From Deltaproteobacteria bacterium (GTDB taxonomy: Bacteria > Desulfobacterota > Desulfarculia > Adiutricales > JAFDHD01): 49,935 nt of DNA. Positions 1-49,935 of this stretch are shown piece after piece (the stretch's first letter is position 1; every line of letters begins with the position of its first letter). Made by a program: the position numbers and the translations under genes. Location of the stretch: positions 1 to 49,935 of the forward strand of contig JAFDHD010000019.1 in assembly GCA_019308995.1 (NCBI GenBank), written 5' to 3'. The notes beneath the pieces were generated by a model that made no database searches, was not told the DNA's origin, and saw only the letters and a list, made by a program, of their open reading frames with translations.

Positions 1-720
1 CAGGCTCTGGGGCGTGGAAGTCATCACATGAGCAAAATTGTCCACAATAAGCGATTCGAATGTTATGTTCGGATAGGATTCAGCCACCTGCTGTGCCACC
101 TCTCGAAACAGACCATCACTGCGAGGCAGCATGTTATGTTTTGTAGCGGAAGTAACCTTGCCCGGCCTCCCGCTGGCCTTACGGCGCTGAGCCAGTTCAA
201 AGGCAAAGCGCACCACCTGCCTCGTCCCGCTTTCCGTAATCACCTTTAGGCCAAACCGGCCAGGACCCATCTCTGCCACCTTACGCCGCGTGATAGGGCT
301 GGTGAGATTTAACGAGCTGAGGTCCTCCACATCACCTTCTACCATTAAATACAGGTCTTCCAGATTCTCGCGCACGATCACGAAATCTATACCTTCCGGG
401 TTGGTCAGTGGGCTTTTATAGCCCGGCAGCCACCGGGTTGGCCGCACATTGGCATAGGTGGATTTTCCCCAGCGCAGATAAAAAAGGGCCAAGGCGCTCT
501 TGCCGCTCGTGGCCCCAAAAAGCGTCGCATCTGACTCGTCAATGGCGCGCCGAGCCTCCTCAGGGAAGACGGAACCATGGCGAGCCATGCCTTCATCACC
601 CACCGGCGGGCGCACCCATTCGATCCCAAGGTTCAGTTTATCAATTAAGGCCACAGTTGGCCGGACAGCCTCGGGTGAGGCATCCTCACCTTCTATGACC
701 ACCACTCGTTTTTTTTCCAT
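1..720 (-). CDS. Isocitrate/isopropylmalate dehydrogenase family protein, C-terminus cut by window edge
   Basis: Read on the minus strand from an ATG at 720, an open frame of 240 codons runs off the window, so the C-terminus is missing. The protein begins MEKKRVVVIEGEDASPEAV and carries the family's substrate-binding segment VRENLEDLYLMVEG (the R-E-N-x-E-x-x-Y pattern). Further on are ESGTRQVVRFAFELA and TKHNMLPRSDGLF, which matches the region of the catalytic Lys. Members oxidise and decarboxylate a 2-hydroxy-3-carboxy acid with NAD(P). It lies 5 bp after the aconitase-type small subunit on the same strand, so the two are almost certainly co-transcribed and act in sequence. Substrate (isopropylmalate, homoisocitrate, methylated malate or another) cannot be told from sequence alone. 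Confidence 0.87.
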   Translation of the reverse strand, partial: MEKKRVVVIEGEDASPEAVRPTVALIDKLNLGIEWVRPPVGDEGMARHGSVFPEEARRAIDESDATLFGATSGKSALALFYLRWGKSTYANVRPTRWLPGYKSPLTNPEGIDFVIVRENLEDLYLMVEGDVEDLSSLNLTSPITRRKVAEMGPGRFGLKVITESGTRQVVRFAFELAQRRKASGRPGKVTSATKHNMLPRSDGLFREVAQQVAESYPNITFESLIVDNFAHVMTSTPQSL

Positions 721-725
721 AATCT

Positions 726-1226
726 TTAACCTCCTGCCTTGTTTAGCAAACGTTCTTTCAGGACGTTCAAGAGGCCGCCTTTTTCCAATATGTTCAGCAT
801 CTCCGCCGTATAGGACTGACCCTGAAGTTCAGTCGAACAGGTCAGGTTGCGCACTCGCGCTGTACTGAGATCCAGTTCCATTTCATCCCCTTCCTCAAAG
901 ACGTCATGGACACCAAGGCAGACAATGTTCGGGAAGGCGATGGCCACGGAGTTGCGAAAGTATATACGGCCAAATGATTCGGCGACCACAGCGCCGATCC
1001 CCAGATTTTTCAGATTCTCAGGCGCTTGTTCGCGGCTGGAACCGCATCCCCAGTTCCTTCCGGCCACGATGATGTCACCGGGCCGGGCCTGCTCCGCAAA
1101 CTCAGGCCGGATGTGTAGGATCACCTTACGGCGTTCCTCCCACGGTTCGGTGAGAGAACTCCAAGGAGCCATGACGTCTGTATCAACATCATGGCCAAAC
1201 TTCCAGACGCGACCTTTGCTAATCAT
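726..1226 (-). CDS. Aconitase/isopropylmalate dehydratase small subunit (LeuD/HacB-like)
   Basis: This 166-aa protein is the swivel-domain subunit of a two-subunit hydro-lyase of the aconitase superfamily. It shows the N-terminal GRVWKFGHDVDTDVMAP segment and the substrate-loop signature GRNWGCGSSREQAP, both typical of LeuD-type proteins of this length. I chose the ATG at 1226 because GAGGTG lies about 10 bp upstream and the product then starts MISKGRVWKF as family members do. A GTG at 1244 would give 6 more residues and a 4-bp GTGA overlap with the large subunit. It pairs with the large subunit just upstream and feeds the dehydrogenase downstream. No leuA or leuB set is visible, so a leucine role is not implied. 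Confidence 0.88.
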   Translation of the reverse strand: MISKGRVWKFGHDVDTDVMAPWSSLTEPWEERRKVILHIRPEFAEQARPGDIIVAGRNWGCGSSREQAPENLKNLGIGAVVAESFGRIYFRNSVAIAFPNIVCLGVHDVFEEGDEMELDLSTARVRNLTCSTELQGQSYTAEMLNILEKGGLLNVLKERLLNKAGG

Positions 1227-1240
1227 ATCTATGGTGCACC

Positions 1241-2512
1241 TCACGATAGTGTGGTTTCGGACCAGAACCGGCGCGGATCCGTGATCCGACCCGTTATGGC
1301 CGAGGCTGCTACGGTCGCCGGGGAAGCCAAAAACACTTGGGATTCTGGCGAGCCCATTCTGCCGCGGAAATTACGATTGGTAGAGGAGACGCAAACCTCG
1401 TTCGAGGCCAGCAAACCCATGTGGCCACCGGGACAGGGGCCGCATCCGGCCGGGGTGATATGCGCGCCCGCCTGCAGAAAGGTCTCGGTGTACCCGGCCC
1501 TGGTGGCTTGCAGAAGGACCTCTTGAGAGGCTGGAGTCACCAGAAGCCGAGTCCTGGGGTTCACCTGCCGACCCTTAAGAATCTGCGCGGCAACCGCAAG
1601 ATCCTCCAGCCGTCCATTGGTGCACGAACCAAGGAAGGCCTGATCCACCGGCTGGTCAACGAGCTCAGAGATTGGTTCGACATTACCTGGATTATCAGGT
1701 AAGGCGACCTGTGGCTCAAGACCGGTAATGTCCACGGTGTGTATGGCCTCGTACTCCGCATCCGGGTCCGGACCAAAGGTCCTGGCTTCCTCACTGGTCC
1801 GCCCTTTGAGATACTCGGTTGTCTTTTCGTCAGCCTCGAAAAAGGCAAACTTCGCCCCGAGTTCCACCCCCATGTTGGACAGGGTCATGCGGCTGGCCAG
1901 GCTCATTCTTGCCGCCACCTCCCCGGCAAACTCGATGGCTCGATACTGGGCCACCTCTGTGGTGAATACACCGGCGATGTAAAGGATAATATCCTTGGAC
2001 ATGATTCCAGGAGATGGTCCCCCTTTGAGATCAAAACGAATCGTAGGCGGCGCCCGCATCCAGAGTTCACCGGTGGCCAGGACATAACTCATCTCGGTGA
2101 CACCAATCCCGGCGCTGGCCGCGCCAAAAGCGCCATAGGTGGTGGTGTGAGAATCCGTGCCCAGGATCAAATGACCGGGGAGGACGTAGCCCTCCTCGCA
2201 CATTACCTGGTGACATATCCCGGCATGACCGAGGAAATGCTTGATGCCATACTCCTCCACCGCCTGCCGAATCAACTTGTGGCCTTCGGCCATTCTCACC
2301 GTTGGCGCGGGGAAATAGTGGTCGAGAATGACGATGACGCGGTCAGGATCGTAGAGTTCTTTTACACCCAACCTCTTGAGGGTTATGGCACATGGGGCAA
2401 AGGCTTCATGCGCCATCATCCGGTCCACGATCGCCGTTATATACTGACCGGCCTCCACACGTCCCTGCCCGGAGGCGCGAGCCAGAGCTTTCTCAGCCAT
2501 GGTCATGCCCAT
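1241..2512 (-). CDS. Aconitase/isopropylmalate dehydratase large subunit (LeuC/HacA-like)
   Basis: The 423-aa product is the [4Fe-4S] catalytic subunit of a LeuCD/homoaconitase-type dehydratase, which isomerises a hydroxy-acid by dehydration and rehydration. Visible signatures are GTDSHTTTYGAFG, the cluster Cys in FLGSCTNGRLEDL, and the Cys pair in GCGPCPGGHMG, giving the three expected cluster ligands. Length fits the archaeal/bacterial short LeuC type (about 420 aa). The ATG at 2512 is preceded by AAGAGGAAA; an upstream TTG in frame is less likely. It heads a three-gene minus-strand operon (large subunit, small subunit, dehydrogenase). Candidate substrates are isopropylmalate, homocitrate, citramalate or dimethylmalate-type acids; the sequence alone does not decide. 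Confidence 0.9.
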   Translation of the reverse strand: MGMTMAEKALARASGQGRVEAGQYITAIVDRMMAHEAFAPCAITLKRLGVKELYDPDRVIVILDHYFPAPTVRMAEGHKLIRQAVEEYGIKHFLGHAGICHQVMCEEGYVLPGHLILGTDSHTTTYGAFGAASAGIGVTEMSYVLATGELWMRAPPTIRFDLKGGPSPGIMSKDIILYIAGVFTTEVAQYRAIEFAGEVAARMSLASRMTLSNMGVELGAKFAFFEADEKTTEYLKGRTSEEARTFGPDPDAEYEAIHTVDITGLEPQVALPDNPGNVEPISELVDQPVDQAFLGSCTNGRLEDLAVAAQILKGRQVNPRTRLLVTPASQEVLLQATRAGYTETFLQAGAHITPAGCGPCPGGHMGLLASNEVCVSSTNRNFRGRMGSPESQVFLASPATVAASAITGRITDPRRFWSETTLS

Positions 2513-2665
2513 AAGCTTTCCTCTTAACAATTGGTACCATGAGAATATAGAAACCTGAGCTTACAATCAAGCCGAGACCCTTTTAACTGAGATATTTTGA
2601 AAAAGAAAGCTTATTCTGATATAAAGTACCTCTACCAAAAATTAATGAACGACAAGGAGGAAAGG

Positions 2666-2826
2666 ATGGGCTATCCAGGCATACATCCAACAAGACGGCA
2701 ATCTACTACCTTGAGAAATACTTCAATGAATATACCATTCCCCCGGCCCGAGACCTAGGTACCACCCTGATTGACATGAACGGCAACGTGGTCTGGCAAT
2801 GCAAAGGGCTTGATACAAAACTTTAA
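2666..2826 (+). pseudogene. Arylsulfotransferase (ASST) N-terminal remnant, frameshifted and truncated
   Basis: A good ribosome site (CAAGGAGGAAAGG) precedes an ATG at 2666 encoding MGYPGIHPT. At about 2692 the frame must shift to keep reading KTAIYYLEKYFNEYTIPPA and then GTTLIDMNGNVVWQCKGLDT, ending at TAA 2824-2826. These two pieces, joined, resemble from memory the N-terminus of bacterial arylsulfotransferases (Met-Gly-x-Pro-x-Ile-x-Pro-Thr, then a Leu-Ile-Asp-Met-Asn-Gly-Asn-Val segment). Normal family members are several hundred residues; here only about 53 codons remain. The preserved ribosome site with a broken short frame suggests a decayed gene. Aryl sulfate chemistry would fit the sulfatases further right, but that link is inference. 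Confidence 0.55.
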
Positions 2827-2869
2827 AAACACTAACCCTTAACTTTGGAGGGTAAAGGAGATAGATATC

Positions 2870-4375
2870 ATGAGAATCAATATCGGCGAGATTATGACCA
2901 GAAGGGCTGTCTTAAGCCCGAACAGGGAAGCCTTGGTGTGTGAGGACATACGCCGCAATTTCTCAGAGCTTAACGCACGGGCCAATCGGGTCGCTCATGC
3001 CATGCGGTCTCTTGGGGTGGGCCATGGTGATCGAGTTGGCATCCTGGCTCTGAACGAGCCGGAGTATTATGACATGCTGTTTGGCCTGGGAAAGATCGGT
3101 GCGATTCTGGTGCCGGTCAACTACCGGCTGGCCGGGCCGGAGATACAGTATATCCTTTCAGATTGCGATGCCAAGGTGTTCGTGTTCGGCCGGGAATACT
3201 TCGAGGTCGTGGACTCCTTCCGCCATAGCATTCCGGCTAAAGAGCTTATCGCCATCTCGGATACCCCTCCGCAATGGGCCAGGTCATACGAAACATTGAT
3301 TAGCGAAATGTCTGACGAGGAGCCGGAGATCACTGGCGGTGATGACGACACCTTGACCATTCTCTATACCTCAGGCACGACCGGCCGGCCCAAGGGCGCT
3401 GAACTAACTCACTTGAACTACTTCTGGGTCTCAGTGACCATGGCGGTGACCCTGGGGGAAATGGGCGATACCAGTCTGGTGGCTCTGCCTCTTTTCCACA
3501 TCGGGGCCCTGGGAGGTGTGCCCATGTTTGTCCATCTAGGCGCGCGAATGGTCTTACTCAGGAGCTTTGACCCCAAACGATTCCTTGAATTGATCCAGGA
3601 AGAGAAGATCACCGGCTTTGGATCAGTGCCTGCGCTTCTGTCATTTCTCAAGCTCGTGCCTGATTTCGATAAGTATGATTGGAGCTCGGTCAAAATCATT
3701 CTGGTCTATGCCGCGCCCGTACCGGTAACCCTGATCAAGGAGTATGCTGAAGCTGGAATCGAGGTCCGCCAGTTATACGGCCTGACCGAATGCCCCTCGG
3801 GCAGCGTGCTCGATGCGGAAAACGCCATATTCAGGGTCGGATCGTGCGGCCAGCCTTTTTTCCATATTGACATCCGTGTGGTTGACGACCAGGGCCGAGA
3901 CGTTGGGCCGGAAGAATTAGGAGAAGTCTTACTGCGCGGGCCTATTGTGATGAAAGGATACTGGAACAAGCCTGAGGCCACGGCCGAGACTATCAGGGAC
4001 GGCTGGCTTTACACCGGGGACATCGCCAAAAGGGACAAGGACGGATTCCTCTACATCATGGACCGGAAAAAGGACATGATCATCTCCGGCGGCGAGAATA
4101 TTTATCCTGCCGAGATCGAGGATTCGCTTCTGGGTCATCCCAAGGTGCAGGACGTAGGCATCATTGGCTACCAGGATGATCAATGGGGCGAGGCGGTCAA
4201 GGCCGTGGTGGTGGTCAAAGAAGGGGAGAAACTCACCGAAGAGGAGCTAATCGAATGGTGCCAGGGTAGAATCGGGAGATTCAAAATCCCCAAGAAAGTT
4301 GCCTTTACCGATTCCATCCCCAGAACACCAACCGGTAAGATACTTAAGCGCGTTTTGAGGGAGAAGTTTAATTAG
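2870..4375 (+). CDS. Acyl-CoA synthetase (AMP-forming), long-chain fatty acid/aryl acid CoA ligase type
   Basis: The 501-aa ANL-superfamily enzyme activates a carboxylic acid with ATP and transfers it to CoA. The P-loop motif LYTSGTTGRPKGAEL lies near residue 165, the adenylate-site QLYGLTECPSG near 300, YTGDIAKRDKDGFLYIMDRK near 385 and GGENIYPAEIE just after. The C-terminal catalytic Lys is in PRTPTGKILKRVLRE. Length and motif spacing are complete. The ATG follows AAAGGAG at a 10-bp distance. It stands alone on the plus strand, convergent with the alcohol dehydrogenase at 4422-5459. Chain length or aromatic preference cannot be read from the sequence. Confidence 0.92.
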   Translation: MRINIGEIMTRRAVLSPNREALVCEDIRRNFSELNARANRVAHAMRSLGVGHGDRVGILALNEPEYYDMLFGLGKIGAILVPVNYRLAGPEIQYILSDCDAKVFVFGREYFEVVDSFRHSIPAKELIAISDTPPQWARSYETLISEMSDEEPEITGGDDDTLTILYTSGTTGRPKGAELTHLNYFWVSVTMAVTLGEMGDTSLVALPLFHIGALGGVPMFVHLGARMVLLRSFDPKRFLELIQEEKITGFGSVPALLSFLKLVPDFDKYDWSSVKIILVYAAPVPVTLIKEYAEAGIEVRQLYGLTECPSGSVLDAENAIFRVGSCGQPFFHIDIRVVDDQGRDVGPEELGEVLLRGPIVMKGYWNKPEATAETIRDGWLYTGDIAKRDKDGFLYIMDRKKDMIISGGENIYPAEIEDSLLGHPKVQDVGIIGYQDDQWGEAVKAVVVVKEGEKLTEEELIEWCQGRIGRFKIPKKVAFTDSIPRTPTGKILKRVLREKFN

Positions 4376-4421
4376 GACGTTTACGAATGTTTCTATAACT
4401 AGCTGATCTGCCCAGTGAGGG

Positions 4422-5459
4422 TTAATCCTCTGACGGTTTAAAAAGCACCTTGACCGCCTCTTTCTTGATCGCCAGGTCAAAGCCCTTTTCAGCCTGTGTC
4501 AGGGGAAGCCGATGGGTGATGATTGTTTCAGGGTGAACCAGGCCTGAAGAAATGATGGCCAGGGCCCGCTCCCAGGTTTGCACGTCATAGGCATAGGCGC
4601 CCATGATAATCTTTCTGCCTCTTACCATGGGAGTCGGGTCAAACTCAGCCGGTCCCGGATGAATCCCGATCAGGACCACCTTGCCGCCCGGTTTAACCAT
4701 GCTGAGGCCCTGGGAAACAGACTTTGGGTTTCCCGTTGCCTCAAAGACGAGGTCAAGTCCTGTCCCGGTGAGATCCAAGGCCCTTGTGATCGGATCCTCT
4801 TTTTCCACGTCAACGACTACGTCCGCGCCAAGTCTGTCTGCAAGTTCAAGCCTTTTTCCATCAGCGCCGGTTCCGGCCATCATGACCAGACTCGCTCCGC
4901 CGGCCTTCAGGAGTTGCAAGGTGAAAAGCCCGATAGGACCCGGACCGAGCACAGCCGTCTGACCGCCTATCTTCAGGTTTGAAATGTCTATGGCATTCAG
5001 GGCCACGGAAAAAGGCTCAAGAAGGGCCGCCGCCTCATAGCTCACATTTTCTGGGAGCTTAAAGATGTTGGCGCCAGCAGTCAGACGCCCGTATTCGGCA
5101 AAGAAACCATCGGAAAGGAGACCTGGAACGAGCCGGTTGGCGCACAAATCCCCACGGCCTGTCCGGCAGCTGGCACAGCGGCCGCATGGCATAGAAGGCA
5201 TGGCCGCAACCCGGTCACCCACGTTTACCACGCCAACCTCAGAGCCCACCCTGACGACTTCTCCTGAAAATTCATGTCCCAGGATAACAGGCACGCGGAT
5301 GAACTGAGAACCGGGAAGCCATTCATAGTAGTGGACGTCGCTGCCGCAGAGACTCCCGGCCGCAACCTTGACCAGAATATCGTTTTCCCTTACTTCGGGT
5401 ACATCTACCTCAAGCACCTCGATGCCCGGCTCCCTCCTGGTCTTGACAATGGCTTTCAT
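4422..5459 (-). CDS. Zinc-dependent alcohol dehydrogenase, sorbitol/threonine dehydrogenase-like MDR family
   Basis: The 345-aa product is a medium-chain dehydrogenase oxidising an alcohol or polyol with NAD(P). Catalytic zinc ligands are visible in GSLCGSDVHYYEW (Cys) and GHEFSGEVVRVG (His-Glu). The structural zinc site has four Cys in CGRCASCRTGRGDLC. The nucleotide-binding Gly-rich turn is VLGPGPIGLFTLQLLKAGG. The start ATG at 5459 follows GGAGGAAGGG. It ends 46 bp from the convergent CoA ligase, with no shared operon. The substrate is unknown; the close resemblance to polyol and threonine dehydrogenases is general to the family. Confidence 0.9.
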   Translation of the reverse strand: MKAIVKTRREPGIEVLEVDVPEVRENDILVKVAAGSLCGSDVHYYEWLPGSQFIRVPVILGHEFSGEVVRVGSEVGVVNVGDRVAAMPSMPCGRCASCRTGRGDLCANRLVPGLLSDGFFAEYGRLTAGANIFKLPENVSYEAAALLEPFSVALNAIDISNLKIGGQTAVLGPGPIGLFTLQLLKAGGASLVMMAGTGADGKRLELADRLGADVVVDVEKEDPITRALDLTGTGLDLVFEATGNPKSVSQGLSMVKPGGKVVLIGIHPGPAEFDPTPMVRGRKIIMGAYAYDVQTWERALAIISSGLVHPETIITHRLPLTQAEKGFDLAIKKEAVKVLFKPSED

Positions 5460-5550
5460 CCCTTCCTCCCTGTATCTGTTTCCGGTTGTTTCATTACTCC
5501 TTACATCCCGTGACGATCACAGCCCTCATCTCCTCTGGCGCCTACCTTAG

Positions 5551-5850
5551 CTATGAATTTTCCAGCCGAGAAATTTTAAAGCGCACGGTTCCGCCGCCCG
5601 TTATTTCACACGGATCGAGGCATTGCACGTAGGCATCATCTGAATTTCCACGGGAGAGGTTTAAATCCGCGGCCTTTATGCCTCTGGAAAGGGCCACATA
5701 ATAAGGCAATATGGAAGCTAAAGAATGCATGCACACCGTGTCTGTTGCGGCCGGATCCAGGATATAGCCGTTCTGAAGCGTTATTCTGTCGCCAATCTTA
5801 TAAACAGGGCAGCTGCCTTTGATCTCAACAACAGTAATTACCAGTTTCAT
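5551..5850 (-). CDS. TIGR04076-type small protein of unknown function
   Basis: The 99-aa product looks like the TIGR04076 family: an N-terminal MKLVITVVEIKGSCPVYKIGD with the conserved Cys-Pro and Gly-Asp, a middle MHSLASILPYYVALSRGI, and a C-terminal VQCLDP followed by GGTVRFKISR. Members are around 80-100 aa, often in anaerobes and often beside oxidoreductases; their function is not known to me. AAGGAG lies about 11 bp before the ATG. It is on the same strand as the alcohol dehydrogenase downstream (91 bp gap) and may be read with it. Five or so conserved positions support the family, but no role can be given. Confidence 0.7.
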   Translation of the reverse strand: MKLVITVVEIKGSCPVYKIGDRITLQNGYILDPAATDTVCMHSLASILPYYVALSRGIKAADLNLSRGNSDDAYVQCLDPCEITGGGTVRFKISRLENS

Positions 5851-5894
5851 CTTATTGAAGACTCCTTATTAATCATCAAGGCGACTATGACACC

Positions 5895-6116
5895 TTAATC
5901 GTAGTCAACTGGCGTGAGGTATTGATCTTCCAGCCGAAAAAAGCTTCCGTTCCAAACATGCGCCACATCCTAGGTAACATCCGAGTGCAAAAAGCCCGAA
6001 TCAAGAATTGAAATCTTCGCCTGATCGAGAGGCACGTAAACACCATCCACAAAGGCTGTTCCTCTCGCCCAGGGCGAGCGCTCCTCTAATGTTCTTCTCG
6101 TTTTAACCTTTACCAT
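5895..6116 (-). pseudogene. Class IV aminotransferase N-terminal fragment, copy 1, with in-frame TAG
   Basis: From an ATG at 6116 the frame reads MVKVKTRRTLEERSPWARG and then TAFVDGVYVPLDQAKISILD, characteristic of the N-terminal part of branched-chain/D-amino-acid aminotransferase fold type IV enzymes. Codon 49 is TAG (plus-strand bases 5970-5972) where homologs commonly have Tyr. The same frame then continues DVAHVWNGSFFRLEDQ and closes at TAA 5895-5897. Only about 70 of some 290 codons remain. A near-identical 157-bp block is at 8740-8896, with the same TAG. It is a dead fragment lying just downstream of the glycosyltransferase stop. Confidence 0.75.
5923..6079. repeat. 157-bp dispersed direct repeat, partner at 8740-8896
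   Basis: This block matches 8740-8896 in the same orientation at a constant offset of 2817 bp, with roughly six mismatches by eye (about 96% identity). It covers the N-terminal part of the class IV aminotransferase including the in-frame TAG. Outside the block the sequences differ: the upstream codons (MVKVKTRRTLEE here, MAKAEKRITAPA in the partner) and the downstream tail are unrelated. The boundaries suggest recombination rather than a transposon; no inverted ends or target duplications were seen. Confidence 0.85.
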
Positions 6117-6174
6117 CCTGTTTATTCCTTCTTAACTAAGATATAATGATTTGTTAACCAATTGAATAGAGTGT

Positions 6175-7329
6175 TCAGCCTAGTTTTTTAAACAGCGCAA
6201 GCGTCTTTGCTGCGGCTAAAGGCCATGAGTATTTATGCTGTAAAGCGGTTGAGGCACGCTTTCCCGCTTCTATATCGGTCGAGGTGATATGGCCGAATAA
6301 TTGCGCCAAGTCCGATTCGGCGCCATTAAAGTACCAGGCGGCATCTCCCATGATTTCCCTGAAAAAGCCCCACTCCCCAACCAGCATCGGAATCCCTACG
6401 CCAACGGCATCGGCAACCTGGCCGCTTGTAAGGTAGGTCTGACCGGTGTGGGCGCAAACCAGGGCGTCGCACACCCGAACATGGCAGGCAATTTCTTCCC
6501 GACTCAACCATCCTTTTCGATAAATGGGGATAATCCTCGGATCATCGGGCAGCTCCATATCTTTTGTGACAGCAGCTACCAGAAGCTGCTGATTCTGCCT
6601 GGCGCCTTTATGAAAAGCCCTGGTAATCAATTCGACCTGCTTCTCCTTCTGAGGCCGACCGAGAACACCGAAGCGCATTGTACAAGGTTTTAGGCCTAAT
6701 TCCCTTTCTAAAGTTCCTCTCGGCTTAATGGTCGGCATCTGCTCACCAAAGTGGCCGCATGGGATGATCACGTGTTGAGCCTCAGGCTTGTAAGGTAACT
6801 CAACTCTCATCAATTCCATTCCCCAGTGGCTATGGTGGATGACACCATCCGCGACTGCGGCCCAGGCTCGATATAATTTTCTGCCCCATTCAGGATCGCC
6901 GCTATGCGGCAGGCGGTTGTGCATGGTCCAGACAACCCGAATCGGACTGCGCCCAACTTCTTTAATGAACTTCAAATATTCGGATTCCCTTTGGGCTCGA
7001 TCATGATCGCTACAAACCAGCAAATGCTCGGGAAAGTGAAGATGAAGGATGTCAACCTTGTCAGGCTGCAGGCTCTTGCTAAGCGGGCGTTCAATGAATG
7101 ATCCCTCGGGCATGGCATCATAAAGAGCGTTGATGTAATCATGCTTACGGGGAAGGATGACGACCTGGGGGATTGATTTCGGAATATAAGGCCGCGAAAT
7201 ACTACTTTGGGATTGAAAATGGACGTGTTGAGGAAAATATATGCGGTTGTGGCTGTCTCTTAACCTTTTAATTTCGGCCTGGCTTATCTTCAGGCTCTTG
7301 GATAAATTTTTTATCTTTAACCTGACCAT
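6175..7329 (-). CDS. GT4/GT1-like glycosyltransferase with a leader-peptide-like N-terminus
   Basis: The 384-aa product has a two-domain glycosyltransferase layout. An N-terminal acceptor half contains VDILHLHFPEHL and RVVWTMHNRLPHSG. A C-terminal nucleotide-sugar half has FGVLGRPQKEKQVELITRAF, VCDALVCAHTGQTYLTSGQ and ADAVGVGIPMLVGEWGFFRE. Its first 26 residues, MVRLKIKNLSKSLKISQAEI then KRLRDS, line up without gaps with the leaders of the two peptides at 7458-7661 and 7802-8053 (shared R-[IL]-K-I-K-[DN]-L and I-S-x-[AE]-[DE]-[MI]-[KR]), but without Gly-Gly. It is the last intact gene of the export island. A role in glycosylating the exported peptide is inferred from context. The start has only a weak ribosome site. 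Confidence 0.8.
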   Translation of the reverse strand: MVRLKIKNLSKSLKISQAEIKRLRDSHNRIYFPQHVHFQSQSSISRPYIPKSIPQVVILPRKHDYINALYDAMPEGSFIERPLSKSLQPDKVDILHLHFPEHLLVCSDHDRAQRESEYLKFIKEVGRSPIRVVWTMHNRLPHSGDPEWGRKLYRAWAAVADGVIHHSHWGMELMRVELPYKPEAQHVIIPCGHFGEQMPTIKPRGTLERELGLKPCTMRFGVLGRPQKEKQVELITRAFHKGARQNQQLLVAAVTKDMELPDDPRIIPIYRKGWLSREEIACHVRVCDALVCAHTGQTYLTSGQVADAVGVGIPMLVGEWGFFREIMGDAAWYFNGAESDLAQLFGHITSTDIEAGKRASTALQHKYSWPLAAAKTLALFKKLG

Positions 7330-7457
7330 AGCTGCCGCTACTAATCAAAAATCTCACAGCTTCAGATCGCTCTGCCTAAGGATCGTAGTTTCCTCTTCAA
7401 TCAGGCGGGTCTGACTTAAAATGATGTTTTTTAAGGCTTTATAACAGGAGGATAAGC

Positions 7458-7661
7458 TTAGCTCTCGGGTTTGCGGTCGTCTGCATTATCAATCGCGAGC
7501 GGAATCGCAATGGCTGTGGCCACAACTCCGCTTAGAACCCATGGGTTCGACAAATACTGCCCTATTCTTCCATACCCAGGATCTCCCCCGGTCACCTTTT
7601 TCATGTCTTCCTTGCTTATGGTCATGTCTTTCGGGAGGTCTTTGATTTTGATTCTTGGCAT
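7458..7661 (-). CDS. Double-glycine leader peptide precursor with hydrophobic core (candidate RiPP/bacteriocin-like)
   Basis: The ATG at 7661 follows AAAGGAAAGG and encodes 67 aa. Residues 1-26 form a leader, MPRIKIKDLPKDMTISKEDM then KKVTGG, ending in the Gly-Gly typically cut by C39 peptidases. The 41-residue core starts DPGYGRIGQYLSNPWVLSG, continues VVATAIAIPLAIDNADD and ends RKPES. It has a short membrane-like stretch and an acidic tail, with no Cys. The matching leader at 7802-8053 and the C39 exporter at 14476-17583 support export. An in-frame upstream extension exists but lacks a ribosome site. Core function (bacteriocin, signal or other) is unknown, and no modification site is evident. 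Confidence 0.75.
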   Translation of the reverse strand: MPRIKIKDLPKDMTISKEDMKKVTGGDPGYGRIGQYLSNPWVLSGVVATAIAIPLAIDNADDRKPES

Positions 7662-7798
7662 AATAACCTTTCCTTTCTCCGTATTGTTATCTGGTTGTAA
7701 ATAATTCCCCTGGATGCACCTAATAAGAATAATACTCACCCTTGCTTAAAGCCAGAGTCTTTTAAGATAGATTTAATTAACTATCCCATTTTAGAACA

Positions 7799-7926
7799 AT
7801 ACTACAACTTGGTGTCCTTCGATCCGGAAGGATCATCAGAGGAACCGCCTAAATTGGGATAAGGTACTGGAGAACCAGGTGGAGATGGCGGCGTGAGGCA
7901 TACATCCGGGAAAGACATAGCCAATC
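7799..7926. repeat. Dispersed repeat covering the PAAR-like coding segment, partner at 11570-11703
   Basis: These 128 bp match 11570-11703 in the same orientation, with only a few substitutions and one 6-bp in-frame gap. The partner codes PVPVPYPN, where this copy codes PVPYPN. In the partner the repeat runs directly into the block equivalent to 8315-8476. Here the two blocks are separated by 388 bp holding the leader codons and an AT-rich upstream region. Confidence 0.85.
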
Positions 7927-8053
7927 CTCCACTTCCTTTATAAAGGATGCTAGATGAAGACGCAAAGACCATAACGCCCCCAAAAACCTCTCTCATCTCC
8001 GCTTTGCTTATCTTCTGACCCTCTGGCAGGTCCTTGATTTTAATCCTGGCCAT
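7802..8053 (-). CDS. Double-glycine leader fused to a short PAAR-like (DUF4150/Tox-PAAR-like) motif
   Basis: The 83-aa product has a 26-residue leader, MARIKIKDLPEGQKISKAEM then REVFGG, matching that of the neighbouring precursor. After Gly-Gly comes a 57-residue core starting VMVFASSSSILYKGSGGLAM. The rest carries SFPDVCLTPPSPPGSPVPYP, then NLGGSSDDPSGSKDTKL. The P-D-V-C-x-T-P-x-P...P-Y-P-N-[IL] pattern is, from known families, the start of the Tox-PAAR-like/DUF4150 domain, usually found in type VI secretion or toxin proteins. Here it is shorter than the domain's usual length of around 100 residues. One Cys is present. It sits 140 bp upstream of the second precursor; a palindrome lies about 155-180 bp upstream of its start. 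It is either a functional exported PAAR-like peptide or a recombinant remnant. Confidence 0.72.
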   Translation of the reverse strand: MARIKIKDLPEGQKISKAEMREVFGGVMVFASSSSILYKGSGGLAMSFPDVCLTPPSPPGSPVPYPNLGGSSDDPSGSKDTKL

Positions 8054-8207
8054 GCTTCATGCCTTCCTTTTAAAACGACGCCTCTCGGGGTTTGAGTCGT
8101 TTTTACAACTGATGCTAATCGAGACAGCCGTGATTCAAGGGTTGACCGGCGATTTCCCCCCTGCCAGCTGCCATCAAAACGCCCTTGGCGCGGCTTCTGA
8201 ATTTAAT

Positions 8208-8233
8208 TATATTAATCAATATAGATTAATATA
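8208..8233. promoter_or_regulatory. Perfect inverted repeat upstream of the leader-PAAR gene, possible operator
   Basis: TATATTAATC and GATTAATATA form a perfect 10-bp inverted repeat around a 6-bp AATATA spacer. It lies in an AT-rich stretch in the non-coding gap between the leader-PAAR gene (start 8053) and the duplicated block at 8315. The symmetry and position suggest a dimeric regulator site for the leftward peptide genes. No regulator gene is nearby, and AT-rich sequence gives palindromes by chance more often than average. Confidence 0.4.
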
Positions 8234-8314
8234 TATTTATTTGTCAAGTCTTTTCATGAAGCGTTCTGAACCTGATAGAAAAGAATAATTAAGCATATTG
8301 ATAAACGTACAAGC

Positions 8315-8476
8315 CCGTCCGAGGTTGTCGCCATGGATATGGCGCACCAAGCTCTTTACGGTCAGGAGAGACCGGCGTTCTCTGGCAGTTCAAATTATTT
8401 CAGGTTATTTTAACTGTTTTGTCAGCCAGTCCTGATAGGTTAATTCCCGGATTGTTTCTTTTACCTCTGGAGATGA
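8315..8476. repeat. 162-bp dispersed direct repeat, partner at 11703-11864
   Basis: This block matches 11703-11864 at a constant offset of 3388 bp with four mismatches seen. The partner contains the start codons of the leaderless PAAR-like gene (MATTSDG) and the 3' end of the SurA-like gene. Here those pieces are orphaned: MATTSDGL is followed by unrelated codons, and the SurA-like tail is fused out of frame to the broken aminotransferase at about 8476. Confidence 0.87.
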
Positions 8477-8933
8477 TCAGGTGAGCGCCGCGCTCCATTA
8501 CTTCTTTCGAGACAATCCACACAAAAGGCATGGCAAAGGCCATGAAGCGATTGAGGGCCCGGCTCGGATCACGCGTCATCAAGCCTGAAGGCGGGAAGCC
8601 GCGAGTACACATGATATCTACATAAGCTTTGCACAGACCTGACAAGCGCACGCACTCTATCATGACGGCGGCGATACCGTCGGCGCCATAAGGGATGCTC
8701 ATACGCAATCCGGCCATGGAAGCCTGGAAACGCCTGATGTGATCTTTCAGCCGAAAAAAGCTTCCGTTCCAAACATGCGCCACATCCTAGGTAACATCCG
8801 AATGCAGAAAGCCCGGGTCAAGAATTGAAATATTCGCCTGATCGAGAGGCACGTAAACACCATCCACAAAGGCTGTTCCTCTCGCCCAGGGCGAGCCTGC
8901 CGGGGCGGTTATTCTTTTTTCTGCCTTGGCCAT
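8477..8933 (-). pseudogene. Class IV aminotransferase, copy 2: in-frame TAG and missing C-terminal half
   Basis: The ATG at 8933 follows a strong GGAGGT ribosome site. The frame encodes MAKAEKRITAPAGSPWARGT, FVDGVYVPLDQANISILD and PGFLHSDVT. A TAG follows (8787-8789), then DVAHVWNGSFFRLKDHIRRF and FAMPFVWIVSKEVMERGAHL. This is the small domain and the beginning of the large domain of fold-type IV PLP aminotransferases (branched-chain or D-amino acid type). Near 8476 it breaks into sequence copied from the 3' end of the SurA-like gene, so the PLP-lysine and Glu region of the large domain is largely lost. Both the stop and the truncation argue for a dead gene. It would once have been a single enzyme of about 290 aa inside the export island. 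Confidence 0.8.
8740..8896. repeat. 157-bp dispersed direct repeat, partner at 5923-6079
   Basis: This is the second copy of the aminotransferase N-terminal block. The few differences from 5923-6079 include amino-acid changes (Asn for Lys, Pro for Ser), as expected for drift after both copies lost function. The TAG at 8787-8789 is shared. Confidence 0.85.
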
Positions 8934-9082
8934 TATGCACCTCCATGTTCAAAGCATTTTTATTTCTTGACTGGCTGACTCAATTCCAGGGTCCGTTATA
9001 AAAAGGATCGGCCCTGAAAGACCATCCGCTTTTTGCTTTTCAGGTTCAATCAAGAGACTCAAATACCTTACTAAAAGCATAA

Positions 9083-9111
9083 TCAAAAAATAAAGTTTTC
9101 CGCTTCGGAAA
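9083..9111 (-). terminator. Rho-independent terminator of the biotin transporter operon
   Basis: On the minus strand TTTCCG-AAG-CGGAAA is followed by ACTTTATTTTTTG: a 6-bp stem, 3-base loop and a T-rich tail. It begins 10 bp after the bioN stop codon, the expected place for the end of the bioY-bioM-bioN transcript. Confidence 0.65.
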
Positions 9112-9120
9112 CAGGTGTAT

Positions 9121-9876
9121 CTAAAGTTCAACCATCAAGATGCTCAAGCTCACGACCATGATCAAGGCCAGCCAATCCACCCGGCTGGATGAAAGCCGGG
9201 AAGGTGTCCGGTTTTCATTGTAGCATCTGGCTTGCATGGCCAGGGCCAGATTATCGGCATTTTCAAAAATTCGACGAAGAAGCGGGATGATCAGCTTTAT
9301 CAGCCTGTAAAAAGGATTCTTCCTGTTTTCCACCCCTCTGGCCTTCTGAGCCTCAATGGTCATTCTGGCCTGATCAAAGACAAGAGGGATAAATCTCATG
9401 ATTAAACCCATCATGGTCGCAACCCTTTGGCCGGGTATAAACCCGAAAGGGATTAAGAACCATTCCACGGCCGCTTTGATCTCTGATGATCGGGTGGTTG
9501 AAATAAGAAATAATCCGAGCATGGCGATTAATACAAGCCGCCAGCCAATGAGAAGACCTTCATATAATCCTTGTGGGGAAACAGAAATAAACGCAATTTT
9601 AAAGACGGGCGAGCCGGAGGCGGCTAAGGCCCGAGCCAGAAAAACGAACATAACCAGGACAAAAAAGTATCGAAGCTCTTTTAAGGAAGATTTAACCGGC
9701 AGACGAATGTTCAATATCAAAAGGGCAAAGACTGCACTTAAAATTGCAAGCGCGGTTAAGCCAGCCCATAAGCTGGCCAGGCTGATCAGGATGACAAAGA
9801 TAAGTTTAAACCGAGCATCCAGCTTATGCAGGATGGAACGGCCGGGACGGTAATAAAAGGTTGTCAGCTCAGCCAT
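9121..9876 (-). CDS. bioN: ECF transporter transmembrane component (EcfT/BioN-like)
   Basis: The 251-aa integral membrane protein couples the ATPase to the substrate-binding S-unit. It starts MAELTTFYYRPGRSILHKLD, then ARFKLIFVILISLASLWAG, as EcfT/CbiQ proteins do. Several membrane spans follow. The two cytoplasmic coupling motifs appear as AQKARGVEN and AMQARCYNENR. The second has Ala-Arg-Cys instead of the usual Ala-Arg-Gly. I chose the ATG at 9876, which overlaps the end of the ATPase gene by 13 bp; one at 9909 would add 11 residues. With bioY and bioM upstream it forms a complete BioMNY set. A hairpin terminator follows. Confidence 0.88.
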   Translation of the reverse strand: MAELTTFYYRPGRSILHKLDARFKLIFVILISLASLWAGLTALAILSAVFALLILNIRLPVKSSLKELRYFFVLVMFVFLARALAASGSPVFKIAFISVSPQGLYEGLLIGWRLVLIAMLGLFLISTTRSSEIKAAVEWFLIPFGFIPGQRVATMMGLIMRFIPLVFDQARMTIEAQKARGVENRKNPFYRLIKLIIPLLRRIFENADNLALAMQARCYNENRTPSRLSSSRVDWLALIMVVSLSILMVEL

Positions 9877-10613
9877 GATTTGATCCCGAGGCCCAAGCGG
9901 GAAGTACATGGTTCACGCACGCCAAAGGTTTCTATGCCCTTAATCAGGCTCTGCGGCGGTCCATCTTTAACCACTCTGCCAGCCCGCATTATTATGAGGC
10001 GATCAGCATGGGCGATAATCTTTTCGATGTCATGAGTTGAAACTAAAATGGTGTGACCGGAGTGATGCAAAGAAATGATCTGCCAGAGAACCTGTTTGAT
10101 GCCAGGGTAGTCGAGGTTGGAAAAAGGTTCATCGAAAACAAGTATCTTGGGTTCCATGGCCAGGATGCCGGCGATAGCCAGTCGGCGCTTCTCTCCAGCC
10201 GAAAGGGTGTGTGGTCTTTGGTGCATGTGTTTCAATAAATCCACAACCTTAAGGGCGGCCATGACCTGCCTTTTAACCTCGTTTTGGCTCAGACCAAGGT
10301 TTTCAGGCCCAAAGGCGGCATCGTCATAGACGGTTTCGCCGACTATCTGGCTGTCGGCGTCCTGGAAGATCATCCCCACAGTCTGCCTGGCTTTAGCCGG
10401 GTTATCTGAGACAGGTTTTCCAAACAGCTTGACCTTACCTCTATCAGGAAATAAAAGCCCGTTCAGGTGCCTTAAGAGGGTTGTTTTGCCCGAACCATTC
10501 ACGCCGGCAATAACCACAAATTCTCCCTGTTTAATGGCCAGGTTTATATTGTCAACGCCCAAGGTGCCATCAGTAAAACGGTGGCTGAGATTTTCAATCT
10601 CAATAATATTCAT
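9864..10613 (-). CDS. bioM: ECF transporter ATPase (EcfA/BioM-like)
   Basis: The 249-aa ABC ATPase powers the ECF biotin importer. Walker A is GVNGSGKTTLL (about residue 39), the Q-loop is MIFQDADSQIVGETVYDD, the signature is LSAGEKRRLAIAG and Walker B is ILVFDEPFSNLD, followed by the switch His in LVSTHDIEKI. Only one ATPase gene is present, so a homodimer is expected, as in BioMNY systems rather than the paired EcfA1/A2 of shared ECF modules. It lies 14 bp after bioY and overlaps bioN. Confidence 0.92.
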   Translation of the reverse strand: MNIIEIENLSHRFTDGTLGVDNINLAIKQGEFVVIAGVNGSGKTTLLRHLNGLLFPDRGKVKLFGKPVSDNPAKARQTVGMIFQDADSQIVGETVYDDAAFGPENLGLSQNEVKRQVMAALKVVDLLKHMHQRPHTLSAGEKRRLAIAGILAMEPKILVFDEPFSNLDYPGIKQVLWQIISLHHSGHTILVSTHDIEKIIAHADRLIIMRAGRVVKDGPPQSLIKGIETFGVREPCTSRLGLGIKSWLS

Positions 10614-10627
10614 AAAGACTCTTTCAC

Positions 10628-11161
10628 TTATTTTCTTTTAATAACCGGCCGCACGGCCTTAATAATAGGAACGGCCACAGCAATTTTTAAGGCATCGCCC
10701 GGAAGAAAAGGATACATCCCCACGACCAGCGTTTTGCCCAGAGTCATGCCGGTTAGTATCTTAAGCCAAGTCAGACCGCAGGCATAGACGATAAAAACCC
10801 CGCAGACCATGGCCACTAGATCAAAGGCCAGGCGGCTTCCTGATTTTTCAGATATGATCCCTACCACATAAACCGTGGGAAGGTAGCCTAATAGATAGCC
10901 GCCAGTGGGCCCAACAAAACGTCCTATTCCTCCGGTGCCACCGGCAAAAACCGGAAGCCCGCAGGCCCCGGCCAGGAGATACACAGCCACACAGGCCAGG
11001 CCCCACCGGCTACCTAACAGCAGGCCGGCCAGAAGGACAAAAAGATTCTGGAGAACAATGGGCACAGGACCAATCGGTATCGAAATTAAGGCCCCCACAG
11101 CGGTCAAAGCGGCAAATAACGAGGCATAAACCGTCATGTGAATCTGTTCGGTTAGGACCAT
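10628..11161 (-). CDS. bioY: Biotin transporter S-component BioY
   Basis: The 177-aa membrane protein is the biotin-binding S-unit. Family hallmarks are IPIGPVPIVLQNLFVLLAG, LLGSRWGLACVAVYLLAGA, GLPVFAGGTGGIGRFVGPTG, GYLLGYLPTVYVVGII and PFLPGDALKIAVA, with about six membrane spans. It is first in the bioY-bioM-bioN operon, preceded by AAAGGAAG and a roughly 380-bp leader region. No biotin synthesis genes are nearby, so the cell may depend on uptake. The operon sits inside the peptide export island but has no evident functional link to it. Confidence 0.95.
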   Translation of the reverse strand: MVLTEQIHMTVYASLFAALTAVGALISIPIGPVPIVLQNLFVLLAGLLLGSRWGLACVAVYLLAGACGLPVFAGGTGGIGRFVGPTGGYLLGYLPTVYVVGIISEKSGSRLAFDLVAMVCGVFIVYACGLTWLKILTGMTLGKTLVVGMYPFLPGDALKIAVAVPIIKAVRPVIKRK

Positions 11162-11221
11162 ATAAAAAAAATCTTCCTTTCAATTAATCCATTCAGAATA
11201 AAAATAAAGCCACAGAGCGGT

Positions 11222-11350
11222 TGGGTATGTCAAGCTTTGCCTGAGAGATTGACGACCATCACGGCCAAGCCTTACCGAGCAGGAGGAGCTTCCTGTAAGG
11301 CGGCCTGCCTTTCCAGAAGCTCAAAGCCCTAGAGAGCCAGAACTTATTCA
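11222..11350 (-). promoter_or_regulatory. Possible structured mRNA leader upstream of bioY
   Basis: On the minus strand a hairpin can form with stem GCCTTA/TAAGGC, an inner stem CAGGA/TCCTG, a 6-base loop and a 5-base bulge. It is followed by AATCTCTCAGGCAAAGC. A longer pairing of CTTTG with CAAAG could close the structure. The bulged two-part stem and its place 60-190 bp before the bioY start suggest an RNA control element. The 3' part looks like the 3' end of glycine riboswitches, but the rest of that consensus is not visible, so no class is assigned. Confidence 0.25.
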
Positions 11351-11545
11351 AGACATCATTTTTTTAGCTGAAGATGGGGTTGAATGAGCGGTCTATTTGA
11401 GAGAGAACGGAAAAATATCATGGACGGAAGCCACAGCCACAAAGCAGTTTTATGAATTTTATCGGAACATATTTTTTAGGACCGGTATAATCAGCAATAT
11501 TTACCAAAATTTTAATTATAATCCGTTCCGCCGAAATTTTATCAT

Positions 11546-11722
11546 TTAATCATCTGATTTTGTAACAAGATACTGCAACTTGGTGTCCTTCGATCCGGAA
11601 GGATCATCAGAGGAACCGCCTAAATTGGGATAAGGTACCGGAACTGGAGAACCAGGTGGAGATGGCGGCGTGAGGCATACATCCGGGAAAGACATAGTCA
11701 ATCCGTCCGAGGTTGTCGCCAT
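11546..11722 (-). CDS. Leaderless short PAAR-like (DUF4150-like) protein
   Basis: An ATG at 11722 opens a 58-aa frame starting MATTSDGLTMSFPDVC, with LTPPSPPGSPVPVPYPNLGG and ending LQYLVTKSDD. The P-D-V-C-x-T-P and P-V-P-Y-P-N signature is that of Tox-PAAR-like/DUF4150 domains, and the start resembles usual members. It lacks the double-glycine leader of its duplicate at 7802-8053 and has 6 extra bases giving the full PVPVPYPN. It is shorter than the full domain. No clear ribosome site precedes it; the start lies 70 bp after the SurA-like gene. It may be a real mini-PAAR protein or a remnant. Confidence 0.5.
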   Translation of the reverse strand: MATTSDGLTMSFPDVCLTPPSPPGSPVPVPYPNLGGSSDDPSGSKDTKLQYLVTKSDD

Positions 11723-11864
11723 GGAAATGGCGCACCAAGTTCTTTACGGTCAGAAGAGACCGGCGTTCTCTGGCAGTTCAAATTATTTCAGGTTATTTTA
11801 ACTGTTTTGTCAGCCAGTCCTGATAGGTTAATTCCCGGATTGTTTCTTTTACCTCTGGTGATGA
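11570..11864. repeat. Contiguous 295-bp source/partner of two separated repeats (7799-7926 and 8315-8476)
   Basis: Positions 11570-11703 match 7799-7926 and positions 11703-11864 match 8315-8476. Here the two blocks abut at 11703; at the other locus 388 extra bases intervene. The junction has CC/TCC microhomology on both sides, fitting a deletion or insertion by short-homology recombination. No transposon ends were seen. Confidence 0.8.
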
Positions 11865-12209
11865 CATGTATTTTTTAACAGAGTCTGATTTCTTATAAAG
11901 CTGGTCCTTAAATTTACTGACAAGGATGTTTGTCTCCAGGTAGGCTTCCAGGGCCTCTAAGGAAATGCCCATGGATTCGAGCCAGACCTCAGTATCGCGG
12001 GCCTTAATCAAGCCGCGCAAATGGCAAAAGGTATCAAATGTTTTCTGAAGCTGTTTGGTGGAAACCCTTGCTCCGTTCTTCCGTGCCGCCTTGGCTGTAA
12101 TTTTTCTTTCGACCACCTGTTGTAAAGCGGGCGTGAATTGTCCGTTAATTTTCAAAAAGTCAACCACCTCTGCCACTGCCACTTCGATTTCTTCCTTAGT
12201 TCTGGCCAT
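11793..12209 (-). CDS. SurA N-domain/parvulin-related cytoplasmic protein
   Basis: The 138-aa helical protein resembles the chaperone (SurA N-like) part of PpiC/SurA proteins without a catalytic parvulin domain. Segments such as VVDFLKINGQFTPALQQVVE, VSTKQLQKTFDTFCHLRGLI and LEAYLETNILVSKFKDQLY parallel residues 10-110 of the neighbouring parvulin protein (SDEQLQDFSDNFRKICGLYT, CEASLLTTAVKEHLAPKS). No signal peptide is present. AAGGAGGGA precedes the ATG. It belongs to the exporter operon and may hold or present the precursor peptide in the cytoplasm; that is inference. Its 3' end is copied at 8405-8476. Confidence 0.65.
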   Translation of the reverse strand: MARTKEEIEVAVAEVVDFLKINGQFTPALQQVVERKITAKAARKNGARVSTKQLQKTFDTFCHLRGLIKARDTEVWLESMGISLEALEAYLETNILVSKFKDQLYKKSDSVKKYMSSPEVKETIRELTYQDWLTKQLK

Positions 12210-12307
12210 GATCTAATTCCCTCCTTAAATAGTAAATTATTGTGCCCGAGACCCTTCTGTCTTCCTCCTGACTCCTGCCGCTGAGTTTGGAGGGAGAGCA
12301 AAAGGTG

Positions 12308-12321
12308 AACTCAATTGAGTT
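12308..12321. promoter_or_regulatory. 14-bp perfect palindrome between the parvulin and SurA-like genes
   Basis: AACTCAATTGAGTT reads the same on both strands and sits 21 bp after the parvulin gene stop, in the 132-bp gap before the SurA-like gene. It could be an operator or part of an RNA stem. No T-run follows, so it is not a classical terminator. Confidence 0.3.
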
Positions 12322-12341
12322 GGGGTCAAATCAGGAACTAA

Positions 12342-13085
12342 TCAATCTGTAATCTTTATCCCTTCCTGAAAAAATTGAGAAGCCCATTCATCAAAGATTC
12401 TTTGCTTGATGACCTCCCGGAGTTCCTCATTCAGCTCGGCTTTTCTTAATTCCTCGATCAGGATCAACTGAAAAAAATCTTCTATTGGAAATGGGCCGAC
12501 CAAATCGCCTTCGGCGGCGTTAAATGCCTTGGCCGCCATTTCAGGCCAAAGCATATCTCGCGAAACATAACCAAGATAACCCCCGGCATATTTTGTTTTT
12601 TCATCCAAGGAGTGTCTCCTTGCCAGGGCATGAAAATCCTCATCCTCTTCTGTTACCTGAAGCACGATTTCATTGGCCAGGTTTTCATCTTTGACCATTA
12701 TGCTTGATATCCTAGCCAAATCGAGCTCGGACCGGTGGTTGACGAAATATTCCTCAATCTTGCTTTTAGGGGCCAGGTGCTCTTTCACGGCGGTAGTTAA
12801 CAAGGAGGCTTCACAAAAGGCCTCAAAATCATCTTCAGTTAGCCCATTGTTCTCAAAGAAGTCAATGGTTTCTTCCACTGTATAGAGGCCGCAGATCTTT
12901 CTAAAATTGTCGCTGAAGTCCTGCAGCTGTTCATCTGAAACCTCCAGGTTCAGCTCTTCTGCCTTTTTAATCACCTCTTTGTTCTTGATGATTTCACGAA
13001 ATAGCGGGCCGGACTGACGTGTCAGCGAAAGAAATTTAATGACCTCTTCCGGAGTAACGGCATCATGCGAATATACGATTTTCAT
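12342..13085 (-). CDS. Parvulin-type (PpiC) peptidyl-prolyl isomerase without signal peptide
   Basis: The 247-aa protein has a helical SurA-like N-domain (about residues 10-105). It is followed by a rotamase domain (about 110-205) with LARISSIMVKDE, FHALARRHSLDE, KYAGGYLGYVSRDMLWPEMA and AFNAAEGDLVGPFPIEDF. Parvulins catalyse cis-trans isomerisation at prolyl bonds. It begins MKIVYSHDAVTPEEV with no export signal, so it should act in the cytoplasm, unlike SurA. GGAGGTGAT precedes the ATG. Its place directly after the HlyD adaptor suggests it acts on the peptide before export; one precursor core here is proline-rich (PPSPPGSPVPYP), a fitting substrate. Confidence 0.82.
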   Translation of the reverse strand: MKIVYSHDAVTPEEVIKFLSLTRQSGPLFREIIKNKEVIKKAEELNLEVSDEQLQDFSDNFRKICGLYTVEETIDFFENNGLTEDDFEAFCEASLLTTAVKEHLAPKSKIEEYFVNHRSELDLARISSIMVKDENLANEIVLQVTEEDEDFHALARRHSLDEKTKYAGGYLGYVSRDMLWPEMAAKAFNAAEGDLVGPFPIEDFFQLILIEELRKAELNEELREVIKQRIFDEWASQFFQEGIKITD

Positions 13086-13109
13086 CTAAATCACCTCCAC
13101 TCAATTTTT

Positions 13110-14462
13110 TCATTTTTTAAATTTCTGAAACAAAATGGAAAAAAGGCTTTTGTTTTTCGTGACCAGTTCCGCTTTCGCGGTCATGCCTGCCTTGACAGGA
13201 TAGGTCTTTCCTTTAATCTCAAAATACGCCTTATCCAGAGAACCATGGATATGATAGACCATGCCGAACATTTGTTCGTTAACAGCAGAAGGGGCTATGG
13301 TTGAAACTCGGCCTAATAGAATCCCGTAATCAGTATAGGGAAAGGCATCAACTTTATATTTTATATTCATGCCTTTTTCAATAAAGCCGATATCTTTATT
13401 GGCCACGGTAATATCCATATAGAGAGGACTATCTACAGGAAGAATGGTGCAGAGCAGGTCAGATTCTCTAACATACTCACCTGGATTTCTAAAGTAAAGC
13501 TCTGAAATTATTCCTGCATTCTCGGCCCTAACCATATTTTCATTTCTGCCTGCATCTATGCTTTTGAATGAGGAGCCATCCTGCATTGAAAGCATCTTTT
13601 CTTTCATTTCCAACTCATTCTGCATGGTGTTGAGAGAAGTTTGTCTTTCTAATTCTAGATTCTTAATCTCTTTTTGCAGAATCGTGGTCGAGTTTGTTAA
13701 GTTTACTTTCTCTTTTTCTATTTGACCTTCAATAATCTTATTTTCTTTTTGAGTTATTTTTTTTGTTGAAATGAGTTTCTCTACCTCGGTGCGAGCCTTT
13801 TCAAGCTTACTTTTGGTATAATTATATTCCCGAATGGAAATAACGCCGCTTTTCAGTAATTTTTCTACATTCTTAAAATCGGAATTCAATAATTCAATTT
13901 CTTTGTGCCAGTAGTTGAGATCGGAGGTTATAGAGTTAAGGGCCAGGTTGTTCTGTTCCAGTTTCAATTTTTTCATTTGCAATGAACTCTCATAATTACT
14001 CTTCAATTGATTTAATTCATCCAGGACGGAAGATATTTTCGTATCGAAATATTGTCCTTTAAACGGAATAGCCTCGCGAAGCTCTTCAATTCTTGAGCGG
14101 TAAGTCAGGGCTTCTTTTGAGCGGATGAGGAAAAGTGGAGCGTTTTTCTCCACGGTTTGACCTTCTTGGACAAAGACTTTTTCTATATATCCATTTCTAT
14201 CGGAAAGCAATCTTATTTTATGTGAGGTGGGCCGCGCCACAGACATGCATTCAATTACGAGATCAATTTTGCTGACCAGGGAGTAAATCAAGGCCGTCAA
14301 CAAGGCCAGCAAGACAAGGTAAAGCAGGCCTCTTGAGAACAAGCTGGGCATCCTTTGCAGGTTCTCTATGACAAGGTAGTTTTCAGAAGGAGACTCCGCG
14401 GGAGTCACTTCAAAGATTTCCGGCTGTTCCTGCTCTTGTTTTTCTGTATCTTTCTCTTCCAT
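13110..14462 (-). CDS. HlyD-family membrane fusion protein (NHLM/bacteriocin exporter type)
   Basis: The 450-aa adaptor protein has a short acidic cytoplasmic N-terminus, one membrane span (RGLLYLVLLALLTALIYSLV, about residues 44-63) and a first lipoyl half with NGYIEKVFVQEGQTVEKNAP. A long coiled coil runs from about 120 to 290, with many Leu/Lys/Glu heptads. The second half has ENAGIISELYFRNPGEYVRE, and the C-terminal beta part ends VKAGMTAKAELVTKNKS. It bridges the inner-membrane ABC exporter to the envelope in type I secretion. It starts 13 bp after the exporter stop, so the two are co-transcribed. No TolC-like outer membrane gene is in the window. Confidence 0.88.
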   Translation of the reverse strand: MEEKDTEKQEQEQPEIFEVTPAESPSENYLVIENLQRMPSLFSRGLLYLVLLALLTALIYSLVSKIDLVIECMSVARPTSHKIRLLSDRNGYIEKVFVQEGQTVEKNAPLFLIRSKEALTYRSRIEELREAIPFKGQYFDTKISSVLDELNQLKSNYESSLQMKKLKLEQNNLALNSITSDLNYWHKEIELLNSDFKNVEKLLKSGVISIREYNYTKSKLEKARTEVEKLISTKKITQKENKIIEGQIEKEKVNLTNSTTILQKEIKNLELERQTSLNTMQNELEMKEKMLSMQDGSSFKSIDAGRNENMVRAENAGIISELYFRNPGEYVRESDLLCTILPVDSPLYMDITVANKDIGFIEKGMNIKYKVDAFPYTDYGILLGRVSTIAPSAVNEQMFGMVYHIHGSLDKAYFEIKGKTYPVKAGMTAKAELVTKNKSLFSILFQKFKK

Positions 14463-14475
14463 TGAGCTTTCAATA

Positions 14476-17400
14476 CTACAGATTAAGCTGCTGATAGTTC
14501 AAGTAATGATACAATCCTTCCTGACTCATCAACTCTTCATGTGCCCCTTGTTCCACGATTTCGCCATTGTCCAGCACGATGATATTATCGGCATTTCTTA
14601 CCGTGCTCAATCTATGAGCAATAATTATCGCTGTTTTGTCCTTTAGCATGGCATTCAAGTTCTTTTGTATGGCCTGTTCAGACTCAGTATCGAGTGAACT
14701 TGTAGCCTCATCAAAGATAATAATTTTAGGATTGGCATAAAGAACGCGTGCAATGGCAATCCTCTGTTTCTGACCGCCTGAAAGCTGGAGACCGCTCTCC
14801 CCAACTTTGGTTTCATAACCCAAGGCAAGATTTGAAATGAACTCATGGGCGTTGGCTAGTTTGGCCGTCTCAATAACCTTCTCTATATTTTCATCAGAAT
14901 CACCGACCGATATGTTTTCTCTGATCGTACCGTTGAAAATGAAATTTTCCTGCAAGACAAAACCGATTAATCGTCTTAAATTGGAAAGATTGACATTTTT
15001 TATATCATGCCCGTCGAAAAGAATTTTCCCTTCTGTCACATCGTAGAATCTGGCAATAAGCCTTACCAGCGTGGTCTTTCCGGAACCGCTTCGCCCGACA
15101 ACGGCCACCGTCTGCCCGGGGTCTATCTTCATGGTAATGTTAGAAAGGATATAGGAATCATCCTCCCCGCCGTAACGAAAGTAAACCTGCTCAAACTCGA
15201 TCTCACCCCGCGGCTCTTTGAGAATTAATTCGGTAGATTGTTCAATGGATGCCGGGAATTCAGTTTTGGCCGTAAATACATCGTTCAGTCTGTCCACAGA
15301 AACCAAGATCTGCTGTATCTCATCCCAGGTGGATATGATTCGGTTGATCGGGGTGATCACGCTGCCCACCAAAGCCATAAAGGCCATCAGTTCTCCCACA
15401 CTCATCGCTCCCTGGATGACTTTCTGAGCGCCATACCACAGGACAAGGGTCGTACTCAAAGTTGCCACAAATTCACCGATAGAGTTGAAATACATTCCGG
15501 TATTGTACAGTTTATAATCAATATTCATGTTCTTTATAAATTTATCTTCCCATTTCCACCGAGTTGGGACTTCAATATTCATGGCTTTAACGGTATCTAT
15601 GGCATTTATGGACTCGATTAAATGGGATTCAGATTCAGCTCTGGCAGCGAAGGAATCAATGTTGAGCCTCTTAAGAATAGGAGTAAAAACCAAGGTTAGT
15701 ATAATAAATAACGGTATAAGAAGAAGGACAAGAACAGTCAGCTGCATGTTGTAATAAATCATCAGGGAAAGATAGACGACGATGAGGATTGAGTCGAGTA
15801 CCATGGTCAGAGCGGTATTGGTCAGGAAGTTCCGTATTTTCATATTTTCGCCGAAGCGGGTAATGAAATCGCCAATCTTTCTGACCTTATAATAGCCCAG
15901 CGGAAGAGCGAGCAGATGTTTATAGAAAAGAACGAGCATCGTCAAATCTATTTTCATGCTGGTATGGATTATTAAATACTGCCGCACAACCATTGTCAGC
16001 ACACGAAAAACAAGAACGATGAGCATCCCGCCCAGCATGATATTAAGCATGGAGATGTTCTGGTGTATCAAAACCTTATCCACAATGTTCTGCGTGAAAA
16101 TCGGGGTGGCCAGGCCAAAGATGTTCAGCAAAAGAGAGGCAACGAAAATTTCAAGTAAGATCAATTTATAAGGAAGAACAAAGTTAAGAAACCTCTTTAA
16201 GGAAGACTGATCTTCAGGCTGATCTTCAAAATCTGGAGTTGGTTCTAGGGTGAGGGTAATACCGGTGGTGTTTTCTAAAAAATATTCTTTATCATACTTC
16301 TTGAGACCGCTGGCCGGGTCTGCGACCCAAACATGTTTCTTATTGATCTTGTAAATAACGATATAATGATATCCCTGCCAGTGCACGATACAAGGCAGAT
16401 GCACTGACATGAAGGCGTCATAGTCAAGTTTGAGCCCCCGAGTGGAAAAGCCTAACTGCTCGGCGGCAGAAGCCAGATTGGCCATTGAAGATCCGCTCCG
16501 GTCAACATGAGCCAGTTCCCGCAATCGGCTTGATGAAAACTTTTTCCCGTAATATTTAGCTATCATCGCGATGCAGGTGGTGCCGCAGGTCATCTCGTCA
16601 TGTTGCATCATAATAGGAAAGCTTATACGTCTGCGATAAGCAGATGATAGCGTCTTAAAATACTTTTTACGCTCCTTCGGTGATACTATCTCTTCTTCAG
16701 GAACCTCCTGTTCGACCTTGATTTCTTTGAGGGCGGCCAACTCCTGTTTAATTAACTCGGTATAAGGTATGGGCGGTTTGTCCGTAAGATAGGATTTAAT
16801 CCTGTCTTCAATTACCTTCCTGATCTTGGGAGATTTTTGAACCAGGGCGTCAAAGGCCTCTCTGGTTAGAGAAAATAAATGGCAGCTGGTGAGACAAACG
16901 ATATCCGCGTATCTTGTCGTCTCTTCTAAAAGGGCTTTTTCACCAAAAAAGTCACCCTCCCGTAAAAAATTTATGGTCTCCTGCTTGTTATCTTCCCACC
17001 TTACAACCTTGAGTTTGCCAGTTTCGATAAGATAAAATTTATCCGGTTTTGCCCCTTGCCTAAAGACCACATCGCCTGCCTCATAAAATTCGGGCTTTAG
17101 TTGACGAGCCAGTTCCTGAAGGTCCTTGGGCGATACTTCTGAAAGATTAGTACATGTCTTTAAGAACTGATGAATGGAGGCGTTCCTGATGAATTTATCG
17201 AAATATTCTCTCAGCTCAGGCCGGGCAAAGAGGTAGCTATTAAACGATTCCCTGTCTATAGCAATAAGAATGCTGTCTTCTGTAGCCCGCGCCGTAGCAT
17301 TTCTAGTGCCTTCCCTGATCAGGGCTGTCTCGCCAAAATGATCGCCTCTGGTCCGGACGCCAAGATTGACCTCTTGTCCTTTCTCGTTCTTTTGAACAAT

Positions 17401-17583
17401 CCTGATCTTTCCGCTGTAAACAATATAAAATCTGTCACCCTGATCTCCCTGCTCGAAGATGATCTCTCCGGCGCCCACTGATCTCAGCTCAGCCGCCTTC
17501 ATTAATTCGTCCAGTTCTTCATCAGTATAGATGGAGAAAAGGGAATTTTTCCGAATGAATTCTGAAAGGTCTTTGATGTCCAT
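14476..17583 (-). CDS. Peptidase-containing ABC exporter (C39) with two N-terminal cyclic-nucleotide-binding domains
   Basis: The 1035-aa protein combines four modules. Two cNMP-binding domains lie at about 14-130 and 140-262, with phosphate-cassette motifs FGETALIREGTRNATA and FGEKALLEETTRYA. A C39 peptidase spans about 322-450, with oxyanion Gln327 and catalytic Cys333 in MMQHDEMTCGTTCIAMI, His406 in GYHYIVIYKI and Asp422 in VADPASG. The membrane domain runs from about 465 to 760. The ATPase has GRSGSGKTTLVRLIARFY, LSGGQKQRIAIARV and IIIFDEATSSLD. It should cut leaders after Gly-Gly and export the core. The catalytic set is complete. It heads the operon with the HlyD adaptor and parvulins; substrates are probably the Gly-Gly peptides at 7458-8053. 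The start lacks a clear ribosome site. Confidence 0.93.
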   Translation of the reverse strand: MDIKDLSEFIRKNSLFSIYTDEELDELMKAAELRSVGAGEIIFEQGDQGDRFYIVYSGKIRIVQKNEKGQEVNLGVRTRGDHFGETALIREGTRNATARATEDSILIAIDRESFNSYLFARPELREYFDKFIRNASIHQFLKTCTNLSEVSPKDLQELARQLKPEFYEAGDVVFRQGAKPDKFYLIETGKLKVVRWEDNKQETINFLREGDFFGEKALLEETTRYADIVCLTSCHLFSLTREAFDALVQKSPKIRKVIEDRIKSYLTDKPPIPYTELIKQELAALKEIKVEQEVPEEEIVSPKERKKYFKTLSSAYRRRISFPIMMQHDEMTCGTTCIAMIAKYYGKKFSSSRLRELAHVDRSGSSMANLASAAEQLGFSTRGLKLDYDAFMSVHLPCIVHWQGYHYIVIYKINKKHVWVADPASGLKKYDKEYFLENTTGITLTLEPTPDFEDQPEDQSSLKRFLNFVLPYKLILLEIFVASLLLNIFGLATPIFTQNIVDKVLIHQNISMLNIMLGGMLIVLVFRVLTMVVRQYLIIHTSMKIDLTMLVLFYKHLLALPLGYYKVRKIGDFITRFGENMKIRNFLTNTALTMVLDSILIVVYLSLMIYYNMQLTVLVLLLIPLFIILTLVFTPILKRLNIDSFAARAESESHLIESINAIDTVKAMNIEVPTRWKWEDKFIKNMNIDYKLYNTGMYFNSIGEFVATLSTTLVLWYGAQKVIQGAMSVGELMAFMALVGSVITPINRIISTWDEIQQILVSVDRLNDVFTAKTEFPASIEQSTELILKEPRGEIEFEQVYFRYGGEDDSYILSNITMKIDPGQTVAVVGRSGSGKTTLVRLIARFYDVTEGKILFDGHDIKNVNLSNLRRLIGFVLQENFIFNGTIRENISVGDSDENIEKVIETAKLANAHEFISNLALGYETKVGESGLQLSGGQKQRIAIARVLYANPKIIIFDEATSSLDTESEQAIQKNLNAMLKDKTAIIIAHRLSTVRNADNIIVLDNGEIVEQGAHEELMSQEGLYHYLNYQQLNL

Positions 17584-18048
17584 AATTTATGTCTTCAATT
17601 CGCTTAAAATCTCAAAGGATTTTTACCTTCATTACTATCAGACCTTCTTAAAATATGAACAGCCATCTATCAGCCGCCCGTTATAAAACCTAATCGTCTG
17701 GCTTGAGCCTTACCATTAGGAAATTAGACGGCCAGCTATTAAAGAATACTCTCCCAAGATGAGCCAGTCTACCAAAATCCTAGCCAAAGCACAAATTATT
17801 CGATTACCGGATCACTGATCCTGTTGCCTTAATACTGCGGCCGGATAGTAGCAAGATCAGGAATGAATACTCTAGTTTATTTGCAAAACCATCTGGTAGA
17901 AATTCAGATGTTTTACTCTAGCTGAAGCGCGTGCTATATTGAAGTCTAAAATACTTGAATCGGTCCTCATAGATAAAAACAAAGGCGACAATCAGGAACC
18001 TCATTTTACTTACTTAAATATGGAGGACTCATTAAAAGAGGTTTAATT
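17584..18048. other. 465-bp divergent intergenic region
   Basis: This gap separates the leftward exporter operon from the rightward sulfatase fragment, so it should hold promoters for both. I saw no open frame with a ribosome site, no clear -35/-10 pair and no further Gly-Gly leader peptide on either strand. AAGAGGTTTAATT directly before 18049 is the ribosome site of the sulfatase fragment. Confidence 0.5.
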
Positions 18049-18486
18049 ATGCGGGTGCTTTATATTGATATTGACACACTTCGACCGGATCACCTGTCCT
18101 GCTATGGTTATCCGCGAGAGACCACTCCAAACATAGACCGGATTTGTGCTGAGGCCGTCCGCTTTGATAACTGTTATGCCTCGGACGCCCCATGTCTTCC
18201 CTCGCGCTCGGCCTGCTGGACAGGCCGGTTCGGTATCCATACAGGCGTGGTCAATCATGGAGGCCTGGCGGCCGGGTGGACGGTTATGAAGGAGGGTGGC
18301 TCCTTTCACGCCAACGAAAACAGCCAGGCCTTCAAGGGTTATTTAAATCGTCTGCGTCAAACGGGCCGGAGTTTCTATGCCGATTGGCTCGCTGAGAACA
18401 AAGGCAAACCCATTCCGGATGGAGCGCCCTGGGCCGCGGCTTTGGAGCCTGATCAGGAATTATTAACGCGGCCGTATTCAGATTAG
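18049..18486 (+). pseudogene. Truncated sulfatase with intact formylglycine motif
   Basis: The 145-aa frame begins [20 protein letters not shown] (metal-binding Asp) and has the CxPSR sulfatase signature at Cys49 in [14 protein letters not shown]. That is the Cys normally converted to formylglycine. After about residue 85 ([20 protein letters not shown]) the usual central part of about 300 residues is missing. The text jumps in frame to [31 protein letters not shown] and a short end. Full sulfatases are about 450-500 aa, so this is probably an in-frame internal deletion or a chimera. Without the central Asp-His metal ligands and basic residues it should be inactive. It lies 63 bp before an intact sulfatase-fold gene on the same strand. 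Confidence 0.7.
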
Positions 18487-18549
18487 ATGGAATAAAAAAA
18501 AGGGCAGTAAAAAAAAGCTGAAATATATCAATAAAGAAAGGAGCTCAAA

Positions 18550-20004
18550 ATGAAGATCATCATGGTGATGTATGATTCCTTGAACCGCCGCATGCTTTCG
18601 CCTTACGGGTGCGATTGGGTTCATACGCCCAATTTCGAACGCTTAGCTGAAAGAAGCGTGACTTTTGATAACTGCTACGTTGGGAGCATGGCTACTATCC
18701 CTGCGAGACGTGAGATCCATACCGGGCGCTGCAATTTTCTTCACCGCTCCTGGGGGCCGCTTGAACCTTTTGACGACTCCATGCCAGAAATTTTAAAATA
18801 TTCCGGCGTCTATACCCATCTGGTGAGCGATAACTATCATTACTGGGAAGAAGGGGGTTGGACCTACCACACCCGTTACAGCTCCTGGGAAAACTCACGC
18901 GGTCAAGAAAACGACCCCTGGAAAGGGATTGTGGCGGAGCCGGATAGACCTGACCGGGTTTTGGGCAGAGAGACCCGCATAAACTGGGCCAACCGTCCCT
19001 ATATGCAGAAGGAGGAAGAAACACCCCAGGCCAAGACCTTTACCATGGGAATGGAATTCATTAGAACCAATTATCAGCAGGACAACTGGTTTCTCCATAT
19101 CGAGACCTTCGACCCCCATGAACCTTATATCGCGCCTCAGAAGTTCCGAGACCTCTACCCGCATGAATACGATGGTCCCCATTTTGACTGGCCGAATTAT
19201 AAACAAGTGGAGGAGACACCGGAGCAGGTACAGCATGTCAGGTATGAGTCGGCCGCACTTCACAGTATGTGCGACCAGTATTTAGGCAGGGTCCTGGACC
19301 TCATGGACGAACTCGACCTCTGGAAGGACACCATGCTCATTGTCAATACGGATCATGGATTCCTCCTGGGTGAACACGGGTGGTGGGCCAAGATGATTCC
19401 TCCAATATACAACGAAGTCGCGCATACACCCTTCTTTATCTGGGACCCTCGCTGCGCCAGGAAGGGTGAAAAGCGAACCTCTCTCGTTCAGACCGTTGAT
19501 CTTGCGCCAACGATCTTGGAATTCTTTAAAAAAGAAATACCCAAGAATATGCAAGGCAGGCCGCTTAAAAATACCATCGCTAAAGACTCACCGGTCCGGG
19601 AAGCCGGCCTGTTTGGGCTCCACGGCGCTCACGTTAACGTTACCGATGGCCGGTATGTTTATATGAGAGGACCGGCCGCGCCAGACAATGACCCATGTTA
19701 TGAATATACCCTGATGCCGACCAATATGCTACATACCTTCTCGGTGAAGGCGCTTCAGGACATCCAGCTTCAAGAACCATTTTCCTTCACCAAAGGCTGC
19801 CGCACAATGAAAATCAAAAGACGCCGACCTCACCCCATCAAACTTGAAACCATGCTTTTTGACCTGGAAAATGACCCCGGGCAGGAAAGTCCTATTAATG
19901 ACCCTGAAGCTGAGCAAACCATGATCAACCACCTCGTCCGGCTGATGGAAGAAACAGATACCCCGCCTGAACAGTATGAGCGGCTTGGCTTCAGGAAAAG
20001 GTAG
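18550..20004 (+). CDS. Alkaline-phosphatase-superfamily sulfatase-like hydrolase with Thr at the nucleophile position
   Basis: The 484-aa protein has the sulfatase fold: metal Asp9 in MVMYDSLNRRMLSPYG, HIETFDPHEPYIAP in the middle, and the second metal Asp-His in IVNTDHGFLLGEHGWWAK. A late TMLFDLENDPGQESP is typical of the C-terminal subdomain. At the catalytic site, however, it reads MATIPARREIHTGR, so residue 49 is Thr where the neighbouring fragment has Cys49 (CLPSR). No formylglycine can form. Thr is the nucleophile in related phosphodiesterases of the superfamily, so it may be a phosphoester or phosphonate hydrolase or transferase rather than a sulfatase. GAAAGGAGC precedes the ATG. No signal peptide is evident, so it is likely cytoplasmic. 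Confidence 0.85.
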   Translation: MKIIMVMYDSLNRRMLSPYGCDWVHTPNFERLAERSVTFDNCYVGSMATIPARREIHTGRCNFLHRSWGPLEPFDDSMPEILKYSGVYTHLVSDNYHYWEEGGWTYHTRYSSWENSRGQENDPWKGIVAEPDRPDRVLGRETRINWANRPYMQKEEETPQAKTFTMGMEFIRTNYQQDNWFLHIETFDPHEPYIAPQKFRDLYPHEYDGPHFDWPNYKQVEETPEQVQHVRYESAALHSMCDQYLGRVLDLMDELDLWKDTMLIVNTDHGFLLGEHGWWAKMIPPIYNEVAHTPFFIWDPRCARKGEKRTSLVQTVDLAPTILEFFKKEIPKNMQGRPLKNTIAKDSPVREAGLFGLHGAHVNVTDGRYVYMRGPAAPDNDPCYEYTLMPTNMLHTFSVKALQDIQLQEPFSFTKGCRTMKIKRRRPHPIKLETMLFDLENDPGQESPINDPEAEQTMINHLVRLMEETDTPPEQYERLGFRKR

Positions 20005-20223
20005 CTGTTGACCCGGCCTTAAAGCGCTGCATGAAATATAGCCTAAACGCACATGGATGCCTTCCAGCCGAACCAGGGTTGGATATCTGAAGTTCTTTAC
20101 GTAATGAGGATACGATGTATGCTCCCCTTCCCACACCCACATCAAAAATTCCTTGACAACAGTAATCAGTCATACTAATTTTTAAATATCTTTAAAGCAA
20201 GAAGCTAAAAGTATAAACAATTT

Positions 20224-20346
20224 CAGGAACCTGAAGTAGCGATAAATCTGGATTTCCTGAGGAGTTGTTTTATACTCTGAAAAAGATCATTCAGTCCCTG
20301 AGAAGGCAGCCATTTTGTTTAAACCAATCTACGCTACTGGTTCCTG
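20224..20346. repeat. Imperfect inverted repeat flanking about 90 bp in the gap before the binding protein gene
   Basis: CAGGAACCTGAAGTAGCG (20224-20241) and CGCTACTGGTTCCTG (20332-20346) pair over 15 bases with a 3-base insertion (TGA) in the left arm. The two arms enclose about 90 bp without an open frame. It could be a miniature mobile element or an RNA structure. The rest of the 549-bp gap 20005-20553 holds no gene I can support apart from the AGGAGGGAAG ribosome site before 20554. Confidence 0.35.
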
Positions 20347-20553
20347 AGATGCCTGCTTCTTAAAGAAAACAGGACCATACACTTCCTGATTGGAAAACCT
20401 TAAGGCGTTTCGAAACATCTCTTTTATCATGTCAAGCCAGGTAATCTCGGTTTTATTAAACACTCATTAAGATTGACGCATGGCATCGTTCCGCGTCTAA
20501 ACCGGATACATAATTTGCAACAGCTTCACCCATAAAAATTAGGAGGGAAGAGC

Positions 20554-22419
20554 ATGGAAATAAAAAATAAATATTTTATCGGCGCGGGTGTTCTGGGTAT
20601 GTTCTTCCTCTTACTGCTGACAGCCCCGTTGAGCACGACCGCTGCAGGTAAGGATGCGGAAATTATATCGAGCTGGGTTTGGACAAAGGACAAACCCAAA
20701 CCGCTATGGTGGAAATGGGATGATGAAAAAGATAAACCGGTACGCGGTGGATATATATATGCAGCTTCGACGAATTACATCGGGCTGATGAATCCCAACC
20801 ACTGGCCGGTCCTTGACTGGGTCTCTATAACGAATATGTACGAAGGGCTGGTTTATATTGATGGTGAGTATCAACCCACCTTCCTCTGGCTGGCGGAATC
20901 TTATGAGTATCCTGAACCGACTACATGTGTCATGAATCTTAGAAAAGGCGTCAAGTTTCACGATGGATCCGACTTCAACGCAGGAAGTCTGAAGTACTTG
21001 ATTGACTATATTAAAGACAAGAGAAATGGATGCTGGACCAGGGCCTGGGTTGAGCCAATAAAGTCAATCGAAGTCGTGGATGAATACACAGTCAGGTGGA
21101 ACTTTAAAAGACCCTGGGCCGGATTTTTAGGAATGATGGCCACGACTCCCGGATATATGATATCCAAAAAAGCCCTGGAAGGGGACGTGGCCATGAAGAA
21201 AATCAAAAAACTGACTCGCTATCTCAAGAAAGCTAACGATAAGGCAGCCCAGGCAGAAAAGAAAGCGAGGAAGGCTGTAGCCAAGGGAGGTGCCGAAGCT
21301 GATAAGGCAGCCGCCGCAGTAAAGGAAGCCAGAAAAAAAGTGGCCGTATTTGAAGAAGAAATGTCAAAACTGGCGGCCATAGCCAAGGGCGCCAAAGACG
21401 TGGATACCAACCCGGTTGGTTCTGGAAGATACATGCTGGAAAAGGCCAGTCCGGGGAACTTTTTAAGATTAAAACGTAATCCTAACTGGTGGTTCGGCCG
21501 GAGTATCGGCCGCCCGGACATGCCTTACCCTGATGGCATAATGATCTATGTCATTCCCGACGAGTCAATCAGACTGGCCAACCTGAGAGCCGGGAAAATT
21601 GACTACATGGTTCTCAGCCCGACGCAGTTTGAAGCCCTGAAAAAAGACCCCCGATTCAATATCACCAGCCAAATTGGGAATCACCTCGTTGCCTTGAGTT
21701 TTAATCATGCCAAGGGGCCATGTAAGGATATCCGGGTACGTAAGGCCATCTCCCATGTCATCAATCGAAAGGCCCTGCTTCATGGACTGCAGTTAGGGCA
21801 GGGTATAATCGCCAGCTGTATGTATCATGAAAATCACTGGTGTCATAATCCAAATCTCAAACCAGTGCATTACGATCCCGAACTTTCGAAAAAACTCCTG
21901 GCCGAGGCCGGTTATCAAAAGGGCCTGAAAATAAAAGGCTATATGGGCAATGCAACCTGGCAGGTGAACCTGGCGGAAGCCTTAAAAGCCATGCTGGCCG
22001 AAGTGGGCGTCACTTGGCAGGTGGATTCCTTGGACGCAGCAGCCAGTTCGGATCGATCGAAAAACCTCGAGTATGATCTGGCCTCAGGCGGCTGGGCTTA
22101 TATCAAAGAACCGGACATGATAGCCACCGGCCTCTATCACCCAAACGGCGGCTTCAATTATGGCAGAAGCCATAATGAAAAAGCCCTCACTCTCATCGAA
22201 GCCGGTAAAAAAGAGCTGGATTTAAAAAAGAGGCAAAAAATTTATTGGGAACTTGAAAAGGTGCTTTACGAGAACTACGAAGATGTTTGGCTTTGGTATC
22301 CTATTATTAACACCGCTAGACGGACAGTTCTGAGAGGATATGACGCCAAACTGCACGACAAAGGCGGAGAGGCTTACTGGTTTACGCATCCTGGATGGTT
22401 CAAGGACGGGCATCGCTAG
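20554..22419 (+). CDS. ABC transporter solute-binding protein, family 5 (peptide/nickel type), with Lys/Ala-rich insertion
   Basis: The 621-aa product has a signal peptide (FIGAGVLGMFFLLLLTAPLS followed by an Ala-rich cleavage region near 32). The SBP_bac_5 fold then shows NMYEGLVYIDGEYQPTFLWL, LRKGVKFHDGSDFNAG, VRKAISHVINRKALLHG and WAYIKEPDM. It would bind an oligopeptide-like solute in the periplasm. Residues about 214-282 form an inserted segment rich in Lys, Ala and Glu (KKANDKAAQAEKKARKAVAK, AAAAVKEARKKVAVFEEEMS). This is predicted coiled coil in a place where relatives have a short loop. AGGAGGGAAG precedes the ATG. No permease or ATPase gene follows, so it is an orphan next to an MFS gene on the other strand. 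Confidence 0.88.
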   Translation: MEIKNKYFIGAGVLGMFFLLLLTAPLSTTAAGKDAEIISSWVWTKDKPKPLWWKWDDEKDKPVRGGYIYAASTNYIGLMNPNHWPVLDWVSITNMYEGLVYIDGEYQPTFLWLAESYEYPEPTTCVMNLRKGVKFHDGSDFNAGSLKYLIDYIKDKRNGCWTRAWVEPIKSIEVVDEYTVRWNFKRPWAGFLGMMATTPGYMISKKALEGDVAMKKIKKLTRYLKKANDKAAQAEKKARKAVAKGGAEADKAAAAVKEARKKVAVFEEEMSKLAAIAKGAKDVDTNPVGSGRYMLEKASPGNFLRLKRNPNWWFGRSIGRPDMPYPDGIMIYVIPDESIRLANLRAGKIDYMVLSPTQFEALKKDPRFNITSQIGNHLVALSFNHAKGPCKDIRVRKAISHVINRKALLHGLQLGQGIIASCMYHENHWCHNPNLKPVHYDPELSKKLLAEAGYQKGLKIKGYMGNATWQVNLAEALKAMLAEVGVTWQVDSLDAAASSDRSKNLEYDLASGGWAYIKEPDMIATGLYHPNGGFNYGRSHNEKALTLIEAGKKELDLKKRQKIYWELEKVLYENYEDVWLWYPIINTARRTVLRGYDAKLHDKGGEAYWFTHPGWFKDGHR

Positions 22420-22492
22420 TCCGGGTCGCAGGTCATGCTGTGAAAAAATACAGTCCAAAACGTATTGACCCAAACGGCGCTTGGCTTTTTAG

Positions 22493-23806
22493 TTAAGCGC
22501 CTTTGGGCTGAGGGTGCTTCGGAGGTTTAATGCTGGAAGCTATCAGGCCGGCCAGAAAAAGGAGGACCGCGAATATAATAAAAGGGACCATGTAGCTGCC
22601 AAGAGAGTCAAAACAAAGGGCCCCAAAAATCGGACCGAGCGCATTGGCGGTCAGCCTGAGCGGGCTGGCGAGGCTAAAGATACTGCCCAGGGACGACCGG
22701 CCGAAAAAATCCGCCCAGATAAGGGCAAACAGAGGCATCATCCCCCCCCGTAATAGTCCGAAAAACACCGCAAAGATATATATGAATCCGCCCTGCTTCA
22801 CAACCCAGAAAATAGACAAAAGTAATATCCCTAAAATCATGAAAACAACGGCCATGAGACGTTTGATCTGAACTCGTTCCGCTAAAAATCCCAGGATAAG
22901 GCTGCCTCCGGCGCCGGATACCGCGGCGACGGTAAGAACGAGAACAGCCGATTTTACGGAAATGCCTTTATCTGTCAGAAAGGGAAAGATGTGAAAACTC
23001 ATACCCGCCCCGCCGAACAGAACAAAACAGGACATGAGCACGATCATCCAAAAGGCCGGGGTCCTTATCGCCTGTTCCCGCGTCCATTCAGGCTCTGAAT
23101 TCTGTTCTAAAGCATTGCTACCCGTATCATGAGGAACACTGTTATCTGCGCTCCCGGCTTGATCCGGCGCTTTCCCATCAGGCCATAGGCCAATATCTTC
23201 CGGTCTTCTTTTAAGAAACAAGAAAGAAGGAACCGCGGACAGGAGGAAGACAACCACCCCCAGGGCTACCCAGGCCATCCGCCAGCCAAAGGACAGGATC
23301 ATGAATAGAACAAAAGGCGGAAAGACGGCCGTTCCAACACGGCTGCCCAGGTGGGCAATGCCCATGGCCCTGCCTCTCTGCCGATAGAACCAGTTGGAAA
23401 TGGTGACAGCAATCACCAGACTCAGCATCCCAACGGCGATCATGCGGCCTAACCCAAAGAAGATATAAAGCTGCCAGGGCTGTGTCAGGAATGACAGCGC
23501 TATCAGACCGGCGCTGAGGGCCAGGACTCCCCAAAAGGCAATCATTCTCGGCCCATGACGATCGAGGATCGGGCCGACAAAAGGCGCTATGATCCCGCCG
23601 CATATCGAACCAAAGGTGATGGCGCCGGTTATCAAAGAACGACTCCAGCCAAACTCCAAGGCCATGGGTTTTAAAAAGATGGAAAGGATATTTTGAAAAA
23701 CCCCGGCTTCTGTAAACCCAATGAGAAAGGTGACGCCAACGATAACCCATCCGTAAAACGGTTTCCGTAATTTCCAGCCTTCAGATTTCTTTCTAACTTC
23801 TGTCAT
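22493..23806 (-). CDS. MFS transporter, oxalate/formate antiporter or monocarboxylate type
   Basis: The 437-aa protein has about 12 membrane spans, split by a hydrophilic central loop near residues 195-230. After FYGWVIVGVTFLIGFTEAG come GAITFGSICGGIIAPFVGP and ILDRHGPRMIAFWGVLA (the motif A region). A second repeat contains GAGGSLILGFLAERVQIKRL. The layout and first-helix FYGW resemble the OFA/monocarboxylate transporter branch, which carries small organic acids. It is convergent with the binding protein gene (73-bp gap), with no partner genes on its strand. The substrate is unknown. The ribosome site before 23806 is weak. Confidence 0.87.
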   Translation of the reverse strand: MTEVRKKSEGWKLRKPFYGWVIVGVTFLIGFTEAGVFQNILSIFLKPMALEFGWSRSLITGAITFGSICGGIIAPFVGPILDRHGPRMIAFWGVLALSAGLIALSFLTQPWQLYIFFGLGRMIAVGMLSLVIAVTISNWFYRQRGRAMGIAHLGSRVGTAVFPPFVLFMILSFGWRMAWVALGVVVFLLSAVPSFLFLKRRPEDIGLWPDGKAPDQAGSADNSVPHDTGSNALEQNSEPEWTREQAIRTPAFWMIVLMSCFVLFGGAGMSFHIFPFLTDKGISVKSAVLVLTVAAVSGAGGSLILGFLAERVQIKRLMAVVFMILGILLLSIFWVVKQGGFIYIFAVFFGLLRGGMMPLFALIWADFFGRSSLGSIFSLASPLRLTANALGPIFGALCFDSLGSYMVPFIIFAVLLFLAGLIASSIKPPKHPQPKGA

Positions 23807-24156
23807 CTTATAACTCAGTGAATGAACTACAGACCACCTTTCATGGAATGGCCTCTCGCAGCGCTCAGGAACTTTAAACTAAAAGAAAATAAGATTATTG
23901 TACAGAGGTTCCCTGTTTTTTCGTAGAAAGTATTTAAAAAGAAACGTCAAGGCGCTCCTGGCGATGCACACGCCGCCGAGAAAGAACGCGCCTGGGAAAA
24001 AAGTTCCTGTCACCGTTTTATAGTTAAGAAGAAACGTTAAAAAAAAGTTATTTTGAAATAAATTTATTCCAAAAGCTGTTGCTGAATTTAGCTAACTCTT
24101 TATAATGAAGCCCAAAAGGGGTATCGAGGGATAAACATAAAAAAGGTAATCATATT
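23807..24156. other. 350-bp divergent intergenic region
   Basis: This gap lies between the leftward MFS gene and the rightward DUF362 gene and should contain both promoters. It is AT-rich near 24000-24100. I found no supported gene, strong promoter pair or symmetric site. Confidence 0.4.
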
Positions 24157-25344
24157 ATGAACCGACGTAAGTTCATGGAGCTTCTAGCTGCAGCCTCAGC
24201 CGCGGGGACCCTGCCATTCAGGAAAGCATACGCCGGGCTGAACTTACCAGAGCCAGGGCCTGAAGCAAAGGTGTTCCTGGCAGGCCTGGAAAAAGGTTCT
24301 GCCGACGAAACGCTGGCCAAAGCAGTGCAGGCGGCTGCGGAAACGGCCACTGACTTTTCATGGCTCTCCAAAGGCGACGCCGTTTTAATCAAGCCGGCGC
24401 TCAACTCGGGCAACCCCTATCCAGCCACAACCAACCCCGCCGGAATCCGAACCATGGTGGAGCTTCTGAAAAACAAGGGCGCCGGTCGGGTGGTTGTTAC
24501 CGACATGTCTGGGTTTGAGCACGTGAAACTCTCCCTGGATGAGCTCAAGGGTAGTTCCCGCGAATTGATGATAAAAAGCGGCATGGCGCAGGCGGCGGAG
24601 TCCGCAGGCGCGGAGCTTTACTTCCCGGAAGAGGATGGATGGGACGCTTTCTTTGAGGAGCGCCCTGCATCAGGCTCCAACTGGAAGGCCGGGATCATGA
24701 TGCCGAAAATATTAAAAGATATGGATCATGTAATCCTCATGCCCCGCTGCGGTCGTCATATCCTGGCGGGCAGCACACTGGGAATGAAAGCCGCGGTTGG
24801 TTACTGGCGCCCGGACTCCCGGCTGGAATATCATCGGGACGCCTCAACGTTTCAGGAAAAAACGGCAGAGTCCAATACAGTGCCTTCGCTTCGTGAAAGA
24901 CAACGCCTGGTCCTGACTTCGGCCACCAAGATCCTCACTACCTTCGGGCCTGATAAAGGGTATGTGTCAGAACCGGAAATAGGATTGATAATCGCTTCCG
25001 AATCAATTGTCGCGCATGACATGGTTTCACTGGCCTGGCTGCTTGAAAACCGGCGGCTCACCCCGGATTTTGAAAAAATGGGGTTTAAAGACCCTTACAG
25101 AAAGCAGTTGGTGGTCAGCAACACCAACCGGATGGTGGTAAGGTGGCTCGGAGGACGAGAACAATCGAGAAAGGCCGAAAAGCTCATCCGAAACGATCTC
25201 AACACCATCTGGGACGATAGAGTCCTCAACCGGGCCTACCAGCTCTGGGGCGGCGTGCCAAAGGTAACCCTTGTCAATGTCAATGGCAGGGTTTCAGATG
25301 ACATCATGAAGAAGCTGACGGCAATGACCACAAGACCAGCGTGA
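24157..25344 (+). CDS. Tat-exported DUF362 family protein
   Basis: The 395-aa protein begins MNRRKFMELLAAASAAGTLP, a twin-arginine signal (NRRKFM, then a hydrophobic stretch). The body fits DUF362: DAVLIKPALNSGNPYPATTN, NKGAGRVVVTDMSGFEHVKL, IMMPKILKDMDHVILMPRC, KAAVGYWRPDSR and VAHDMVSLAWLLENR. DUF362 proteins often carry iron-sulfur motifs; I see no CxxCxxC here, so this looks like the cluster-less type. Tat export suggests folding or cofactor loading in the cytoplasm. Function is unknown. Spacing to the HD gene is 254 bp, so it is probably its own unit. Confidence 0.82.
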   Translation: MNRRKFMELLAAASAAGTLPFRKAYAGLNLPEPGPEAKVFLAGLEKGSADETLAKAVQAAAETATDFSWLSKGDAVLIKPALNSGNPYPATTNPAGIRTMVELLKNKGAGRVVVTDMSGFEHVKLSLDELKGSSRELMIKSGMAQAAESAGAELYFPEEDGWDAFFEERPASGSNWKAGIMMPKILKDMDHVILMPRCGRHILAGSTLGMKAAVGYWRPDSRLEYHRDASTFQEKTAESNTVPSLRERQRLVLTSATKILTTFGPDKGYVSEPEIGLIIASESIVAHDMVSLAWLLENRRLTPDFEKMGFKDPYRKQLVVSNTNRMVVRWLGGREQSRKAEKLIRNDLNTIWDDRVLNRAYQLWGGVPKVTLVNVNGRVSDDIMKKLTAMTTRPA

Positions 25345-25598
25345 GGGAGTCAATCCTTTTTACTTCAAATGCCTTTCTTCAGACACCATGATTGAGCTCA
25401 TCGCAGACCTCATGGCCATACGTGCTCAGAGAAATACTAATCTCCTGATAATTGACTTCTGCGGGCTAAGCCAGGAATGAATCTTCGACTTCCCCTATAA
25501 AACAGCTATTCTGTTTTTTTCTTTATAAAATTGTTGTATGATGCCTTTAAAGTTATATTTCACCATTTCTTGAAGAAATATTAGCCCGTGGAGACAGA

Positions 25599-26555
25599 AT
25601 GGCGAAAAACGTACAGCTTGCCCAACTCGTTGATATGGATTCTCCGGAAGATGTGCTGAAAGAGGGACTCCTAATCCTCAACTTGATTTCTCCAGATTTC
25701 GACCTCGCCCCGGTAACCACCGTCTTCCATAAAACCGTCAGCCTTTACAGGGGCGAATGGCCTGGATATCAGGCCTGCAAGACCGAGTTTCACGATCTCC
25801 TTCACATGACCGATACCTTTCTGGCGCAGGCCCGCCTGATTCACGGCGCCATCATTAGCGGCCAGACCTTCTCGGAGCGCCACATTACTCTGTCCCTCCT
25901 TGCCACCATTCTCCATGATGTGGGATACATCCAGAAAGATGACGAGATGGAGGGTACCGGGGCCCAATATACCGCCCTCCACGTCCAGCGAAGCATGGAT
26001 TTTTTAGAACACCACGGTGCTGAATACGGCCTGTCTCATCAGGAAATCGCTGAAGGCCGGATGATGATTCTGTGCACCGATCTGGCTGCGGATATTTCCG
26101 CAATCGCTTTTCCTTCATACGAGGTGGAACTCCTGGGCAAGATGCTGGGTACCACGGATCTCCTGGCTCAAATGGCCGATCGAACCTACCTGGAAAAACT
26201 CCTGTTCCTCTATCATGAATTCAAGGAAGGCGAGGTGGGTCAGTACGAAAGTGAAATAGACCTCCTCCGCAAGACCGTTGGTTTTTATGATTTTATCGCC
26301 CAGCGCCTTGAAAAGACACTCGACGCCGCAGACCGGTTCATGAGTTTGCACTTCGCCTCACGGTGGAATGTCCATAAGAACCTCTATCAGGAGGCGATTG
26401 AAAGACAGAAAAACTATCTAATAAAGATTCTTGAAACCAAAGATTCCGATCCCCGCCGCTTTTTGAAGCGCGATGGGATTGTGGCTAAGGTTCGAGAAGA
26501 GTACGAAGAAAAGAGCGAAAAAGGTGAAACCGAGTCGTCCGAAAGAAAAATATAG
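25599..26555 (+). CDS. HD-domain metal-dependent phosphohydrolase
   Basis: The 318-aa protein has an HD fold. An early His-Asp in TEFHDLLHMTDTFLAQARLI, the core LLATILHDVGYIQKDDEMEG (His-Asp near residue 107) and a following ALHVQRSMDFLEHHGAEYGL are the expected metal-binding layout. A later Asp in MLGTTDLLAQMADRTYLE may complete the site. No GGDEF or sensor domain is attached. Such proteins hydrolyse nucleotides or other phosphoesters in the cytoplasm; the substrate cannot be set. It ends 27 bp before the CoA-transferase start and probably shares its transcript. Confidence 0.8.
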   Translation: MAKNVQLAQLVDMDSPEDVLKEGLLILNLISPDFDLAPVTTVFHKTVSLYRGEWPGYQACKTEFHDLLHMTDTFLAQARLIHGAIISGQTFSERHITLSLLATILHDVGYIQKDDEMEGTGAQYTALHVQRSMDFLEHHGAEYGLSHQEIAEGRMMILCTDLAADISAIAFPSYEVELLGKMLGTTDLLAQMADRTYLEKLLFLYHEFKEGEVGQYESEIDLLRKTVGFYDFIAQRLEKTLDAADRFMSLHFASRWNVHKNLYQEAIERQKNYLIKILETKDSDPRRFLKRDGIVAKVREEYEEKSEKGETESSERKI

Positions 26556-26582
26556 CACGCCAAGAAAGGATTGAGATCCCTC

Positions 26583-28058
26583 ATGGAAAGAAGACCGATT
26601 AAATTGGATAACTGGCAGGAAGAGTATAAGCGCAAGCTGGTGTCACTCGAAGAGGCGGCCAAGGTGATTAAATCAGGAGACCATATTTTTATACCGAATG
26701 GTTACATCGGAGAAATGCCTTACGCCCTCGTGGCCCGGCAAGACGAGCTGCGTGACGTTCAGGTGGAAGTCTGCGCCCCGGCCATTGATCCAGGATGGCT
26801 TTCGCCTGGCATGGAGAAGTCTTTCGATATCATTGCCCGAACGTATTTGCACCAGGCGCGGCAGGGCCATGATGAAGGCCGGATACATTTTCTCCCCTAT
26901 ACCAACGGCACCTGGTTTAAACCTTACCGCGACAACCGGCCGGGCGCCCGGGACATTGACGTCCTGCTGATGGAAGTCTCGCCGCCGGATGAAAACGGGT
27001 TTTGCACTTTTGGCTTCGTTGTTTGGGAAAAACGGAACTATGCCACAAAGGCAAAAACGGTGATTGCTGAAATTGATTCACTCCAAATAAGATCTCACGG
27101 AGATACGGCCATCCATGTCTCAGAGATTGACTATCTGGTTGATATCTCCGTACCTCCGGTCACAGAAGAGGAAAGCAAACTGGTGGCCAGCCGATTTCCT
27201 CTAGAAAAACAGGATCAGGCCAGAGAGGCCGCGGCCGTGGCGCCTCCCAGACTTCTGCGTCGGGTTCTTCCCTTGATTGAGGAGATTGATTTACCGCTTA
27301 TAGAGTTTCAACTGAACCTGGATGAGCCTGATGAGGAGACCAGGGCCATTGCCCAGCATCTGAAGACCGTGCTTCGTGACCGCGACACAATCCAGATCGG
27401 GGTGGGCAAGCCTTCCAAGTACATGATCGAACTGGGGGTCTTTGACGATCTTGAAGACTTGGGTATTTTTACCGAAATGGCCTGTCCGGGCATGGGCTTC
27501 CTGGTCAAACGAGGCATTGCCACGGGTAAGTATGCCTCCCTGCACCCGGGCAAGGCCGTCTTTACCGGCTTGATCGGTTTCCGCCCCGAGGAAATCCGCT
27601 GGGCCAGCAATAACCCCCTCATAGAGCTGTATAGCGCCGATTACACCGTCAATATCGCCAATATTATCAAAAATGAAAACATGATCTCTATTAACAACAT
27701 AACCCAGGTGGACCTCACCGGGCAGATAACCTGCGAGTCTCAATTCGGCCCGCGATTGATCAACGGGCCAGGCGGTCAGATTGAGTTTCATATCGGCTCC
27801 TTTTTTGCCCCTGGCGGCCGGGCCATCTCCCTCATGAAATCCACCTGGAGTGATGGAGCGGTTTCCACCATTATGCCTTATCTTGATCAAGGTTCTCTGG
27901 TGACTATTCCCAGGGTTTACGCTGATACAATCATTACAGAGTATGGCGTGGCCGAACTGGTGGGAAAAACACACCGGGAACGAGCTATGGAGCTGATCCG
28001 CATAGCGCACCCTGATTTCAGGAAGGATCTAGAAAAAGCCGCTCAAGATATTTTTTAA
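26583..28058 (+). CDS. Acetyl-CoA hydrolase/4-hydroxybutyrate CoA-transferase family protein
   Basis: The 491-aa product (from the ATG at 26583; an in-frame TTG at 26571 would add 4 residues) matches the family that moves CoA between acetyl-CoA and a carboxylic acid. It starts MERRPIKLDNWQEEYKRKLV with SGDHIFIPNGYIGEMPYAL. The middle has LMEVSPPDENGFCTFGFVVW and IQIGVGKPSKYMIELGVFDD. The C-terminal half has FTEMACPGMGFLVKRG, GQITCESQFGPRLINGPGGQ and TEYGVAELVGKTHRERAMEL. Its position before a 4-hydroxybutyryl-CoA dehydratase relative suggests it makes the CoA thioester that enzyme uses; that is inference from context. Confidence 0.88.
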   Translation: MERRPIKLDNWQEEYKRKLVSLEEAAKVIKSGDHIFIPNGYIGEMPYALVARQDELRDVQVEVCAPAIDPGWLSPGMEKSFDIIARTYLHQARQGHDEGRIHFLPYTNGTWFKPYRDNRPGARDIDVLLMEVSPPDENGFCTFGFVVWEKRNYATKAKTVIAEIDSLQIRSHGDTAIHVSEIDYLVDISVPPVTEEESKLVASRFPLEKQDQAREAAAVAPPRLLRRVLPLIEEIDLPLIEFQLNLDEPDEETRAIAQHLKTVLRDRDTIQIGVGKPSKYMIELGVFDDLEDLGIFTEMACPGMGFLVKRGIATGKYASLHPGKAVFTGLIGFRPEEIRWASNNPLIELYSADYTVNIANIIKNENMISINNITQVDLTGQITCESQFGPRLINGPGGQIEFHIGSFFAPGGRAISLMKSTWSDGAVSTIMPYLDQGSLVTIPRVYADTIITEYGVAELVGKTHRERAMELIRIAHPDFRKDLEKAAQDIF

Positions 28059-28163
28059 GCAAGGCAGCCTATTTCAACACGGATCAGTCGAATCTGAGCG
28101 ATCTCGTTTCCAGCCCGCAGGTCGCATCTCACGAACAAAAGAATCTTTCAGGGAGGAATCTTT

Positions 28164-29009
28164 ATGACGCTTGAGCCCACCGTCCTTTTGGATGGACTTC
28201 TTTTCCCGGAAGGTCCACGCTGGCACAACGGAAAACTCTGGTTCTCTGACATGCACGCCAGCTGGGTTAAAACCGTGGACCTGGAAGGCAAGACCGAAGA
28301 CATCATCGAGGTGCCTGGGTGGCCTTCTGGTCTGGGATGGCTGCCTGACGGCCGATTGTTGGTGGTTTCGATGACGGATCGCCGCCTGCTTAGACTTGAC
28401 CCTGGAGGGCTCACCGAAGCGGCAAACCTGAGCAAACTCGCGTCGTTTCACTGTAATGACATGGTGGTTGACAGCCAAGGCCGGGCTTATATTGGAAACT
28501 TTGGATTCAATTCGGCTGCTCAAGCATCCTTTGCCTTAGCCGAAATCGTGCTGGCTACTCCTGAAGGCAGGGCGCGTGTTGTGGCTGACAAAATGGCCTT
28601 CCCCAACGGAACCGTGATCACGCCGGATGGACAGACGCTCATCGTCGGCGAAACCTATGCTGCGCGTTTGACCGCCTTTGACATCGAGCCCGACGGATCT
28701 CTCACCAACCGCCGTGTCTGGGCGCGCCTGAAGGAGGCAGTCCCCGATGGAATCTGCCTTGACGAAGAAGGTGCGATCTGGGTTGCGTCGCCGGTGAGCT
28801 CCGAGGTCCTGCGTCTTCGTGAGGGCGGTGAAGTAACTGACCGCATTATAGTGCAGACCCGGGCCTATGCCTGCATGCTGGGTGGGCCGGACCGGCGCAC
28901 GCTTTTTATTCTCACGGCTGAGTCCTCCCAGCCGGATGAGGTTCAGGCCAAAGCGAGCGGGCGAATCGAAATCGTGCCGGTTGACGTCCCTGGGGCAGGC
29001 CTTCCGTAA
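28164..29009 (+). CDS. SMP-30/gluconolactonase family lactone hydrolase
   Basis: The 281-aa six-bladed propeller enzyme would hydrolyse a lactone. Metal ligands appear as Glu in FPEGPRWHNGKLWFSDMHA, Asn in FPNGTVITPDGQTL and Asp in PDGICLDEEGAIWVAS. Repeats such as GWLPDGRLLVVSMTDRRLLR fit the fold and length (about 280-300). GGGAGGAAT precedes the ATG. It lies 105 bp after the CoA-transferase and 211 bp before the dehydratase, all on the plus strand. The natural substrate (sugar lactone or, given neighbours, a butyrolactone-like compound) is not known. Confidence 0.87.
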   Translation: MTLEPTVLLDGLLFPEGPRWHNGKLWFSDMHASWVKTVDLEGKTEDIIEVPGWPSGLGWLPDGRLLVVSMTDRRLLRLDPGGLTEAANLSKLASFHCNDMVVDSQGRAYIGNFGFNSAAQASFALAEIVLATPEGRARVVADKMAFPNGTVITPDGQTLIVGETYAARLTAFDIEPDGSLTNRRVWARLKEAVPDGICLDEEGAIWVASPVSSEVLRLREGGEVTDRIIVQTRAYACMLGGPDRRTLFILTAESSQPDEVQAKASGRIEIVPVDVPGAGLP

Positions 29010-29220
29010 ATTCCCCCTGCCACCTTGACCTGAGCCCTTGAAGGCATAAGCTAACTAACGGCGGAATGCCTTTACCGCAGGCGGCCTGCATTTTGAGCAA
29101 GACGGGACCTGATTGTTATTCTTGACTTGCTTCTTTGAGAAAAGACGACCCTTTCCCCTCGACAAAGAAAGACAGCTGCTGCATAATTCCACCAGACTGC
29201 AAAGGAGGTAATTTTGCGCT

Positions 29221-30666
29221 ATGCCTATCATGACCGCAGAACAATATGAAGAAAGCCTGAGGAAATTAAACCTGGTGATCTATATGTTCGGTGAGCGTGT
29301 GGAAAACCCGGTGGATCACCCCATTATCAGACCCTCGATGAACGCGGTGGCCAAAACATACGAACTGGCGCATCTCCCGGAATATGAAGACCTCATGACC
29401 GCAACCTCCCACCTGACCGGCCAAAAAATCAACCGCTTTACTCACATTCATCAAAGTACCGATGATCTGGTCAGGAAGAGCAAGATGGGCAGATTACTCG
29501 GCCGCCACACAGGATGCTGTTTTCAGAGATGTGTCGGCATGGATACCCTGAATGCATTGTCCATCGTGACATATGATACCGATTTAAAGTACGGAACGGG
29601 GTATCATGAACGATTTTTGAAATACCTCGAATACGTTCAGGAAAACGATCTGACCTGTGACGGCGCCATGACCGATCCCAAAGGCTTTCGGCGGCTCCCG
29701 CCCCATCAACAGCCTGATCCTGACCAGTTTCTGCACGTGGTGGAAGAAAGACAGGAGGGCATTGTAGTCAGAGGGGCAAAGGCGCATCAGACCGGCGCGG
29801 TAAACTCCCATGAAATTATTGTGATGCCCACCATCAGCATGAGGGAAGCGGACCAGGATTATGCCGTCTCCTTCGCCCTCCCCAGTGACACCGAGGGGAT
29901 TATCTACATCATGGGTCGCCAATCCTGTGATACCAGGAAATTAGAAGGCGGCTCGCTCGATCAAGGCAATCTATTCTTTGGGGGGCATGAAGCGCTGGTA
30001 ATCTTCGACAACGTCTTTGTCCCCTGGGAGCGTATCTTCATGTACAGAGAATGTGACTTCGCTGGACAGCTGGTGGAGATTTTTGCGGCCTATCACCGGC
30101 AAAGCTATGCCTGCAAAGTCGGTGTGGGCGATGTTTTGATCGGCGCCAGTCAGACCATAGCCGAATACAATGGTACGGAACAGGCGTCTCATATAAAAGA
30201 CAAGATTGTCGAGATGAATCATTTGAACGAAACACTGTACTGCGGCTGTATCGCCTGTGCCTCGGAGGGACATAAAGAACCGAGCGGCACATACTGTGTC
30301 AACATCTTACTCGCCAATATCCATAAACATAACGTCACCCGGTTCCCATATGAAATTTCCCGGCTGGCCCAGGATATCGCAGGGGGGTTGATGGTAACGA
30401 TGCCTTCTGAGAAGGACTTTAAATCCCCGCAGACTGCCAGATGGTTGGATAAGTACTTTAAGGCCAATCCGGACGTGCCGACAGAAAATCGAATGCACGT
30501 TCTCCGGCTCATCGAAAATATCACCCTGGGAACCGCAGCGGTCGGGTATCTGACAGAATCCATGCATGGCGCCGGTTCACCTCAAGCGCAGAGAATCATG
30601 ATTTCCCGCCTGGTAAATCTGCAAGAAAAACAAAAAGCCGCCCAAAGGCTATGCGGCATACTTTAA
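29221..30666 (+). CDS. abfD: 4-hydroxybutyryl-CoA dehydratase/vinylacetyl-CoA isomerase family protein
   Basis: The 481-aa flavin and [4Fe-4S] enzyme family removes water from 4-hydroxybutyryl-CoA to form crotonyl-CoA, by a radical route that is oxygen-sensitive. Signature segments are LRKLNLVIYMFGERVENPVD, HPIIRPSMNAVAKTYELA, DGAMTDPKGFRRLP, RGAKAHQTGAVNSHE and MHGAGSPQAQRIMISR. Cluster ligand candidates are Cys100 and Cys104 in GCCFQRCVG, and His292 and Cys298 in YHRQSYACKVG. In the Clostridium aminobutyricum enzyme the last pair is, from memory, one residue further apart (His292, Cys299). AAAGGAGG lies about 12 bp upstream. Close sequence similarity supports the family; the exact substrate is open. 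Confidence 0.87.
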   Translation: MPIMTAEQYEESLRKLNLVIYMFGERVENPVDHPIIRPSMNAVAKTYELAHLPEYEDLMTATSHLTGQKINRFTHIHQSTDDLVRKSKMGRLLGRHTGCCFQRCVGMDTLNALSIVTYDTDLKYGTGYHERFLKYLEYVQENDLTCDGAMTDPKGFRRLPPHQQPDPDQFLHVVEERQEGIVVRGAKAHQTGAVNSHEIIVMPTISMREADQDYAVSFALPSDTEGIIYIMGRQSCDTRKLEGGSLDQGNLFFGGHEALVIFDNVFVPWERIFMYRECDFAGQLVEIFAAYHRQSYACKVGVGDVLIGASQTIAEYNGTEQASHIKDKIVEMNHLNETLYCGCIACASEGHKEPSGTYCVNILLANIHKHNVTRFPYEISRLAQDIAGGLMVTMPSEKDFKSPQTARWLDKYFKANPDVPTENRMHVLRLIENITLGTAAVGYLTESMHGAGSPQAQRIMISRLVNLQEKQKAAQRLCGIL

Positions 30667-30992
30667 ATTACGATTCCAACGAAAACTCGGTATTGACCTG
30701 CCTCTTCAGGCCACTGATCGTTGTGTATATCAAGTTCTACAAAAAGGATTCATGGCATACGGGGTTCGAGTTATGGTGAGGCCCTGGTGATGGCGTGCTG
30801 CCCTTAAGGAGCAAGCGCGCGCCACGGCCAGCGCCGTTGTTCATGCAGCCTTCTTCATCGTTAGATATGAGCCGCCAAAGCCGGTGGCGCAAGAAGCTGC
30901 ATCTTCTCCGCAAGATTAAGTCGGAGCTTATTGAGGTGAATTTCAATAGAGAACAGCCTGTTTGATTCTGTCCTTAAAAAAAACCATGTTAT
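30667..30992. other. 326-bp intergenic region between convergent genes
   Basis: Both neighbours end here (dehydratase from the left, synthetase alpha subunit from the right). I see no terminator with a T-run. A short basic 32-codon frame at 30867-30965 (starting MSRQSRWRKKLHLLRKIK) lacks a ribosome site and is not called as a gene. Confidence 0.4.
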
Positions 30993-32396
30993 TCAATGGC
31001 TGAGGTATTTCCACTTGAGCACAGACCTTATGGTAAACAAGGCCTCTGGCATCGTTTCAAACACCGGCAGGCCGGCATCCCTGAATGCTGAAAAAAGCTG
31101 AATTTTCCTTTCTTCGAGCTGGAGATCGTCTTTAGAAAACCTGGAAAAGATAGGTATGACCGGTTTTTCCATCCCTGGAAAAGTTTCGGTCATGAGTTTG
31201 ATCACTCTTTCTAACTGATCAGGCTGCAGCGTGCGTATGTATTCCAAATAGAAAAACGGGATGATCAGATCTATATTCTTGTCAGAGTCCATAACCTTTA
31301 TCGTATGCACCATGATCTGAAGGTCTCTGCCATATGCGCCCAGGTCAACCGGGTTGGCCGTACTTGTATTTATTCTGGATATCTTCTCATTGATGCGCTC
31401 TTGGGTTGACGCCTCCAGTTCAGGCAGTGAAAAGCCGTGCAGCGCGGCAAGGTCAGTAAACAAAACCGAGGTGCCGCCGCCGGCGCCCAGGAAACCAACC
31501 CGGGACCCCCTGGGAACCTTGGCTGAGGTAACCAGTGTTACCACGTCAAGCATTTGCTCTAGCGTCTGGACCTCTATACATCTGGACTGGCGCATAACCG
31601 CAGAGAAGATGTATTGAGGCCCACAGATGGCCCCGGTGTGGCTTGCCGCGGCCCTGGCCCCCTGTGCGGTCGCGCCGCCCCTGAGAATAATGACAGGCTT
31701 TTTCGGGGTGGTTACCTTCAACACCTCTAAAAAAGCTCTTCCATCCTTAACGTCTTCAATATAGGCGGTGATAACCTTGATGGCATCGTCTCGGCCAAAG
31801 TACTCAATATAGTCGTGAGCCCCTAAATCAATCTGGTTGCCATAGGAAATGGCTTTATTCAGCTCCAGTTTGCGGGATTGCGCCATACGCAGGAAATTCA
31901 GGCTCACACCGCCGGATTGACCAAGAAAGGCGATTGTTCCAGGCCCCGCTTGCTCAAGCAAAGGATTATAATTAAAGGTAACTTTTGATTCCGTGCACAA
32001 TACGCCGATACAGTTTGGACCGATAATCCTTGTCCCACCCTGCCGGGCCTGTTTGACCATGGCCCTTTCGAGTTCAATATCGCCTATCTCGGAGAAGCCA
32101 GAAGTGAAGAAGTGTACGAATTTGATACCTTTCTTTTGCGCGGCCGTTACCACCTCCAAGGCCCGCCGTACCGGGACCTGGACAATGGCGAGGTCCACCC
32201 CTTCTGGAAGATCATCTATGGATGGAAAGACCTTTATGCCGTCTATCTCCTTGTGCGCCGGATTTACCGCATAGAGTGCACCCTGAAAGCCGGTGCGTTT
32301 AAGGAGCTGAAAGTAAGGGAGCTTCCCCTCGCCTAAACGCGGGGATGCCCCAATGACAGCAATACTGGATGGGTAGAACAGCTTGTCCAGATCCAT
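30993..32396 (-). CDS. ADP-forming acyl-CoA synthetase alpha subunit-like protein
   Basis: The 467-aa protein has a CoA-binding Rossmann domain, SIAVIGASPRLGEGKLPYFQ, with GTRIIGPNCIGVL. A first ligase-CoA domain follows, with GTIAFLGQSGGVSLNFLRMA and SYGNQIDLGAHDYIEYF. The phospho-histidine region is AAASHTGAICG, and a second part has GSRVGFLGAGGGTSVLFTD. Length equals the alpha subunit of archaeal-type acetyl-CoA synthetases (ADP-forming), which make ATP from an acyl-CoA. The ATP-grasp beta subunit is absent here, so it must pair with one elsewhere or act otherwise. AAAGGAGGGC precedes the ATG. It is convergent with the dehydratase. Confidence 0.88.
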   Translation of the reverse strand: MDLDKLFYPSSIAVIGASPRLGEGKLPYFQLLKRTGFQGALYAVNPAHKEIDGIKVFPSIDDLPEGVDLAIVQVPVRRALEVVTAAQKKGIKFVHFFTSGFSEIGDIELERAMVKQARQGGTRIIGPNCIGVLCTESKVTFNYNPLLEQAGPGTIAFLGQSGGVSLNFLRMAQSRKLELNKAISYGNQIDLGAHDYIEYFGRDDAIKVITAYIEDVKDGRAFLEVLKVTTPKKPVIILRGGATAQGARAAASHTGAICGPQYIFSAVMRQSRCIEVQTLEQMLDVVTLVTSAKVPRGSRVGFLGAGGGTSVLFTDLAALHGFSLPELEASTQERINEKISRINTSTANPVDLGAYGRDLQIMVHTIKVMDSDKNIDLIIPFFYLEYIRTLQPDQLERVIKLMTETFPGMEKPVIPIFSRFSKDDLQLEERKIQLFSAFRDAGLPVFETMPEALFTIRSVLKWKYLSH

Positions 32397-32709
32397 GTGC
32401 CCTCCTTTAGCTCAACCAGGTGACGTTTCACTCGAACACCTTCATATCCCCGAAAATTACTTCACAGTCAATTTAAAAGTGACTAATGTCAAATATAGAA
32501 AAGGAACCTGGACTCAGGCAAGATAGAACCTTAGTAAACAAGATTCAGTGAGGCACGATCGGTTTGGTAACCCCAATGAAAATAAGTCGGTTTTTTATTG
32601 TCAGCCGCCTGATCCATCAAATATAATGCTTCTGTGAGCAAATCGGGTTTTTTACTCAGACAGTCAGTATTAACTGCCAAACAATTTTTAATAAGCAAGG
32701 GAGGAAAAA
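32397..32709. other. 313-bp divergent intergenic region
   Basis: This region should carry promoters for the leftward synthetase alpha subunit and the rightward HpaB-fold gene. The ribosome sites at both ends are clear (AAAGGAGGG on the minus strand, AAGGGAGGAAAAA on the plus strand). No other structure was found. Confidence 0.4.
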
Positions 32710-34152
32710 ATGATTAAGACACCAGAGCAATACATCGAAAGCCTGAGGGATGGCAGGGTGGTCTATCAGGATGGAGAAAAAGTCAAGGATGTGCCCACGC
32801 ACCCTGCCTACAAAAGGATGGTAGAACGAGCGGCTTCAGAGTTTTACATAGCCCAGCAGCCCGAATACCGGGAACTGTTTAATGTGATGGAAGACGGTGA
32901 GGAATATTCCTTTTCGTATCACGTGCCTGAAACCGGTGAGGACCTTCAAAGGCGGAGGATGATTATTCAAACGCTGGATCGCTCGGCAGCCGGAGGGTCC
33001 AAGCTTACGGGAGTGGACGGCCTGAACGGCGTTGCCTTCGCCGCTCACAAGATGGACGCGGCACTGGGTACGAATTACGGGGAGCATGTTGATAATTACC
33101 GCAAGTGGTGTATGAAGAACGACCCCGGCCTCTGTGCCGCGGTGAGCGATCCGAAAGGCGACAGGAAGCTGCATGCCGAAGACCCGAAGCAAAAACATAA
33201 AGACTACTACGTCAGGATAGTTGATCGAACCGGTGACGGCATCGTCATCAACGGGGCCAAGGTCCACATCAGCCACGCGATCTTTTCTAATGAGCTCATA
33301 CTGCTGCCTTCCCGCAACCACAATGAGTCGGGCAAGGATTACGCCCTGGCCTGCGCTGTACCGTGTCATGCCAAGGGGGTGACTTTTATCGGAACAGACA
33401 CATCAATTGCCGGCGGGGGGGGCCATCCCATGATAATCTTTGACAATGTTTTCGTTCCCAATGAGAGGGTCTTCCTGGCTGGCGAATGGCAGTTCTCTAG
33501 GATATTTGCCACCTCCTTCGCACGCTACCATCGCCTCACCGCCGCGACTTACAAACACGTCCACCTCCAGGTCCTGGCCGGACTGGCCATGCTCATGGCG
33601 GAATACAATGGGCTGACCCACGCCACCCGTATCCGGGACATGCTGGCCTGGCTGGCCATGTACGCCGAGGTAACCGAGGCTATGGGCAAGGCCGCGGCCC
33701 TGGATGCTCAAATTGATCCGGAGACAGGTTTTGCGCAGCCAAATTCCGTTTACACCAATTGCGCCAAATTCTGGTTTGCCGACAACTGGCATCAGGCCGT
33801 AAAGTATATCCAGGATATAACCGGCGGCATCGCCGGAACCATGCCTTCTATGAAGGATTGGGAGAACCCTGATATACGTCCGTACATCGAGAAGTACCTC
33901 GGGGGCGTGGCCGAGTATCCCACCGAGGAAAGGATACTGGCGCTGAACGCCATCAACCGGCATACATCCGCCTTTATGGGAATCCTCAGCATCCATGCCG
34001 AGGGCTCTCTGGCCGCCCAACGGATGACCGTCTATCAACAAGCTGATTGGGAGCAGTTCAAGGCCGCGGCCAAGCATTCGCTGGGGCTTCCAACAGACCA
34101 CCCGGCTTATAAGGAACTGCCTTCCGAGCCGCCATGGAAGTTTGCGGAATGA
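32710..34152 (+). CDS. HpaB/4-hydroxybutyryl-CoA dehydratase-fold flavoprotein without iron-sulfur ligands
   Basis: The 480-aa protein is a paralog of the dehydratase at 29221-30666: MIKTPEQYIESLRDGRVVYQ, AAVSDPKGDRKL, GIVINGAKVHISHAIFSNEL, HPMIIFDNVFVPNERVFLAG, ARYHRLTAATYKHVHLQ and DITGGIAGTMPSMKDWENP are shared. At the position of the cluster Cys pair it reads SAAGGSKLTGVDGLNG, and after the conserved His it has LTAATYKH: no Cys in either place. It should bind flavin but not the [4Fe-4S] cluster, as in 4-hydroxyphenylacetate hydroxylases. In an anaerobe a dehydratase, isomerase or dehydrogenase role is more likely than an oxygenase. AAGGGAGG precedes the ATG. It appears monocistronic. Confidence 0.85.
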   Translation: MIKTPEQYIESLRDGRVVYQDGEKVKDVPTHPAYKRMVERAASEFYIAQQPEYRELFNVMEDGEEYSFSYHVPETGEDLQRRRMIIQTLDRSAAGGSKLTGVDGLNGVAFAAHKMDAALGTNYGEHVDNYRKWCMKNDPGLCAAVSDPKGDRKLHAEDPKQKHKDYYVRIVDRTGDGIVINGAKVHISHAIFSNELILLPSRNHNESGKDYALACAVPCHAKGVTFIGTDTSIAGGGGHPMIIFDNVFVPNERVFLAGEWQFSRIFATSFARYHRLTAATYKHVHLQVLAGLAMLMAEYNGLTHATRIRDMLAWLAMYAEVTEAMGKAAALDAQIDPETGFAQPNSVYTNCAKFWFADNWHQAVKYIQDITGGIAGTMPSMKDWENPDIRPYIEKYLGGVAEYPTEERILALNAINRHTSAFMGILSIHAEGSLAAQRMTVYQQADWEQFKAAAKHSLGLPTDHPAYKELPSEPPWKFAE

Positions 34153-34374
34153 GCGGCTTATTGCTGCGTTGATAATGTCATTGTTTTGGCCGCTCACATG
34201 AATATTTTATAAAGTATCTACTCTTGACCACCATAATAACAGGTAGAAAAAAAGGAGTCCGGAATGATCGAACCCGGGCTCCCCAAAATTAATAATGCTA
34301 TCGAGATCAAACGCGGGAGATGCCTTCAGTTATAATTCCAGGATAAACGTTTTTTTGCTGCGGAAGCTTTGTAG

Positions 34375-34407
34375 GTCAGGGTGGCCCGCGAAGCGGGTCT
34401 CCCTGAC
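34375..34407. terminator. Strong bidirectional stem-loop between convergent genes
   Basis: GTCAGGG-TGG-CCCGC-GAA-GCGGG-TCT-CCCTGAC forms two perfect stems (7 and 5 bp) separated by a symmetric 3x3 internal loop. It lies 222 bp after the HpaB-fold gene stop and 15 bp beyond the stop of the leftward UroD-like gene. It could end both transcripts or be a palindromic repeat unit of the kind scattered in these genomes. No long T-run follows on either strand. The rest of the 270-bp gap holds a 23-codon frame at 34264 with a ribosome-like site, not called as a gene. Confidence 0.55.
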
Positions 34408-34422
34408 AACAATTTAGAGGAC

Positions 34423-35580
34423 TTAAAACTCCTTACCAAAATGATCCCTGTTCCACCGCCTGCCTTCATCGAGCATGGCCAGGTAGTTTTCGAGAGGAAT
34501 ATAGCTGGCCACCGAGTTGCCGGTGCCCAGGACATAATGCCCGGTCGGCGCGCAGGCATCGAGGATCTCGCGGGTGCGTTTTCTGACCTCATCCTCGGTC
34601 CCAGCAGCCAGGAGGTTCACGTCCAGGCCGCCGATGATGCCGACCCTATTGCCCCAGCGGCGGTAGGCCTCTTCTACCGGCATGATCTTGTCCTCGAAGC
34701 TGTGTTTGCCATCAATGCCGGTTTCGCAGATATCGTCCATAATGGATTCGATGTTGCCGCAGGAATGCAGCAGGGCCAGTTTGTCCGCCTTGTGGGCCAG
34801 GTCAACCATCTTTTTCAAATGAGGCAGGAATTTTTCCCGAAAGATTTTAGGGGAAACCAGTGTCCCGGAATAAAACCCCATATCGTCTCCAATAAAGATT
34901 CCCCCGACGTTTGGCAGCGTCATCAGTTCTTCAGCCCCGCGGTAGATTATGTCTGATATCTTCTCGATCACCGCATCCACCAAATCCGGCTGATCATATA
35001 AAGCATAGGAGAATGGAACCATGCCCATGAGCCAGGTTGTCCACTCAAACAACCCCCCAGGCAGCACCATGACCTTCATGCCTTCCGGGACCATGTCGGC
35101 AAGCTGTTTGGCGCCAAGGTTAATTATCCCGGGGCTCTCCGGCCACTCGTAATCTTTAAAGTCTTCCCAGCTCATGATCGGGCCCCTGTTGCTGTCCAGA
35201 TAGGCCCTTCGGCCACCTTTAATTTTTGAAGATTTGCTTGCGAGCTGCAGGCGGAAACCAGGGAAGTTCAGTAAACCATGGGTGGTCACAAAGTCCCAGC
35301 CCACCGCTTCATAGAACCTGACCGATTGCTCGAGGAATTTAACCCCTTGCGCAATGGTCTCCTTGATCGAGGTCTCAGAGGGCTCCCTGCTGCTGGCCAT
35401 GAGCTGGAGAAAGCTCCCGACCCTCTCCCCCAGAAGAGCGCTCATGATCCCCGAGTCCGCGAAAAGGTCACCCGCCGGCACCGGGCCAGGCGCCCGTCTA
35501 GTCACTGCCTTGCGAAAACGCTCGAAGTCCGGTTTCCAGCCTTCAGGTTTTACCTTGAAGCTCGTTTGACTTCCACTCAT
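34423..35580 (-). CDS. Uroporphyrinogen decarboxylase/MtaA-CmuA-type methyltransferase family protein
   Basis: The 385-aa TIM-barrel protein fits the cobalamin-linked methyltransferase branch of the UroD family. The zinc-ligand pair His-x-Cys is visible in KLALLHSCGNIESIMDDI. Other segments are GLLNFPGFRLQLASK, GVFIGDDMGFYSGT-like VGGIFIGDDMGFYSGTLVSP, NRVGIIGGLDVNLLAAGTED and HYVLGTGNSVASYIPLENYL. The ATG at 35580 is preceded by AAGGAGCAGGAA and is preferred to the one at 35595. Such proteins move methyl groups from methoxylated compounds or amines to a corrinoid protein or coenzyme. No corrinoid protein gene is adjacent, so the partner is unknown. Confidence 0.85.
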   Translation of the reverse strand: MSGSQTSFKVKPEGWKPDFERFRKAVTRRAPGPVPAGDLFADSGIMSALLGERVGSFLQLMASSREPSETSIKETIAQGVKFLEQSVRFYEAVGWDFVTTHGLLNFPGFRLQLASKSSKIKGGRRAYLDSNRGPIMSWEDFKDYEWPESPGIINLGAKQLADMVPEGMKVMVLPGGLFEWTTWLMGMVPFSYALYDQPDLVDAVIEKISDIIYRGAEELMTLPNVGGIFIGDDMGFYSGTLVSPKIFREKFLPHLKKMVDLAHKADKLALLHSCGNIESIMDDICETGIDGKHSFEDKIMPVEEAYRRWGNRVGIIGGLDVNLLAAGTEDEVRKRTREILDACAPTGHYVLGTGNSVASYIPLENYLAMLDEGRRWNRDHFGKEF

Positions 35581-35771
35581 TTCCTGCTCCTTCATATTTT
35601 AATCAACTTACCGGCAGCTCATATCCTTGTCAATTATTACCCTTAAAAAGCTTTTCCTCGCCCCTGGCCGCTTGAAGCCTGGAAGTGTTCCAGTCCACTT
35701 AAAAGCCTAACCCGAAAACTCTCATGTTCGTGAGGCCGAATTAATTTGGCGATGCTATTATCTTGTTATTT

Positions 35772-35927
35772 TTTACTAAATTAAATAAAATAATAAAATA
35801 AGTAAAGCACTTATCCTCCATAGGTGCGGGCAGATTTTCAGGTAAAGGGTTTACTAAATTAAATAAAATAATAAAATAAGTAAAGCACTTATCCTCCATA
35901 GGTGCGGGCAGATTTTCAGGTAAAGGG
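35772..35927. repeat. Perfect tandem duplication of a 78-bp unit upstream of the signalling operon
   Basis: Units 35772-35849 and 35850-35927 are identical by eye. Each has an AT-rich first half (TTTACTAAATTAAATAAAAT, then more A/T) and a mixed second half (CACTTATCCTCCATAGGTGC and GGGCAGATTTTCAGG). The array ends 40 bp before the response regulator's ribosome site, so each unit may carry a promoter or regulator site, giving two copies. Complete identity points to a recent slippage or unequal crossover. It is not a CRISPR array (two abutting units, no spacers). Confidence 0.92.
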
Positions 35928-35970
35928 GTTATTTTAACCCTGGAACATGGGAAAATATAAGGAGGGCATG

Positions 35971-36392
35971 ATGTCCAAGCTTAAAATCCTGATCGCCGAA
36001 GATGACAAGACGACCCGGACTTTCTATGACAAGGCGCTGGACGATGAAGTCTTTGAGAAGCGCTTTGAAACAGACGGTGAAGAGGCCTTGAACGCCTATA
36101 AATCCTGGAAACCGGACATCCTGGTCCTGGACATCATGATGCCTGGCATAAGCGGCTACACGGTGCTTAAAACTGTTCGAATCCAAGAGAAAGACCAATC
36201 CGTAACCATCATCATGGCGACTTCTATGGATAAAGAGGAGGACGTCAAGGCCTGCCTCGAACTGGGAATCCAGGGCTATCTGGTTAAACCGGTTGATTTC
36301 AAGGGCGCGGGTGAAAGGATTTTAAGCTGGTATCGCAGCCACAAACAGGCGCAAGCCGAGGCTGAAGGGGAACAATCGAAAGGAGGCAGCGG

Positions 36393-36396
<4 letters not shown>
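35971..36396 (+). CDS. CheY-like response regulator, receiver domain only
   Basis: The 141-aa receiver domain begins MSKLKILIAEDDKTTRTFYD with the acidic pocket. The phospho-acceptor Asp is in DILVLDIMMPGISGYTVLK, and the Thr/Lys switch in IIMATSMDKEED and GIQGYLVKPVDF. No output domain is attached, so it acts by protein contact or in a phosphorelay. TAAGGAGGG lies at 35958-35966, so I chose ATG 35971 over ATG 35968 and the upstream ATG 35947. Its TGA overlaps the kinase ATG (ATGA), so the two are translationally coupled. Confidence 0.9.
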
Positions 36397-40769
<4,373 letters not shown>

Positions 40770-40785
40770 AGAGGAGAGGCTCTTC

Positions 40786-41418
40786 ATGAAAGTGTTAATC
40801 GCTGAAGATGACATAACGACACTCAAAACCCTTGAAGCCCTTTTAACCCGGTGGGGGCATAAAGTAGTTTCCGTCCAGGATGGGAACAAGGCCTGGGAAG
40901 TGCTCCAGTCTCCAAACGCCCCCAGGCTCGCCATCCTCGATTGGATGATGCCCGGACTGGACGGCCTTAAGCTCTGCCTCAGGATTCGCCAGCAGGAAAT
41001 GCAGGTTCCAGCATATATCATTCTCCTCACCAGCCGCGACCCCGAAGAAGACATTGTCGCGGGCCTTGAAGCCGGTGCTAATGACTATGTCACCAAGCCG
41101 TTTAGCCGCAGCGAACTGCGCGTACGCATATTAGCCGGGCAGAGAATTGTCGAACTGCAGTCCACCCTGGCCAACCGCGTTAAGGAGCTTCAGGATGCCC
41201 TTGATCATGTCAAAATCCTGCAAGGCATCCTGCCCATCTGCATGCACTGCCACAAGATACGCGACGACCAGGACGTCTGGCAGCGACTGGAAAAATACGT
41301 TTCAGAACGCTCCCTGGCCGAATTCAGCCACGGCCTTTGCCCGGAATGTTTGGAAAAGTACTATCCTGAGTATTCCGAGCCGAAACAAAACGATGTTCCA
41401 GATCAAAATAAACAGTAG
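40786..41418 (+). CDS. Response regulator with C-terminal Cys-rich motif domain
   Basis: The 210-aa protein has a receiver domain, MKVLIAEDDITTLKTLEALL, with the phospho-Asp in AILDWMMPGLDGLKL and the Lys in GANDYVTKPFSRSEL. A linker helix and a tail follow: LPICMHCHKIRDDQDVWQRL, YVSERSLAEFSHGLCPECLE and KYYPEY. This tail (C-x2-C...C-x2-C) recurs at the end of many receiver proteins and PAS kinases in these bacteria and may bind metal. It lies 16 bp after the hybrid kinase and is the third gene of the regulator-kinase-regulator operon. GAGAGGAG precedes the ATG. No DNA-binding domain is present. Confidence 0.88.
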   Translation: MKVLIAEDDITTLKTLEALLTRWGHKVVSVQDGNKAWEVLQSPNAPRLAILDWMMPGLDGLKLCLRIRQQEMQVPAYIILLTSRDPEEDIVAGLEAGANDYVTKPFSRSELRVRILAGQRIVELQSTLANRVKELQDALDHVKILQGILPICMHCHKIRDDQDVWQRLEKYVSERSLAEFSHGLCPECLEKYYPEYSEPKQNDVPDQNKQ

Positions 41419-41604
41419 AAACTGATTAAAAACGATTGGTAACTTTGGTTCTTCTCCAAATTAGTTGATAATAAAAACTTGATAACCATATATTTGACCA
41501 TAGGTAAAAAATTCAAGCGAAGGGGCTTATCCTTGGGTCTATTAATTAACGCTCTGATATTGTTAAATTTAGGAGCAATCTAATATTCTTGTCCCATGGA
41601 AAAT

Positions 41605-41675
41605 CCCCTTTACAAAAGGGGAGCGTTTTAAAGTCCCCCTTTTCTAAAGGGGGATTTAGGGGGATTTTTTTAGGC
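41605..41675. repeat. Double-hairpin C/G-run intergenic element, possible terminator
   Basis: CCCCTTT-ACA-AAAGGGG (41605-41621) and CCCCCTTT-TCT-AAAGGGGG (41635-41653) form two perfect stems, followed by ATTTAGGGGGATTTTTTTAG, which ends in a T-run. The paired C-run/G-run layout is a recurrent intergenic repeat type in related genomes, as far as I know. As a terminator it would end the signalling operon 190-260 bp downstream. The rest of 41419-41880 is AT-rich with no gene; AAGGAGGCTTGAA before 41881 is the ligase's ribosome site. Confidence 0.6.
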
Positions 41676-41880
41676 CGAGTCTTTTATCAACAACACTTTT
41701 GTTAAACTCCACCTGCCTATCCAATCTATTGAAATTGCAACTGATTATATCACAACCCAATTACGAAACATTGGTTAAATGATCAACAAAATCGGAGATG
41801 ATCCATTTTTAAATAACGGCTAGAGGCTTCTAAAACAATCTACTAAAGGTCATGGCATCAATCAAATAAGGAGGCTTGAA

Positions 41881-43575
41881 ATGGAATCAACTTCTGAATC
41901 AAGACCCTGGCTTTCTCTGTATCCCCCAAGCTATCTTCCGGATTTAACCCCTGAAGCTTCGACAGCCCTCAACCATCTCCGCCGAACTGTCAAAATAGAA
42001 GGCAAAAGACCAGCCCTCTTTTACTTTACCGAGACAACTTCCTATCGTCAGCTTGATGAGATGAGTGATGCGTTTGCCTGTGCCTTAAAGGCCCTTGGAG
42101 TGAGTAAAGGAGATCGAGTGGCCCTCTATCTACAAAATATCCCCCAGTTTGTTATTGCTCAATATGGTGTCTGGAAGTTAGGAGGGATCGTTGTTCCCCT
42201 AAATCCTATGTATAAGGAGAAGGAACTCACCTACTATTTTAGCGACGCTGGTGTCAAGGTGCTTATCGCCCAGGAATCCCTTTATATAGGTTCGGCTCAG
42301 GATGCCATTGATAATAGCGGTGTTCAGCATGTAATTACAACTTGTGAACTGGACTTTACCGATGGCAGCGCCGCTTTACCAGCCATGATGCAGGGAATTG
42401 AAAAAAACAAGGGATTGGGGACGCTTGACTTTGTGGATCTATTGGAGAGGTATCAGGGGCAGCGTCCCCCTGACGTGCAGTTATCATCCCATGATGTAGC
42501 TTATCTCACTTATACATCCGGAACTACGGGTCCGCCTAAGGGAGCTATGAACACTCATGGAAATGTCGTGTTTAACTCAGAGGTCTATCGCCATTGGTGG
42601 CAGCTCGAATCGTCTGATGTCATCCTCGGTGTCGCCCCTCTTTTTCATGTTACTGGTATGATCGCTCATATAACAGCAGCCGTGGCCTCAGCCATTCCTC
42701 TCGTCCTGTTTTACCGCTTTGATACCTTTACAGCCCTTGAGATGATCGAACGGTGGAAGGTTACATGTACAGCAGGCGCCATCACTGTATTTATCGCCTT
42801 GCTCAACGACCCGGTTATCAATGAACGTGATCTGTCCAGTTTGCAAAAAGTCTATAGCGGAGGAGCTCCTGTTATTCCAGCCATCGTTGAACAATTTGAA
42901 AAGGCAACTGGAGTCTATATCCACAACCTTTATGGGCTCACAGAGAGCACATCCCCCACCCACATGGTTCCTTTCGGGGTAAGAGCGCCTGAAGATTCAA
43001 CTACTGGAGCCCTTTCCATTGGAGTTCCAATCCCAAGCCACTTTGCAAAAATCACGGACCTGGAAGATCCTGAAAGGGTACTTTTCCCTGGGGAAGTTGG
43101 TGAGCTGGCCGTTAAGGGCCCGGGAATAATTCCAGGATACTGGAAAAAACCTGACGAAACAGCCCATGCCATTCGACAAGGGTGGCTTTATACCGGTGAC
43201 GTCGGCACAATGGATAAAGACGGCTGGTTTTATATCCTAGATCGGAAAAAGGATATGATAATTGCATCAGGATTTAAGGTCTGGCCAAGGGAAGTCGAAG
43301 ACTGCCTCTATCTTCACCCTTCCGTCCGTGAAGCGGCTGTGGTGGGTTTACCGGACCCATACAGGGGTGAAACCGTAAAGGCCTTTGTGGCCTTAAGGGA
43401 GGGAAATGAGGGTCAGGTCACTGAGGAAGAGATAATAAATTTCTGTAAGGAGCGGCTGGCGGCCTACAAATACCCTAGAAACGTCGAGTTTGTCTCAGAG
43501 ATTCCCAAGACCCAAACTGGAAAATTCTTACGCCGGGCCTTGCGGAATACTGACAACTCTCAGAAAGAACCTTAG
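41881..43575 (+). CDS. Long-chain fatty acid-CoA ligase (AMP-forming)
   Basis: The 564-aa ANL enzyme is longer than the ligase at 2870-4375 and begins with an extra N-terminal segment, RPWLSLYPPSYLPDLTPEAS. The P-loop is LTYTSGTTGPPKGAMNTHGN (near 215), then NLYGLTESTSPTH, LYTGDVGTMDKDGWFYILDR and KKDMIIASGFKVWPREVEDC. The catalytic Lys is in IPKTQTGKFLRRALR. It would activate fatty or related acids in the cytoplasm for beta-oxidation. AAGGAGG precedes the ATG. It is convergent with the amidohydrolase gene and looks monocistronic. Confidence 0.92.
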   Translation: MESTSESRPWLSLYPPSYLPDLTPEASTALNHLRRTVKIEGKRPALFYFTETTSYRQLDEMSDAFACALKALGVSKGDRVALYLQNIPQFVIAQYGVWKLGGIVVPLNPMYKEKELTYYFSDAGVKVLIAQESLYIGSAQDAIDNSGVQHVITTCELDFTDGSAALPAMMQGIEKNKGLGTLDFVDLLERYQGQRPPDVQLSSHDVAYLTYTSGTTGPPKGAMNTHGNVVFNSEVYRHWWQLESSDVILGVAPLFHVTGMIAHITAAVASAIPLVLFYRFDTFTALEMIERWKVTCTAGAITVFIALLNDPVINERDLSSLQKVYSGGAPVIPAIVEQFEKATGVYIHNLYGLTESTSPTHMVPFGVRAPEDSTTGALSIGVPIPSHFAKITDLEDPERVLFPGEVGELAVKGPGIIPGYWKKPDETAHAIRQGWLYTGDVGTMDKDGWFYILDRKKDMIIASGFKVWPREVEDCLYLHPSVREAAVVGLPDPYRGETVKAFVALREGNEGQVTEEEIINFCKERLAAYKYPRNVEFVSEIPKTQTGKFLRRALRNTDNSQKEP

Positions 43576-43639
43576 TAAGACCCTGATCACAAAATTTCGA
43601 CGATCTCCGATTCCCAGCCAGGAGATATTATGATTTTGG

Positions 43640-44587
43640 TTAAAGTGATACAGGTATCGAATCAAGCAACCTTCGCGCATTGCCATCAAGAAGGGCCATC
43701 ACCTCTTCTTCAGTAAAAGGCTGGCTCGGTGGCGCCTGATGGGGAAGGCTTTCTATAATTTTAATCCACTCCTTGCTTGAGAGGGAGTCTTCCAAAATGG
43801 GGGCGTCAGTGCCAAACATGACCCTGTCCCGCCCGAATTCGTCCAAGAACTTCCTGAGGATATAACAGAATTGGCTGTAGCGTTGCCTGGCGATAGTCTG
43901 CCAGGCGCAGAAATCGCACATAACGTTTTCCCTGACCTTCCCCAAAGCTATTAGGTCTCGCCAGAACTCAAAGCCGAGGTGAGCCACTATCACGGTAAGA
44001 TCAGGGAAATCAACAAGAACTCGCAGTAAGACAGCAGCATGAGCATTGCCTTGATTATAGAACGGGGGATTCTCCGGTCCCATATGGAAGTATACTGGAA
44101 TCTTCCAGGCAGAGGCCCTTTCGTAGAAAGGGTAGCACTCTTTGTCGGCGGGAAGGAACCCGGTCGTGGGGTACAGCTTTATTCCCCGGGCGCCCCATTC
44201 GGTGACACACTTTTCGAGTAACTCCACAGCGCCCTCTCGCCTGGGGTCTACGCCACAGAACCATATGAAGCGGTCCGCGTGTTTCGCTGCGACCTCACTC
44301 ACGTGCTTGTTCTGCTCATCAATGGGTATCTCGGCCTCACCAAACAGCAGACCGTAATCAAGGTGTAATATGATGGACTTTTCAATGCCTGCCTCATCCA
44401 TTCGCCTGATGTGACTCGTGCCGTCTGGGTCAAAGTTCTGTGGGCGAGTGACGCTCATTTCCTCTGCTTCGGCCCGCGCTTCCTCAGGGTTCCGGGCTTC
44501 GTGCTCACCCGGGACCCAGGAAGGCGATACGGCATTCTCACTAGTAAATCCTTTGACAAATAAGTGGCAATGCATATCAATAGTCAT
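43640..44587 (-). CDS. Amidohydrolase 2 family metal-dependent hydrolase/decarboxylase
   Basis: The 315-aa TIM-barrel protein starts MTIDMHCHLFVKGF with the HxH metal motif (His6, His8). Further ligands are visible: His in IPVYFHMGPENPP, His in TVIVAHLGFEFWRDL and the late Asp in VMFGTDAPILEDSLSS. This is the layout of the ACMSD/gamma-resorcylate decarboxylase branch, which includes C-C hydrolases and decarboxylases of aromatic acids as well as simple hydrolases. LALLDGNARRLL near the end is also typical. TAGGAGGGG precedes the ATG. No cofactor-specific partner gene is adjacent, so the substrate is unknown. Confidence 0.85.
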   Translation of the reverse strand: MTIDMHCHLFVKGFTSENAVSPSWVPGEHEARNPEEARAEAEEMSVTRPQNFDPDGTSHIRRMDEAGIEKSIILHLDYGLLFGEAEIPIDEQNKHVSEVAAKHADRFIWFCGVDPRREGAVELLEKCVTEWGARGIKLYPTTGFLPADKECYPFYERASAWKIPVYFHMGPENPPFYNQGNAHAAVLLRVLVDFPDLTVIVAHLGFEFWRDLIALGKVRENVMCDFCAWQTIARQRYSQFCYILRKFLDEFGRDRVMFGTDAPILEDSLSSKEWIKIIESLPHQAPPSQPFTEEEVMALLDGNARRLLDSIPVSL

Positions 44588-44909
44588 CTCAGTCCCCTCC
44601 TAATTACAAGCGATTTGAATGATTTCCCGGGAGACAGCCTGCTAGTTTTACCATATCAACTGATTGCAGTGCATGTCAACAGCGCTGAGATGGGTATATC
44701 GGAGGGTCATTTTCAAAGAAATAGTATGCCTTATCTTGACAAGATTACTATAAGCATCGTCATTGATTGCCGCCATCAGATATGGTAAGCATATTTAAAA
44801 AATCAGAAATCAAGCAGCGACAGTCTCGATGATTTAATCCTAAAGAAACATATCGTCAACCGAATCATCAGAGATGTTCATAATTATAAGTTGAACGGAG
44901 GGTATCGCC
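44588..44909. other. 322-bp divergent intergenic region
   Basis: This gap lies between the leftward amidohydrolase and the rightward nitroreductase. Ribosome sites lie at both ends (GAGGGGACTGAG on the minus strand, GGAGGGTATCGCC on the plus strand). I found no other gene or clear promoter pair. Confidence 0.4.
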
Positions 44910-45422
44910 ATGTATGTTAAAGAAGCCATTGCCAATCGTCTTAGCATCAGACAATATACCGAATCATCCATCCCCTGTGAGCACCTGGAGACGCTTTTCA
45001 AATCGTTGCAACTGGCCCCTTCAGCCAGTAACCTTCAAAATTGGGAATTCGTTTTCGCCGGTGATCCCAAGCTCAAGCAGCGTCTCGTTCAGGCTTGCTC
45101 CTATCAGCCTTTTGTGGCTCAATGTTCCTATCTTATTGCCGCTATTGTTGATCCCGCGTTAAAATGGCACCAGGTGGACATCACCATCGCCCTGACAAAC
45201 TTCACCCTGCAAGCCATGGAGTTGGGTTACGGCACATGCTGGATAGGCGCTTTTGATGAATTTAGAGTCAAAGAGCTTTTAGGCATACCCGATCACAAGA
45301 AGGTGCTTGTTTGTATGGCTTTTGGCATACCCAAGGGAAGGCACGCTCCGAAAAGCCGTAAGGCGATCGAAGAATTTGTTTACCTAAACGGCTATGGCCG
45401 TCCATTCCAAGTTAACCCATAA
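44910..45422 (+). CDS. Nitroreductase family flavoprotein
   Basis: The 170-aa protein fits the short nitroreductase type. It has an N-terminal FMN-phosphate Arg-Ser-x-Arg-like segment (IANRLSIRQYTESSIP), then LQLAPSASNLQNWEFVFAGD, a middle ITIALTNFTLQAMELGYGTC with WIGAFDE, and a late CMAFGIPKGRHAPKSRK. Members use FMN and NAD(P)H to reduce nitro groups, quinones or enones; the short form binds FMN as a dimer. GGAGGG precedes the ATG. It lies 96 bp before the DUF3237 gene on the same strand and may share a transcript. Confidence 0.88.
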   Translation: MYVKEAIANRLSIRQYTESSIPCEHLETLFKSLQLAPSASNLQNWEFVFAGDPKLKQRLVQACSYQPFVAQCSYLIAAIVDPALKWHQVDITIALTNFTLQAMELGYGTCWIGAFDEFRVKELLGIPDHKKVLVCMAFGIPKGRHAPKSRKAIEEFVYLNGYGRPFQVNP

Positions 45423-45518
45423 ACAGCGAATATATTGATTGGCAGTGTTTTAAATGTCGTAATAAAATCAGTGAGAATACAGGCTGAAAGGAAATCGAAT
45501 TAAAATAAGGAGTCTAAT

Positions 45519-45977
45519 ATGCTTGAACTTAAGTCAGAGTTTCTCTGTGAATTAGTGGGGGATTTAGATGATCCTCAGGAAATTGGGGCAACACCTTATG
45601 GTGTTCGAATGATTGTTCCTATTGTTGGTGGCACAGTAAAAGGACCCAAATTAAACGGAGAGGTACTTGCTTTTGGGGCGGACTGGATTCTTATGCGCTC
45701 CGATGGCGTGGGAGAAGTAGATGTTCGAGCCACTATGCGTGCTGATGACGGTGAACTCATCTATGTTTATTACCGTGGCATCTTGAAAATTGCTCCAGAA
45801 GTTATGCAACGGATCCAAAATGGCGATGACGTTGATCCATCTGAGTATTATTTTCGTACTACGCCGATTTTCGAGACCAGGTCAGAGAAATATAGTTGGT
45901 TGAATCAGATTATCTGTGTTGGTGTTGGTAAAATTGAACCAAAACGAGTTCGCTATAGGGTGTATCAGATACTTTAA
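45519..45977 (+). CDS. DUF3237 domain-containing protein
   Basis: The 152-aa protein matches DUF3237 over its length: an opening with VGDLDDPQEIGATPYGVRMI, the Gly-rich PIVGGTVKGPKLNGEVLAFG, then ADWILMRSDGVGEVDVRATM, IYVYYRGILKIAP and YYFRTTPIFETRSEKYSWLN with a C-terminal GVGKIEPKRVRYRVYQI. Typical length is about 150 aa. Function is not known; members often neighbour catabolic genes. AAGGAG precedes the ATG. No signal peptide was seen. Confidence 0.88.
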   Translation: MLELKSEFLCELVGDLDDPQEIGATPYGVRMIVPIVGGTVKGPKLNGEVLAFGADWILMRSDGVGEVDVRATMRADDGELIYVYYRGILKIAPEVMQRIQNGDDVDPSEYYFRTTPIFETRSEKYSWLNQIICVGVGKIEPKRVRYRVYQIL

Positions 45978-46300
45978 AATAAAAAATTATAGGCGAAGAA
46001 GTCTACACAAGGTTATACACCTAAATTGAGTGCTTTTTATAAGTCTCAAGCTGCATCACGGTGGAAACAGAACGACCGTTGAAACGCTATAGTAATTTTG
46101 ACTTGGAGGTGTCTCAGTTTTATTGATACATTTCGGCTTTCGATTTTCGAGAAAGAGCTTTGGTAAGTATTATTAAGTTAAAGAAGGGTAAGAGAGACCA
46201 TATTATGTTGAAGATGATGTTATCTCTAAATGCTTTATCCTTCCCAATCATTCATGCCAGGGAATAGCCTTAATTCTACACTCTTGTAAAGCCCTTTTCC

Positions 46301-46330
46301 TTGACACACCAGGACATTTCCTCTTATATT
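46301..46330 (+). promoter_or_regulatory. Candidate sigma-70 promoter for the synthetase alpha subunit at 46508
   Basis: TTGACA (46301-46306) and TATATT (46325-46330) are 18 bp apart, close to consensus. It lies about 178 bp upstream of the ATG at 46508. A site this close to consensus is uncommon in the window. The rest of the 530-bp gap 45978-46507 is AT-rich and holds no supported gene; the leader is long, but no riboswitch was recognised. Confidence 0.55.
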
Positions 46331-46507
46331 GCTCACAGAAAAAAAGGATTTTTCATCGTCTCCTTTCATTTCATCTGCATGTGGGACGGGTTTTAGAGGT
46401 TATCACGGCCCGGTTCATTCAGATGGTATTTATCCTATTTGTTCTCAATCAGGCTACATATATTTTCAGCCGGCTGTGACCGGTTTTATTTTACGGAGGT
46501 TTCATTG

Positions 46508-47926
46508 ATGTCAATTCACCCACTAGAGGAAATTCTCCACCCAAAATCAATCGCCGTGGTTGGAGCCTCAGACGGTGGTCGAGGAGGAGGTTTCATCACC
46601 CCCCTTCAAGAACTCAGCTACCAGGGGAAAATCTACCCGGTTAATCCCAAGTACCCGGAGATCATGGGTTTGAAAGCCTATCCCAGGGTCAGAGACATCC
46701 CGGGGCCAGTAGATTACGTCATTTCTTCCATTCCGGCGTCAGAGGTTCTAGGTTTGATCGAGGACTGCGCCCAGAAGGGTGTCAAGGCAGTCCACCTCTA
46801 CACAGCCCGTTTCAGTGAGACAGGGCGAAAGGATGCTGCCGATTTAGAAATAGAAATTCTAAGGCAGGCAAGAAAAGGCGGCATACGCATCATCGGCCCG
46901 AACTGTATGGGAGTCTATTATCCTGATGAGGGAATCGCTTTTTCCGATGGTATGCCCAAGGAATCGGGGCACCTGGGACTCGCATCTCAGAGCGGGCAAG
47001 CAGTGGGTGAGATTGTTGGCTTCGCCGCACAGCGGGGAATTCGTTTCAGCAAGGCGATAAGTTATGGTAACGCCCTTGACTTCAACGAATGCGATTATCT
47101 TGATTATTTTTTACAAGATCCCCAGACAAAGGTGATCCTGATGTATATCGAGGGAGTGAGGGACCCCAGAAGATTCCTGAATTTACTGAGGCGTACCGTT
47201 GCGGTTAAACCGGTTATCATTGTCAAGGGCGGCAGAGGAGAAGCCGGAACAAGAGCAACGGCCTCTCATACTGCGTCTATGGCCGGCTCTCGACGAGTTT
47301 GGCAAGCTGCGATTGACCAGACTGGCGTTATCAGCGCCGTTGATCTCGAAGAACTTGTTGACATAGCCGCTGCATTCTATTTCCTGCCCGGGATTGCCGG
47401 TCGGAGTGTTGGGGTGGCTGGTGGCAGTGGAGGCAGTAGCGTGCTCGCTGCTGACTTGTGCGAAGAGGCTGGCCTTGATGTCATTCCATTACCAGATGAT
47501 ATAAGAGAAAGATTAAAAAACCAAGGCAACCCCATCTGGGACTGGATAGGCAACCCTGCTGATTTTTCGATTTCAATGCGGAATTTTGCCGATGCCGCCA
47601 TAATAACGCGAATGATGGCCCAGCATCCAGACTTTGACTTCCTTATCGTTTTCGTTCATGGCCCGTGGCGCAGAGGGCCAGAGCCTTTCTCGCTTGATAA
47701 GCACATGCAGCAATTTAACGTACACGAATTGCCTGACAAACCGATAGTAGCAGTAATATCGGACAGACCTCGAGGTGCCGGTAGTGAAGCTGAAGAGCAC
47801 GCAAAGATTATGGCCCAGATACAGGCAAGGCTTGTCGCTAATAATCTACCTGTCTATCCTAACATCGGCCGCGCCGCCAGGGCCGTTAGCAAAATGATAA
47901 GGTATTATGAGAAGAGAAGGTTGTAG
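46508..47926 (+). CDS. ADP-forming acyl-CoA synthetase alpha subunit-like protein, second copy
   Basis: From the ATG at 46508, after ACGGAGG, the 472-aa product begins MSIHPLEEILHPKSIAVVGA. An in-frame ATG at 46439 gives an unlikely 23-residue extension. CoA-binding and ligase-CoA segments are GGIRIIGPNCMGVYYPDEG, GLASQSGQAVGEIVGFAAQR and SYGNALDFNECDYLDYFL. The phospho-His site is TATASHTASMAGSRRVW-like (ATASHTASMAG), with a second domain at GVAGGSGGSSVLAADLCEEA. It is similar in layout to the protein at 30993-32396 but only moderately alike. No ATP-grasp beta subunit adjoins it either. It may convert an acyl-CoA to acid plus ATP, or act in another CoA transfer. Confidence 0.87.
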   Translation: MSIHPLEEILHPKSIAVVGASDGGRGGGFITPLQELSYQGKIYPVNPKYPEIMGLKAYPRVRDIPGPVDYVISSIPASEVLGLIEDCAQKGVKAVHLYTARFSETGRKDAADLEIEILRQARKGGIRIIGPNCMGVYYPDEGIAFSDGMPKESGHLGLASQSGQAVGEIVGFAAQRGIRFSKAISYGNALDFNECDYLDYFLQDPQTKVILMYIEGVRDPRRFLNLLRRTVAVKPVIIVKGGRGEAGTRATASHTASMAGSRRVWQAAIDQTGVISAVDLEELVDIAAAFYFLPGIAGRSVGVAGGSGGSSVLAADLCEEAGLDVIPLPDDIRERLKNQGNPIWDWIGNPADFSISMRNFADAAIITRMMAQHPDFDFLIVFVHGPWRRGPEPFSLDKHMQQFNVHELPDKPIVAVISDRPRGAGSEAEEHAKIMAQIQARLVANNLPVYPNIGRAARAVSKMIRYYEKRRL

Positions 47927-48063
47927 CACTGTCTCTTCAATGTTCCCGAAAAACTGATAACCACAATTCTAACCTCTCTGCCGCGATGTCTACTTCCTGT
48001 TCACTCAATTGGCCTGATGACAAGACAGGAGACATGTTAATCATCTAATTTTAGGACATAACA

Positions 48064-49050
48064 CTAGCTGCTGAGAGCTTCGCGGTTGACGCAGTTCGGC
48101 GGCACTTCTCCGCGTAACCCGGCCAGAAGGTTTTCGGCAGCCATAAACGCCATCCTTCTTCTGGTTTCAAAGCTGGCGCTGCCTATATGGGGAGTTATAA
48201 CAACGTTATCGAGCGTCAACAAAGGGTCATCGGGCGGTATGGGTTCGACTTCAGTGACATCTAGCCCTGCTGCGAAAATCTGCCTCGACTTGAGGGCTTC
48301 GTAGAGCGCCCGTTGGTCAACGATCGGTCCGCGCGAGGTATTGATAAAGACGGCGGTCGGCTTCATGGCCGCAAACTCGGCGGCCCCGATAAGGTGTCGG
48401 GTTGATGGAAGCAGCGGTAGGTGGAGTGTAATGAAGTCGGCAGCTGAAAGCAGTGTCTCAAGCTCAGGGACGTATTCCACACCGAGTTCCCTTTCTTCCC
48501 GCTCGCTCTGTCTGATGGGGTCGTAATAGAGCACCTTCATGTTGAAGCCTTTGGCTCGCCTGGCTACCCCAGCACCAATGCGGCCCAAACCCGCAATACC
48601 CAGGGTGGCGCTGTGGATATCCTGCCCCAGCAGTGTCTGCGGGCCCCATGTCTGCCACCGCCTCTTCCGGGTGTAATTATCTGCCTCAACCACGCGCCTG
48701 GCCAAGGCCATGAGCAAGGCAAAGGTAAGGTCGGCCGTAGTCTCGGTGAGCACCTCGGGGGTGTTCCCCACCACGATGCCGCGCCGGGTCGCTTCCACGA
48801 TATCTATATTATCGTATCCCACCGCCAGGTTGCTGATCACCTTCAGCCTGGGAGCGGCCTTCATGACAACCGAGTCAATCCGGTCGGTCAGAAGCGTTAA
48901 CAGGCCGTCAGCATCCCGGGCCTTTTGCAAAATAACGTCATATGGCGGGGGTAATTCCTCGGACCATACCACCATCTCGGCAGTCCGGGCAATCATGTCC
49001 AAGGCCTCCTGCGCTATCTGGCGCGTAATGTAAACTTTCGGTCTGGCCAT
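48064..49050 (-). CDS. D-2-hydroxyacid dehydrogenase (glyoxylate/hydroxypyruvate reductase-like)
   Basis: The 328-aa NAD(P)-dependent enzyme has the formate/glycerate dehydrogenase fold. Substrate-side segments are [19 protein letters not shown] and [20 protein letters not shown]. The cofactor loop is [20 protein letters not shown]. The catalytic Arg is in [13 protein letters not shown], the Glu in [19 protein letters not shown] and the His in [16 protein letters not shown]. Length matches glyoxylate reductases of the GyaR type. AAGGAGTAGAT precedes the ATG. It lies 47 bp after the HpcH/HpaI-like gene, so the pair is probably co-transcribed: that neighbour may make or use a 2-oxo acid that this enzyme reduces. 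Confidence 0.9.
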
Positions 49051-49097
49051 ATCTACTCCTTGGGATTAATCTGGGGCGGTTCAAGCTGTGAACGTGG

Positions 49098-49892
49098 TTA
49101 AGTCGAGGCCAGCAATTCCTGCATCCCCTTGGCCTGCTGTCGGCACCATCCGAAAATGACTCCCAGATCCCAGCCAATACAGAAATGACGAACCCCCATC
49201 TCAACATATGGTTTTGCCGCTTCAAAGCTGGCTAGTTCTACCCTGGGAGCGACGCCCTTTTTCAGAGCCAGTTCTATCATGTCCCGATGCGTCTTCTGTA
49301 CCTCGGGACTACCCCCCTGGCCCGGCTTGCCGATGCTTATGGAATAGTCAGACGGACCGAACTGGACCATATCCACGCCTTCAACTGTAAGTATCTCTTC
49401 CAGGTGCTCCATGGCGCCCTTTTTTTCGATCATGATGGCAATGACGACTTCGTTCATGGCCTTGACCCACGCCTCTGTACCGGCATAGGAAATATAGCCC
49501 ACATTTCGCCGCATGCCAGCACCGTGTGTGCCGCCCGCCTCTGGCGTCTCCGGCCTGACCAGTCGAACACACTCCCTGACCTCTTCCGCGGAACGGCAGT
49601 CAGTGAACAGTACGTTCTGAATACCGGCGTCTATGGCCCTGGTGGCAATGAATCCTCTGCCTTGCTCTTCCACCTTCATCATGGAAGACATGTCAGGAAA
49701 AAGCTCGATGGCCCGGCCGAAATTATCCATCTGCTCAAGGCTAAAGGGGGAATATTCCCCGACATACTCGATATAGTCAAAGGCGCCTGACTGGCCGATT
49801 ACCTCCACAACCCCCGGCCATGGTATGATGACGTGGGTCCCCAGCGTTGGTTTGCCTTCATTCAGCAGCTCCCTGAGTCGGTTTCTTTTCAT
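49098..49892 (-). CDS. HpcH/HpaI aldolase/citrate lyase family protein with altered active-site residues
   Basis: The 264-aa TIM-barrel protein aligns with class II pyruvate aldolases. The metal Glu (about 156) in IAIMIEKKGAMEHLEEIL and Asp (about 182) in VQFGPSDYSISIGKPGQ are kept. The usual catalytic His-containing Glu-His-Gly-Pro stretch is here YVGEYSPFSLEQM (Tyr47 in place of His). The usual Arg of the substrate site appears as Lys73 in SSMMKVEEQG. So it may use another substrate or reaction than the textbook aldol cleavage. GAAGGGAAGG lies upstream of the ATG. It heads the pair with the 2-hydroxyacid dehydrogenase. Confidence 0.82.
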   Translation of the reverse strand: MKRNRLRELLNEGKPTLGTHVIIPWPGVVEVIGQSGAFDYIEYVGEYSPFSLEQMDNFGRAIELFPDMSSMMKVEEQGRGFIATRAIDAGIQNVLFTDCRSAEEVRECVRLVRPETPEAGGTHGAGMRRNVGYISYAGTEAWVKAMNEVVIAIMIEKKGAMEHLEEILTVEGVDMVQFGPSDYSISIGKPGQGGSPEVQKTHRDMIELALKKGVAPRVELASFEAAKPYVEMGVRHFCIGWDLGVIFGWCRQQAKGMQELLAST

Positions 49893-49935
49893 CAGAGTTA
49901 CCTTCCCTTCTGTTAGAACTTACCGCTTTTAAAAG

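What the first reader, a model, noticed from the sequence alone, without database searches (positions are those of the whole stretch)
7802..8053. PAAR-like motif placed behind a double-glycine leader
PAAR-like (DUF4150) motifs are known from type VI spike tips and polymorphic toxins. Here the P-D-V-C-x-T-P...P-Y-P-N motif follows a 26-residue leader ending in Gly-Gly, next to a C39 exporter. If real, this is a PAAR-like peptide delivered by type I export, or a proline-rich core that needs the adjacent prolyl isomerase.
Basis: partly seen in the sequence, partly recalled or inferred. Interest (0 to 1): 0.8.

Follow-up and report, generated by a model that had tools for sequence, protein, structure and literature searches.

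The report
Exported peptides built from injection-machine scraps
A small bacterial gene joins an export tag to a short piece of a contractile-weapon spike-tip protein, and four sister genes here and in related genomes join the same tag to pieces of other contractile-weapon proteins, which hints at a recurring and so far undescribed way of making secreted peptides.

Summary
Window 7802-8053 (-) encodes 83 aa: a 26-residue leader ending in Gly-Gly, then a core matching Pfam Tox-PAAR-like/DUF4150 above its gathering cut-off (E 2e-9). Only profile positions 3-39 of 108 are present, so it cannot form a PAAR cone. It lies near a C39 exporter/HlyD/PpiC/PpiC' operon. The prolyl-isomerase link is not specific: similar PpiC-type genes precede leader peptides with unrelated cores. 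No other leader-PAAR fusion was found in 395 genomes of the phylum.

The wider pattern is the news. The leader is rare (two species of one genus, plus a distant order) and heads about 19 peptides with hypervariable cores. Every core with recognisable homology (5 of 5) is a fragment of a contractile injection system: PAAR-like, Hcp, eCIS AAA ATPase, eCIS LysM protein, DUF4157. Each is in the original reading frame, in the leader's ORF, with no other such remnant nearby. For PAAR, Hcp and ATPase no full-length donor was found in the host genome.

Best reading: C39-exported double-glycine peptides whose cores were captured from contractile-machine genes. Export and function are inferred; neutral recombination debris is not excluded.

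The parts
7976..8053 (-). 26-aa double-glycine leader of the PAAR-core peptide (MARIKIKDLPEGQKISKAEMREVFGG)
   Evidence: ORF; leader profile A1 E 2.1e-16 in own genome (this leader is a row of the profile); hydrophobic residues at -12, -7, -4 and GG at -2/-1, as in C39 substrates (by inspection)
7802..7975 (-). 57-aa core (7805-7975) plus stop: N-terminal fragment of a PAAR-like (DUF4150/PIPY) protein
   Evidence: PF13665 E 2e-9, profile 3-39/108; aligns with the N-termini of full-length PAAR-like proteins L032/L033/L053
11546..11722 (-). second PAAR-fragment ORF, leaderless; deletion derivative of the same block
   Evidence: PF13665 E 3.7e-10; DNA repeats 7799-7927/11570-11704 and 8315-8476/11703-11864: 387 nt that include the leader are missing here
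7458..7661 (-). second leader peptide (MPRIKIKDLPKDMTISKEDMKKVTGG + 41-aa core with a hydrophobic stretch)
   Evidence: leader profile E 5.8e-16; core without recognisable relatives
11793..12209 (-). PpiC': SurA_N/TIGR04500-like small protein, directly upstream of the leaderless copy
   Evidence: TIGR04500 E 1.2e-13, below its cut-off; similar genes lie beside leader peptides in L052, L076, L068
12342..13085 (-). PpiC-type peptidyl-prolyl isomerase (Rotamase), TIGR04500-like
   Evidence: PF00639 E 6.6e-12; TIGR04500 E 5.2e-26, below its cut-off
13110..14462 (-). HlyD-type membrane-fusion protein
   Evidence: TIGR01843 E 4.4e-40, below its cut-off; HlyD_3 E 5.8e-12
14476..17583 (-). two cNMP-binding domains + C39 peptidase + ABC exporter (QHDEMTCG, WQGYHYIVIYK and VADPAS stretches carry the expected Cys, His and Asp)
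   Evidence: PF03412 E 3.7e-39, ABC_membrane 9.7e-49, ABC_tran 1.1e-34; TIGR01193 peptide cleavage/export ABC transporter above cut-off

Best explanation
The ORF is the precursor of an exported double-glycine peptide. The leader is expected to be cut after Gly-Gly by the C39 domain of a peptidase-containing ABC exporter, and the 57-residue core sent out through ABC-HlyD (plus an outer-membrane factor not seen in the window). The core is not a PAAR effector: it is a captured N-terminal fragment of a PAAR-like (DUF4150) gene, placed in frame behind an existing leader. The same leader family carries in-frame fragments of other contractile-injection genes (Hcp, eCIS ATPase, eCIS LysM protein, DUF4157) in this genus and in one distant order, in genomes that show no resident full-length donor for the three parts tested. 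Shown: sequence anatomy, homologies, reading frame, absence of donors for PAAR, Hcp and ATPase. Inferred: capture as the origin, cleavage, export, and a secreted-peptide role (antagonism or signalling).
For: PF13665 E 2e-9. Leader profile hits down to E 6e-18 in G000 and G038. Leaders are near saturation at synonymous sites (pS about 0.8-1.1) but pN is 0.10-0.25, for the chimeras too, so leaders are under long purifying selection. Cores: Hcp PF05638 E 7e-4, profile 1-28; ATPase 64% identity, E 5e-8, in an eCIS locus with baseplate and DUF4157 genes; LysM aligned to the C-terminus of the LysM gene of eCIS loci; DUF4157 proteins are four of five plasmid hits, recovered in four loci. Hcp, LysM, ATPase and DUF4157 cores each score above all 2000 shuffles against their references. 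In 1133 six-frame segments around all leaders, contractile-system matches lie only in the leader ORF and frame. The only PF13665 matches in G000 are the two window copies, the only Hcp match in G038 and the only eCIS-type ATPase match in G430 are the chimeras. Arbitrary cargo is plausible: the microcin V exporter tolerates very diverse small cargos (PMC10231218).
Against: The PAAR fusion is seen in one genome only, so selection on the core cannot be measured. Its two copies differ by an in-frame 6-nt indel, a stop-codon change and one amino-acid change, and one copy lost its leader. The 5.9-9 kb region is littered with duplicated gene fragments. The four other chimeras are orphans without exporter or modification genes recognised in the DNA read. 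Most other cores have no recognisable origin. DUF4157 and LysM assignments are individually weak in curated libraries.
Confidence: 0.6

Rival explanations
1. Recombination debris: leader genes of this lineage recombine often, and in-frame joins to fragments of decayed contractile-system islands persist neutrally without a product that matters.
For: Region 5.9-9 kb holds duplicated scraps of a class IV aminotransferase, of the PpiC' tail and of PAAR. Truncated or broken leaders exist (L063, L092). The leaderless PAAR copy arose by a 387-nt deletion.
Against: All five captures are in sense and in frame behind GG, with no other contractile-system remnant in any frame nearby. No resident full-length PAAR, Hcp or eCIS ATPase. 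Leaders of the chimeras are as constrained as those of other leader peptides. The pattern recurs in three genomes.
Confidence: 0.28
2. Functional mimicry: the exported fragments act on contractile machines of neighbours (decoy or dominant-negative pieces), so selection keeps cores that match such machines.
For: All recognisable cores are contractile-machine parts, and the hosts lack the tested parts otherwise.
Against: ATPase and DUF4157 pieces are not expected on the outside of a firing machine; the peptides would have to enter neighbours; no functional data. The tube search PF06841 had no positive control.
Confidence: 0.07
3. A PAAR-like spike-tip or toxin-delivery protein with an added type I leader.
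For: Significant DUF4150 match, PVPY motif retained.
Against: Only 37 of 108 profile positions; low-confidence single-sequence model (mean pLDDT 50); no Hcp in the genome; no toxin domain.
Confidence: 0.03

Closest known systems
Double-glycine leader peptides exported by C39 peptidase-containing ABC transporters (microcin V type; PMC10231218)
   Same: Leader pattern, size, nearby C39 ABC and HlyD genes
   Different: Known cores are bacteriocins or signals (general knowledge), not fragments of contractile machines; this leader matches no NCBIfam leader family above cut-off
Conserved-leader/hypervariable-core RiPP precursors such as prochlorosins (PMC10783134 abstract; comparison otherwise from general knowledge)
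   Same: One conserved leader heading many unrelated cores in one genome; some copies next to radical SAM-, YcaO- or PpiC-like genes
   Different: Here recognisable cores trace to protein-coding genes of one functional class; the PAAR copy has no modifying enzyme identified beside it
DUF4150 / PIPY PAAR-like spike tips (PF13665; PMC11883445)
   Same: Significant profile match, PxPY motif, fragment starts near the native N-terminus
   Different: Two thirds of the domain missing, no Hcp in the genome, preceded by a type I leader
T6SS/PVC polymorphic toxins with PAAR, Hcp or PVC-type trafficking domains (PMC3482391)
   Same: PAAR and Hcp pieces serve as trafficking domains there
   Different: No toxin domain here; ATPase and LysM pieces are machine parts, not toxin headers

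Membership tests
PF13665 Tox-PAAR-like / DUF4150 (PIPY) spike-tip domain | Profile score above gathering cut-off | tested here: met
   37.9 bits vs 31
PF13665 Tox-PAAR-like / DUF4150 (PIPY) spike-tip domain | Complete cone-forming domain (about 108 positions) | tested here: not met
   Only positions 3-39 (or 2-41) in either copy; six-frame genome search finds nothing more
PF13665 Tox-PAAR-like / DUF4150 (PIPY) spike-tip domain | P(I/V)P(Y/F) motif (PMC11883445) | tested here: met
   PVPYPN in the 7.8-kb copy, PVPVPYPN in the 11.5-kb copy
PF13665 Tox-PAAR-like / DUF4150 (PIPY) spike-tip domain | Resident T6SS (Hcp tube) | tested here: not met
   No PF05638 match in G000 at E<=1; E. coli control rings. 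VgrG and DUF2169 were not searched
C39-exported double-glycine peptide | Leader ending GG with C39-type hydrophobic spacing | tested here: met
   Sequence and leader alignment
C39-exported double-glycine peptide | C39-ABC exporter and HlyD partner nearby | tested here: met
   14476-17583 and 13110-14462; separated from the intact precursor by the leaderless copy and transporter genes
C39-exported double-glycine peptide | Cleavage after GG and secretion | not testable with these tools
   needs biochemistry
Known RiPP precursor families (NCBIfam) | Leader model above curated cut-off | tested here: not met
   Best TIGR04149 E 0.13, 12.2 bits vs 25
Known RiPP precursor families (NCBIfam) | Adjacent modifying enzyme | tested here: inconclusive
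   None identified beside the PAAR copy; relatives of the leader lie next to radical SAM-, YcaO- and TIGR04500-like genes, mostly read by eye

The most novel reading that the evidence does not exclude
A protein-level capture system: a conserved export leader repeatedly acquires in-frame fragments of foreign contractile-weapon genes, and selection keeps them because the exported fragments interfere with such weapons.
Probability: 0.08. Interest if true: 0.95.

Novelty: new variant of a known kind. Interest (0 to 1): 0.62.

Why it matters
If it holds, it shows where new secreted peptides can come from: in-frame capture of pieces of a particular class of genes behind a ready-made export leader. 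The bias to contractile-injection parts, in genomes without the tested donors, is unexpected and directly testable. Either the fragments do something to such machines, or an unknown linkage brings leader genes and these loci together.

Tried and rejected
(a) PAAR spike tip/effector: rejected because the domain is truncated. (b) PpiC dedicated to a proline-rich core: rejected because similar PpiC genes accompany unrelated cores. (c) Resident donors of the fragments: none for PAAR, Hcp or ATPase; the eCIS tube PF06841 was not found, but that search had no positive control. (d) Leader in viral contigs: none. (e) Full-length or frameshifted parent gene next to the fragments: none. (f) DNA-level donor of the PAAR fragment in plasmids: none convincing; leader-PAAR relatives in plasmids: none. 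(g) Structure of the peptide: uninformative single-sequence model. (h) PDB search of the ATPase and PAAR cores: nothing. (j) Earlier descriptions of leader plus contractile-system fragments: none found in the open-access library with the terms used.

Full report
WHAT IS THERE. The ORF at 8053..7802 (-) is real: 83 aa, ATG start, with a purine-rich AAGGAAGG stretch upstream. Residues 1-26 form MARIKIKDLPEGQKISKAEMREVFGG, with hydrophobic residues at -12, -7 and -4 and Gly-Gly at -2/-1, the usual pattern of C39 substrates (general knowledge). Residues 45-81 match PF13665 Tox-PAAR-like with E 2e-9, above the gathering score, over positions 3-39 of 108. The upstream core stretch (MVFASSSSILYKGSGG) resembles the N-termini of full-length PAAR-like proteins (L032, L033, L053), so the piece begins near the native start of such a gene. 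No further part of the domain was found in the genome or next to the fragment in any frame.

DUPLICATE. A second copy at 11546-11722 (-) shares 97% of its DNA. Upstream of both copies lies a shared 162-nt block that contains the end of the PpiC' gene. In the 11.5-kb copy the 387 nt between these blocks, which hold the leader, are missing, with a two-base microhomology at the joint (by inspection). Because the 7.8-kb copy keeps the natural PAAR N-terminus next to the motif, it has the older arrangement at this point and the 11.5-kb copy is the deletion product. The 7.8-kb copy has PVPYPN where the other has PVPVPYPN.

SURROUNDINGS. On the same strand run a cNMP/C39/ABC exporter, HlyD, PpiC and PpiC', followed directly by the leaderless copy, then ECF-type transporter genes (identified by eye from translations), then the intact fusion, a second leader peptide (7458-7661) and a glycosyltransferase-like gene. 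The order PpiC-PpiC'-leader peptide recurs in G421 (L068), and PpiC'-leader peptide-radical SAM-like gene in own contig C72 (L052) and in G038 (L076); the cores there are unrelated and not proline-rich. So PpiC goes with the leader system, not with this core.

DISTRIBUTION. The leader profile A1 finds four full leaders plus partial ones in the own genome, about ten in the same-genus genome G038 and six in G430, and one in G421. Apart from one marginal partial match there were none in the rest of 395 phylum genomes, 63 class genomes or 85 genomes of G430's order. No other leader-PAAR fusion was found. Full-length PAAR-like proteins are common in the order, and those read carry no such leader.

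THE WIDER PATTERN. The other chimeras were found by their leaders, not by their cores. Of about 19 cores, five have recognisable homology, and all five are contractile-injection parts: PAAR-like (window); Hcp N-terminus (L055; PF05638 E 7e-4; 61% to an annotated Hcp); the AAA ATPase of extracellular contractile injection systems (L059/L078; 64% identity, E 5e-8; loci with tail, baseplate or DUF4157 genes); the C-terminus of the eCIS LysM protein (L051; 59%, in loci with sheath, gp25 and baseplate genes); and the DUF4157 motif (L056; four of five plasmid hits are DUF4157 proteins, recovered in four loci). Shuffle tests give 0 of 2000 at the observed scores for Hcp, LysM, ATPase and DUF4157 (the references were chosen as best hits, so this is supportive rather than calibrated). 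The other cores gave nothing in plasmids, nor in Pfam, NCBIfam or PHROGs where scanned, and nothing above shuffled controls in the injection loci.

IS IT DEBRIS? In 1133 six-frame segments around all leaders, contractile-system matches occur only in the leader's own ORF and frame, with no second remnant nearby; for Hcp, DUF4157 and ATPase the similarity begins within a few residues of the Gly-Gly, for PAAR and LysM about ten to fifteen residues later. Genome searches find PAAR-like in G000 only in the two window copies, Hcp in G038 only as the chimera (E. coli control positive), and the eCIS-type ATPase in G430 only as the chimera (the other hits there are AAA proteins at 30-33%). Leaders are near saturation at synonymous sites but conserved in protein, in chimeras as in others, so leaders have long been selected; whether the cores are selected is unknown.

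MECHANISM. Most likely the leader is cut by the C39 domain and the core exported by the type I route. Promiscuity for cargo is established for the microcin V exporter (PMC10231218). What the peptide does outside is not shown. Antagonism or signalling is the default; interference with contractile machines is an attractive but weakly supported guess. Recombination debris is the main rival.

LIMITS. One genome per fusion, metagenome-assembled genomes, no expression data, individually weak library scores for LysM and DUF4157, a tube search without positive control, and no metagenome scan available.

Noticed in passing
window 6175-7329 (-): A glycosyltransferase-like protein begins with a leader-like segment (MVRLKIKNLSKSLKISQAEIKRL; leader profile E 1.1e-4, positions 1-22), as if a leader had been joined to an enzyme.
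   Followed up: no
window 5923-6079 and 8740-8896: Two 96%-identical fragments; the second is part of a class IV aminotransferase remnant (8400-8783). No further copy elsewhere in the genome assembly.
   Followed up: partly
window 35772-35927: Perfect 78-nt tandem duplication upstream of a response-regulator gene.
   Followed up: no
L058 (G430) 140-10387: Cluster of PpiC-, PpiC'- and YcaO-like genes (by eye) with three leader peptides: a probable peptide-modification cluster using the same leader.
   Followed up: partly
L034 (G073): PAAR-like protein that starts with a Sec-type hydrophobic signal (MVSRLLFMFLGIAVMSIGMAYA): another unusual export context for DUF4150.
   Followed up: no
L063 and L092: Broken leaders (one truncated after 15 residues, one with an internal stop), evidence of leader turnover.
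   Followed up: no
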